Assembly (NCBI RefSeq): GCF_932294415.1
Contig: NC_065536.1
Coordinates: forward strand, 54,656,354 to 54,720,353
DNA from: Quercus robur
Lineage: Eukaryota; Streptophyta; Magnoliopsida; Fagales; Fagaceae
Direction of reading: 5' to 3'
Length of the DNA: 64,000 bases
Numbering within the stretch: the first letter of the stretch is position 1; the number at the start of each line of letters is the position of its first letter. Shown here piece after piece: positions 1 through 64,000 of this stretch. The position numbers were made by a program, and so were the translations under genes. Under the pieces are notes generated by a model. That model did no database searches and was not told the origin of the DNA. It was given only the letters and a program-made list of their open reading frames with translations.

Positions 1-144
1 GGCTAGGACTTTAGGGTGGTTGAGATAAGGCAACTGGGTCAGCAGGGTTTGTTGAAGTTGTGGAGGGAGTCGTGGATGGGAATTGGGGTTGAGTTGGGAT
101 AGGACATAGGAGAGAATTGGCAAGTCTTTGGGGTTTTGATCCAT
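1..144 (-). CDS. PIRL-type plant intracellular Ras-group-related LRR protein, N-terminus (runs off left edge)
   Basis: Forty-eight codons are open on the minus strand from the ATG at 144 to the window edge. The protein starts MDQNPKDLPILSYVLSQLNP and continues with QQTLLTQLPYLNHPKVLA. PIRL proteins (plant relatives of Ras-binding SHOC2-type LRR proteins) characteristically begin with MDxNPKxxPILSYV and then have a stretch about neighbouring 'LPHLxHPKVL' residues before the LRR block; this is recognised from memory of the family. The LRR domain itself would lie left of the window. A longer minus-strand ORF in another frame (39-272) overlaps it but matches nothing; the family match decides the frame. 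The sequence upstream (145-240) is pyrimidine-rich on the coding strand, as expected for a 5' leader. The subfamily member cannot be assigned. Confidence 0.72.
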   Translation of the reverse strand, partial: MDQNPKDLPILSYVLSQLNPNSHPRLPPQLQQTLLTQLPYLNHPKVLA

Positions 145-774
145 AAAGCAATGAGAAAGTCTAAGAAGAGTGGACTACAGATAGAGAAGATGGTGATGGT
201 GATGAGCATGAGAATGAGAGAGGAGGAGCGTTTGAGGAGAGAAATATAGTTGGTAGAGAACGTAGAACACACTAGACTTTGATACTGTGGGCTGAGAAAA
301 ACTGTGTATTGGATGCTGTTTCAGTTTGATTGGAGTGAAAAAAACGCAAATGCAAGATTAGAAGTTGGCACTATGATTTGGAGTATTATAAGTGGATAAA
401 TAAAGAAAAGCCAATTTGACCGAACAGATTTCATTCATGTAAAGGTCAAAAAACATAATATGTGGTATTATTCATTATCGTCGTATGGTATGGGGTCAAT
501 AAACCTACACTAGAAACACTCTTTTTTCATTCAAGAAAAAAAAAAAAAAAAAAATCCCAGATATATATTGTTGACTAATGATCAATTTTAATTGAGTACT
601 CATCTCTTTTAATATTTCTGTTTTATTGGGATATATATCTTATTGCCTAACCATTTGGTTTTGATAAGATACTCTCCAAAACTTATGTTGATTGCTTATT
701 TGAAAAGTATTGTAGGAAATGAGGGGGAAATTTTTCGCATGAGGAGACTCGCCAAAATAAGCTCTAAAAACCCA

Positions 775-812
<38 letters not shown>

Positions 813-2050
813 TGGGTTTTAGCTTGCCAAACTAACTAGTTAGATTAAGGAATAAAATTCTGTTTTCCCCCACTCTTAATCTTCTATTTCATGCTCCACA
901 AATGCAAATTCTATGTCTCACTTGTTGTATTACACTTTATATTTTATTAATCAAAACATATTACACTTACTCTTTTTCCCTTATAAAGTAACCAAAATTT
1001 AAAAAGGGAAAAAAAATTCTCACACGTGACATCTCGCTAATAAACCATAAAGTAAAACACTAAAAATTAAATAAACTTCAACAAAGCAAAAACACAATAT
1101 CAAAATATAACACTATATTCAAATTATGAAATAAAAAATCATTTGTCCTACTCCTAGTATTTGATTATATGATTCATTAATCGCAGCATGTCACGACTCA
1201 CGTATACTTTTTTTTTATATAAAGTAACTAAAATAAAATCTAAAACTCTGTTTTGCAACCACAATTTCTCATAGAATTTTTCACAAGCTTCCATTTTAAA
1301 TTCAAAACATCTTTTCTAACAGCTTATACATGTGATACACCCTATGAATAGTTAGATATCATGTCAATGAGTTAAATCAATATATAACTTACAATATTTT
1401 TTTTTAAAAGCAAATCTTATCAACTTTAAAATCACATCTTAATCATCTATATCTACGTGGAAATTGATATATGACCAACTGATCTGGTCTGATTTCCCAT
1501 TATCTTCAAGAATCTTCTGGGGCCAAAAACCCATTAAAATAAGTCAATGGGAAAGAGACCTTCATCCAACAGGGATTAAAAAATATATTCGAACAATCTC
1601 GGGCCACTGCTTACGGCCTTCTGTAGTATGGCGACGTTGCTACCTACTCTCTACTCTCTAGAGCTTGCCACAACCATCCACTAGAAAAGCTCGTATTATA
1701 CGTCCAATTCAGTACATGTGGCTATTACTGGGACGGGTTAAGGGAATAAACTAAAGCAAGAACAATGAAAGGTTCAATTTCAGTAATGATACAAAAGTTG
1801 AAGTAAACAAGTGTGACTAATAAATAATCCATTTTCAATGGCCTCATTCAAAAGCAAATAACTCAGGTACAAGATTCATTAATTTCTGAGAAGAGGTAAC
1901 ATAAACGAAAACTCCAAGACTAGAAAAGACTCAAGAATGCTACTCTTGTACAGCCCCTTCTCCCACAAAGAGGAAGAGAACCAAAAGCTATAAGAAAACT
2001 ATATAAAATCAAGGGAAACTACTATGATTAAGAAAATATGTCAACTACAA
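145..2050. other. Intergenic, AT-rich, no gene seen
   Basis: This lies between the start of the PIRL gene and the 3' end of MAK16. It holds homopolymer runs (A at 540-554, T at 781-811) and many short stops in all frames. A 65-codon plus-strand ORF at 1464-1661 resembles no family I know and has no splice or promoter context. The left 100-300 bases should contain the PIRL promoter and leader, but no clear TATA box stands out. Confidence 0.6.
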
Positions 2051-5000
2051 TCATGAGATATCTATCAAAATTTCGTCTCCTTTAGTGACTTTCTTTCTTT
2101 GCCCACTGAGATTTGAAACATACTCTACACCCACAAAAATTTCATCAGTGTGGTTCACACACTATGAGAGGGAGGATGCATGCATCCAATGCATAAGATA
2201 CCTTCTCTTACATCTGACCCCATAAAAAGGATACTTTACAAGTGAAGCAATATGCTACAAGCACTCAGTGCAAAAGATAGCCTTTTCTCTTTCATCAACA
2301 TCTCCATGCTCAAACTGACAAATAAAAGAACAGATTTGAATTGTCTAGGATCTTGATTGGATGTAGCTACTGACAATTTACAGAAGTAGGAAGCAAGCAA
2401 CTGCAAATTATTTGTATCTAAAGTGTCCATCTCCAGAAACAAGTTAAATCTATGAGAATTCATTCTCAAGAAATTTGAAGAAAATTGCAAATAAGAATTG
2501 CCTAAAAATTATGCGAGTGAATTTATTAGTTTACATAATCATCAAGAAAATGTGGTAAGATACCATTATCTTACTTCACTGTATCCACTTTTGATCTATT
2601 ACTTTCTTATTATAATATCCATTTTTGATCTATTACTTTATTTTTATAAGGGGACACCGGACACCACCAAAGTACACAAAGAATTTAATAGTTCACAGTA
2701 GGAAAGAGTTTGGCTCCATAATAGTTCACATTAGGAAAGCGTTACCAATTGAGAATGATATTTGCAATTATCGTGTGCAATGCACATGACTCACTTAACC
2801 TAACCAGCCAAGTGAGTCACGTACATTGCACATAACAAGGCATGTGTCATCTTTCTATTGGTGGCTGGAGCCCAATAGAAAGATGTGGTAAGATAACATA
2901 TCATCAAGAAAATGTGGTAAGATAACATAACTTCACTGTATACAAAGTAATGCTAGAACTGATTTAACTTTGTTCGTCTATGTCCTACATCAGGTTTCCC
3001 CACCAAAATCAACTAAAAATATTTCAGTTTTTTACACATAAAAAATAAAAAATAAAAAAAATAAAAAAAAAAGGGTCTATGTTCTTTATGAATTTAGAAT
3101 CAACCGAAGCATAAGAACAGTCTTTGTATGAATGGAAGGTACTATACATATCACTAACAATGTAAGAAACCTGTAAACAAACCAAAATGTCATTGACCAT
3201 TACCTCAACAAGCACCCTTGCTCTCTTCTTCAATTTGGCATCAGGTTCATCTTTCGCAAGCTTTCTTGAAGCTGGGGCAGTTTCCTTCCCCACTCTCTTA
3301 CCAGCAAATGGCTCAACGTCTTCATCATCTCCAACCATTTCAACTGCATCATGAAACTCATTTTCTTATTCCATTTAAGAAACACATCTGAGAATCTGGT
3401 CACGTACTCTTGTCCCATTATTTTATAAAGCAAAGCCCCACAATTTATAATTTAATTCCATTATTCAATATGCATGTAAACTAAAAATGAACTACTTGGG
3501 ATCTGCTTGTTGTAGTTTATTTTGTTTTTCAGCTAGGGCAGCTTTTTTAAGCTTCAGTTTTTTCTAGGTACAGTTGCACTTGTTCACAGCTTAGTTTTTA
3601 AATTTTAAAACAAGATATGATAATGAAAATAAGCTCATCCAAATATACTCTTACTTGATGCAAGTAAATATATGAACTAGATGTGCACGCAAAGCCAGGC
3701 ATAAGATCAACAAAAATTTATAATCAACTTTAAAAGAAAATGCTTGACACAGAGTAATCTAGTGACTGCTATACCATTGCCATCGTCCATCTGAGACCAA
3801 GCGATAGCAAGACCACCAAAATCTTCTATATCATCTTCTAGTTCAAGTTCTTCATAACCCTCAACATATTCTATCTCAGGCTCCTGCTTATTACAAGAAC
3901 AGATACAAGGGTATTTAATTATCCTAAAAGTAGAACCCTCAGTAAACATAAAAACAAATAATCCATATTTAAAACAATAATACCAGGAAGTTCATACCAG
4001 CTCTTCTTCATCTTCACTAGCAGCCTGCCCCTCTTCTATATCAAGAACTTTATTGTATTCTTTAACAGGATAGTTGTATATGTCACCATAAACTCCTTTC
4101 TGAAGACGTTCTAACAATTCTTTTTCAATGCTCTGCAGAAAATCTATAAAGGCTTAATGAGAGCTGTAGAGACAACATATAGTCGATGTACACCAGTAGC
4201 ATAAGGCTCATGTATAATAACCTTATCCAGTGCTGCTGCCCTTTCAGCCTTTTCCTCTCTTCTAGCTTCTCTTTTTTTCTCCTTCCTTGGTGTTGTCATT
4301 ATCTTCTCCCTGTTAGGCAACAGAAACAATTTCCATCATAACAAAGCACGCCAATGTGTGAGGACACCATTTAACATATTAGGGTTAAAGCTGATGAGCT
4401 CTAGCACAATTGGCACTCCCTTTTCCCGTGATAATGGGTTAGAGGGTGAGGTCATGAGATCAATACCTAGTTTACCAATTATAGAAAAAACAGGTTACAA
4501 CTAGACCCCTTTCAGCATCACCACACAATGTCTGAGTTGTCAATTCTGTGCATAACACCAACAAAGTTTTCACATTTTCTTCTTTCTTTTTTTGCTTTTA
4601 AACTAAATATCTTTCTTTTTTTGATAAGTACTTTTAAAAGGTAGCTTTTTGCTTAAATTATCTACTGTTTGTGGGTCCAATGCTACTTTTTTACTCAACT
4701 TTATTTCAAATAATTTAACTTTCAACTTTTTGAAAATAAGTTAGCTTTTACCTTTTTGTCTCACATTATGCAAATAAGCTATAAAAAATAAGCAATTCGC
4801 AAACAAACATTTAAATATCTCACAATGAATAAAAGATTTTCTCATTTAAAACATCCAACCCTCACTTCAATGAATTCCAGTCCGGAGCAAATTAAAGTAT
4901 GGAACACCTACAATGCATTACCGACCCAATATCTAGATCTTTGCTGATCTAATTGATTTGTCCCATAAGCAAACCTAATTTTTCTGCTTATTAATTACCA

Positions 5001-6652
5001 TTTTCTCATTACATACAAGGGATCTTATAGTGCATCTACCTTCATTTATCAAATGAATTATACTAATATTTTTTATGAAAGAAAAAATTGATTTATTGAA
5101 ACCTGTAGAAATATCTGAATAAGGCTATGGTTTACTGTATGCTTGCAGTTGAGAAGTATGGAAAATATAGCTTTAAGATAACAACAAACATCTCCAAAAA
5201 ATTCTTACGGGGAGAGGAAATGCATTTGAGCCAAAGTTCATTGGGAAAAAAAATTGTTATTTAGGATATGATAGTGAGACGCAAACATTTGAAGATCTGC
5301 ATTACTCCAAGCCTTAAAATTTGGCCCATGTCAACTTAAAGGTTTACATATGTGTGTGTGTGTGTGTGTGTAACATCTTTTCTTGAAAACACAACTAGTA
5401 ATGGTTCATTATAACTTCAATTATTTTCCCAGAGAAACCAAGTGAAGTACCCAAGACAATCTTGTGGCACATTACAAAACAATATTGTCACATGAGTAAA
5501 CATTTCTGGTAGTGAATTGAAATCAATTGCAAGCATGAGAAAAAGTGAACCTTGTTTTCAAAGCAAGCTTCCTCATGCGTATCCGCATTTGAGTCATCTT
5601 GGTCAACCGTTGCTTTGTTTTGTGCACAAGAGTCTTTGGCCAATACATCTGTCAACCCAAAAAGGTTAGATCAAATTAGCCTCTTCCAGAACTGATACTC
5701 AAAATCACATTAACTATTCCAAATTTTCAAAAGCAATCTAACATTCAATACCAGATGTTTGTCTACAATCTCAAGTGCCTTCTCATAATTTCTGGGCAAC
5801 TTAACTCTCTCCCACAATTTGTTTGGCATATGAGCTCTCTCTATGGATTTCATATAAAGATAGAACACTCCTGCAGCATACCAACACCACCACATAAAAA
5901 TACCACACAAGACGTTTGTTAATACACACACACTAATCAATGTGCAAAAGCAAATCAGTCCACAGACCACCTACACATATAAACAACCCCGAATCCACTA
6001 AGATCAACTAAAAAGGCCACATATAGCATACATTTCCATACTCTTCAGTTTATACAAAAAGAAAGAATAAGGCTCAATTCAACAAATCCAAATAATCTTA
6101 TTGAATTCAATTGGGTGTGAATTTCTGTTTTCTCAATTTTCATGACAAACACAACTCAACAGGTTGTTTCTCCTAAAAAAACCAAACAAACAATATACAA
6201 TATTATAATGATTCAAATGCCTATATGTAAAAATCACCAGATTCACCACCCAAAAAATAAAAAAGACCCAAATGACAGAACAAGCAGGAGGATAAGAAAA
6301 TAGTGAAAAAATACCATCATGGTCACGAATGGTGGCATAGCGACTATTAGCAAGCGGGCACGAGCTCCGGTTACAAATCCCGGTCACATTATAGGGATTT
6401 CTACAGAAATTTCCAGTGGCAATTCTACCAAAAAAAAAAAACATACAAAAACCCAACCAAGTTTCAAAACCCACTGCAATACTAGCCAGCCACCATAAAC
6501 AAATGGATAAAAAACAAAATTGATAAACTTTATAAGGAAGCCAAATAAGCAATGGCTTTTCAAAGCTTAAGAAAGAAAAAGAAGACTTACTTGGACATGA
6601 AACTGCAATGGTTGTGCCTGATAACCTGCCATATGACCTCGTCGTGCTGCAT
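2051..6652 (-). CDS. MAK16: MAK16 ribosome-biogenesis protein, nine exons
   Basis: Mak16 is a conserved nuclear/nucleolar factor for 60S ribosomal subunit assembly. Exons read on the minus strand are 6591-6652, 6315-6424, 5752-5870, 5551-5648, 4222-4309, 3998-4132, 3775-3883, 3204-3343 and (tentative) 2051-2122. All junctions are GT..AG and phases agree. The product is about 310 residues, the usual family size. Diagnostic pieces are [11 protein letters not shown] at the start, the Cys-rich stretch [19 protein letters not shown] (exon 2), [20 protein letters not shown] (exon 3), [20 protein letters not shown] (exon 4), the basic segment [19 protein letters not shown] (exon 5), [17 protein letters not shown] (exon 6) and the acidic [14 protein letters not shown] region (exon 7). 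The last exon, reading [12 protein letters not shown] and ending at TGA 2051-2053, is weakly conserved and chosen mainly for splice and phase fit. The intron before it is about 1.1 kb and holds hairpins. Confidence 0.93.
2773..2885. repeat. Two adjacent hairpins inside the last MAK16 intron
   Basis: The first inverted repeat pairs 2773-2796 with 2810-2833 (24 nt, two mismatches, 13-nt loop). The second pairs 2848-2861 with 2872-2885 (14 nt, perfect, 10-nt loop). Around them the phrase catcaagaaaatgtggtaag recurs at about 2537 and 2902, so a small foldback element inserted or duplicated here is likely. No coding content. Confidence 0.6.
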
Positions 6653-6817
6653 CTTTAACCAAAATTTTCAGTTTCTATTAGGGTTTTAGTCCTTTTAGCG
6701 CTTAGGATAAATATGAAAAAAAAAAAGAGAGGTATGGGGTTTAGGGCTTTAGGATTCAGGGGTTGTTCTTGTTAGATAAAAGTCATAAAACACTACAAAC
6801 TACAAAGGCTATATCGA

Positions 6818-7188
6818 TAAGGGGAAGGGGGTAATTAGCACTTTCCCTTATATGGATGTTTTAAAAATTGTAATAGAGAAGAGGGGAAATGATTAAAATA
6901 AACAATTTTACTTTTATTTGAATATGAACTTGAAACATTGGTCTATTATTAATTTAAAAATACTAGTAAATTAGAAAATTTATCTAGACAATAATTTATC
7001 TACTCTACTTTTTTCCTCCAAATCTCTCCAATTTGGGGAATTAAAAATGAGGGGTTAAAAGTGGTTGAAACCCCTCCAAACTCCTCCCATTCTTTCTTAA
7101 AAAACCTCCAAACAAGGTAATCGAATTACTCTCTCTCCCTCTACACTACTATCCCTCCTTTTTTAAACTTCCAAACATGCTATAAGTC
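6818..7188. mobile_element. Internally deleted Tourist-like MITE just upstream of MAK16
   Basis: The stretch matches both flanks of the 1.4-kb element at 34536-35955 without its middle. Its left half resembles about 34665-34800 (shared phrases taattagc, ggggaaatgattaaa, ttggtctattattaattt). Its right half resembles 35745-35948 (aatttatctactctact, aatctctccaattt, and the terminus aaacttccaaaca). The left terminus is lost or too diverged to place. It lies about 170 bp upstream of the MAK16 ATG, so it may overlap that promoter. Confidence 0.65.
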
Positions 7189-7199
7189 TATAAGACTTT

Positions 7200-9598
7200 C
7201 TCGCCCTAAACTTTTAGACTATTTACAATATTCCCAATTTTTTTTTTTTTTTTGGGAGAAACAATAACCCCAAACTATAATGTGATTTATAATTTATAAT
7301 CTCAAAAAATATAATAGTGTGATTGAATCTTAAAGGATCCAAAAATTATGTGTAATTATTATATTCTCACATTGATTGTAATTAAAAACTCAATTTTCAT
7401 GATACAAATTTCAAGAATTGAGGTGATAATCAATGCAAATTGATAATTTAAGAGGACATTATAAATTAGGTGAAATTTTAGAACGGAAAATAGTAATTTG
7501 TGGTAAATAGTAATATCGAAATTGTTGATTAGCAACTTTTTTAAAATGAGAATACAATAATTTAAACTTTATAATTTTCGAGTGTAACAAATTCAACCAT
7601 ATAGTTTTACAAGAAACAAGTTAAATCCTTAAGTTTAAAAAAAGTAACAAATCAAACCCTATAGTTTCAAAAGTAATAACTTACACTATGAGTTTCAAAA
7701 AGAAACAAATTAAACCTAAGCTCATTGTGTTGGAGGTTTAATTAGGGTTGTCCAACTATAACTGCACCTGATCAAACTACTCGACCCAAGCCATCTGATT
7801 GGAAAAATGCTTTATCCAAGTAGCACAATGGTTAATGTTGTTTATGTATCATGGAAATCCAATAGTCGCAAGTTGAGTGGCGATTCTATGTCACAGAGAT
7901 CCAATTCAACCAATTTGATTGAAAAGCTCCACCTCTCCTCCTTCTCCCCTCGTCACAAGCCATTTGTTTCCCTTTCTTATTGTCGACCTTTACAAAATTT
8001 TGTGAGATTTTTGCCAGATCTAGAGAGATCTTCTCCAAAATTTGTTCCGCAATAGTGGGTAATGGCAAATCCACCATGACACATTGACTCCACAGTGCAT
8101 AAGGCGATTTCAATTAATCCAACTAGATGAAATAAAAAACTATGGCAGTCGATTTCAATTAAAGTGGCAATCAACAACAATTCTTCCAATCTCCCACTAA
8201 ACATTGTCAAGTCAGGTGAGGGTTTAACACCAAAACCGATATTTTTGATTGGTAAACAGTTTTAAATTTAATTTTGACCCAAGGGTTTAATCTGTTACAT
8301 TTGAAGTTAGATGATTTAGTTTTTATTAATTTTAAATATCAATATTTAATTTGTTACTTTTGAAATCATAAGGCTTAATTTTGTTACACTCCTTAAACAA
8401 TTAAACTACAGAGTTTAAAATGTATTTATTTTTATTTTTACAACTTGGTAAAACAGGCCTTAACCCAATCCAACCCAATTGAAATTTAACAAGAAATTTG
8501 GACCATTGCTGGGTGGTCAACCACAAAACACAGTATGGGGATAAGTTTGTTTGGGCCTAGACTGTCAACTATGCAACCTTAGCAGCTAGCATTCGACCTC
8601 TTGGTTTGCTTAAAATCTGATGTATTTGTTTGTGATGACCCATGAAGGCAACTTTGTTAAACTAATAACTGGGGCACGCAGGGCAAGTACATGGACCACT
8701 GTCTAAAATCTATAAAACTAGACAAATATGGACCCCCAAATAGGCTGGGCCACATTTACAGATGGTTACCCATCCCACCGACATTTGTTTGGAGAATCTC
8801 TAACAGAAATATAGCATGCAGATTCTCAATTGAAAAAGTGAAAAGTTCTCTTACCCCTAAAAAGAAAAAAATCGGCACGCAGTGGCCACTGCAGCTTTGA
8901 GGTGCGGGACTTATGATATGCACTAGAGTTACTGGCCTACAGAAGTGAGAAAGTAATAAATCATAACAGAATCTTGTGAGGCTTCTCATTCTTCGTTACT
9001 CTTTTGTATCCTCTTTTTAGAGACAGAGTTTTGGCTTATTCTAGTGATTGATTCATGGTGATGGTGGTATTAGAAGCACTTACGTTTGATGTGCCCTCCC
9101 ATATCCATTGTCCCTCATCGATTGGTTAGGTGACATGGACCAATTCTTTGATCAAATAGGTTTATCAAATATCAAGAAGGTTAGGTTTGTCAACATGAAA
9201 CGGATAGATGGGAAGGGATTATTGGTACGGTATTGAAAACTTTCACCTTAGAAGGGACAAACCCGCCATAATACATTGGGAAAAAATGAAAGAAAAACTT
9301 AATTTGTTCTCAAATCCTATTAAGATAAATATTTGTCCAAATCCCATTAACGTCATTAACGTGACTTCCTAGATCAAAGAAACAACATGAGTAAGTGGGA
9401 TAGACCCACTACTGGCGATACGGCACAATTGGAAGAAGATGACATTAGTGTTCGCACAATTTCTAATCTAAAGTCCACCCCAATAACAATGAAATCCATA
9501 CAAAAGGTCATCCAAGAACTAAAAATTGCTAGTAATAATACATGACTAGACAAAATAATGGCTTCCGTCCAAAAATTATATAATAATCTCAAGTAGAA
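7200..9598. other. Intergenic, no gene seen
   Basis: AT-rich sequence with short runs such as 'aaaccctatagtttcaaaag' recurring around 7600-7720, typical of old dispersed repeats. Small ORFs on both strands (for example 7807-8055 plus and 7886-8113 minus) overlap each other and match no family. Nothing else is supported. Confidence 0.5.
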
Positions 9599-10115
9599 GT
9601 GTCCATGGGTCGGGTTTGTGCCCAACCAAACTCAACTTGACCACTTCAAGTGGGGGAGATTAAAACCCACTGTCGACCATAAAGGGACGTTGGATCGGAC
9701 TAATCATGCCCCATCGGGTGTTAAGGGAGTGTCAGTTGGAGTTGAGTTTGTAGTAAAGGACTAGGGAATACATTTTGTCGGATCTGGCCAAAATCTGGTT
9801 AGATTTTTTGAGATCTCGTTGGATTTGGACAAGATTTCCTTATATTGGCAGAGAGAATTAAATCTTATCAAATTTTGGTCAAAATCAACGACTTGTGATG
9901 GAAAACTCACCGAAAAATGGTGGAATATCAAATGGGTTGAGTCCATCGAGTTTTGAAATTGCTCACCAGTCACTCGAAATGACTTCATTGTATCTAGACA
10001 TTCTAGAACTGCTACCAACCGCCATGCTTATTGGAACTATCAAAGTCCAAGTCAATTGACAATGGGTTTGTTGGTTCCATTTGGTTCGATCGGTCTTAGA
10101 CACCCCTAATCTTGA
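9599..10115. mobile_element. Degenerate terminal-inverted-repeat element
   Basis: The left end reads gtgtccatgggtcgggtttg. The right end, reverse-complemented, reads gtgtctaagaccgatcgaac, so the termini are imperfect inverted repeats. Between them are gatctgg/gatctcg-rich phrases of the type common in dispersed plant repeats, and no ORF. The superfamily is not assigned. Confidence 0.35.
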
Positions 10116-10600
10116 GGGTAAAGCTTCACACATGAGAGACAATAATATTGAGGCACCAAAATGTTGTGTTAAATACAAGTAACAACAAATGTACACTTAA
10201 TACAGCCTAAACCATGTGTAGTAGACCTAATTTAGCTTGTTGGAGGGCCACTCTTTGATGAGGTGAAAATTCAGCAAAAGAACGAAAAAGCAAAGGGTGC
10301 ACATGATCTGAAAATTGAGTTTGATGCCTACTCTAATCAACCCTCCATGCTTGATGAAGTGGAACAGCTTGATATATGATGGTACTACCTATAATAGAAG
10401 ATAAGGTTGTATCATTTATTCCACCAAGTAATTTTTTCATTCCAAACGCAAGAATTCTTATCCACAACTCAAGACTCAAGAGTTGCTACAATTATCAAGT
10501 GCAAGAATTCTTATCAATCAACACTTCAAGACTCAGGTTGAATTTTCTCCAATTGGGAGAGTATGATGCAAGAAGCAAAACCAAAATTATTTAAAATTGA

Positions 10601-10757
10601 GAAATGATATGTCTACAACATTTTAATGGCAAGTTCTTACTAGTTGTTATTGTTGGGGTTAAAAAAATAATATCAATGGTAGGTTCAAATTTGAATTAAT
10701 AACAACTAATCATTTATGATTTATTGTGAAAATATTGTGGATGTAGCATTTCTCTTT
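10601..10757. mobile_element. Short MITE, copy 1
   Basis: About 157 bp with imperfect inverted termini: gaaatgatatgtctacaaca on the left, and agaaatgctacatccacaat as the reverse complement of the right end. The interior phrase gttactagttgtt/ttactagttgttattgttgg recurs in the copy at 30214-30373. No coding content. Confidence 0.6.
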
Positions 10758-11697
10758 AATTCTTTTGAGATACTAGGTTTTAAATTTATTTATTTATTTA
10801 TTAAAATTGACTTTTATTATGATTGAGGATCCATTAATGTAATCCCTAAATCCTAGTAAAAAGAGGCTTTTCAGAAATGGTTTGATCATTGCATTTAGAA
10901 TAACTATGTTTTTATATAGAATTTTTCTCACCTTGGTGGTGAAACCTAAGGTTTTCCTTTTATTTCTTGCTTTCCTTCACTACATTTTGCATTCAAGTTC
11001 AGCCTTTTTTGAGTCCCTTTAGTAGATGATTACAGGTGTTTTTGTCGCGGGATGAAATGTCAAACCTCTAGAAGTTAAATTTGTATTCAAGGAAGCAAAT
11101 AAATGTGCATACGCCTAACCTACCCTGGGAAGAGGACTTAGTCTGTCTTCCTGTCTGCTAGTTTCTTTGTATTCCTTAACTACCTCAAAAAGAAGAGGAA
11201 GAAGAATCCGTATTTTCTTTTTTTAATGAATATATCCCTATTTCGAACATTAGTCTGAAAAACAAGTGAATAACAAGCACACTAGGCTAACTGTACTGTA
11301 GATTTTGTATGCCTATCAGAACTCCATTCCTAATTGGCAGATTCTCCACGGCACCATGCTATGCTGTTACACCACATCCTTCCAAAACAATGAAGGCTGT
11401 GGCTTTTGCACCAAATATTCCCAATATATATATATTTTTAATACACATTTCGTTCGTTCCAACCATGTGTACTACTAGTCCAAGGGTCCCAATCTCTCTC
11501 TTATCTTAAACATCCTTTAGTTGCTTTCAGCAGCACTCACACGCTGTGTGACCCATTACTAGCCTATATAGTTCTTGCCCGCTCACAAAACAGCGACCTC
11601 ACATTACATATAATCTTGAACGCCGATTAGACATTGGTAGTCATCGTGGGATCCATGGCATTGCCAACCTTTCCATACAGGATTTCATTACAGCCTG

Positions 11698-11732
<35 letters not shown>

Positions 11733-14079
11733 GGTTAACCCTTTGTGAAAAGAAATGAATTCTTTTTGTTTAAAAGGATCAAAAAGGATCATGATTTTGG
11801 TGGCATTATTAATTAATATTATCGAAGAACTAATAGAAATTACATAAGGTGGGACAGGATAAATCTTAAACCACTTTTTCCTTTGTCTCAGAAGATAACA
11901 ATGATTAAACTCACTTTAAATCTTGTTTGGCTCTTTTGATTAATTGGGGGTAATAAGATCTCATATAAAATATAATCTCTCCAAAGTTGAAACAACAATG
12001 GGAATCTACCTTCTGAAGGCTACATGAGTGGAGAGCCTATCTTTGATTCTTTCCGCCAAAAAATCCCTTCTCTCAAAACGAAATAGGTCTCTTTCCGATC
12101 CGACTATTTATTTATTTATTTATTTATTTTTAGAGTGCTCTTACTTTATAATTTTATTTAGCAATTTATTTTAATTTTTATGGCTCAATCACTTTGTTCA
12201 ATAAATTGGGATATAGAGGGCCTAGATGATTCCCAAATGGTCCCATCTCCCAACCGGGCCAACTCCAATACTTCCATCTTTATCTCCATCGCTATTGGAA
12301 TTATATTTTTTTTAAATGTGAAAAGGACTATTTTTCTCCAGTGCCTTCGCAGCGTCAGTTGGTGGAATCTGGTCAAAATGTACACACCATACATCGTCAC
12401 CAGTTTAGTCATGGCCCATATAGCACACACATCCTGAAAAGGATAATAAGCATTAAATTTTGGAAACAGGAAAGACAATGTGGAAAATAAATATCATGAT
12501 TTTTTAGTTTTCAGAAATCTATAGATATCGCTTAACCGTTTTTTTTTTTCTTTTTTTTTGGGAGAAAAATGGTGCCCTAATTTCTTTGAGGGCCCCATGA
12601 TAAACCTCTTACTTTTTGAAGTCAATATTTCTATGAAGATTAATGAAATTTTTGTGATACTGTAAAGTCTGGACATATTATTTTACATGGCTCAAATTTT
12701 CTCCACAATATATGATAATTTTTAAAATCTTAAGAAGTTGCTCATTATGAAAATTGTAATGACATTTGAAATGAATCAAATCTTCAAAGCAAGGATTTAA
12801 ATACCAAACCTCACCAAATCATCTTGAAATTTTGCTATTTTTTCAGTTTAAAAAAAAAAGTCAAAGAGAAATTGAACGACAAATAAGCTAATTAATACAA
12901 TATTCATACATGATCTTTCATCTTTGTACTGTTTTTAATCTCACCATTTCATAGTGAAATTTTCATATTTTTCAGGAAAATAAGATAACGATTCTCAAAT
13001 ATTTATTTAGTCATGTTATCAGCAATCATATTTTTATTTCAGTTGTTTTTCAAAAAAATATTTCTTTTTTTAATTTTATTTCAGTTAAGGGCAACAATAG
13101 TTTATTTTTTCCTAATTAATACTGTATAATGTATAGTAAAAGATTACTGTAATTGAAGAAATAAATAAAGATAAAGTATAATGCATACCATTATCTAGAA
13201 GTTGAAATCACGTGATTTTACTGCCAAATCTTAATCATCCTCCCACTTGTTTCATTCCAGTCTCTTCGTTAACCTGCAAAGCCAAAAATGCCACAAATGT
13301 CAACCATTAATTAAAGCACCCTAGAAATTAAAATTAAAATTAGGGCACCCTAAAGAAATTGAAGGAGAAAAATGAAAGAAATCCAAAAATTTAAATAAAT
13401 AAATAAATAAAACCCCTAAGACCCTGTAAAAAAATAATAATAATTGAATAAGGATGAAAATGAAAGAAATACAAAAATCAAAATCAAAAATCAGAAGAAA
13501 AAAAAAACAAAAAACAAAAAAAAAAAAACCGAGAAATGACAAGGACGACACAGAACAGAACAAACGTAATGAACACGGATGACTAGACGACAGGATGAGG
13601 ATAAAGCCTCTGTACGTGCCACACAAAACACACACACATGCACGAACAACAACACATACGTGTGCATTCAGAGCAACGGTGACAACGTGGCACGTAGCAC
13701 AAACACGCAAAAAACGGCACCTTATATTTTGTGGGCTACGGCGCTTAACGGAAGTTAATGAAGAAAGCTGCTTTGCAACAATAATGGCTTATCTGCTTAT
13801 GGACTTAACTATGGAAATCCAAAACAGGACGCAACTCAGCACCATTTTTTTTTTTTTGGATCCAAAACGAAATTGGACTGAAATTCATTAATAGCGATGG
13901 ATCAAAAGCAATCCATCTCAACGATTTTACAGTCCGATTACATCACACATATATAAAATATGAAAAAAATATATATTAATAAAAATAAAAACTCCCATAG
14001 TAATTTTGCTTTAGAGATTTGCTTCCCATACGTTTTTTTTTGTTTGGATTTGTTGGATTTTAGTCCATCTGATTTGGTG
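10758..14079. other. Intergenic up to the PB1 gene, no gene seen
   Basis: Mixed AT-rich DNA with a (tttatt)n run near 12106-12130, the CT tract at 11699 and A-rich runs at 13490-13530. ORFs at 12180-12478 and 13321-13891 are low-complexity or overlap on opposite strands. The part nearest 14079 should include the 3' UTR of the PB1 gene, which is read leftward. Confidence 0.5.
11699..11729. repeat. (CT)n microsatellite
   Basis: An uninterrupted CT tract of about 31 bases in an otherwise featureless intergenic region. Confidence 0.95.
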
Positions 14080-14821
14080 CTATTGCCAGTGATTCCCGTT
14101 GTGGATGAGGTAGATGTTGCTAGGGTTTCCATGAGCACGGTAAGCACAGTGAGGCTTGATCTTCGCCGCCGATCTCTGATACGGAGCGACCGGCGGCGAG
14201 ATCTGGCGGAGGCACACGTCGGCCACCGGCGCCGAAAACCTCGGGGTGGTGCCGGTGGGACTGTGAGACGGAGACGAAGTGGAACACGACGACGACGACG
14301 ACGATTTCGATGAAGACGCCGAGGAGTTAGGGATTGGAGGAGGAAGAGGAGGAGAAGAGATTGATTTTCTGGGAGGTTTCGGCGGCGAGAGAAACGCTCT
14401 GATCTTCAGAGACGAAGGCGGCGACGCGGCCTTGTCGTACTCCTCGATGAGATTCGCGAGGTCCTCATCGGAGGTGATCGATACTAGAGCGTCTAGATCC
14501 TCCGACGGCAACTGGCAACGAAGGCTCACAGGTGTACCACACAACTCTCCGAGCTTCAACAATAGCTCTGTACCATAAATCGAATTCAATTTCTAGCTAA
14601 AAATTTAAAAATTTTAAGAATTTTTTTTAAAAAAAAATTCAAATTAAAACGGAGTCGGACTAACCGGAAAAGGAAATGGAGCGGTCAACGGCGAGGACAC
14701 GGGTTTCGCCGCCGAGGTAACGGAGTTTACCGTCGGGATAACGGGGGAGGATTTTTCCGCCGTAGCTACAGAGGAATTTGATGGTGGTGGCGCTGGGTTT
14801 GATGGTGGTGTTGAGTACCAT
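14080..14821 (-). CDS. PB1 (octicosapeptide/Phox/Bem1p) domain protein
   Basis: Two exons, 14665-14821 and 14080-14567, are joined by a GT..AG intron of 97 bases, giving 214 residues. The PB1 domain occupies about residues 13-98. Visible landmarks are IKFLCSYGGKILPRYPDGKL, RYLGGETRVLAVDR, then (across the intron) SFSELLLKLGELCGTPVSLR, CQLPSEDLDALVSITSDEDL and ANLIEEYD, the acidic OPCA-type motif. A Ser/Pro-rich low-complexity linker follows. The C-terminus NIYLIHNGNHWQ is a hallmark of small plant proteins in this family. PB1 domains mediate protein-protein pairing; the cellular role of this protein is not known to me. The ATG at 14821 is used because the domain starts soon after it; an upstream in-frame ATG (14998) lies 5' of the TATA box and is unlikely to be used. 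Confidence 0.9.
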
Positions 14822-14976
14822 GCTTTTTTCGGGTTTGGGTAAATAGGAAGTCGGGTCCAGGTTTTTTTTTTTTTGGAAAAAGAGAGAGGAGTTTCTACTT
14901 TCTAGAGAAAAGAGAGGAGTTTGAAGAAGCTTGTGGAGGGGCGTCTTCAAGCCTAAGTATTGTAGCCTTGGCCCGT

Positions 14977-14985
14977 TATTTATAG
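14977..14985 (-). promoter_or_regulatory. TATA box of the PB1 gene
   Basis: On the minus strand the sequence reads CTATAAATA, 156 bases upstream of the chosen ATG. It is a near-consensus plant TATA element and implies a leader of roughly 120 bases, which is pyrimidine- and A-rich as expected. Confidence 0.6.
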
Positions 14986-17900
14986 ATGGTTTTTTCACTC
15001 TACTGGAGAGTGTGGGAAAGTTGGGAGAAGGTCCGGTGAAAAAGTTTTTATTTTATTTTTTTTTTTTAAGTGTTTTAGTCTGCTTACGTCACTAAGATTC
15101 TTTTGCAGTCCAATGATAATCCTCCCAAACGGTTGCTTTTGTTTGCATCTCAATTTTTTCTTTAATTTACATAAAAATACCCCCAATTTTTTGATAATTC
15201 CATAGTTACTTTGGCGGATTTTGAGATATGAGACTCTTACCCCAAGTTTTAATTTTGTTAATTAAAGTTTTAAATTTATGAATTTTTTTTTTTTTTTATT
15301 TTAGTTGGTTATTTTTGTTATTCTAAGCAATTATTGAGCATATAAAAGTTAGAAATTATTACAAAATTATGCTTTCACCTTGAACTTGTTTATAAATTAA
15401 TGTGTTAGCTACTAAACAAAGAGGCTATAGAGCAAAAGTTTCTCTTAGAGTGATAAACTGATTGCCAGAAGGTGAAGGATTGAAATTGAAATCAAAATAG
15501 TTTCATAAATTTGAGGCATTGATTGATAAATTATAAACATGTGATATTATTTAAAACATGGTACAAACTCTAAGTTTTATCCTTTATACTCCATATTGCT
15601 CTATAATGATGTAAATGAATATCTTTTATATATATATATATATATATAAGATTGTGAATAAGGAGATGGAACAGGGTTTCAAATTCAAATAATTTCATAA
15701 ATTTAACACTTTAAATGACAAAATTAAAAACATATGACATAATATGAAACAAGGTAGAAACTTTCTATTTCTCCTTTTGCCATGCTCCAATACTGCTTAG
15801 AAAGTTAGAATAACGTAAATGAGTAATTAAAACGGACCAAATTGAAATAGTTTCATGAGTTTAACTTTTTAATTGACAAAATAAAAAATATGTGACCTAA
15901 TTTGAAACATAGAATAATCTTGAGGCCATTTTATGTAATTCCTTACCCTTTTTGTCCCTCTTTTGGGTGGTATTTTGATTTGAGATCGAGCTACTAAAGA
16001 TTCTTTTAAGTTTTTCTTTTTTTTTCTTTTTTTTTTTATAGATTTTTTTACACTCTTAAGTGGCCAAAATTTCAAAAGAATATTGGTAAATTTATATTTT
16101 AAACATAGTAATTTAGGATGTAAAACTTAAATGTGATTTGCCCATGCGTAGTTTACCATACTATAATTAACGGTTTATCTCACATTTGCAAATAAGCTAG
16201 CCAAATGCACACAAATCTTAACTAATGTAGGAATATTATTAATTTTATTATATATATTAAACAAACTAATGTGTCACTTTTTAAACACATTTGTTAATAT
16301 AAAACCAATTACATTCATTGTCATATCAATATTTTAAAAAATTTGTCATAAAATTAGAAATAACTTTAACAGTATCCTTCAAATTTAAATTTAAATTATA
16401 TAAAAAAAAAATTACTTGTCCACTAGGAAAAAAAAAGAAATAAATTTAGTATTCGTTAAAACAAAAATCTTCAATAGGTTACTTGTCCACCCAGACTCAT
16501 CTAAGGAATTTCCTGATTGACTAGCAAGAAAGAGAGATTAGATCGGAGTGGTATATATAGTCTAGTACCGACCTAGGAATCTCTGATGCTTAATTCAATA
16601 TTTTGTAGAATAATGATCAATTAGAGGATGAGAATTGTAATCTTTTGTTGTTTTGTTGCGTACTTTGGTCATACTAGTGGGTGAGTGTTATATACAGGCC
16701 TTTCGGGGTGATCATTGAAGGTTTCATTAATGGGGTGATCATGGCTTTGTTTGTAACATTTGGTGTCTTGATGACTAGTCGACGGCCATTGGGCAATGGT
16801 CGTCTATTATGGCCACTATTCTTCCATTAATGTGGGTTTTTAATGCTGAATAAAGTTGTCCACTCACCGGGAAGATCTTATTTTTCTTGTACCTATTAGT
16901 TTTTAAAATTTAAAGTTGAAACCCAAATATTGAAAAAATTTTAAAAATTGAAAAGTTATTTTTATTTTTTAGTCATACCCACCAATGATGGATGGGGTTG
17001 GCTTATTAAACATATGGATCAGGGTTTTCGACTCTAAACAATACCAACACAGGCCAACCACATCCCAAAGATCCTAGTCCTACCTTGAGAAATTCGATAT
17101 GGATCCCATCACTTTTGATGACAATCCTATCTTACCAGGCTCAACGAAAATTCTTAAACTACTCAAAGAGAAAGAAATAAAGAAAGGAAAATAAAATAAA
17201 ATACAATCTAAGAGTTTTCACTTATTCTATACGTTGAACACAATTGGAATCTAACGCATGCCTTCCAAAAAGGAATCTGAATCTTAACATATGATACATT
17301 GCACTTGGTACATTCACAAATAGTTGGCTAACTTTAATTTATTACCTGATTTTTTTTCTTCTTTTGAGCTGTTATTTCATAATAAGAACACAATTATCAT
17401 GCTTCCTTCTTTCATAATAATGGAATTATAGACAAATTCATTCATTGAATTCCTATAATTTAATGATTTAAAAATTAAAATCTTTTTGAACATTTAAAAA
17501 AAAAATTAAAAGCTTAAATGAAAAGAAAAAAGAAAGTTGTCTCCAATCTTTTGGATTTTCCTTGGGTCAATCTATCAAAAGGAGTCAAGCACATACATTT
17601 TCTACCCCGACCACACGGCAAGACTGGCAAGTAATTAGAGGGGTACCATAAAAAATTAAAAATTAAAAATAGAAAAAAATGAGGGGTACCTCATAGGGCC
17701 ACACGGGTTTTGAATAGAACTTAAATTCCAAACCATCTTTTTCTTTTTTTTGGTGAGTTAATATTTAATAAAATGATAATTAATTTCACTTGTATAATTT
17801 CTTATAGACTTATATGACATGAGTTTTATGCAGCAAAGTAAAAATCATATATTGTGAGGAAAAACCGATAATGTTTAACATTTATATATTTTTCGAGCCT

Positions 17901-18177
17901 ATTTACACTCGTGGCCCAAAGGAAACAAAAATGAAAAATGTAGACTCCGAGAAGCAAAGAAAAACATAACATTTATCTTCAAACGACCCTCAACTGTAAC
18001 TTTTTGTCTCTTCCCATCACAAAGCTTTATATAGGTCTAGAAAGTACCCCAAGTCTCTCGTCAGATTTATCCATACTTTGGTGCCGATCAGTATTACAGG
18101 GCATGGGCCCTATGACTAGTTTTACATATGATATTAAAAAAAAAAAAAAAAAGTAAAGAAAGTAATGTTAGTATTTA

Positions 18178-18425
18178 GGGTACGTTTGAATATTATTTAT
18201 TGTTAAAAATTGAAAATTTATTACTGAAAATATTATTACAAAATAATTTTTAAATATGTAAATAATGCTGTGAGACCCAGTTTTAAAACAAAATTTACGT
18301 TTTTTTATACTTGTAGGTCCCGTAAACAGTACACAGAACTCAAGAAAAAAATGTCAAGAGTAGATATGGGTTGTTTTCAGTGCAATCTAAACTCAGCTTT
18401 AATAGGAACTAGAGCCATTAAAAAC
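18178..18425. mobile_element. MITE related to the one at 40299
   Basis: It begins gggtacgtttgaatattatt and contains attgaaaatttattactgaa, matching gggtatgtttagatatagtt and attgaaaatttatcg at 40299 onwards. The right end (about 18390-18425) reads as a diverged inverted copy of the left end. No coding capacity. Confidence 0.5.
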
Positions 18426-20434
18426 TTGTTAACCAAACTGTGATTAAAAAAGAAATTTATTGTGAATTTCTTTTATATTTGTAGCATTGCTCAAAATATA
18501 GAGGAATAATGTGAAAGAATATGAAGAGAGTTATACTACGTGAAACAATCAAAGAGGGTCCTATGGGACTCTTGTACTTTGTAGTTCCTTTTGTTAAAAA
18601 AATATATAAATTTTACTCATCAATAAAACCCATTAGAAAAATTGAAACTCCCTGCTCCCAGAAAAAATATATCATGTTTTAGATATGAGTTTTCCTCTTC
18701 ACAAGAGGATAGATTCCAAAAATACATCTTGTTTTGAATATTTGAATTCTGCTCTTCACATGAAAGTGGATCTCAAAGTCCATCTTCATGTGAGAGAAAA
18801 GATTTATACATTCGAAACATGATGTATCTCTTTCTGAGACTACCTTGTATCCATATAAAATATCATAACATAATTAGATAGCCTGCGAAAAGTCTAAATC
18901 TTCTGTTCCATAATTGGATTCGCCTGGGAACCCCGAACCCGAACAAAATTAAACTTCATCTTATTGGTGTGAGTGAATTTTCGCTGCTTGTCATTGGGTA
19001 AACTGAGCATGTGGTCCTGTGATGGCCACGGTTTACCCATTTTATGGAGAAGTGCAATATAGATATCAGTTTCCTTGAGATACTAAATACTCATATAACA
19101 ACAAAAATATGAAAATTTGGGAGAAACTGCAATCAGTTTTTGCCAACCAACGTTATCCCAAACTATCTTTATTTATTTATTTTCAACAACCAAAACTGGT
19201 CAAATGTTAGTGTTCAAACTTCCATGTTCCAACCCAACTACCTTGTGCTAGCTTAGTAGTATAAGCCATTGAATAACAATTTTTGTCCATTGTAAACAAA
19301 TTATCATAATTTCATATGAAATCATGCAGACATCCACATGGCTTACTTGTGATTGGTGACAGCTGTTAATTAAAATATTTGGCTCGCTAAAGCTGGATGA
19401 AAACAAGGCTTAATTAAGGGAGGTTTTTATCAAGCTTTGGTAAGGTTCTTCGCTATGCATCGAATTAAACCACATGCTTCACCGCTTGTGCAGGCTGCTT
19501 GATATCTTTTATTAATTAATTAATAGGTCTGGTCTGGATGTTTTAAGACATTTTTTAATAAATTATTTTTGAAAATTTTTGATATTATTTTTATGGAAAA
19601 TATTAAAACAATGCAAAAAAAAAAAAAATGTTTTGTTTAAAAATAAAATAAAATGTTTCTGTAAGTATTTCCTAAACGAATGTCCTTAGGGTATCTTTTA
19701 TCAAAATCCTTAATTTATATATTTAAATTTTGGTACAATTTATTAGGGTTGTCAATGAGCCAAGCTAAGTTGAGTATTAAAAATTCAAACTTGTTTATTT
19801 AATTTTATTTTGAATACAAGCAGAACTTGAGTTCATTACTAAACAAGATTATATGTCCAAGCTTGGTTATTTATTACTCGTTGAGCAAGTTCAAGCTTGT
19901 TCACAAGCTACTTGTTTAACTTATTATTTTCCTATGTATAGTAAAATCATGACTAAAATATTTTACCACTTAAAAAATTTAGGATGAGCTCTTTGATAGT
20001 GACTTCTTTTGTTTGGTAAGGTGATGAAAGGTTACTTCAATCATGAATTTTTATTACAAATGGATTGTTCATGTTATGAATAAATTACAAATAATAATTT
20101 TATATCATATGAACCAATTTACAAACTTATACCACCTGATTTCAAATCTATAAAAATATAATTTTAGACAATATATAGTATTATATATAGTTAATTCGAG
20201 AGCTTATGTTTACGAACATATTATTATATTTGAGCTTGACTTATTTAATAATCGAATCTAGAATTGGGCTTGAGCTTAAACAAGTTCTTTTTTGAAGCTA
20301 AGCTTGAACGTTCATAAACAACTTATTTCATTTATAGTCCTACAAATTATTAGGCAGAGGTACACTGCACAAAACAAGTCCCAATTAAGTTGTCTTTAAA
20401 TCGTTGCATTCCAACTTTAAGATTTTAACATTCT

Positions 20435-20468
<34 letters not shown>

Positions 20469-20472
<4 letters not shown>

Positions 20473-20616
20473 AGATTTTATCATAATGACAAACTAGATG
20501 GAGATACATTATGGTGTACGTGGAGAGTGGCCAAAGGTCCCCTTAAGATTTTATCATAACGACAAACTAGCTGGAGATTAATTATGGTGTACGTGGAGAG
20601 TGGCCAAAGGTCCCCT
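20469..20616. repeat. Tandem duplication, 73-bp period
   Basis: Two adjacent copies of about 73 bp share taagattttatcataa, gacaaactag, tggtgtacgtggagagtgg and ccaaaggtcccc, with few differences. They directly follow a poly-A run. The minus-strand ORF over it (20481-20681) is an accident of the repeat. Confidence 0.9.
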
Positions 20617-21998
20617 CCAGTCATTAGCAGCCTGAAGATGTCCATTATAGCAATGTCCAATTCTTGATCATTTCGAAACAATTCAAAATATGTGTTGCTA
20701 AAAATCTAGTTCATGGCCATCCTAAATGTTATTGTACGTAGCATTTATTATAAAAGTCCAAAGTTTGCCTCTATACGCATCATTGTTTCGTATAACACCG
20801 AAAGTGTAACATCATGTTTAACTCTTCAAGATCACCACTATCACATTAAATTTCAAATTTTATAATAAATGACCAAAGTGAAATCAAACTGGTTTACTCG
20901 TTAGCATTAATTTTCCTTAATTATGTGCTCAAAAATGTCAACAATAATGTCATTTCGTCACATTGTTTTGATGAGGAGGTCGGCTGCTTTTTAAGGATAA
21001 GTTCTGAAGCTTTTAAAAACTAATATTCTGCTAATCTTTGCCTACTTGCCATGATTATGTTTATGTCATACAATAATTCAAGATCGCAGCTCCTTCAAAC
21101 ATGCCAAGGGTCCTACATCAGCTAGAGACCTGTATTTTCCTAACCAACATATCTCTCTATCAATTTGTATTGTTGTATTAGCGTATTTTTCAAAAGGTAG
21201 TGAGCATATCCAGCTTTATCTTCTTATCCTTTAGGAGAAAGAATCATGCACTTTGCTAGGTTCATTCACATACATGATACATGTGGGTACCTTTTTTTTT
21301 GGTTGATGAAGCACTTGAAACTATTGTACTGTGTAGGTCCCAAATATAAGCTACAAAAGTGGAAAAAAAAAAATTTGCTACCTCCAATTATAACTATTCC
21401 ATGCTCGAAGGTTCTTGCATCATACATTAAATTGAAAAATTCTTAAGTATTTTTGGAATATAGTAAAATGATATTCATTTTTCTCACATTCACTGTAAAT
21501 CACACCATAAATTTAATAAATGGATCTATCGTGAATGTGATGTAAAAGAAATGCGCATCATTCGGTGTACTCTGAGAATATCTAAGAATTATTCCATCAA
21601 ATCAGCAAAAAAAAAAAAAAAAAAAAAAAGGAGGTTTCTAGTGGATTTATTAGAGAATAACTTTGTCCCTTCTTAAAGATTCGTGATGCTCAATTTGATC
21701 TTTGTATCTGTTTATTCTGTTAATAATATACACTAAGCTTTAGTATATTTTGGGATTGGATATGCGGTTTTAAAATCCTGACCTTACAATCTCTTCTACA
21801 ACGTGGCATGGGCCCACTGGGGACACTTGTGAATGAGATGCTGATTTGTGTTTGCTCGTCAAGGAAGCAAGCAACTATCCAAGTTGGAGGTGGTGGTAAC
21901 CCTTACCCAGTTAAGAGAGAGAGTCGGTTGTCATTTAGTGGGGTTTTTCAAATGCGTGTAAGGAGGTCACTCTCACACGTGTCAGCACCAAGGCCAAG

Positions 21999-24900
21999 CT
22001 ATCTTCAAATTTGACTTTTGTGATTATGGGATGTCGAACACCAACTTGTGGTGGAAATATCATGTGTGCACCACTTGTACCAAAATATTTGATAGGCCAC
22101 AGTTATGCACCACTCAAGGAGGTGGGTCAATTGTAAAAAGTCACTGTTTTTGTGAGTTTGAGTAGTGATAAGTGCCACTATTACTCGGCTGATTTCATAC
22201 GATGTTAAAGATCAAGTTTAGATAGGTCGAGCAGTGACCACTCAGTCCACACCTATGAATTGCTTATGTTTAAGGGAGTTCAAATGAACCTCCGACTTGA
22301 TAAAAAAAATATTATATGCATAAAATAGTATTTTGTTTGTTTAATTTACCTTTAAAAATATTTTTTGCACACTATGACTTAGATCTTGCACACATTAACA
22401 TAGATTAATTTAGCCCAAAACTAAACAACAAGTCCATCCCAAAACTAACCAACAACATAAATCACAGATCTCTCTCTCATGAATCTCTTTTTTCTATGCC
22501 CATGGCAATTCCGTGTGGGCACACAACTAAGGTCATGGCACGTTTGTATGCACACTGCTTAGGCCACGGCAACCCAGCTTGGACACGCAGCCAAGGCTAT
22601 GACATGCTTGCATACACGCTATCTAGACCACTGATATTTCTAACTTTAAGAGTAAAGAGTGAGTTTTTGAGAGTTGCAAGTGTATCTCTTTTTGTTATAA
22701 ATTTATATATTATTTATGTGAGTGTTTGTCTGATATTGCTTGTGTACTTTATTTTTGTGAATGTAATATAACTTTTTAATAATTTAATAAAGTTAATTTA
22801 ATAAATATAATATAACTTTATATAATTTAATAATTATGAAATATAGATGATTTGTTATATGTGTGTGTATAGGTATCATGTTATAATAATATTTTGTTAT
22901 AAAGTTAGTGATTAAAAAAAATAGTAAAGTTAGTGATTCTTCAACCATTTGATTGGTTAAGTAAATACATAATGTATTATTTATATATGTATGGATTTTT
23001 TTGAGATTATTATATATGTAAAGATGAGTGTGTTTTTTGGTCAATAATTAATACAATGCATGTGGGTTGAGTTTTGTCATTCAATTTAAAATATTTTTAT
23101 AAAAACAATGTCAAATAGATAATGAAAATTGATAAAAATAAAAAATGTTATACAAATTTTACAAAATAAAATGGTTACACTTACCTACCATATTGACAAA
23201 AAATAATGAAAATTCATAATGGTCAGAATATGAAAACTTGTAAAAGAAAATAATAAAATGTAATGTATTTGCATGAATTTTTTTTTAGATAACTCGATAT
23301 ATTCAAGTTTTATCTTTATTAAATTTTATTAAATTTAAATTTTTTAATAATCCCTTAAAAAAAAAAGGAATTCCTCAGGCTGCCACTGGTTGAGGTTCCA
23401 TGACCGCTTGATTAGAATCAGGGTACAAGGGACCCACAGATCAAGGGAAATGTTTCTGGTGCTGCCTAATTTTCTGACCTCATGACTTGTTCCCATTTTC
23501 CTGTATTTTGTTTACTAAAAAGTGGGCCAATGTGCATGGGTCCTAGAAAAACTATGTTCCGCACAATGCCAAGGAGGTAGGAGGAATCAATGGGAACATT
23601 GAGATTGATTCTTTTTGCATGGATTGACTGCATGCCACATGTTGATAATGAAGCTTATTAACATACATGGACCATTATTTTGATAATGAATCCTAAGGAG
23701 TTAGAATTGATGGAGGGTAGGCAAGACCTAGATTTTTTATTTTTGGGGTCAAATTCCCAAATGTGGCTCATCTTCATTGGCTACAGTTTGTAAGCGGGAT
23801 TGGCACGCTCTCTTTGATGTGAAATTGGTATGGGAATTGAAGAATTTGGTCTAGGATTTAGTCGACCAAACTTCAGCGAGTAGAGCCTTATTATTGTCAC
23901 TAAGTGAAATACGCTGTCATCATTTTTACCCTTTTTTTTCCATAGAAAAATATTAGTAGACCAAACCTCTCTTCCTTGAAGACCAGGTCTAGTTAACGTT
24001 GAATTGTTTATCCAAAAGATTAAAAAAATTTGTGGGTTTTTACTATTTTCATTCCCATTTGGCTACAAATGGACTCGTCAATATTTGCGCTTTTAAGGTT
24101 CAAACTTCAAAGTTTTGAATTAAAATAATAGGAAACCAATAAAGTCAAGAAGACATTTTGTGAAACTTTGAAACGTTTTAGTTTCCACACTTCTTTCTAG
24201 AGTGTTGATTAAGAACTCTTTGGATTTAAGAAATGGATAGAATAAAAGTATAAAACCATCAAACCTGGGTTTATTCTGAATTTTCTTTTTGCACAATTTA
24301 TTGGATTGATGTGTCTGAACAAGCATTCTTTCCAGTGTTTTATGTTAAAAAAAAAAAAAAAAAATGATGCTACAGCCTTAAAGAATCCCATGTTCCATGG
24401 CCATATTAAAAACACCTTCATAGTGAGAATCCCAGAATCCCACGAGTTAATTGTGTTTTCCAACTTCCAAACCCACATAAAAAAATACCTTCATCCAATC
24501 TAAGAGAGACAACTGAATTGTTAGTGGCTTCCAAATAGGAGGAATTTTATTCTAAGAATATTAATATTTTTGTAAAACTGAACCATGGCTTCATTGGCGG
24601 GGCTTTTTTTTTTTTTTTTTTTTTTTTTTTGTGGGATGGGGTGGAATTTTATATATTTGTTTTTAGGTATACAGCCTCATTTTTTTTATAAAAAAAAAAA
24701 TCATATATATATATATTTTGGGTGGGACTTTTCAGGGTTATTCATACTTTGATCCTTCTAAGAATATTCATGGAGCCATTGCATATAATATTTAAATGGA
24801 TATATATATATATATATCTTAACAAGAATTTGAATTAAGATATTAAACAGAACAACCTTCTAAGATGGATTGGATATAATTAAAAAAATTAATTACTAAA

Positions 24901-25020
24901 TATCCTTGTTAATTATTAAGCGAAGAATTCAATCAACATTCATATTTATTAGTAAATATTCATTGTTATTTTCTGTAAAAGAAAAATTCATAACTTTTAG
25001 TAAAATTACTTAGATACTAA
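21999..25020 (+). repeat. Segmental duplication, copy A
   Basis: This segment matches 53172-61761 in direct orientation. Matching blocks are 21999-22095 with 53172-53270, 22850-22935 with 53383-53438 plus 55867-55890, 22960-23190 with 55895-56100, 24000-24600 with 56125-56760, 24737-24760 with 57270-57283 plus 61648-61665, and 24980-25010 with 61730-61760. Copy A lacks the LTR insertions of copy B. It has its own extra stretch at about 22370-22830 and another at about 23300-23980. No gene is recognised in it. Confidence 0.8.
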
Positions 25021-25619
25021 AGTCAAGAAAATCAAATTCTATGAGTATGACTTGATTTTAAAAATTTTATCGTGAATTACATTTGCACCGGTGGCTACGT
25101 GAAGCAAATCTGAAGGTGGACAAACGTCTATTTGGTCCAAATCCAATTCAGTTTCTGGGCCCACTAAGTAAAAATATGGGCTAAATTTCAAGTCCATACT
25201 CTATACTGATACAAGGCCTAACACACAGTCTCTGTGGCTGAATTCAGAAACAGACTCATTGGACTTGAGCTAGCAATATCCGCTTAAACTCATGAACCTC
25301 ACTTATTTATTTATTTATTTATTTTTAATTATAGCTTCTTCTTATTATTATTTTTTATACAATATATAAATTTCACTCTAATCTAATTTAAGTATATATG
25401 TATGTGAAGCTCCTTCCTATAGACTTGAAACCAGACCCTTACACCCCCCACCCCATAAGTACTTATACTTGTAAAGTGACTATCATGTCAAAGGTACGCA
25501 GTGGTAATTATAACTTTTTCAATTTCCCAAAAAAGTAGTATAAAAAATTTCTTTAAAAAAACGATAAAGACTCTAGGAGGATGCTTGGGTGAAGACTGTT
25601 ACTTGGAATGCCCCTATAA

Positions 25620-25822
25620 GAGCATCATTATTGGTGGAGGCATATAGCTATAATGCTATTTTTGCCTCCTCAAACTACAAAATATTGTGCACATTGGTAG
25701 TGCCATAGCCAAAAAAAAAATTGGCTACATGCTATAGTAAACAAGTACTAGTACCTATTTGCTGTAGTAAGAAGCCAAATGCCTTTAATATTTTTTTATT
25801 CTTTTCTCCACTTTTTCTTTTC

Positions 25823-25878
<56 letters not shown>

Positions 25879-26262
25879 CAAACCATATCAGATCTCCTTT
25901 GTCTCTCATCCCTCTCTGCCCAGCTACGCCAACCCAAGCCCCAAGTTTCGCTGACCCAAGCCCTAAATTGTCGCTATTGCCCATCTCTCTTCTCTCTTTG
26001 CTGTGATTGAGTTTTTGTGTGTTTTCATATGGGTTTGGTGACTGTGGTGGTGGTGGTAGTTGATTTTGGCTATGGTAGTGGTGGTGGATGATTTTGGCTT
26101 TGGTAGTGGGTTTTGTGGATTTTGGCTATGGGTTTTTGTGGTTGTGGTTGTGATGGTTGGTTGTCATGGCTGGTGGTTGTGGTGGCTGGTGGTGATGGGG
26201 TTTATGATTGTGGTTGTGTTTTTTTTTTTTTTTTTTTTTTTTTTTGGGGGGGGGGGGGGGGC
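25620..26262. mobile_element. Truncated Harbinger-like element (GAGCATC terminus)
   Basis: The left end is TAA followed by GAGCATC, the same terminus as the elements at 52016 and 40565. The interior is ggtggtgg- and tttggctatgg-rich, with a CT microsatellite, like those relatives read in reverse. The right terminus is missing. The element breaks off in a run of T then G at 26219-26262. Confidence 0.5.
25828..25874. repeat. (CT)n microsatellite, about 23 units
   Basis: An uninterrupted CT tract of 47 bases. It creates spurious Ser/Leu and Arg/Glu repeat ORFs in several frames. Confidence 0.95.
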
Positions 26263-26266
26263 TTAA

Positions 26267-26440
26267 ATGCACTTTTAGTCCCCTACATTTTGGCTTTTTT
26301 TCCATTTTGGTCCCTACATTTTAATTTTACCACTTTTAGTCCCTAAACCAATTAACGCATGTTATTTTCGTTCTTTCCATCAATCAACCGATGAAAATAT
26401 ATGACGTGTTTGACGGAGGAATTAAAATATCATAAAAATA
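26267..26440. repeat. Dispersed repeat fragment
   Basis: It contains aaatgcacttttagtcccct, ttggtccctacattttaat and ttttagtccctaaacc, phrases shared by a widespread class of non-coding plant repeats. It has no ORF and its boundaries are approximate. Confidence 0.4.
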
Positions 26441-26449
26441 TATGTTACT

Positions 26450-26978
26450 ACTCAGCTTGTGCTTGCTGGGCCTCTTTTGGGCATGCCATGCACTTTTCTT
26501 TTATTCAATTCACGTTGCCCAGTGTTTTCTGCTGGGTTAATTCTTATACCATCTTAGGCTTTCTTGGTCCATTTTATTCCTTTGGGCATCCTTAACTCAT
26601 TCTATTCTTACATTCCCATGTGTTTCTACTACATCTTTTGGGCTTCCCCGGCCCAATTACCATATTCTTTACTTTTGAGACTTATTGGCCTTTGTACTAA
26701 CCACATTTACTAATTCCTTTCTTTGGACTCCTCCGGCCCATTTTTCCTTGCTTTCCACTTCTTATAATCCCCATGGGCTTACTACTTCCTTCTTTGAGCT
26801 TCCTTGGGCTCATTTGCTTCCTTTGGGCCTTTTTACTATTTTACAAGCCCATGGACTATTATTCCTGCCATTCGGGCTTAATGGTTTTCTTCTCACTTTA
26901 CTAACTCTTCTTTCTTACTCCCTTCTATATTGTTGGGCTTCTTGTTATTGGGTCTTCTCGCCAAAGTGGGCATCAACA
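26450..26978 (-). mobile_element. Truncated LTR of the TGTTGATG family
   Basis: Its right end reads catcaaca; on the minus strand this is TGTTGATGCCC, the 5' terminus of the LTR family complete at 57503. The interior parallels 61140-61645, with repeated 'gggcttccc..gcccaatta', 'ttggcctttg' and 'ctcctccggccc' phrases. The 3' three quarters of the LTR are missing. The 102-codon ORF inside (26685-26993) is not a gene. Confidence 0.75.
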
Positions 26979-27784
26979 ATGTCAAATAAATGAAAGAGGA
27001 TGAATTTCCCTAAATGATATTTTTAAACAAAATATTTAAAAATTCATGTGAAAAAATACAATTCACCCATAACTCGATTGACTCGAACTTTTTTTTTTTT
27101 TTTTACCTGAATAAATTGATCCATTTTTTACCTAAACCCCTTTTTAACCTGACTAGAAACCAACCCATTTGCCAAGTCTATGTATATTACATACTCTCTT
27201 CATCCCATTTTGTTTGGCTTGCATATAAAGGAACATCATTTAATGCATTGTCTTTTATATAAAAATATGCAAGTTTTCAAAACGGGTTTGGCTTACTTCT
27301 AGTACTTTTTTTAAATGGAGGTGTCATTTTGTTTTAAATATACAATAGCAAGTGGTAGTAAGTTTCAATCTCCACATTTTATTTAGTTAGTGAGTGATGT
27401 GACAATTTCTCATTAAAACAAAAAGAGATTTCAGTTAAAAAAGTACTAGAGGTAAACCAGACCCTTTCAAAACTACCCTCATTAATTTAAACTTTAAGGT
27501 CCATTTAGTTAGGGTGAAAATAGGGAGGATAGCAAAAAGGGGAAGAAAAATAGGAGAGAAAAGAGTTTTTGGGGTTGTTTGGTTTGGTGGAAAATTAGAG
27601 GAATTTTGGTGGCACCTAGGTATTTTCTCCCCAAACTTACCAAAATATTTTTTTTCTCCAATCCGAAGAGAAAACTCAATTGATTTTGCTGCAGCCATTC
27701 CAACGACTTTTCTACCCCTTAGTTAAGGTTAATTAGACATCTCTCTCACTCTCTTTGATTTTTTTTTTAATTGTTTTTTCCCCT

Positions 27785-27788
<4 letters not shown>

Positions 27789-27874
<86 letters not shown>
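27789..27874. repeat. (CT)43 microsatellite
   Basis: A perfect 86-base CT tract, the longest simple repeat in the window, inside the Tourist-like element. Confidence 0.97.
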
Positions 27875-27878
<4 letters not shown>

Positions 27879-28291
27879 AGTTTTTGTTGATGTCATTTAC
27901 TTATTTTCCCTTTTTTTTTCTTTCTTTTTCTACTTGTTCAATATCAATCAATCTCTTGACTCTATTTTTTTTTTCTATTTTTCTCATAAAAAATTTAATA
28001 AATATAATAAAAAAGAGAAAAAAAAAAAAGTAATATGTATAATGATTTAATTTTTATAAAATGTTATTTTATTAATTTTAAATAATAAATAAATAATATT
28101 TTATTACAAATAAATTACTTCTTATATGAAATGAAATAAAGATATAAGTGTAGATTTATATAAACTACTTTTTTTTTATCTTTCCACTTTTCTCCCCAAC
28201 CGAACAAAATTTTTTTCCATTTCTCCAACTTAACACACAGGAGGAAAAATTAAATCTTATCTATCCTCTCATCATTTTCTATCATTCTACT

Positions 28292-28787
28292 TGATGATGA
28301 TCTGATCGTCAGTTGATTTATGATCGTCCAGATGAAGCTGTTCCTCGCCAGACCAATCTTCTGCAACCCGTGGACGAACGAAAGGAAGTAGTTTGCCGGC
28401 GTTGTGCCTGCAAAAAGGTCTCCGATGCCAAAGTTAGAAAGATTGACAAAGGAGAACAATGGGAGTAATTTGCTAGAGTGTTTTCTTACCCTCCCCCTTT
28501 CGGGGTTCCGACTTTATATATGTGTGTTTGCAGGTTTTCTCTTTTAGCCGTTGGTGGAGCCTTGATGGAGGCTTTAATCTAGCCTGGTAACGTCTTTGCT
28601 GGGTGTTAATGATGAGCTGCCATTCCCAACGGTCTGAAGGTTTGATTACTGTTTTGTAACCGTTCCGTGGAGAGTGGGAACGAGTGTTCGGATCTTTGAG
28701 CAACGACCTTACCTCTAAGGACGATTTTAGTAAGATCGTCCTTATCTTGCATTGTATGGACGATTACCATTTTGGTCGGGCTTATCA
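28292..28787. mobile_element. Solo LTR, 496 bp, with 5-bp target duplication
   Basis: It starts TGATGATGATC, ends GGGCTTATCA and is flanked on both sides by ctact (28287-28291 and 28788-28792). It is GC-richer than its surroundings and repeats 'gatcgtc' several times. It has no second LTR and no internal region, so recombination between LTRs is the likely origin. The transcriptional direction is not clear. Confidence 0.8.
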
Positions 28788-28829
28788 CTACTTTTTCATT
28801 TTCCCAACCAAACAACATCTTAAGTGAAA

Positions 28830-30213
28830 TAAGGGTATTGAATTTTTAAATAAAGTAAGGAGTATGTTAAAAATTTTATTTGTTGAATTTTTAAATAGGA
28901 TTTCATATTGACCCCCTTTCAATCGTCCCCCCTAGGTGAACTAAAAAGACTAATATTTTTTCGCTCATTTATTTTTGAAATTATCATGAGCAAAACTTGA
29001 TCCCCAACCCCAACATTACATGATTCGTCATGCTAAATTTCTAATCCCAAAACTCTTAAGAATTCAACTCTACTCTCCTCTTATTTTATTGATTACATAA
29101 CCTTAGGCCAATTTCTCTTCCAACTAATACCATCCTAATCAAATTACCAGCAAACAGCTACAAATCTCTTGCAAGACATTTAGGCACTATGCAAGCTCAT
29201 AGCAAAATGTGAAATGCACACATTATGAAAACATGTATGCATTGTCATTTATGCCATAAAATCGAGAAGTGCCCAAGAGCAACGCTCCTAAAACAGGAGG
29301 GACATAACAGATTTAACAAAAACATTACCCATATCAACTCGCTCCTCCTTGCTACTCCCATTCGTCTAGAACAAGAACACTGCATGACTGAGTCCTACCT
29401 AGCCATTTACACCCAAAGTGACTAGACCTGCGTGTTACTATCTTTTTTTCTTTCTTGACAAACATGCAAAAGCTTTAGAACATTCATATAAATTTAGGCC
29501 TAAGCATCCATAATTTATGTTAATTTCATTTATATTTTGAATTCACTTTTTTCACACTTATGAATGCTTCTATTAAATGTTTATAATTTAAAATATATGT
29601 TTTTAACTCTATTGCAGCCGGATTATTTTGGCATATACTTTGTCATTTGATATCTTCAAATTTTTACTTATCGCATTATTCAAGCAAGAAATTGTCTCAA
29701 CCATTCATCTTTCATTCTGTTTGCATTTAGTTTTCTTAAAATCATTGTATTTAAATGACATTATATATATGACTTATCCAAAAAAATAATAATAGTAATA
29801 ATAATAATAACAACATGCATTATTTTTGTCAATTGAGTTTGAGTTGTGCACGGTAAAGCCCACAACTAACAATTAAACCAATAATAACTAAATTTAAATT
29901 GAGTATATATAAATTTTTTAAAAAAAGGGGTTGGGTCACAACTCACGAGTTACCCAAGTCGGTTTGAATTGATCTAAAAAAAAAAATCAGGCTCAGGTTG
30001 GGTCAGGTTAGGATAATTAGGATCTTATTGAAATTTGAATTCCTTCATATTCCATGTTATTTAGCGTTCAGATTGTGCATGTTTTTGTTGTATAACTTAT
30101 CAAATCCATCCTTAAAAGTTATTATAGTTTTTTTAGTGAAGATTGTAATGTACTTTTGTTTCCAAAAAGAAAAAGAAAAAAGAAACCCAAAAATATGGTG
30201 TCTTTTCAACAAA
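28830..30213. other. Intergenic, no gene seen
   Basis: AT-rich DNA with ATA/ATT runs near 29789-29812. A 66-codon plus-strand ORF at 29225-29425 begins with several Cys/His residues but does not fit a zinc-knuckle spacing. Confidence 0.5.
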
Positions 30214-30373
30214 AGAAATGATGCATTCACAATATTTTCACAACAAAATTTAAGTAGCAGGTTGTTACTAGTTGTTCTTGTTGGAATAAAAAAATAATCT
30301 TAATATTAGGTTCAACTAATAACAACCAACTACTTATTATTTGTTGTAACAATATTATTAAAATATTAACAAA
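30214..30373. mobile_element. Short MITE, copy 2
   Basis: It matches the element at 10601-10757: gaaatgatgcattcacaata at the left, ttgttactagttgttcttgt inside, and aataacaaccaactacttat toward the right. It ends about 215 bp upstream of the ATG of the small gene at 30589. Confidence 0.6.
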
Positions 30374-30588
30374 TAGTAAATAGATGGGATTCTCAAAGTC
30401 ACAGACTCTCTCAGTCTCTCACACACATTCAGTCTCCAGCTTGCTTGAGAAGCAAGATCTCGCCCACGTGCGAGACGGTTATATTCCATTCCCGCCAAGC
30501 ACCAAGCTTAAATTGAACATCACACCCATTTTTCCATCCTTCAAATAAAAAAAAAAACACCCAAACCTCTCTCCGATAACCTCACAAT

Positions 30589-31329
30589 ATGCCGAGTATC
30601 ACCGTTGTGATTCAAGAAAACCTGCACTGGACTCTTGCAATGTCGAGGATGAACGGCGGTGAGTTTCTGAGGAAACTTTTCAATTTCTTCTTCTTTTTCT
30701 TTTTCTTTTTCCTTTGTTCTAAGATACCTGTTGCTGTTGCTGCTTTTCCAGTTCAAGTTCCAAATGGAACTTCACCTGAAGATTTGTTAGCATATTGCCA
30801 AAGCAGAGCACACATGTTTGGTATATCTTTTCCTTTTTTGTTTCCATGTTCTCTTTAATTGTCAATTCACAATTGTATGTTATCTAGGGTTTGTTTGTGA
30901 GTATGTGCTATAATCCATACAGAATTTTGGTTTGTATATTCAATTTTCTTTTAATATGTCTATGTTGAGAATTGTTTCCTTATATATAGACATATTCATA
31001 ATAATGTGATTTATTTATGAATATGCCAATCAGAGAGAGATGATTGGGCCGATAAACGTTTTACCCCTGGGAGAGCGATGTTGCTGAATATCAGGTCCAA
31101 TTTTCAAACATTGTTTTGTTTGAGGTATTTGATGAGGATTAGGCGCTGGAACAATCTTACACGGAGGGTGCTACGGCAATATCAGATCAGGCATTCTCGC
31201 GCTCTTAATGCATTTGTAGCCTCCATCTCAGAATTTGTGAATTGGGCCACCATGTTGCATTATTACCTTACACATGACGAGAGCATCGTATTGGTGCTCA
31301 CTGGTTTTTGTGATTATAAGGTCTTCTGA
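30589..31329 (+). CDS. Unidentified 144-residue protein, three exons
   Basis: Exons 30589-30658, 30752-30820 and 31034-31329 have GT..AG borders, a pyrimidine-rich tract before the first acceptor, and matching phases, and they end at a TGA. The product starts MPSITVVIQENLHWTLAMSR, continues VQVPNGTSPEDLLAYCQSRA and RDDWADKRFTPGRAMLL, then becomes Arg-rich and helical (RRWNNLTRRVLRQYQ) and ends in a hydrophobic stretch. I recognise no family. The region 5' of the ATG (30390-30588) looks like a genuine leader. The last exon may instead be spliced after ..LLNIR (gt at 31095), with more coding sequence further on. Treat it as a gene candidate only. Confidence 0.4.
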
Positions 31330-31751
31330 GTCTCTGACCATTCACTTGTGATGGGATGCTTCCACTTGTTCTCCACCAGTGGGTTTGGAAGTTGGAACCT
31401 ACTTTAATAAATACCATAACTATCTTGTTCTTTCACTGCCTTTTGGGATTTGGGTGTTTAACATTTTTGGATTTAGGTTCCCTTTTGCAACATCCTCTGT
31501 CATGAGATGGAATGGCATGATGGGTGCAGGATACAGAAGCTGTCTTTGGTTTTCGTTTTTAAGATTTCACTTTAATTGCATTTTATGTTGCCTATTGTGG
31601 GAGCATAAATCATAGCCAAGCTCAGTTTTCAATATATGAGCTCTGAATTCCTCAATTTAATTATGACATGTCACACTTATACATACTATGTATATTCTAC
31701 AACATCTCCTGAATTTCTTTTTGGATTTATGTGTATGCTGCAAGTTGTTCC

Positions 31752-31850
31752 TGTATTATAGGTTTGCTTTCATGTCAGAGATTATACCAATTGCACTATT
31801 TGTATTATAGGTTTGCTTTCATGTCAGAGATTATACCAGTTGCACTATTT
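31752..31850. repeat. Tandem duplication, 49-bp period
   Basis: Two near-identical adjacent copies of a unit starting tgtattataggtttgctttc, differing by one base. Confidence 0.95.
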
Positions 31851-31976
31851 ATGGGGAAAAAAAAAAGTCTATAAGCATCTTGAAGAAATAGGTTATGTTT
31901 TTATTTCTGGTCAATTCGAACTATTTATTTCCTTATTTCACATTGCTGCATAAAATGGAGTATACATAACCTTAGT

Positions 31977-33201
31977 GAAGGAAGTCCACTAGTGAAAACT
32001 GATTGAAAGGGATGCACGCAAGTGATTGCAAGAAGCTAGGTTCTAAGCTTAAGGTCTGTAACATTTATGTTCCTCTTAACTCTCAGGTGTTAATAATGTC
32101 GCTCAATCTTAGATAAGAATGTGGCACATTAATAGGAATTAAATTTAAGAGCAGAATTTGTTCACAAATTGGAAAGAAGATATATACAAGGTTAAAATAA
32201 GGAATGCTCTGGCACTACATATTAAACAGGAATTTGTGTAATAAAATGTAGGTATCTAATGGGCTATATGAAACATGAACTTCAGATTATTCTATGAAGG
32301 CCTGAGTCTCAGTTCCCCAAATAGTTCAGATGGGGTTTGAAGTTGATATGATTGCTGGCAAAGGAAGTCTGTGTATTTGCCTCTCTTCATTACATTTTTT
32401 AAATTGATTGTGGTAGATTAAGTTTTCTCTTTTCTAAATTGCTTTGATAGTTGTCTTCTTCTATTTTTCTTTTCCCTGAAAAGTAATAAAATTATATATA
32501 TTGAAGACAAGGAGAGCTGAAATGGTAGAGCCTCCTAAAGAATTTTAAGGTAAGCCCAAATCCTAGTACAACATTCAAAACAGAAATACTAGAAAGTAGA
32601 CTTGATCTTAATATATCTCTTCTAGCCTTCTTCTTGTAAGAAAAAAAAAAAAGGATTAAAAACCTATCCATGCCTTCTAAAATTTGGTTATTCTACAACA
32701 ATAGCAATAACAACACCTTAGTCCCAAAATTTGGGGTTGGCTGTTGTTATGTTAACCGAAATTGTAACTGCTGTCAATTGTAAAAGTATTCTATGAAGCT
32801 TGTGTCCTAGTTTTGAACTACAAAGTACAAGATGCTACTTCAATGAAAATTTTTTAGTTTGTACAATCATTTCTGGACAAAGGGGGTTTTTTGCATTCAC
32901 TTGAACCTGTGATTAATTGGTACACAAATAAAGCCTGGCCAGCCAAGCTACGTATAAGCAGAACTTCGTGACAGGCTTGCCTCAATCATTCTGTATGCCA
33001 TTCTGTTCTGATTTCTAATCTTTCTCATCTGCATTTGAGACAGGAAATTGGAATTGGTTCCTTGTGTGTTATTATCTTCTGACAATGAACAAATATTGAT
33101 GTGGAGGGGATTGGAAATCAATGCATGAAAAAGCTCCTTCAGCTACAACCCCCCCTGAAATCAGCATTGCAGGTGGTTCTGAAAGTTCAGCTATGCGTTA
33201 G
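31977..33201 (+). pseudogene. Broken fragment of a CRM-domain (CAF-like) group II intron splicing factor
   Basis: Two exon remnants encode the last part of a CRM domain, the RNA-binding fold of plant organelle intron-splicing factors. The first (31977-32053) reads EGSPLVKTD, then KGMHASDCKKLGSKLK, and ends at a GT donor. The second (33051-33201) reads ELVPCVLLSSDNEQILMWR, then DWKSMHEKAPS, and stops at TAG. The segment order and the wording 'SDCKKLGxKLK / ELVPCVLL..DEQILMWRG' match the C-terminal CRM domain of CRS2-associated factors as I remember them. Breaks: a missing base at 32005/32006 gives TGA, an apparent 5-base loss at about 33108 shifts the frame after MWRG, and extra bases separate the acceptor at 33043 from the expected exon start. 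The N-terminal part and first CRM domain are not found. Confidence 0.7.
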
Positions 33202-34535
33202 AAAGAGGGAATGGGACAAGTCACATTGCATTCACACAAATTTCTTTGAAACCATACTGTGCAATAATTGTTTGTTATAATGATGGGAATAATATGTGGC
33301 GCACTCCTGAGGCGAAATTGGATGACATTACAGGTTTCTGTACATTGTGTTTTCTTAACTGGGTTTTAGGTTCCTAAAGGAAGTTATGCAAGTAACCCAA
33401 ATGCACGCCATATAATTGGGTTTTGAAAGGTGATTCAGTTATGGATTGTTGAAATTATTCCTTATATTAGCAATTTAGCTTTCTCAAAACATTTTCCCCA
33501 GAAAAAAAAAAAAAAAAAATCTCAAAACATATTTAGCAAACCGGCCTCTATTATTGTCTTTATTTGAATATTGCTCATTGCAGATTGTCTTGGGCACTAA
33601 AGCCTTTGGTCACGTCTGCAGACTTACAGCATTAGAGGTAATTATGCAGAGTTAATGAAATTATTTCTTTTACACACAGGTAGGTTACTTTTGCCTTACC
33701 AAGTGCAGTACAAGTTACAACCACTGATTCTATGCATACACAGATACTTGTCACATTAGGGTGAGGAGTTTCTAAGCTTCCCACTATATATTAAACATTA
33801 TGAAATTATTATCTTAGGTTTATTAAATAAAAAATCATAAGGAGCCTTTTGGTTTGGTTTCATTTACATATCTTGCTCTAGAATTTGAGGAGGAAGGTAT
33901 TATTTTTTGTACTTATGGATGTCTATGAATTTGGCATTATTTTCTTACAGCTGATATCAAGAAGCATCCTCACTTCCATACACTATCTAACACTCCATTT
34001 GATTTGTTGTAAAACATTTTCATTAAAATATTTTCAGATGTTTTGTGTGATATGTAATTTTTCAAACACAACCCATCAAACCGATGAACCCCGAATGAGT
34101 GGGGAGAGCCACAATGTGTTTTTGTAAAATATTTTACAAAGGATTTTACAATCAACTAAAAACGTTTTTAAATTTGATCAAATTTTACAATAAAACAAAC
34201 ACGATAAAAAGCTAAAAATATTTTCTGTAAAATATTTTATAGTGAAACAAGCAGGGCATTTACCTGATGTACCTAGTTTGAAGGCTTTTTTTGAAAAGTC
34301 TTCTTTGGAAAAACCAGTCTTCCAATCTTATGGAAAAAAGTTCAATCTCATGGAAACAATTTTCAATTGAGCCTTGAAAGGATTTTGGAAACCCACTAAA
34401 GGGCCAACTTCCCTTGAAAACAACTTAAAAGCCCAACGAGTCTTTCAAAAACTTTAAAGGTTCCTATGAGTTTTTTTTTTTTTTTTTTTTTTTTGATAGA
34501 AGATTAAGTTCAAGTTACCCCTAGTGCAACTTTAA

Positions 34536-35955
34536 TGGCCTGTTTGGAAGTTTAGAGAGGGAGGAGAGTAGAGGGGAGTAGATGGGAGGAAAGTAGTGGA
34601 GAAAAGAGTAGAGGAGAATGGTTATCTTCTATCTTGTTTGGATGTTTTTAAAATTAGTAAGGGAGAATGGAGTAATTAGCCCTTCCTCTATTTTAAAAAT
34701 TAGGATAGAAAGGAGAGGAAATGATTTAAATAGACAAATTTATCCCTATTTGAAAATAGACTTGCAAAATTGGTCTATTATTAATTTGTTATATTAAATA
34801 ATTATGTAATCAACATTCTCATTTCATCAAATACCACTAATAAAAGTATAAAACTACTATTAACTATTATAAAATAATTTTTATTACCTCAAAAAAAATT
34901 ATAATAAGTATTCTGATTAATTAGCTAGGTTGAGAAAGTGAAAATTTCAGAATTAGCGTTAATAGAAACGTGAATAAACGTTAAGCTCCTTTTCCCTCTC
35001 TTTCTCAGCTAATTTTCTCAAGAACCAAACAGAATATCAACAAAATATACAAAGAAACGAAACCTGGATATGATTGAGAAACGATCTCGCAGAGTTAAGC
35101 TAGATTCAAAATCCAACAAATATTATCGAGAACCGATCTCGTTGAGTTAATCGAAATTCCACACTCCGCCGAGGGACCACCGCAAACAATACTGATTTTA
35201 AGAACTCTACGTTTCTCCACCGCTTACTCTTCCTTCTCCACAATCCGGTCATCCACAACCTCCAGGGAGGCGCGTTGAACTCCAACGCTCCACGAACAAC
35301 TTATAATTCTGTAATCGCATGAAATTCAGAGAACCAGCAAAGAAAGCGTTCGGTGAAGAAGTTCCAACGTTGGACCTCCAACGAGTCCTTCGACGTCGTC
35401 CTCAACGACTCGTCCTCGTTCTCGTCAGTAACAAAGGTATATAGCATGGCTACATATTACTCTGTTTGGTTGCCCAGAAAGTTGGAGCAATAAAATTAAA
35501 AAATTTCAAGTTATTAATTGATTTTTTATTAATTATTTTTTCATTTTCGTGGTCTTTCAATGGTTTTTAGCGAAAATGGCATGCTTAAGTGTGTAAAAAA
35601 AGGGGGTTGTTTAGCTTCAGTGTCAGTGAAATAGTGAGATTCAAAATTTTTTTTTTTTTCATTCACCTAAAATTTTCTCAAGAAACAAACAATGATTATT
35701 TATATAATCGGTTTGTAATTTTGTTAATTTAGAAAGGATAAATTGGGAAATTCATTTGGTCAATAATTTATCTACTCTACTCTCCTTCTAAATCTCTCCA
35801 ATTTTGGAGAATTAAAAATGAGAGGTTAGAAGTAGTTGAAATCCCTCCAAACCCCTCCCTCTCCTTCTTTAAAAAAACTTCTAAACAAGGTAATTGAATT
35901 ACTCTCCCTCCCTTTACTCTACTCCCCCTCCTTTTTTAAACTTCCAAACAGGCCA
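34536..35955. mobile_element. 1.4-kb Tourist/Harbinger-like element with GC-rich cargo
   Basis: It begins TGGCCTGTTTGGAAGTTTA and ends TAAACTTCCAAACAGGCCA, near-perfect inverted termini of the Tourist type. TAA flanks it on both sides (34533-34535 and 35956-35958). No transposase is visible. The middle (about 35040-35440) is markedly GC-richer than the rest and ends in a gtatat donor-like site, suggesting captured host sequence. A deletion derivative lies at 6818-7188. Confidence 0.8.
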
Positions 35956-36382
35956 TAAGTAATGCTACACATATAAACATCTAGTGCATGAATCAACTTA
36001 GTTCTTGATTCAAACAAAAAGAAAATTGAAACCCCCTATAGATGAATAAAGTTAAGAGAGTAAAGAGTGTTGTGCTGTTTTAGCATAATGAAATTTAATG
36101 TTAATGTTATCAAAATAAATAAATCCTATAAGATTCCTACCAATAACCCAAACATATGAATCTCAAATCCTTGGAAATATGAGTAGATTCATAATCAAGC
36201 CAAACATAGAGATAATTATATTTTTAGGGATCACATTCCAAGAAATTTGAATGTCATTGGATAATGTCAATTCCCTAAACCAAACGCTGTCTAAAGTTAT
36301 GTACAAATAAACAAAACAAACAAAATAATTCCAAATTACAGTGTTGTAATGCTTACCATATCACATCGAAATAAATGCCCCC

Positions 36383-39300
36383 TTATAGTATCAACAATTC
36401 CACCCCTGGGGCTAAGCTTGTTTCTAATTTCTTCGCACAAGCTGTAGCTGCTGCTAATTTCTTCTTGATATAGCTAGAATCATGTAATATTTCTCCCAGA
36501 CTTAGCCTTTGTGTATAAACAATTATCTTCTCCAATGACGTAGCTTTATTGATTAAATACAAGGCAAGCTGCATGTCAGCAAAACAGCCAACAAAACCAA
36601 TCAATTCAACCACCTTGAGGCATTGGTGTGGACATGTATCCCTCCGCACATTTATTTCTCCATCCATTTGGGGATCATTTAGCCCAACAAACTGTCACAG
36701 GGAAGAAGTAAAGGTGTTATGCTAGTTAAAAGATAGGCACACCATTGTTATTAACAATGTCATCAACAAAAGACTAGAAGTTTAGACTTTGCGTAGCCAC
36801 AACTAATAGGTTGTCTACTTTATTATATTTTCATATTTGTTGAATATAAGTAGGCCATTACCTATGCAATGCCAACTGAGACCATTGCATGTTCCATAAG
36901 GCTAGAAATCAAGCTTATTTGCAAGGAAAAATTTTACCACCACACCAGTTTTGGGGAAATTTTCTCCAGCCCACTACGTGGCAGTCAAAGAGACTATCAA
37001 CATTACTTTTAGTCACATGAATTGCTTAATTAATACAAGTGGATGGTCTTATAAATTATGAAAACCCTGTCCTATTTGCAAATAAACATCAAAATATCAT
37101 TACAATAAAAAGAAACATAAGCATAATACAACAAAAATACAAATCTTCAAAATATCATTACAATAGAAAGAAAACATAAGCATACTACAACAAAAAATAA
37201 ACCCCATTATGCTGACGCAATTTGGATGTAGGTGCTAACCAATTCCAGCTTCCATCCGTAAAGCCAAGTACTAGAGCTATTAATATGAACAGGGTAACTT
37301 TCCTAATCCATGGGCTAGAAACTATACTGCATTCAACCAAACAAAAGTTGCAAAAAACCATATAAAAAAACACCACTTGAAATAGGCATATCATTTTTAT
37401 CCTATGAATTGAATGCTGTGCAATAAAGAATGGACTGATTTTATTTGCAACGAACACTCAAAAAAAAAAAAAAAAAAAAACAATTTTAAGAGAGAATGAT
37501 CCACAACTTGCAAGTTCCTTGAGGACTGATTCAATTTGCTAAAAAAATTAAAACATGATATTTGCTTTCAATAAAGGAAAGAAAAATTCTCACACAACAA
37601 ACAAGTTGAGTGAGAGCCATAGCAATTCCACACCAAATTCATGACTGAATCTAACCAACAAAACATGAGTTAGATAGTTGTACTTCCACTAGACATGGTT
37701 CACAATACACAATAAGGGCGGAACAAATACACCAACATAGAAATGATTAGGACGAAGCAACATAGAATGTAACCCTTTATCAATGTTATGCAAGCCATGA
37801 TAATTGTCTTCTATTTATTATCTAATCCATTAAAACATGTTCTATACATTTTTGTTTATTTTTTATTTTTTATATAATCGATAGTTGAGAGATGGGGGAT
37901 TTGAACCTTGGACATCACTGTTGGAAAAACCATGAGGTAATAATTGAGCTACAATGCCCTTGGCATGTTCAAGGTATAATTTATATATAGTTAACTCTAA
38001 TCACTTTGATATTGCAAGCATGCAGCATGATGATGTAATCAAACAATGCCAACAATGGATTAGTCAACAAACACATTCATTTAAAAGTTAGTGATATTAC
38101 AATGATAAATGTTATACCAGGTGTGACTTAAACCAAGCCAATAACCTCTATAGACAGCAAAAAAACACATAATAAAAATGACATCGTAAGGGCTGTTCAA
38201 GTAAATGACAGAAGGAGTTTGATAAACAATTGAGACAACAATAAAACATTACATGGGACTTATCTACAATTGATACTTGATAGCAAAGCAAATATGTGGC
38301 TACATAACACATATGCATACTAAGATAATAAAATATACAGCTTAAGTGAAGATGTAGATAATAAAATGTCAGCACAATAAAACTTACCAACTCTAAATTT
38401 ATAAGAGTTACCTTGAGCACAATTCTTTGCAACATAGGGGATGCTGTAAGAAAGGAAGTGCAACAAGGAATGCCATCCAAGAAAAGTCGATGTATATCCA
38501 ATTTCAGTAGCCTAAGATTTCTTAACTTTGGTAATTTGGGGAACCTGAAAAATCTCTGAAAAATTGAACCAAGAAAAAATAGCACATTCATAAACAAACA
38601 TTATCAGCATGAGAAAAATAAAATTATATATATATATATATATATAAAGTTAACAATCATGAAATTTTTTTGACTAACCAAAATCATTAATTCAAGTGTC
38701 TCCAGCTGAGAGAAATAATGTGACATTGGGCAACGATTTTTAAATGAATAACCAACATAGCTATCCATCACAGACAGAGAAACAAAATTGGGAATATCAC
38801 CTAGAAGGATCCTTGTTGTCTCACAACCAAAATATTTGAAAGAAACCAGATTTATAGCATGAATCTGAATGTGTTTGAGATTTTGGCAGAATATTATCTT
38901 TAAATGCTTTAGCTTGGGCAAAGGGCAAGAAGTCTTTAAATTCATTAGAGACCTTGATATCTCCACATGTAATATTTCAATGAATGGGCAATTAGATAAA
39001 ATATATTCGAGAACTTCCCCAGTCACTTCCACAGAAGTCAAAGAGAGGTCTGTTAAGGATTCAAGACTGTAACTCTGAAAAGGCTGACTAGTAAGAGAAT
39101 ATTTATGACGCCCAAGCGACAACAAATTCAATGAAAGCTTTTTAACTTTTTTTCTCATTGAAAATCTTATCCAATTGTCAAGTACCGCCGAGAATGTCCC
39201 ATCCATGTCAAAGAAAACTCTAAACTCATCTATAGTATCACCTTGATGCAATTCCAATACATCATTCACCCAAACAATAAACTTAGATCTTTCAGAATAC

Positions 39301-39731
39301 AATGCCGTCCTAAAGTCAGCAATAGAAATCTCATGACACTTGTATTTCTCCCACACAGGTTGCAACCTTGATTTATCGAAAACTAAGTTACAAGTCACAA
39401 ATGTCCACAAATATCTCCACCTTCTAGACAGGATACTTGTTCTCTGCCTTTCTTCCAACTTCAATAATGACAGAATCGAGACAAGAATTTCATCTGGCAA
39501 GTCACTTAACCGATCTTGGGACAAATTGATTCTCTGAATATTAGAGGCAGTGAATATTAGCAAAGAATATAACATATTTTTGTAACTTTTTAATCAAATA
39601 CCACCAAAAAAAAAAAAAAAAAAAGAGTCAACAAAATTTTGACTTCGGGTAACGAAATTTATCACCTTTTGGTTTGTAATTTTTGAGCTGGGATGAACTA
39701 TCTTTGCCAGGTTAGTCTGTCTCTTCGCCAT
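36383..39731 (-). CDS. F-box/LRR/FBD protein, five exons
   Basis: Exons on the minus strand are 39666-39731, 38679-39533, 38412-38555, 38118-38147 and 36383-36691. All junctions are GT..AG and in phase 0, giving about 467 residues. The F-box begins near residue 25 (DRLSDLPDEILVSILSLLKL, ERQRTSILSRRWRYLW). LRR-like repeats follow (LTDLSLTSVEVTGEVLEYIL, CPFIEILHVE, PKLKHLKIIF). The FBD domain is in the last exon (CPHQCLKVVELIGFVG, then MQLALYLINKATSLEKIIVY). F-box proteins are the substrate-binding subunit of SCF ubiquitin ligases; FBD types are a large, fast-evolving plant family and the substrate is unknown. The fourth exon is only 30 bases (RLLAWFKSHL) and is inferred from splice sites, phase and position between LRR and FBD. 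The last intron carries a SINE. Confidence 0.85.
37845..37965 (-). mobile_element. tRNA-derived SINE fragment in an F-box gene intron
   Basis: On the minus strand an A-box-like TAGCTCAATTATTACC (37936-37951) is followed by a B-box-like GGTTCAAATCC (37897-37907), and then an A/T-rich tail. The spacing of about 30 bases fits an RNA polymerase III promoter of a tRNA-related SINE. No cloverleaf folds cleanly, so this is not a functional tRNA gene. Confidence 0.6.
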
Positions 39732-40298
39732 CTAGTATAGGACTTTAATAAATATAATAAAAACTGCAGCACAAAGAAAGATCAAAACTTTAGTCGATAT
39801 TCGCTGAGACCAGAGTCTGTCAGCACATCCAATGTTTAAAATTAAGTAATGAAAAAATAGCTATCAAAATATAATAGAGAAAATAAAAAGGCAGGATTTT
39901 TAAGAACTACGAAAGTTATGAGAAGAACAAAGAAGGCATAGAAATAAATAAATAAAAAAAATCAAAAGACACCGATGTGGGAACCTAGATTCACATACAA
40001 GCAGATACAACGAAGACAAAAAATAATAATAATAATTTAAAAAAACTAAGAAATAAAAGAAAAAATTTATATAGAGACTCACTCACCGGAGGTGGCAGAG
40101 TGCGAAAGAGAGTCTATCGGCCTTGGAGCAAGTGCCGCGCTTAACAAGAAGAAGGAATTTGGTGTTAGTGTTAGTGGACTGGATATGTTAAGACGGGCTT
40201 TAATTATGTTTCTTTTCTTTTGGGCCATAATGGGATGAGCCACTTAAATTGTTACTTCTCTAGAAGATCTGAGTCTAAATATTAATAGGTTTATTTAA

Positions 40299-40552
40299 GG
40301 GTATGTTTAGATATAGTTTATTTTGTTAAAATTGAAAATTTATCGTTGAAAGTACCGTAGATTAGTTTATTTTGTTAAAATTGAAAATTTATCGCTGAAA
40401 GTACCGTAGATAAAGGTAAAAGTTAGTTGAAATTGTATAATAGGACTCATAAATAGTATCAAAAAGTATAGTGAGGACCATAAATAGTAACAAAAATAAA
40501 CTGAATAATGAAATAATTTATAATTTTCATTGGTTTCCAAATGCATACTAAA
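40299..40552. mobile_element. MITE with an internal 47-bp tandem duplication
   Basis: The termini gggtatgtttagatatag and (reverse complement of the right end) tagtatgcatttggaaacc are imperfect inverted repeats. Inside, tagtttattttgttaaaatt through gtaccgtaga is repeated in tandem with one or two changes. It is related to 18178-18425 and lies about 150 bp upstream of the likely F-box transcript start. Confidence 0.6.
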
Positions 40553-40564
40553 TTGTTAGAGTAA

Positions 40565-41603
40565 TAGCATCTAGTTTTTAGAAAATATCTCATTTAATCA
40601 TTTCAAAAACTATTTTATCTATAATATAATATCATTTTACAATACACCTAACATTTCAACTTTTATTTTACCATATAATGCATTAAAATAATATATTTAC
40701 ATAATAAAATAATATAACCCAAAATCATCTCTATTTTCTCACATTTCTCTCCTATTACTAATTTTTTTCTCTCTCTTTCTTTCTCTTGACCAACTATCGC
40801 CGCCAAGCAACCCAAAAGCATAGCACCACCCATCGGCACAGCTACTGATTCAAACCATAATAGAAACACAAAGCCAAATAAATCCCAAAACAGAAACTCA
40901 ATTAGCCAAACAAAAACTCAAAACTAGTACCCAGACAAATCTCAAAACCCAAATTGCCACTGCAACCACCAACTACCACCACCACAACAACGAACAAACC
41001 CAAAAAAAGCTACCAAAACTCAAACAAGCTACTACAAAATTAAACATTTAAACAAAAACCCTTCAACCCATTAAGCAAAAACTCAATCTTAAAATCAAAA
41101 AACTCCGACAACTAAATTAAACACTTAAAAACAAAAACTCATTAAAAGCAAAGCAAAAAAAATCATAAACTTCAAATAAATACCCCAAAATCCAATAATT
41201 GGCGAGGTTGAGCCCATCATTGGAGGAGAGGTTGAGCATCCCATCATTGGAGGAGAGGTTGAGCAACCCATCATCGGAGGCAAGCTTGACCGCCTGCATC
41301 ACAGGACCATGTCGCCGAAACCACCAAACCTACGCCGGACCCACGACCCACACCAAGAAAAAACGACCACCATGAGTGAGATGTGAGAGAGAGAAGCCAT
41401 GTTCTGGAGAGAGAGACAGACAGACAAACAGACAGAGAGAATGAGATAATGAAGAGAGAGAAAGAGGCAGATATTTGTAGGTGGGGATAAAAGAAATATT
41501 ATTTGGGTTTTAGAACGTTGCTACAATACCATCATAAATTTATGATGGTACTATGGCACAATTGTAAATTTTTTTAGAATTAAAAAACCGGGTACTGATG
41601 CTC
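40565..41603. mobile_element. Harbinger-like non-autonomous element (GAGCATC family)
   Basis: The ends are gagtaatagcatc (40559-40571) and gatgctcttactc (41597-41609), inverted with one mismatch. Left-end phrases (ttttacaatacacctaacat, catttcaacttttattttac) match the element at 52016, and right-end phrases (atgatggtactatggcacaa) match its right end. The exact TSD is unclear (TAA left, TTA right). The interior has CT and GA runs and a short minisatellite but no transposase. Confidence 0.6.
41204..41285. repeat. Minisatellite, 24/27-bp units
   Basis: Three units begin gaggttgagc at 41204, 41228 and 41255 and run through cccatcattggag; the first unit lacks three bases. They yield a spurious minus-strand LNLSSNDG repeat. 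Confidence 0.85.
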
Positions 41604-43045
41604 TTACTCTCCCTCTCTTCATCAATACCAAAAAGCGATTCGTGTCTTGATCTGATAATAAAGAGCTATCATCAAGAGCAAATGTCATAGGTTGAAACTC
41701 TCTTAAAAAAAAAAATAGTATTTTTCTCCTTCACATGCCCTACCCCAAAACACACACTCGGACACTCTCTTTTCTAAAAAAAAAAAAAAAAAAACTCAAA
41801 CACTACTTGTAGGCCACCAACATTTAAGCAATAAAGGGTTATCTTTCAATATTCAATAGAGTGCACATAATCAAAGGATTTACAAACTAGAGCTTAGAAT
41901 TTAATAAATAAATAAATAAGTGATATATTACTCCTTTTTTATGAACAAAACATTCATGAGAGAGAGAGAGAGAGAGAGAACTCAAATATGGTATTAAGGG
42001 TGAGCTTGGAGGTGAAAGGGTTGAGCTTCATTAGCAAAGCCAAAGACTGTCCAATCCAACCAGCATGACTCTCAGCTCATTCGTCGTTCGTTGCCACTGC
42101 CACTGCCACTGCCACTTTACCGTTTCACTGAACTACCTTGACTTCGCCACCACTTGCTTTAACTTAAAAGGAAAGTTGGGTTTGTCTTTGATGTCTTTGG
42201 ATTTGGGTTTTGTGTTATGGTAAGTCATGGCAACGAGGGAGAGGACGGGTTTGTTGGGATTTTTATTTGGTGGTTTTGTAATTTGGATTTTATTGGGTGG
42301 GTTTGCTATTTGTGTTTGTGTTTTGATTTGGTATGGTGAAATGAAAGAAACTTAGTTACACAAACCTTAGTTGCACAAACAAACTTTTATATCTCTAAAA
42401 AGCCTCACTGTATATGGATTATAACGTCCTTTAAATATCAAATCAAATGGATCTCGAATTTGACTATGAGCCATGTTGAGTAATGATGCAGTAGATTATC
42501 TGACATGTTTCCTATGTTGCATAACTATTAGCACATAAAATAGTGTGTTTGGTAGAGAAAAAATAGTGTGTTCATGTGAAAATCAAAAAACGACAAGCAA
42601 CTAATCATAGTTTGCCGCATAAAATAATTGTGATAAAAGTTGTAGGTTAGCTTATCATACTAGATTTACTCTTACTACTTTATTGCTTGACACATGCATG
42701 CAACAGTTAGCTGTGGCATTTGGCCACGCCAAAGTATCTTTTTTATTCTCCATGTGAATATGGTTGATCTCTTTTCCTAAACAGATTTATCTAATTGCTT
42801 GTTATACAATTCAATATCACACCATATCCAAAATTCTTGTTCCACCATTAAATTTGAAATGATGAATTAATACAAGTTCTCCAAAAATGCATATATTATT
42901 CATTATTTAAGAAGAAAGCATATTAAATCAGTCCACATGCAAAGGCATTCCCTTTAAACTTCAAAACATAAGGAGGACTACAAAGAAAGGGAAACTTATT
43001 AGCCAACAAAGTTTTGATTCTTCTATGGCAAAACATTATAATTAA
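41604..43045. other. Intergenic, no gene seen
   Basis: It holds an A run near 41778-41794, a GA microsatellite at 41958-41979, a cactgc hexamer run near 42095-42115 and AT-rich filler. A G/T-rich stretch at 42180-42350 has an ATG but no credible ORF. Confidence 0.45.
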
Positions 43046-43167
43046 TTAAGGGACTAATTATAGGTTTAAATTGTACTAGCAATGTAAATCTTATATTCTA
43101 CACAATTTGTTGATCTACAATGTAAGATTTACATTGCAAGTATAATGTAAACCTATAATTACCTTAA
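43046..43167. mobile_element. Hairpin MITE at the 3' end of the GH3 locus
   Basis: Left arm 43046-43095 pairs with right arm 43122-43167. Both carry taattataggttt and gcaatgtaaatctta, separated by a loop of about 27 bases. The outer ends read ttaagg and ccttaa. It ends 9 bases from the inferred GH3 stop, so the locus transcript, if any, could include the hairpin. Confidence 0.65.
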
Positions 43168-43993
43168 ATAAGGAGTCACTTTGATTCTCTAGGACTAATA
43201 AAAGATAGTTTCACGTGAGAATTAATTAACTTAAGAGCTCCTTCAGACTTAATGCGCCTTGGTGTTTTATATTGGCTGATCAAGGCCCCTTGAAAAAGTC
43301 CAACAATTCTTCAAACGTGCCTAGTTCCACCACTCGAATCTCAAGGGGCCCTACAGACTTGTTATGTGTACAGCATATTCGATATGTGTAATCGAGCTCT
43401 TCTTCCATAATAATGCAACATTCTTGTAGCACCTTGTCATCGAGTGCTGCAATATTAGCCAACTGATCATCATCATCTGCCTTCGATGATTCATGAAATC
43501 GAATTTCCCAATACAATACATAATGTCCTAGGCCTATTGGCTATTGGCATAGTTGATGCATCCACATAGCTAGTGTAGTCCATGAGTAGAGCACTATAAG
43601 GCTCTAGCAATTTCTTGGCCACATTGATGCTCTTTTGCAAATCCTCTTTGTTGGTTTTGTCGTCATCTACACTGAGAATGATGTCTCTCCTACATATGTA
43701 TGGAAATTGTGGAGCTCGATTGTGGAATCCGATCACTTGTAGCACGTCACCAACACGATGACGATATAGTCCTAATGGGACATGTTGAAATTAAAAAGCT
43801 TAGTGTTAATGAAAATACGACACCAATGTATATATTAGTGCATAAATAACAAAATTGGTATAAGAGAAGCTTTGAATTTGAATTTTTTTTTTCTTTTTTT
43901 TAATTTAAAGAAAAGGACTTTTATGTCGTGATGATAGTTCCATACTATTCATAAGTAGGGTTTAAGTGAGTCAGGAAAAGTGAATTTATCTGC

Positions 43994-44032
<39 letters not shown>

Positions 44033-45508
44033 CTTCGCTTAGTCTGAAAACAAAAGAATATATTCAACCTTAAAATCAAAGTAAGGAAATAAGAATAAAA
44101 ACATTTGTCCACTTTTAATGTTTTGATTGCATGTAATTCTTCAATTAGTTAAGTGTCCCTTTTTTTTTTCTTATATAAGATTTTCATTTGAAAAAAAAAA
44201 AAAGCAATTGCAAGTAAAGACCCACCAGCAATGGTAGTGACCGCCAATTCATAATAACAGCCAAGCCTAACTTGTATAAGGTCGACAAGTCTATCATTGG
44301 GTACTTCATCTTCTTCACCTACGTTCATCAACATTGTCCCATTCTCTCCCAAGGGTATAAATTCAAAATAACCCATATTGGGCAAGAGGGTATATGCTAC
44401 ATCAGAAGGGTCACATAAGGGCTTCAAGTTAACCCCAAAGAAACATTCTGATGAGGTATAAATGTTTGACACCAATGGCAATTTCCCATCACTATAATAC
44501 TCTAGGGCCGGTATATATTGTGCCATCGAGCCAGTGATCGCAGCCTCAATGAACTTAGCTCTAGGCCAAAGTAGAAGTACATGCCCTTGCCCTCGTCAAC
44601 ACCAGGGACATACCTGGAATTAGAATGTCACACATGCTTAATTAGAAACAAGATGTATTCTTGTATAGCTAACCTGACCTTAATTAGTTGTGCGGGTTAT
44701 AACTAATAACTTGTTATGAAATCTAATTCAATGCAGGCTTGTGATTATGGTTTTATGATTGTAATGATTTAAAGTCAAAACTTAGAAAAAATCTTACTGG
44801 ATTTTAATTAGAGTTTAATTTTGTGCTAACTGTTAAGTGTCCAATTGACCTTTTAAAATTTTGGTGAACCACAATAATGTCATTGCTTCAATCTCAATAC
44901 AATACTTGTTACTGAACTGTTCTGGAGATGAGCACCCTACAAAAATGTGAGTCCCATTTATTATTCATAGATATCTATTTGTATTCCATTCATTGTTTAT
45001 ATATGTTTTACATAAGAAAATGAACTGGTGTAATAGTTCTTTAAAGAATAACCCAAATGTCATTATATACTTCTAATCGATGCTAGTCTACTTTCAACTT
45101 TATATCTTCGCCTAATTGTTGTGCATGCTTTAAATCCAAAGTTAGATCTACGTTTCAATTTCATTACTATTTGGCAAAATTCTAAGGTATTTTTTCATTT
45201 TTTTCATCTCTATCTTTATTCTTCAAAATGTTATGTTGTCTACGTGAATATGAAATGGATATATATATATATATATATAACATCAATAATATCATTATAA
45301 TTGAACATGTCTATGTGTAAGTACGGGTTACAAGGTAAATAGTAAGTGAAAGACTAAAAGTCAATTTTCTTTAACAATTTTTAAAAGAAACATTAGTAAA
45401 AACATAAAAACAAAAAAGGAAATGTTAAACAATGCCCTTAAGACATTGGTTTAAGAGATATTTTTAAAAACATTTTATTAGGAGAATAATAAAACAATAA
45501 ATGTAGTT

Positions 45509-46155
45509 TGTAAGGACTCAATTTGTAACGATCCCAAACCGGTCTTGGGTTTGTACACTAAAAGAGCCCAAACAATATAATTTGTAGAGCGTGATTTTGA
45601 AAGGCTAGGCCTTGGTCACCGTACGGTGGGTGGTCATGGTATTCATACAGAGATTTACCATGTTTGCCCAAGAAGTCTTTCTCCTCGGCATGGCCTAGGA
45701 GGCCCTGGTTCTTGGCCTTTTTTCCCAGCCCCCTTTTCTGGATTGCTTACTTCTCCTTTTATATTAGCCTTTACTCCTCCTCCAACGTCCACGTGTAGCT
45801 TCAACCATACCCAAAGTGGTTGGAGGTGGTTGTAAAAAATGAAAAGCATTGCTCTGTCTGACGCAGAGTATTTAATTGCAGTAATGACAGCCTTTCCTTT
45901 GTTCTTTGTCGCCAAATTGTCCAGGGGTCCTTTCTCCATCAACGTGGATGTGTTCGGTTTTTCCCTAAATTGTTTCTATACCGTTCTTGCCCTTTCTTTT
46001 AGGAATGCTTTAGGATGCCGAGGATAGAATCATCCTCGGCTATGTCTCGTGGCTATTTGGACTTTCATTGTATGTCTTCGGAAATTCCTCTTCTCGGCTC
46101 AGGCCTTGGACCCTAAAGCAAAGTGGGCCGGGGTCACAAGCTCTTTGGCCCTACA
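45509..46155 (-). repeat. LTR (3' in element sense), 647 bp
   Basis: It begins TGTAAGGACTC and ends GGCCCTACA on the plus strand. It matches 49556-50232 throughout but lacks about 30 bases present there at 49853-49884 (tttccagggctgatacttgt and following). Many single-base differences indicate an old insertion. ORFs inside it are not genes. Confidence 0.92.
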
Positions 46156-46488
46156 ATAGCCCTTCAAAATCCTGCTGTCCAGCCCCTCGGATGGAGATGA
46201 GGGTTTTGGTGACGTCAGGCCTATGTCACGGCTTGCCAAGCTTTGTCCTTCATTAATATCGGTGTCTTCTCGTTTGCCTGGGAAACGCTCCAGGTTATGA
46301 GACATTCATTTGGTTTTACTCACGTCGTGCTTCTGCTGTTTCAGTGTACGAGGCGCGCTTTTAATAAGTTTTTTTTACGAGGCAACGCCAATCCAACGGT
46401 TGTAGATGGCGTTGGGAGTTGAGTGGGAATTATCTCGTTTGTAGTTTTTTCTGGAAATCTGTACAGATTAAATGCCACCAGACTTGCC

Positions 46489-47203
46489 TTCCATATAAGA
46501 AGCAAGGTAGGAGGTCATTTCCTTTACGTACAAACTCCTCAATCTTTCCAAATTCCTAAACCACCTGTTGTGCTCAAAGTCCTCACTGTCAGTGGGATTA
46601 AGCCTTAGGGAGTAACATGGTTGGGGCGAAGGGACCACACCCTCTCCAGAAGTATTGGGTCACTCCGAGACTCAAGATGGCCCGGTCAGGGCAAAGGAGA
46701 CAAAGACTCAAAACACTCTTCCCCCTTGACAAGGCGGGAAAGAAGCCTCTTCTTCCTTTAGCCAAAATCCGAAGTAGGTGCTGGTTGCATCAGATTTTTG
46801 GTGCGACGGCATTAGGGTTGCTCATCATCGGTACCATTCGCTCTCTCTCGAGCGCTGCTAACTTGGCACTGGACTGATGGGAGTCAGAGCTGGCACGGGG
46901 ATTAGACATCCCTGCTTCCTCCTCTCCTCTTTCTCTGGTGCCTCCTTTTACCTCCGCTTCTTCTTCTCTTCCATCACTAAGGACATCCTGATGTTTCTGC
47001 TTCTTCTTCTGCCTTTTCTCCCCTTCCATCAAAGGGACCATCCTGACACGCTTAGTCGCCACAAGAGCAAAATTTTGAAGGATTTTATTGTTCCCTTGTA
47101 TCTTTTTCTTTTTTGCTTTTCTTTTTACTTTTGTAGTTAGCTTCCGGTATAGGCTTGTTTAAGCCCCTTGTTGTACGCTGTACTATTTCTTCGTATTAAT
47201 AAA
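46489..47203 (+). other. Opposite-strand transcription-unit-like segment in the LTR element
   Basis: On the plus strand (antisense to the element) there is an ATATAAG TATA-like site at 46494. Then comes an ORF from ATG 46677 to 46877 (MARSGQRRQRLKTLFPLDKA, later PLAKIRSR and IGTIRSL), and an AATAAA at 47198-47203. The element at 61762 has the same arrangement with a homologous ORF. The gap between ORF and signal is T/C-rich. It matches no known protein. It could be an antisense ORF of the kind found in Tat elements, or a captured host 3' end. Confidence 0.5.
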
Positions 47204-47689
47204 CGATGACTTTACTTTATTCTAAGTACTCTCTCTTTTCTGCAATAGTTATATTGTGAATGGGTGTGCTATCTATTTTTTTTTTTTTTTTTAATTCTGA
47301 ACGATACCTAGGGCCGAAACCCCTGCTAACAGAAAGCTATTATTTTGAACTTATTGAGACAAACAGGCATAATAATGCCGACCTGAAAAAGGTTATACAT
47401 ATAAGACTAACTAGGATAACAGCTGAATGCTATGTATTGCATATGAAGCGATCATCCGAGGATGGGTAACCCAAAATGAACTATCCAAGAGGGTCGCCGA
47501 GGAGTAGGGTACTTTGCCACGTTCCTAACAACATCCATAGCTTTAACCATTTTTGGCATCCGATCCGAGGACCGAGGTATGATTGTACCGGGCCTAAATA
47601 CTCGCTTACATTAGTCTCCCTAGAGATGGGGATCTGAGGACGGTACGGGATTTCCATTATGTCTAAGATTTAATCCATTTTCTAATAAC

Positions 47690-49345
47690 TAATCTCCCCA
47701 TAGGTTTAAGTCCGAGGGCCATGCAATACCTTAGTTCTGTCCAAAACTTAGATTTTTCTTTAAGTAGTTGGTTTCCCCATAGGTTTGAGTCCGAGGACCA
47801 TGCAATACCTTGGTTCTGTCCAAAACTTAGAATTTTCTTTAAGTAGTTGGTTTCCCCATAGGTTTGAGTCCGAGGACCATGCAATACCTTGCTTCTATCC
47901 AAAACTTAGAATTTTCTTTAAGTAGTTGGTTTCCCCATAAGTTTGAGTCCGAGGACCATGCAATACCTTGGTTCTGTCCAAAATTTAGATTTTTCTTTAA
48001 GTAATTGGTTTCCTCATAGGTTTGAGTCCGAGGACCATGCAATACCTTGGTTCTGTCCAAAACTTAGAATTTTCTTTAAGTAGTTGGTTTCCCCCATAGG
48101 TTTGAGTCCGAAGACCATGCAATACCTTGGTTCTGTCCAAAACTTATATTTTTCTTTAAGTAGTTGGTTTCCCCATAGGTTTGAGTCCGAGGACCATGCA
48201 ATACCTTAGTTCTATCCAAAACTTAGAATTTTCTTTAAGTAGTTGGTTTCCCTATAGGTTTGAGTCCGAGGACCATACAATACCTTGGTTCTGTCCAAAA
48301 TTTAGATTTTTCTTTAAGTAGTTGGTTTCCCCATAGGTTTGAGTCCAAGGAGCATGCAATACCTTGGTTCTGTCCAAAACTTAGATTTTTCTTTAAGTAG
48401 TTGGTTTCCCCATAGGTTTGAGTCCGAGGACCATGCAATACCTTGATTCTATCCAAAACTTAGAATTTTCTTTAAGTAGTTGGTTTCCCCATAGGTTTGA
48501 GTCCAAGGAGCATGCAATACCTTGGTTCTGTCCAAAACTTAGATTTTTCTTTAAGTAGTTGGTTTCCCCATAGGTTTGAGTCCGAGGACCATGCAATACC
48601 TTGGTTCTGTCCAAAATTTAGATTTTTCTTTAAGTAGTTGGTTTCCCCATAGGTTTGAATCCAAGGAGCATGCAATACCTTGGTTTTGTCCAAAATTTAG
48701 ATTTTTCTTTAAGTAGTTGGTTTCCCCATAGGTTTGAGTCCGAGGACCATGCAATACCTTGGTTCTGTCCAAAATTTAGATTTTTCTTTAAGTAGTTGGT
48801 TTCCCCATAGGTTTGAGTCCAAGGAGCATGCAATACATTGGTTCTGTCCAAAACTTAGATTTTTCTTTAAGTAGTTGGTTTCCCCATAGGTTTGAGTCCG
48901 AGGACCATGCAATACCTTGGTTCTATCCAAAATTTAGATTTTTCTTTAAGTAGTTGGTTTCCCCATAGGTTTGAGTCCAAGGAGCATGCAATACCTTGGT
49001 TCTGTCCAAAACTTAGATTTTTCTTTAAGTAGTTGGTTTCCCCATAGGTTTGAGTCCGAGGACCATGCAATACCTTGGTTCTGTCCAAAATTTAGATTTT
49101 TCTTTAAGTAGTTGGTTTCCCCATAGGTTTGAGTCCAAGGAGCATGCAATACCTTGGTTCTGTCCAAAACTTAGAATTTTCTTTAAGTAGTTGGTTTCCC
49201 TATAGGTTTGAGTCCGAGGACCATACAATACCTTGGTTCTGTCCAAAACTTAGAATTTTCTTTAAGTAGTTGGTTTCCCTATAGGTTTGAGTCCGAGGAC
49301 CATGCAATACCTTGATTCTATCCAAAACTTAGATTTTTCTTTAAG
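47690..49345. repeat. Tandem array of 21 units of 79 bp
   Basis: Each unit contains cccataggtttgagtccgag, gaccatgcaataccttggtt, ctgtccaaaacttag and tttctttaagtagttggttt. One unit (near 48090) has an extra C and is 80 bp. Units 9-19 (about 48330-49160) alternate between 'gaggacc' and 'aaggagc' forms, that is, a 158-bp dimer. Because 79 is not a multiple of 3, the minus strand gives a ladder of spurious 73-residue ORFs. There are no unique spacers, so it is not a CRISPR array. A monomer of the same family lies at 63936-64000. Confidence 0.97.
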
Positions 49346-49535
49346 TTTAGGGGGATTAGCCCCTCGGCCAAGGTGTGGGACGTTGATCTGACATTGAAAG
49401 CCCCTAGAACCATCCGTGCCACTGACGCTTCGAAACGTAGCCCCTAGTGGAACTTTATGTTAAGACACTACAACGGGCTGCTGGAAGTGATGGAGGGACT
49501 TTCTCGATCTACCGCCTGTGCCAATGCACAAGCCT

Positions 49536-49553
49536 TTCCCACAGACGGCGCCA
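49536..49553 (-). promoter_or_regulatory. Primer-binding-like site of the LTR element
   Basis: On the minus strand TGGCGCCGTCTGTGGGAA begins two bases after the LTR end. TGGCGCC is the usual start of a tRNA-complementary primer site in plant Ty3/gypsy elements. It fixes the element's direction. The exact tRNA was not checked. Confidence 0.6.
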
Positions 49554-49555
49554 AT

Positions 49556-50232
49556 TGTAAGGACTCAATTTGTAACGATCCCAAACCGGTCTTGAGTTCG
49601 TACGCTAAAAAGGCCCAAACAATATAATTTGTAGAGCGTGGGTTTGAAAAGTTAGGCCTTGGTCACCGTATGGTGGGTGGTCATGGTACTCATACAGAGA
49701 TTTGCCATGTTTGCCTAAGAAGTCTTTCTCCTCGGCATGGCTTGGGAGGCTCTGGTTCTTGGACTTTTTTCCCAGCCCCCTTTTCTAGATTGCTTACTTC
49801 TCCTTTTATATTAGTCTTTACCCCTCCTCCAACATCCATGTGTAGGTTCAACTTTCCAGGGCTGATACTTGTCCTATCAGTCCATACCCAAAGTGGTTGG
49901 GGGTGGTTGTAAAAGCTGAAAAGTATTGCTCTGTTTGATGCAGAGTATTTAATTGCAGCAATGGCAGCCTTTCCTTTGTTCTTTGTCGCCAAATTGTCCA
50001 GGGGTCCTTTCTCCATCAATGTGGATGTGTTCGGTTTTTCCCTAAATTGTTCTTATACCGTTCTTGCCCTTTCTTTTAGGAATGCTTTGGGATGCCAAGG
50101 ATAGAATCATCCTCGGCTACGTCTCGTGGCTATTTGGACTTTCATTGTATGTCCTCGGAAATTCCTCTCCTCTGCTCGGGCCTTGGGCCCTAAAGCAAAG
50201 TGGGCCGGGGTCACAAGCTCTTTGGCCCCACA
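49556..50232 (-). repeat. LTR (5' in element sense), 677 bp
   Basis: The full-length partner of 45509-46155, beginning TGTAAGGACTC and ending GGCCCCACA. On the element strand it runs TGTGGGGCC..CTTACA. Confidence 0.92.
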
Positions 50233-51086
50233 GTTGTTAATAGCTTTTTATATTTCTTATGAAAATGATGTCAAAACTTTTCTAGCTATTATGGTTTATT
50301 AACAATTACCTTAAAGGAATCGGTTAACATGACCCAAACAAAAATTATATTAGCAATTTTTATATCTCAAAAAGCAAGGAAAAAGGGTTATTAACCAAAT
50401 ATATATATATATATATATATATAATTGAATAAGTATATTTAAACATTAAAAATCTACTAAAAATTTTGGGCTTAGCCCCAAAAATGTATTGAGACCCCGT
50501 GAAAAATGGAGATGGAATTATCTAACTGATTCATGATTGGCGTGATAAGGCTAACGAAAAACACGATCCTATCAAGATCTTCTTCGATTGAGGGCATCAA
50601 CTTTGGCTTTCCTTCTGAAGTCCCTGTACTGCAAGTACCATGACACAAATTAATTACTTCACAAAGCAAAATACTATTGAAAACCCACAAAAAATGAGGA
50701 ATTCATGAGAGAGAGTGTAAGACCTCATTATCATTTCAGTTATAGGGTGGCTAGTAATGAGAGAGGAATCTTCACCATTAGCAATTCTTTGGATGTAAGG
50801 GCGAATAGCCTTGTAAGTAACGACAGGGACACTTTGCTTGAACTCCAACATATTTTTTGATCCTTTCATATACTTAATAAGATAATCGGTTGCACTATTT
50901 TGAGTTAAGATCTCTTTCAAAATGTTCTCTTGTACTTCGTCAACCTTTGTAGTAAGTCTCTCAATCTCCTTTAATGCCTCCTTGTTCTTCCCATGCATGT
51001 TATCAGATAGAGATGAGCAGAAAAGTTTGCAGCAAAAGGGCAATTTGAGTCTCAATATTCAGCATTAGTTTATGTAATGAGTTTGG

Positions 51087-51523
51087 GGACAAAATTGGCA
51101 AATGCCTTTTTCGGGCAAAAAAAGCAGTATTATGCCCCATTTCCCAAACTAATTAGGGAAATGCCCCTCTTTTGAAACTCGATTTTCTCAAAATCGAGTT
51201 AAGCTCTATAGTGGCATTTTTAAGGATCTTATAGTGACGTTTTAAGAACTTATAATGACGTTTTGAAACTCGAGCTCCATGAACTTAAGTTATAGGTAAA
51301 AAAAAAAAAATTGCATGTAACTCGAGTTCAAGGAGCTCGAGTTTCAAAACACCACTATAGGTTCTTAAAACGTCACTATAGGATCATTAAAAACGCCATT
51401 ATAGGGCTTCACTCGATTTTGAGAAAATCGAGTTTCAAAAGAGAGGCATTTCCCTAATTAGTTTGGAATAGGGGGCATAATGCTACTTTTTTTGCCCGAA
51501 AAGGGCATTTGCCAATTTTGTCC
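51087..51523. mobile_element. Foldback MITE with 10-bp target duplication (Mutator-like)
   Basis: It starts GGACAAAATTGGCAAATGCC and ends GGCATTTGCCAATTTTGTCC. The two halves are near-perfect inverted repeats of about 210 bases around an A-rich centre. Both flanks read atgagtttgg (51077-51086 and 51524-51533). Target duplications of 9-11 bp with long inverted ends are typical of Mutator-like elements. It sits 79-89 bp upstream of the GH3 ATG and could form a long hairpin RNA if transcribed. Confidence 0.9.
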
Positions 51524-51547
51524 ATGAGTTTGGTTAAGTAAAATGCC

Positions 51548-51589
51548 TTTCTCTCTCTCTCCCTCTCTCCCTCTCTCTCTCTCTCTCTC
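51548..51589. repeat. CT-rich microsatellite
   Basis: An interrupted CT/CCT tract of about 42 bases just outside the foldback element. Confidence 0.9.
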
Positions 51590-51749
51590 ACTCCCTCGCT
51601 CTCCGAATTTTTTTTTTTTAAATATATCAAATTTTGCCCCAAAATTCAGGAGCCTTTCTCTAGTAGGAGGCCCTAGACTCCTAGACGATGGCATAAGTCT
51701 AGGGCCGACCCTGACTACTACTATTTCTTTTTGGATCATATTAATAGAT

Positions 51750-51960
51750 GCCGCAATTGTTAATAAAACATAATAGAAAAGTTTTGATACTACTTTCATA
51801 AGAAATATAAAAAATTGTTAACAATATTTATTATTTTATCATTCTCTCAATAAAATGTTTTTTAAAAAATGGTTCCTAAACCTTGGTTAACTTTTCTCTT
51901 TCTTTTTTTGTTTGGAGGCTACATTAATTGCCCTAACAAGTTAAACATCTTTTTTCAAAT
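51750..51960. repeat. AT-rich MITE-like sequence, inverted relative of GH3 intron DNA
   Basis: The reverse complement of about 51760-51860 (atatttcttatgaaagtagt, caaaacttttct, attttattgagagaatgata) resembles 45455-45508 joined to 50233-50310. This means the LTR element at 45509 inserted into another copy of this small repeat. Boundaries are approximate. Confidence 0.45.
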
Positions 51961-52015
51961 AACCATTTTTGTTAGGAATGAACCATAACATTTAATAGCG
52001 CATTTGGCTAGCTAA

Positions 52016-53129
52016 GAGCATATCTCCAACCGGTTATGCCATCTCATCCTATTTTACCATCCCAAAAAGCTACTCTATCAATTATACAATACAATTTTAC
52101 AATACTCCCAGCATCCCAACTTTTATTTTCCTATTCTCTTCATTAAAATAATATTTCAACACAATAAAATAATATATCTCACAATCACCATCATTCACAA
52201 TACAACCTATTATTTATTCTTTCTCTCTTTCTCTTTGTTCAAGAACCACAATCACCACCACTGCTGCACTACACACACCTGACACCACCACCACTACCAC
52301 CACCAACAACCCATAATCTACTGTCAACACCAAAAAAAAAAAAAAAAAAAAACACAGCAACCCACGGTAAAAAACCAGACCCACGCCATTGCCGCTGAAC
52401 CCCAACAAACCACCAATCACCACCACCATCACGCCACACGCCCACCGGAAAAATCCACTCTATCAAAACCCCATTAGAACGAAACCCACCCAATCAAAAC
52501 CCGATCTCCATATACGCCAATCAAAACTCCGATCTCCACAGAACCCACGCTGATCAAAACTCCATCAGAACCCACCCGATCTCCTTTTGCCAATCAAAAC
52601 TCCATCGGAACAAAACCCACGCAATCAAAACCCGATCTCCATATACGCCGATCAAAACTTCGATCTCCACAGAACCCACGCTGATCAAAACTCCATTGGA
52701 ACCCACTCGATCTCCTTCCGCCAATCAAAACCCCATCTGAACCCACCCAAAATCAAAACCCACCTCGCCACACCGATCTCCACACACGACTAGCCACAAC
52801 CCATATGCCCCACGATGAACTCCATGCAAAACGACCCAAGCAGCTCCAATGGCAAGTCTTGAACGAGAGAGGGAGTGAGTGCAATCACATGGAGAGAGAG
52901 CAAAAGTGAGAATGCTGAGAGAGAGTAAAGAGAGAGTGCTAAATAAAAAAAATATATTTATTTTTAGAATTGAGCTATAGTACCATCTTACATTTAAGAT
53001 GGTACTGTAGCACAATTGTAATTTTTTTTAAATTTTACAATTTGAAAAGTCCGGCTAGAGCTCACTTTTAATGTCTTAATGCTAAAACATGCTAAAATAT
53101 GGCATTTAGAAGTTCAGCTACGAATGCTC
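52016..53129. mobile_element. Harbinger-like non-autonomous element with TAA target duplication
   Basis: The left terminus is GAGCATATCTCCAACC and the right terminus ends CGAATGCTC. TAA flanks both (52013-52015 and 53130-53132). The interior is CCA/CAC-rich with a tandem duplication. The right part repeats 'gatggtactgtagcacaatt', shared with 41540-41570. ORFs on either strand are low-complexity. No transposase. Confidence 0.75.
52491..52752. repeat. Tandem duplication, 131-bp period
   Basis: Two copies start at 52491 and 52622 (caatcaaaacccgatctcca, tatacgcc, cagaacccacgctgatcaaa). Shorter 'aatcaaaac..gatctcc' submotifs recur every 30-45 bases within each copy. Confidence 0.88.
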
Positions 53130-53438
53130 TAATGGCGTGCAAATTATGTAAGAAATGGCAATAACTGACTATTCTATCTTCAAATTTGACTTTTGTGAAT
53201 TTGGGATGTCGAACACCAATTTGTGGTTGAAATATTATGCGTGCACCAGTTGCACCTAAATATTTGATAAAAAAAAATTGTATTAGCATTACTCATGCTT
53301 CAAGGGGTTCAACGACTTGATAAAAAAGCATTATAGGTATAAAATATTAGTTTAATTGACTTTTAAAAATATGGAAATATGGAGGGTTTATTATATGTGT
53401 GTGTAAAGTTATCATGTTATAATAACATATTAAGTTAG

Positions 53439-55866
53439 TGTTAAAATTCACAAGCTTAACAAGAAATCTCAAATCATAAAAGAAAAGTTGCAGAAAGCTC
53501 AAGAAAGTTTGAGAAACAAAGAGAAAATTTCAGAGAGAAGAAAGAAAATTCATTGCTCTAAGTTTTTGTGTAATTATAGAGACTACTTATCATACACACT
53601 AAGCTAGTATTTATATAGTGTTGAGGCTCATTTTTGACAAGCCTAGTAAGAGAAAAGGCCCAGTGACACGGGCAGACCAAAGTTAGCAATCAAGAAAAAG
53701 CCATTGAGCTCAAGTGGCAGGAATGAATAGCTCATGGGCTCATAAAGTGGATCCTGAGGAAGCAAACGGGCTTGAATGGGCCCGGAAAGAGAGAAGAAGC
53801 AAACCCATGGGCAACATGTAGAAAAGCAAGAATGGGCCACTGCAGGCCCAAAGTAATGCAAACAAAGAAAGTAAGGGGCTAATGGAAAACCCATCAGCCC
53901 TAAGGGTGAGGTATAAAGTAATTGGGTTAGGGAAGCCTAAGAGAGTTAGTAAAGGCCCATGGGAAAGCAGGATTGGAAAAGGGCCGAGGAAGTTCAAGGA
54001 AAGCAAATGGGCTAAGGATGCCCAAGAAGGAAATGGGACACAAGAGCCCGCAAACAATGTAAGAAAAAGCCCAGTGAACACACTGAGTCACTGGGAGGGA
54101 AATAAACAGCAGGCCCAAAGAGGCCTAGTAAGATTGAGTCAAACAACATTACAGTAGGAATAGTAGGGTGGTACGGCAGGAAATGCTAACAAGGCCACGG
54201 AGTGAACACAGAGTAGGCTGGGGGAAGGAAGGCCCATGATCCAACAAGGCTTAACCCCCAAAAGAAGCAAGTCATAAAGAATGACAAATCAGAAAACAAC
54301 CCACGCCATAAGAAGCCAAAAGTGCATGGCAAAATGTATAGACCAATCTCTAGATCACGGCAAATGCATGGGCAGCAGGCAAAGAAGGTGGAACACAAGC
54401 AAGACCCAAGCACCACCAACCTGTACCCAGCCAATATAGGAAGTAGTGGGTCATGGGTTAGAGGTAAGAAAGGGCATGGTCTGGAGGTGGAGAGAGGGAA
54501 AAAACCTATTTTGGGATTCTTGCTCAGGCTCTTTTGGGGGAAATGTCCTGCTGGGATGACATGCCACCCAAAGAAGTAAGGATGAGTTGGAACCACTAGG
54601 TACATGCCATAAGGGATAGAGAGAGAGAGCACACACACTGTAATAGGTAGAAAAGCCACGGCAAGCAAACAAAAAAAATAGCCTTCTTTGTCTAACAGAG
54701 GGGAGCGGCACAGCCAACATAGGTAAGTGGTCGTGGCTGAACAACTGACGACCAGTAAGTGGTCGGCAAGGACACCCACACCAAACAAAAGTAGTTAAGA
54801 GCTAAAACAGTAAATACCAGTCACAGCAAGCTCTATATAAAGGACCCCTTGTTGTGTACTGAGGGGGAGGAAAAAATCACGGTAATAGGAATTTCTAGGA
54901 AAAGCTATAACCAAAAGTAAGCATTGGGAAGAAAAGGAAGTAAAGCAAAAGAAAAGAAAAGTAAGAAGTAACGAGAGGAAAAGAAAAACAGAGAGTTTAG
55001 AATGGCAGGCATGCACCAATAGGTTGATCCCCTCTCTCCTTCAATAGTCTTGCTCTCTATAAAAAGCAAAAGACCTATATTTGGACATAGACCATTTAGG
55101 CATGTTCTCTCAAAACAATTAATTTCTTCTCTGAGATTACTCGTGTTGAGAGAATAGTTGTCCCTTTCTTAGTTTCAATCCCGTGTATTACTTGGCATGG
55201 CAGATTAACACTTTGATTTTGCTAACTCCGTTTATCCTTCACTTAACTTATTCTGTATACGGAGAGCCTTTTGTTGCTCACTTTTATTTATTGTGGCTAA
55301 AAGTAGTGACTATATTTTCTTGTGTTATCCGTATTATATTTGCCTGCCATAACTTCTTTATAGCGACTTTGCTTGCTATGGGCATGTAACCAAAGCCTAG
55401 CAAACGTGGTATAGTTTGTGCACAAGCCGGACCAAGATGGGTTCTAGTTTGATTGGTCTCAACTCCCTTATCCAAAAAACTCGGGCCTAGTGTAGTAGGA
55501 AGCAACCCAACATCACAAACAAGGCCCACCACCTTACATACAGCAATTACCAAACCAAATGCGGGGGAAAGCTTAACTAACTCCTAACACATTCCCTAAT
55601 AAGGCTCCTCCAAAAAGATTTAGCCAAGTGGCACTCCCTCTAACTACATAATTAACCAACTTCACTCACCATGCAGTGCACATGATATTTAACCACTTAA
55701 TGCCTTAAGTAACTTCTTCAGCCACGCTTCAAGCCTCCTGTGATGCTTCCTGTGATGCTTTGCCTGTGCACTACCTGTCTTCAAAGTGGATTTACCTCCT
55801 TCCTTCAATCCTAATTTACCCATCTTCAATTTACTTTTATCTTTAATTCCAGGCTTCTTCTTAACA
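53439..55866. mobile_element. Solo LTR (about 503 bp) carrying a nested LTR
   Basis: It starts TGTTAAAATTCACAAGC and ends CTTCTTAACA, with gttag on both sides (53434-53438 and 55867-55871). Copy A has one gttag at 22904-22908 at the same place, confirming an insertion. Its own sequence is 53439-53618 plus about 55544-55866; the rest is the nested LTR. Confidence 0.82.
53619..55538 (+). mobile_element. Nested solo LTR of the TGTTGATG family, 1.9 kb
   Basis: It starts TGTTGAGGCTC and ends CCACCTTACA. The flanks are tatag (53614-53618) and tacag (55539-55543), a 5-bp duplication with one change. A TATATAAAGG box at 54834 gives the plus direction and is conserved at 58773 in the sister copy. The interior is full of 'gggcccaa/ggcccat' phrases. 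The 200-codon minus ORF at 54186-54788 is chance. Confidence 0.82.
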
Positions 55867-56501
55867 GTTAGTAATTAAAAAATTAGTAAAGTTAATGATG
55901 TATTATTTATATATATATATATATATATGTATGGATGAGTGCGGTTATTTGGATCAATAATTAATACGATACACATAGGTTGAGTTTTATCATTCAGTTT
56001 AAATATTTTATAAAAACAATGACAGATAGATAATGACACCTGCATAAAAATAAATAATGTTATTCAAAATTTATAAAATAAAATGGTCATATCTACCTTA
56101 GCTAAACACGTTGAATTGCTTAACAAAAGATTAAAAAAAATATGTGGGTTTTTTACTTTTTTGCTCATTTCATTCCGATTTGGCTACAAATGGACTTGTC
56201 AATATTTGAGCTTTCATGGCTCAAAGTTTTGAATTAAAATGATAGGAAAGCAATAGAGTCAAGAAGACCTTGTGAAACTTTATAATGTTTTAGTTTCCAC
56301 GCTTCTACGCGTTGATAAAGAACTCTTTGATTGAAGAAATGGATAGAATAAAAGTGTAAAACATTGGGTTTATTCGGCATTTTCTTTATGCACAATTTAT
56401 TGGCATGTTCATACTTACTTTACAGTATGAACATGCATTCTTGCCAAAGTTTAATGTTTAAAGATGCTTCAGCCTTCTCAGCAAAAAAAATAAAATAAAA
56501 T

Positions 56502-56505
<4 letters not shown>

Positions 56506-56539
<34 letters not shown>
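56506..56539. repeat. (AT)n microsatellite
   Basis: A perfect AT tract of 34 bases within copy B. The corresponding place in copy A (about 24345) has a plain A run. Confidence 0.93.
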
Positions 56540-56541
<2 letters not shown>

Positions 56542-57502
56542 TACAGCCTTAAAGCCCATGTTCCATAGCCATATGAAAAACACCCTCATAGTGAGAATCC
56601 TACGAGTTAATTGAGTGTTCCAAACCCGCATTAAAAAAAAAATACCCTCATCCAATCTAATAAGAGAGTCAACTGAATTGTCAGTGGCTTTCAAATAGGA
56701 GGAATTTTATTCTAATAATATTAATATTTTGTAAAACTGAACCATTGGCTTCATTGGCTGAGTGTTTATTTTGGGTGGGTGGGGAGTGCCTTTTGAAAAC
56801 CATCTGCCTTTATAATTTATATAGTTGATTTCATAGGTATATTGTCTCAATTTTTTTTTAAGAATAAAGTTTAACTACAAAATTGGTTATAACCTACAAT
56901 CTTATTTAATATTATTTTATTAGAGGTGAATTTTGACAAATCCACTATTAGATTACATTTTCTTCTTATATCATTCATGCTTGCAAAATTTCTAGAAAAT
57001 CAAAGATCAATAACTATGTTATCAATAAATTTTTTAAATTGTAGGTTTTTGTAGTTTAAAATTATGAATAAAATATAAGTTTATAGATCATATAGTAATA
57101 ATATTCAACTGACACAAAATTTGACATATGTATTAAAAGCACAAAGAATATGCAATCCAATTATTAAATTTTCAAAATATGTAGTAGTTTTAATAATATT
57201 GAGTAAGGTTGCAGCCTTAGACTAACCAATTTTGTAGCTAAATTTTTTTTTTTTTTGGACTTTTAAGTGTTATTCATACTTTGTAGGGTGGGCCTTTTTG
57301 TGTATTGGGCTAAGTTGCTCTTGTTGTACCACGGCCCTGTGATTCTGGAGTAGGAGAGTCGAGACTAGCCTAATTAAGACACAGCTTAGACCAACTTGTG
57401 CGCAAATTGGACCCTTCTTATTGTGTTGATGCGTCCTGACAAGAATCTCAAGCATATCTGCATGCTCATGGCAGGAAAAATTGTTACAAGTGTTATAGTA
57501 GG

Positions 57503-59526
57503 TGTTGATGCTCATTTTGAGGCCCAATAGCAGGAAGAAGCCCAACAATATGGGCAAAAAAGAGTTAATGGATGGTTAGAAGAACCATTAAGCCTGGCTG
57601 GCAAGAGCAGTGGTTCATAGGCCCATAAAGTACATAAATGGGCCTTAAGGAAAGCAAATGGGCCTAAAGAAGCCCAGAAAGAGAAGTAGAAAACTCATGG
57701 GTATTATGTGATGTGGCAAAGTAAGAATGGGCCACCGCAGGCCTGAAGTAATGAAGTAAGAAAGTAAGGGGTTGATGAGAAGCCCATAAGCCCCAAGGAT
57801 AAGGAATAAGGTAATTGGGCCTGGGAAGTCCAAGGAAGTTAGTAAAAGCCCATGGGTATGTAGAATTAGAAAACAGGCCAAGGATACCCAAGGAAAGCAA
57901 ATGGGCCAAGGATGCTTAAGAAGAAAGAAATGGGACAAAAGAGCCCACAAGCAATGAAATGAGTCAAAAAATGCCTAAAGTAGCATGAGTATAAAACCAA
58001 TGACCATATGGAGTCATTAGGAGAAGAATAGGCAGTAGGTCCAAAGAGACCCAACAAGCACGAGTCAAACAACACCATGGCAGGAACAGCAAAGTGGTAT
58101 GGCAGAAAATGGTAACAGGATTACGAAAGGAGTAAAGAATAGGCTGAAGGAAGAAAAGCCCACAATCAAGCAAGGCCTAGTCCTTGAAAGAAGCAAGCTA
58201 TAAGGAATGAGAAATAAGAAAGTAGTTCACACCATAAAGGGTCAAGAGTGAGCGGCAGAATGCGTAGATGAGCCTCCAGACCACGGCAAACGCATGAGCA
58301 GCGGACAGGTTTTGGACGTACACAGAAGTGGAGCACATGCAAGGCCCAGACATCACCAGCTTATATCTAGCCAATACAGGAAGTGGTGGGTCATGAGTCA
58401 GAGGTAAGAGAGGGTATGGTCTAGCGGTGGGGAGAGGGGAAAGCCTATTATGGGGTTCCCACTCAGGTTCTTTTGGGGGAAATATTCTGCTAGGATGACA
58501 TACTACCAAAAGAAGTAAGGATGAGCTAGAACCACTAGGTGCATGTCATGAGGGATAGGAAGAAAGAACACCCACACCATGGCGGATAAGAATACCACGG
58601 TGAGCAAGCAAACAAAATAATCTTTTTTGTCTGGTGATGGGGAGTGGCGCAGCCAACACAGGTAAGTGGTGGCGGCCAAACAACTAACAAACCAATGGTG
58701 GTCGGCAAGGACATCCAGACTAGAAAAAGGTAGCTAAAGGCTAAAATAGTAAAAATCAATCACGGCAGGCAGTATATAAAGGACCCTTGTTGTGCACAGT
58801 AGGGGGATCATCATCACGGCAATAGTAACCACTAGGAGAGAATCACAACATTACTAGATAGGTAAGTACTGAGAAAGGAAAAGAGGAGAAAAAGAATTAG
58901 AAATAACAAAAACAAAGAAGAGAGAGAGAATCAATAAGAGAAAAAGAAGAGTGTAGAATGGTAGGCATGCACCAATAGGCTAATCCCTTCTCTCCCTCTA
59001 AAAGCCTACCCTATTTTAGGAAAAATGACTCATTTGGGCACAAGCCATTCAGGCCCATTCCCTTAGAGTAGGTAATTTCTATGGCAAGATCATCCTGTGA
59101 AGTTACCCACGTTGAGGAAGTAGTTTCCTCTTTGGCCTTAACCCCGTAGCACAATCAAATGTGGCAGACTGATCTTTCATTCTTTAATTTTCTCACTTAT
59201 TGTTATTACTTCTCATCTCATCTTTGTAACCTCACTCAGAATGTGTTTTTCTTTCCCTGTTTTGACTAAGGATTTCTCGCTTGTCTTGCCTTAGTAACTT
59301 ATTTATTTCATCATTATTTTATCATATTTGTCTGTCGTGACTCTTTTATAGCAATTGCGTTTGCTATGGGCACGTGATTAAAGTTTCGACAAACGGGGCA
59401 TAGTTTGCATACAAGCCGATTCAAGGTGGGTTACAATTAGACTGGTCCGAACTCTCCTATCCAAAATACTTGGGCCACAATACAGCAGGAGATAGTCTAG
59501 CCCAAAATCACAAAATGCCCACCACA
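57503..59526 (+). mobile_element. Nested solo LTR of the TGTTGATG family, 2.0 kb, intact ends
   Basis: It starts TGTTGATGCTC and ends GCCCACCACA, with gtagg exactly duplicated (57498-57502 and 59527-59531). TATATAAAGG at 58773 marks the plus direction. It inserted into a member of its own family in the opposite orientation, so the region can form a long inverted repeat. Confidence 0.9.
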
Positions 59527-60331
59527 GTAGGAAAACACAATACAGCAGGATATCTGAAACACTTAAACTAAAATATTTTCTGCTAACAACAATAATACAT
59601 GAACAGTTCCACGAAAGAAAAAAATATATCACAATGTGATTATGGCAGAAATAGATTAATAGCAAGATGTTAGGTTAGTCATTAATCAACCATGACAAAG
59701 GAAAGAAGATTAGTCTGCTAAAGGAATGGGCTTGGCTCTATAGCAGATTTAAGTCCAAAAAGGGAACCAATTTCCAATGTGGGTAACCTTAAAGAGGAGT
59801 CCTATTGTAAAAGTTACTCAGTTTGGAAAATGGACCTAGATGGCTTAATCTCAAATTCTTAACTCATTAGGGCTATTGAAAGGGAGAGAAGTTGGTAGCC
59901 TATTGATGCATGCTTTTACTCCTATCACTCATGTTTTTCTTCATTACTCTTAGTTTTTTGTGTTCTTTCTTCCTCTTGCTCATTTTCTCTATTTTCTTCC
60001 TTTTCCTTCTCCCCCTTTTTTTCCTTCCCTTTACTATGCATGTCTATGGCCTCTTATACTGCCTACCATGACAAGATTTGCCATTTTTACCTCTTAACCA
60101 CTTTTGGCCTATTGTGGGTGTCCTTCTAGGATTGCCCACTAGTCTACTGGTTGCCTAGCCACTACTACTACACTATGTTGGCCGTGCCATGCCTCATTCC
60201 TAGGCAAAAGTGGTTTTGTTTTAATTTTTTTTTTTACTTCCCCTTGATACCCTCATTCGAATAAGAGTTAAACTTCTCCCTTACTAACCTTTATAGTATG
60301 CACCTAGTGATTCCAGCTCATATTTACCTCT

Positions 60332-60829
60332 TTTGGATAAGATGTCATCCCAGCAAGACATTTCCCCTAAAAGAGTTTGAGCGGGAACCCCAAAATAGGC
60401 CCCCCCTTTCTCCCCACCGCCAAATCACACCCTATCTTACCTCTGACCTGTGGCCCACCTCCCCTGTATTGACTAGGTACAGGTAGGTGGTGCTTAAGCC
60501 ATGTGTGTGTGCTCCTCTTCCATGAGTCCATTGCTTTCTAGCTCTCACGCGTTTGGCATTGCCTCCAAAAGAGAGATGACATCTCATCTCTCTTTGGATG
60601 AGATGATATCCCAGCAGAACATTTTCCCTAAAAGAGTTTGAGCAGGAACCCCAAAATAGACTCCCCCTTTCTCCCCACTGCCAAACCACACCCTGTCTTA
60701 CCTCTGACCTGTGGCCCACCTCCCCTGTATTGACTAGGTACAGGTAGGTGGTGCCTGAGCCATGTGTGTGTGCTCCACTTCCATGAGTCCATTGCTTTCT
60801 GGCTCTCACGCGTTTGGCATTGCCTCCAA
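60332..60829. repeat. Tandem duplication, 261-bp period
   Basis: Units at 60332 and 60593 share atcccagca, taaaagagtttgagc, cctctgacctgtggcccacc, tattgactaggtacaggtag and ctctcacgcgtttggcattg. It lies inside the minus-strand LTR and produces a spurious repetitive minus ORF (60432-60911). Confidence 0.93.
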
Positions 60830-61761
60830 GTTTATTTGATTCTGCTGCACGTTCTAGTGTTTGTTTAACTCTTTCAGCATGAATAAATTTTTGGGTTTTC
60901 ATTCTCTGCATCCCATTTCTTCTTCAAGCTGGGCATTGCTTGGGTGTGAGCTTTCTCTTCTTTAGTTTGGCCCATGTTCTCTTTTTATCCTTTATCTATG
61001 GGTTAGTTGGTGCTCTTGCCACGCCACTACATTATTCCTACTGTGATATCATTCACCCATTTTTTGTCTTGTCATTACTTCTGGGCTTGCGAGCTGAAGT
61101 ACCTGCCATACCAATTTCTCATATTATTTCTTCTTGTAGTCTTTACTGCCCAGCATTCTTGTTGGGCCAATCCATTCAACACCTCGGGCTTCCTCGGCCA
61201 ATTTCATTCTTTGGGCATCCTCGGCCCGTTTCATTCTTTGGGAATCCATGGCTCATTTCATTTTTTCCTACCTCTTTCATTCACATAGGCTTTTGCTAAA
61301 TCCTTTGGGCTTCCCTGACCCAATTATCATGTCCTTTGCCTTTGAGTTTATTGGCCTCCGAACCAATCCCATTTACTAATTCCTTTCTTTGGCCTCCTCT
61401 GGTCCCTTTTTGCTTTTTTTCCATTTCTTACTTCTTATGATTCTCATGAGCTTACCACTTCATTCTTTGGGACTTCTTTGGCCCGTTTGCTTTCTTTGAA
61501 GTCACTTATTATTTTGTGAGCTTGTAGATCATTATTCCTGCCATTCTAGCATAATGATTTTATTTTATTGCTTTCTTTATCCACCTTTTTCATATTGTCA
61601 GGCTCTATCTGCCATTGGGCCCTTTTGTCAAAAAATAGGTATCAGCACTTTGATCCTTTATATTTTAGTATAAAAAAAAAAAAAAAAAAAAAAAGGCATC
61701 AGCCCTTTTCAAAAAAAAAAAAAAAATCATAAAATTTAGTAAAATTACTTAGATATATATT

Positions 61762-62517
61762 TGTAGGGACACAAAATCTTCAACGGCCCAGCGACGATGT
61801 TGGGCTTGCACGTGGAAGATCCCTCACAATAGTATTTGTAGAGAGTGGGCTTGAAAGGCCAGCGTTGGATCACAGGGGGGACGTTTCGAGCCGGACTTTA
61901 GGTGAGCCGATATGAGAAAAAGCTTTGGGCTGGATATTCGGGCCCATCAATCTTGTACCTAAGAGGGTTTGTCTCCTCGGATCATGTCCGAGGAGCGATG
62001 GTGTTGTCCTCGGTTACCCGTCGATAGTTTCTTTGGTGTTGTCCGGCGTATATTCTCCAGGCATTCTCTTTCATCAAGTCTTTTTTAGAAGCTGGATGGG
62101 AGACCCCCTTCTTTATTAGTTTACCTTTCCTTTTATACTAGCCTACGTTTGTTGTCCCTCGTCCACGTGTAGGGTCGATCTTTCCAGGACAGATATTTGT
62201 CCCATCAATCTAATCCCAAAATTACTGTAGATGATCCATAAAGCCTAAGATCCCGGCTCTGTTAGGGGCAGTGTCATGTCAGGGAAGGGTATTAAAGACA
62301 ACTTCCCCAGGATATTTTCTGATCTTTCTAGCTTACTCATGTTCTATTCCTATCCCTGAGATTTTGGGCCTGCCGAGGACGAAGCCGTCCTCGGCTATGC
62401 CTTCGGGCTATTTTTATGCTTCCTAGTTTCGAGCTCGGGCCCCGGCCTCCTTCAGTTTAAGACTGGTGGGCTTCCCATAAGCGTGTGGGCCGGACCCGTA
62501 AATTATTGGACCCCACA
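61762..62517 (-). repeat. LTR of the second Tat-like element, 756 bp
   Basis: It starts TGTAGGGACAC and ends GGACCCCACA. It is related to the 45509 LTR at both ends (cctcggctatg, ggcccgg, gtgggccgg) but clearly diverged, so it is a separate subfamily. Confidence 0.78.
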
Positions 62518-62853
62518 TTAGCCCCTCAAAATCCTGCTGTCCAACATCATGGTAGGACAAGTGGATTTTGATGATGTCAAGCCCTTATTGCCGCTCACTT
62601 TCTTCGGATCTTAATCAACACTGGCGACTCTTTCTCTCCCCAAGGAACGCAACGGTCTACGAGCCGTTTTTCCTGGATTTGCGCGCGTTGCCGTTATGCC
62701 GCGTGGTTATCTGCAGCGTGTCTTTAATGTCTTCCCATTTACGAGGCTTCCCAGATGCAACGGTTACTGATGGCGTGGGAGAACGAAACGGCGCGTTATA
62801 CTCTGGATTTCCCTGGGGATCTGAATGTGTCACATTCCCTCTTCTTCATTCCC

Positions 62854-63553
62854 TATATAAAGAGAGAAGACAGAGGATGATTCTCTCATATCTGAATCCC
62901 TCACGTTCTTCTCAGAATCCATTTCCTCCATCCGGTTCCTCCCTACTCAATAATACTTCTCTCATAGTAATCCACCATGAACAAACCTTTCCTTTCCCAG
63001 AAATGTCATGTCCTGACAAAACTTGAGATGGCTCGGTCAGGGCAAGGATGGCGGAGGCTTAAGATTTGCCTCCCCATTCTTTTAGCCAAAATCCGAAGCA
63101 GGGATTCGTCACACCCCATTTCTGGTGTGACTGAGTCGAGAACTTCCCTTGTTATCTCCATCCGCTCTCTCATGAGCATACCTAATATGGCTCCCCTTCT
63201 CCCTCTTTTGCTCCTTTTATTTTCTTTTCATTGCTTCCCTCTTCTTCTCCTCCTTCCCGCTCATGTCCTCCATCTTCTTTTTCCCTTGCATTCTTCAGCA
63301 ACAAGAGCTTGCTGAAGTGCTTCCATGTGTTCCAATTCTTCTTCCTTGTCCTTCATTATTTTTGTATAAGGATCTTCTCCTGATATGAGCAGTACTGAGG
63401 CATAGATTTCAGAAAGACTTTGAAGGCGAATTCAGAAGACACCTGATGGTTTACTTGTGTTACGGATGTTGTTACTGTTTTAGCAGTTCATTTTTTGTAT
63501 AGGCTCGTTTAAGCCCTCCCTTATACGTTGTAACAATTTTTCATATTAATAAA
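62854..63553 (+). other. Opposite-strand transcription-unit-like segment in the second element
   Basis: TATATAAA lies at 62854-62861 and AATAAA at 63548-63553. Between them is an ORF from ATG 63028 to 63315 starting MARSGQGWRRLK and containing LLAKIRSR and SIRSL. These match the first element's MARSGQ, LAKIRSR and TIRSL in order. The remainder of the ORF is a low-complexity Leu-rich tail. Function unknown. Confidence 0.5.
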
Positions 63554-63935
63554 AGTTATTGTTATTCTATCTCGTATGTCTTGTTTATATATTTTAACAA
63601 ATGTGAAAGCGCTGCTCGGCATAATAGTATAGCATTTCAATCGATATTAAATAAGGCCAAAGTAATCGCTGATAAAAAGATGCCACGATGACTTTAACAA
63701 AATTATTATTCAACATAGCAATCCGACCAGTGAGGAATGAGACTTATCTTAAAATTAGCCGTGATGGGTATTAGTTGCTTCAATAAGATGTAAGAAGTAT
63801 CTGTCCGAGGACGTGTTACCCGCCGGATGAATGGCCTCTTTAGGTTGACGATCATTAGGTTGTTCTGCCATTTTCATGATACGCGAGACTTAACCCTTTC
63901 CAGTATTTAAGCCGAGAAATTTCTTCATTCGGGCA

Positions 63936-64000
63936 GTTGATTTCCAAAGCAGCCTGAGTCCGAGGACTTTGCAAAACCTGGGTTTTGTTCGAGACTTATG
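63936..64000. repeat. First monomer of a 79-bp-type repeat
   Basis: It reads gttgatttcc, tgagtccgaggactttgcaa, aacctgggttttgttcgaga, parallel to the units at 47690-49345. The window ends here, so the array length is unknown. Confidence 0.7.

Follow-up and report, generated by a model that had tools for sequence, protein, structure and literature searches.

The window analysed here, 64,000 nucleotides of Quercus robur (contig NC_065536.1, positions 54,656,354 to 54,720,353), contains at 45509-50232 an LTR element that reads on the minus strand. Its order on that strand is LTR, primer site, leader of about 190 bp, 79-bp tandem array, antisense unit, polypurine tract (PPT), and LTR. An earlier note on this DNA had given the same boundaries, with two LTRs and a primer-site-like motif, and these are borne out: terminal repeats lie at 45509-46155 and 49556-50232, and the motif TTGGCGCCGTCTGTGGGAA (minus strand) adjoins the LTR at 49556. 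Because of this adjacency, the element runs from right to left, and the plus-strand unit near 46494-47225 is therefore antisense and close to the 3′ LTR, as the note had also proposed.

The 5′ LTR (49556..50232, minus strand, 677 bp), delimited by repeat comparison, reads TG...CA on the minus strand and has a TATA motif in sense orientation at 49810 (minus). The 3′ LTR (45509..46155, minus strand, 647 bp), likewise of the form TG...CA, has a 30-bp deletion relative to it; across 646 aligned columns the pair is 93.3% identical, with this one 30-bp indel. The primer-binding-site-like sequence (TGGCGCCGTCTGTGGGAA; 49536..49553, minus strand), recognised by sequence and position, occupies the identical position in aligned sister copies, some of which carry substitutions. 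The leader (49347..49535, minus strand), defined by alignment with other copies, continues directly into the array, and a PPT-like sequence (46156..46182, minus strand) adjoins the 3′ LTR and is shared with a distant relative, D. The element thus has the signals of an LTR retrotransposon, a primer-site-like sequence after the 5′ LTR and a PPT-like sequence before the 3′ LTR. Rfam at gathering scores returned no match in 45500-64000. We read the flanks of 21 elements for target duplications, and 16 have an exact 5-bp duplication. Three (the window copy, with ACAAC versus A-ACTAC, L022, and L026) deviate by one mismatch or by an offset; L027 can be seen only in part, and L014 has no duplication. 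The LTRs, primer site, leader, array, antisense unit, and PPT constitute one transposing unit.

The array (47695..49346, no strand assigned; core GTCCGAGGACC) was resolved by TRF as 20.9 copies of period 79 with 94% matches; at 1652 bp of an interior of approximately 3400 bp, it matches the earlier description of 21 units filling half of the interior. Among copies, arrays range from 3 to 33 full units, the longest one read being 2746 bp. Part of the window array (48336..49163) has a higher-order structure that is private to this copy, in which six variant units (CCAAGGAGC) alternate with normal units in a six-fold 158-bp dimer. This private dimer shows that the array expanded within a single copy.

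On the plus strand, a predicted antisense transcription unit (46494..47225) has the sequence motifs TATAAG at 46494 and AATAAA at 47198, and the same unit is found in D. Within it lies a small open reading frame (ORF) of 66 codons (MARSGQ...; 46677..46877, plus strand), defined by comparison of A, the subfamily of the window copy, with D. We had considered the unit noncoding on the basis of stops and frame breaks, and set this reading aside because the stop test is weak: the antisense gene of a sister subfamily, B, has single-copy stops although one of its stretches is under purifying selection. Retested after the discovery of D, coding for a small conserved protein is possible, though we judge it somewhat doubtful. 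By eye, the MARSGQ and LAKIRSR blocks differ between A and D at synonymous places only, and a 27-base gap preserves the frame. However, the ratio for this ORF within A (0.53-0.71) overlaps that for shifted frames (0.60-1.06), 48-codon windows in all frames give median ratios of 0.65-0.69 with a minimum of 0.43, the longer of the interior ORFs is interrupted in 15 of the 20 other copies, and Pfam gives no match for the small protein.

The absence of gag-pol, also claimed in the earlier note, is likewise borne out: Pfam gave no match above the cut-off for any of the three interior ORFs that reach 80 amino acids or more, for the longest sense stop-free stretch (122 amino acids), or for ten sense-strand stretches from B and the window. 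The interiors of sister copies are explained by the same segments as that of the window copy, in an order common to all 20 fetched loci, and the array is native to the family rather than a later insertion. These loci were the 20 best matches, and more distant members carrying gag-pol may therefore have escaped detection. An exhaustive count with an A-specific 32-mer (up to 2 mismatches; reversed control, 0) placed subfamily A at 107 sites genome-wide. The element accordingly belongs to a nonautonomous family, as proposed, and is not a single wreck; a uniform multicopy family without gag-pol is LARD-like. Nonautonomous LTR elements of the LARD and Dasheng/RIRE2 types are presumed to move with the help of a relative whose ends match theirs. 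Here, in contrast, array and antisense unit make up the interior, and no partner was found among the candidates covered. A gag-family search that scored 150 of 6795 candidates did not yield an autonomous partner, and no pair within 12 kb was found between the 48 exact leader places and the first 100 of these 150 gag candidates. At least 22 of the 48 leader places have an A unit 0.9-2.5 kb downstream, among the matches listed (100 of 107 A-unit places).

The array is not confined to subfamily A. Subfamily B, which also lacks recognised gag-pol, has the same leader-array junction, while its LTR has only the two ends in common with that of A. Arrays with 74-76-bp periods were considered as candidate autonomous hosts and rejected, since the 5′ flanks of two of them, L041 and L042 (74-75-bp units), proved to be leader plus LTR; these represent further subfamilies sharing the junction. 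In total, the junction is present in all 32 array-bearing elements (31 loci), including B, L041, and L042. At the level of sequence comparison, these data show a leader-array junction common to subfamilies with largely different LTRs.

Two further observations bear on the lineage. B keeps an antisense gene of approximately 2.9 kb with a weak Transposase_28 match (20.0 bits; cut-off, 26.2), and one 200-codon stretch beside the Transposase_28-like part has a dN/dS of 0.27. A further relative, C, is a pol remnant without the region from gag to reverse transcriptase (RT); it matches the integrase end weakly (17.7 bits against a cut-off of 30), and an RNase-H-looking stretch has no Pfam match. In C, a doublet of 80 bp that is homologous to the 79-bp unit lies approximately 80 bp downstream of pol (score, 61; none of 1000 shuffles reaches this score, the maximum being 53; nhmmer E down to 9e-8), and an antisense Transposase_28-like gene (21.1 bits) follows it. 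A and B have no pol after which such a repeat could be placed. The right part of L014 had been considered as an autonomous relative with an A-type PPT side; it is C inserted in a second A fragment. Across the relatives, Transposase_28 matches score 16.4-21.1 bits, all under the Pfam cut-off, and A has none. RT is absent from the element and from every relative read, so that assignment to the Tat/Retand lineage, which the element fits, rests on the antisense gene and the segment order. The parts that the earlier note called Tat-type match what has been described for the pol-3′ LTR region of Tat/Retand elements, with the below-cut-off antisense gene and the homologous repeat after pol found in relatives.

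According to the accessible part of a survey of Retand elements (Vicient 2025, PMC11963269), a long stretch separates pol from the 3′ LTR and carries antisense ORFs, with Transposase_28 in 97% of clusters; tandem arrays of 8-100-bp units, often beside pol and variable in copy number, occur in about half, and LTRs measure 315-1194 bp. The order pol, repeat, antisense gene described there is that of C, and the window family resembles these elements in its antisense unit and variable array. It differs in that gag-pol is wholly gone and A also lacks the Transposase_28 gene; the surveyed elements were found via RT and hence all have RT, although 10 of 63 clusters miss some domain. Among the matches listed from the open-licence literature, none described a Retand-type family that lacks gag-pol altogether.

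Taken together, the element is probably a copy of a long-lived nonautonomous LTR retrotransposon lineage derived from the Tat/Retand branch of Ty3/gypsy. Gag-pol would have been lost once, prior to the subfamily split, when a single deletion took out everything between the leader and a point shortly beyond pol, and the array may have descended from a short repeat that lay next to pol on its downstream side. An autonomous relative, acting in trans, would package and copy the LTR transcript, array length would change during or after replication, and the antisense unit may be retained since its product or transcription is used. Losses of this kind do occur, as the separate gag-to-RT deletion in C illustrates, and each copy or subfamily could instead be a separate wreck of full elements; however, leader end and array start are joined identically in A, B, L041, and L042, and we regard repeated loss as quite improbable. 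Still harder to sustain is the idea that an independent satellite entered an LTR element, whether by capture or by insertion, and that the LTRs are a mere frame. The exact unit 27-mer occurs at 3006 places genome-wide, far exceeding the content of the approximately 107 A copies, so arrays must occur in many other contexts. Against this idea, a leader and LTR stand beside the array at 31 of 31 loci, including B and further LTR types, and the homologous doublet follows pol in C.

These counts also bear on the suggestion that the element seeds genomic satellite DNA. Growth within one copy is upheld by the private dimer; spread beyond the copy is not. None of the 31 loci examined has an LTR-free array or a long array outside its parent element, all 32 array-bearing elements keep leader and LTR, clusters extend over no more than 1.6 kb as measured from one exact match to another (among the matches listed, 100 of 3006), and the genome-wide count of 3006 unit 27-mers gives no sign of a large satellite. 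In the part of the study of Ogre/Tat elements of Lathyrus sativus available to us (Vondrak and others 2020, PMC7004042), 3′ untranslated region repeats gave rise to satellites, and FabTR-54 and 57 often lie within nonautonomous elements without pol. The short arrays inside elements are alike in both systems, whereas in Lathyrus many repeats form long satellites and gag is often kept; here, none of the 31 loci shows a long array without LTRs, and gag is missing.

New here is that the motif CCGAGGA is shared by array units (180 of 278) and LTR U3 regions, where it occurs about three times per U3, including that of C. Titles and abstract openings of the literature matches listed for CCGAGGA with retrotransposon held nothing relevant. 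Possibly, the array serves as a multimerised cis-element. In a more specific version, which we consider unlikely, it would be a bank of putative binding sites in which CCGAGGA is recognised by the lineage's DNA-binding protein, perhaps B's antisense Transposase_28-like protein; gag-pol-less elements would retain the site and amplify it so as to recruit that protein for transcription, packaging, or targeting, thereby competing with their helpers. We lean instead toward a neutral array, produced by slippage and recombination on a chance repeat, with CCGAGGA a relic of shared array-LTR ancestry. The wide range of array sizes and the incomplete presence of the motif among units favour neutrality, as does the private dimer, whose multiplied variant units lack CCGAGGA and so count against a multimerised cis-element. 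In addition, the partial LTR of L042 has one CCGAGG, within chance, and the rest of the window contains 15 CCGAGGA where 5.05 are expected, 10 of them between 61182 and 63960. On the other side, CCGAGGA alone among 79 unit 7-mers stands out in four U3s (11 matches; best unit 7-mer across 300 shuffles, 6), and it is present in the U3 of C, which is otherwise unalignable to that of A.

Plant satellites can originate as tandem repeats within Tat-clade retrotransposons, according to the accessible part of PMC7004042, and the part of PMC11963269 available to us states the function of the repeats and antisense proteins as unknown. That gag-pol was dropped while the array and antisense side were kept across long divergence suggests that these parts matter in cis. 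The private dimer is higher-order repeat growth caught within one insertion that can be dated from its LTRs, and the motif common to array and U3 points to a specific, testable role that the repeats may play.

The window element lies at 45509-50232 on the minus strand, where the earlier note had placed it: its two repeats, 45509-46155 and 49556-50232, start with TG and end with CA on that strand. The element reads from right to left, since TTGGCGCCGTCTGTGGGAA borders the repeat on the right and a tract rich in purines borders the one on the left. TRF returned an array at 47695-49346 (period 79 bp, 20.9 copies), matching the 21 units of 79 bp in that note, and the longest sense-strand stop-free stretch of the interior has no Pfam match above the cut-off, in agreement with its statement that no gag-pol remains. 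The LTR pair differs by a K2P distance of 0.071 (range, 0.037 to 0.088 in the 21 elements measured). A 190-bp inverted repeat lies beside the element at 51110-51500 (arms 88% complementary, 11 nt between them); 53741-55042 and 57633-58998 are direct copies of ~1.37 kb, 72% identical, and possibly another repeat pair.

We searched the genome (785.7 Mb, 42 contigs) with the LTR plus the PPT side, scored 40 of 4617 first-look candidates, and fetched the 20 loci in which, the window's own match aside, the 21 top-ranked matches lie. The order is the same in 20/20 loci (LTR, PPT side, antisense unit, array, leader, LTR), with arrays of 233 to 2746 bp, and an antisense-unit 32-mer pattern matching 20/21 sampled copies occurs at 107 genomic places with two or fewer mismatches (reversed control, 0). 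These results bear out the proposal of a family, here subfamily A. One locus (L013) holds an additional second element with only 33 bp of the antisense unit left; L016 has an incomplete LTR, and in L017 the locus end truncates one. Flanks read by eye carry exact 5-bp target duplications in 16 of 21 elements and duplications with one mismatch or offset in three, including the window copy; one further case is only partly visible, and one element has none. The flanks of L009 and L011 match each other, and this pair of loci resembles a segmental duplication. Next to one A copy (L025, 6720-9998, minus strand) is a 1,093-aa open frame with RVT_1 and RNase H and a caulimovirus-coat-like match below the cut-off (26.2 of 27 bits); in L013, close to the two A elements, a further open frame of antisense type (1-1719, minus strand) matches Transposase_28 weakly, also below the cut-off (16.4 bits).

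To the window and the 20 A loci we added loci selected by array, namely 8 of 20 not previously seen and 2 of 21 clusters of exact unit 27-mers, which brought the sample to 31 loci with 32 elements that carry an array. Every one of these elements has an LTR end upstream and a leader that continues into the array. The array is therefore integral to the family rather than a later insertion, as the 20/20 A loci also indicate, and the search for LTR-free arrays of the unit found none in this sample. The sample includes five elements of a sister subfamily, B (L030-L034), four of them covered from LTR to LTR (~5.8 to 6.2 kb), whose LTR has ~138 bases in common with the window LTR at one end and ~150 at the other, and two further LTR types (L041 and L042) with units of 74 to 75 bp. 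Nine sense-strand stop-free stretches from two B elements gave no Pfam match above the cut-off. Because such different LTRs have one junction, these data suggest that the loss of gag-pol predates the divergence of the subfamilies.

The 278 full units in 30 arrays (3 to 33 per array) differ by a mean of 0.066 within copies and 0.073 between copies, and the nearest unit lies in the same copy for 31% of units (chance expectation, 5%). In the window array, normal units alternate with a variant six times in 158-bp steps. This variant is absent from the other 29 arrays, and its exact 28-mer occurs at four places genome-wide, all in the window array; the alternating dimer represents higher-order expansion, either in the window copy or in its immediate parent. 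Arrays listed from C1:0.3-15.2 Mb fall into period classes of ~74 to 76, 78, and 79 to 80 bp, which suggests a unit length specific to each subfamily. The unit's exact 27-mer is present in 81/278 sampled units and at 3006 genomic places (reversed control, 0), which extrapolates to approximately ten thousand units genome-wide. The first 100 places all lie on C1, up to 15.2 Mb, in 21 clusters of 1 to 14 whose outermost matches are no more than 1.6 kb apart, at a density of 6.6 per Mb versus 3.8 for the genome. Apart from growth inside one copy, the idea that the element seeds satellite DNA is not supported in this genome: these counts, cluster sizes, and densities leave no room for a large genomic satellite, although elsewhere in the genome there could still be some arrays with tens of units each.

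A relative with pol remnants, C, sits inside an A fragment in L014. It lacks gag to RT and retains a stretch that resembles RNase H but has no Pfam hit, as well as a stretch with an integrase-like end (PF24626, 17.7 bits; cut-off, 30). Two 80-bp units lie ~80 bp downstream of pol and align to the 79-bp unit with a score of 61 (maximum of 1,000 dinucleotide shuffles, 53; nhmmer E down to 9e-8). Next comes a Transposase_28-like gene in antisense orientation (21.1 bits; cut-off, 26.2). Retand elements are reported to have this order, with arrays that mostly adjoin pol or the 3' LTR (PMC11963269).

On its antisense strand, B carries a ~2.9-kb gene with a Transposase_28-like part (20.0 bits; Pfam cut-off, 26.2) and a charged part resembling a coiled coil, for which no Pfam match exceeds the cut-off. 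Across the five B copies, the 200 codons that follow the Transposase_28-like part have a dN/dS of 0.27 (shifted frames, 0.70 and 0.99). Three other stretches gave 0.47 (0.56 and 0.89), 0.44 (0.51 and 1.04), and 0.61 (0.31 and 1.06), so the signal is clear in the 200-codon stretch alone. Stop codons occur in single copies. An A internal-region profile found nothing significant in B except ~138 bp beside the LTR and the array edge; the B-type gene is lost from A. The plus-strand unit of A has TATAA at 46494 in 21/21 copies (TATAAG in 20/21) and AATAAA at 47198 in 19/21, at the 89th and 98th percentiles, respectively, of 12-column windows within A, so conservation of the TATA is not exceptional there. 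A distant relative, D, lies at ~61755-64000 in the same orientation and runs past the window end; its LTR extends to ~62517, followed by PPT side and antisense unit as in A, and its first array unit is at ~63955. The antisense unit recurs in D with the PPT side, the TATA, the blocks ATGGC.CGGTCAGGGCAA and TTTAGCCAAAATCCGAAG, and, upstream of AATAAA, GTATAGGCT.GTTTAAGCCC, and is therefore old; it contains a small candidate ORF.

The core of the unit, CCGAGGA, is present in 180/278 units. Outside the array, the window element has 12 CCGAGG sites (1.1 expected), the largest 6-mer excess, level with an A-run (20 seen, 9.1 expected). Among all 79 unit 7-mers, CCGAGGA gave 11 hits across four U3s (A, 3; B, 3; C, 3; L041, 2), compared with 6 for the best unit 7-mer across 300 shuffles. 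The A, L041, and B U3s are partly alignable, making two or three independent cases rather than four; the C U3, alignable to that of A only across the last ~94 bases, has three sites versus 0.02 expected. Since sites occur on both strands, a DNA site would fit better than an RNA signal. Against a role for the motif, the variant that occurs six times in the window array lacks CCGAGGA (it has CCAAGG), the single CCGAGG in the partial LTR of L042 is within chance, no site occurs in the antisense unit (46500-47285), and outside the element the window has 15 sites versus 5.05 expected. Ten of these 15 fall within 61182-63960, most of them inside D or next to it; some of the ten lie in a 27-bp tandem repeat (61186-61266). 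The window element is real and belongs to a known group, of which it is an unusually stripped member, and what is new and testable in it is one regularity in its array, a motif common to the array and the control regions.
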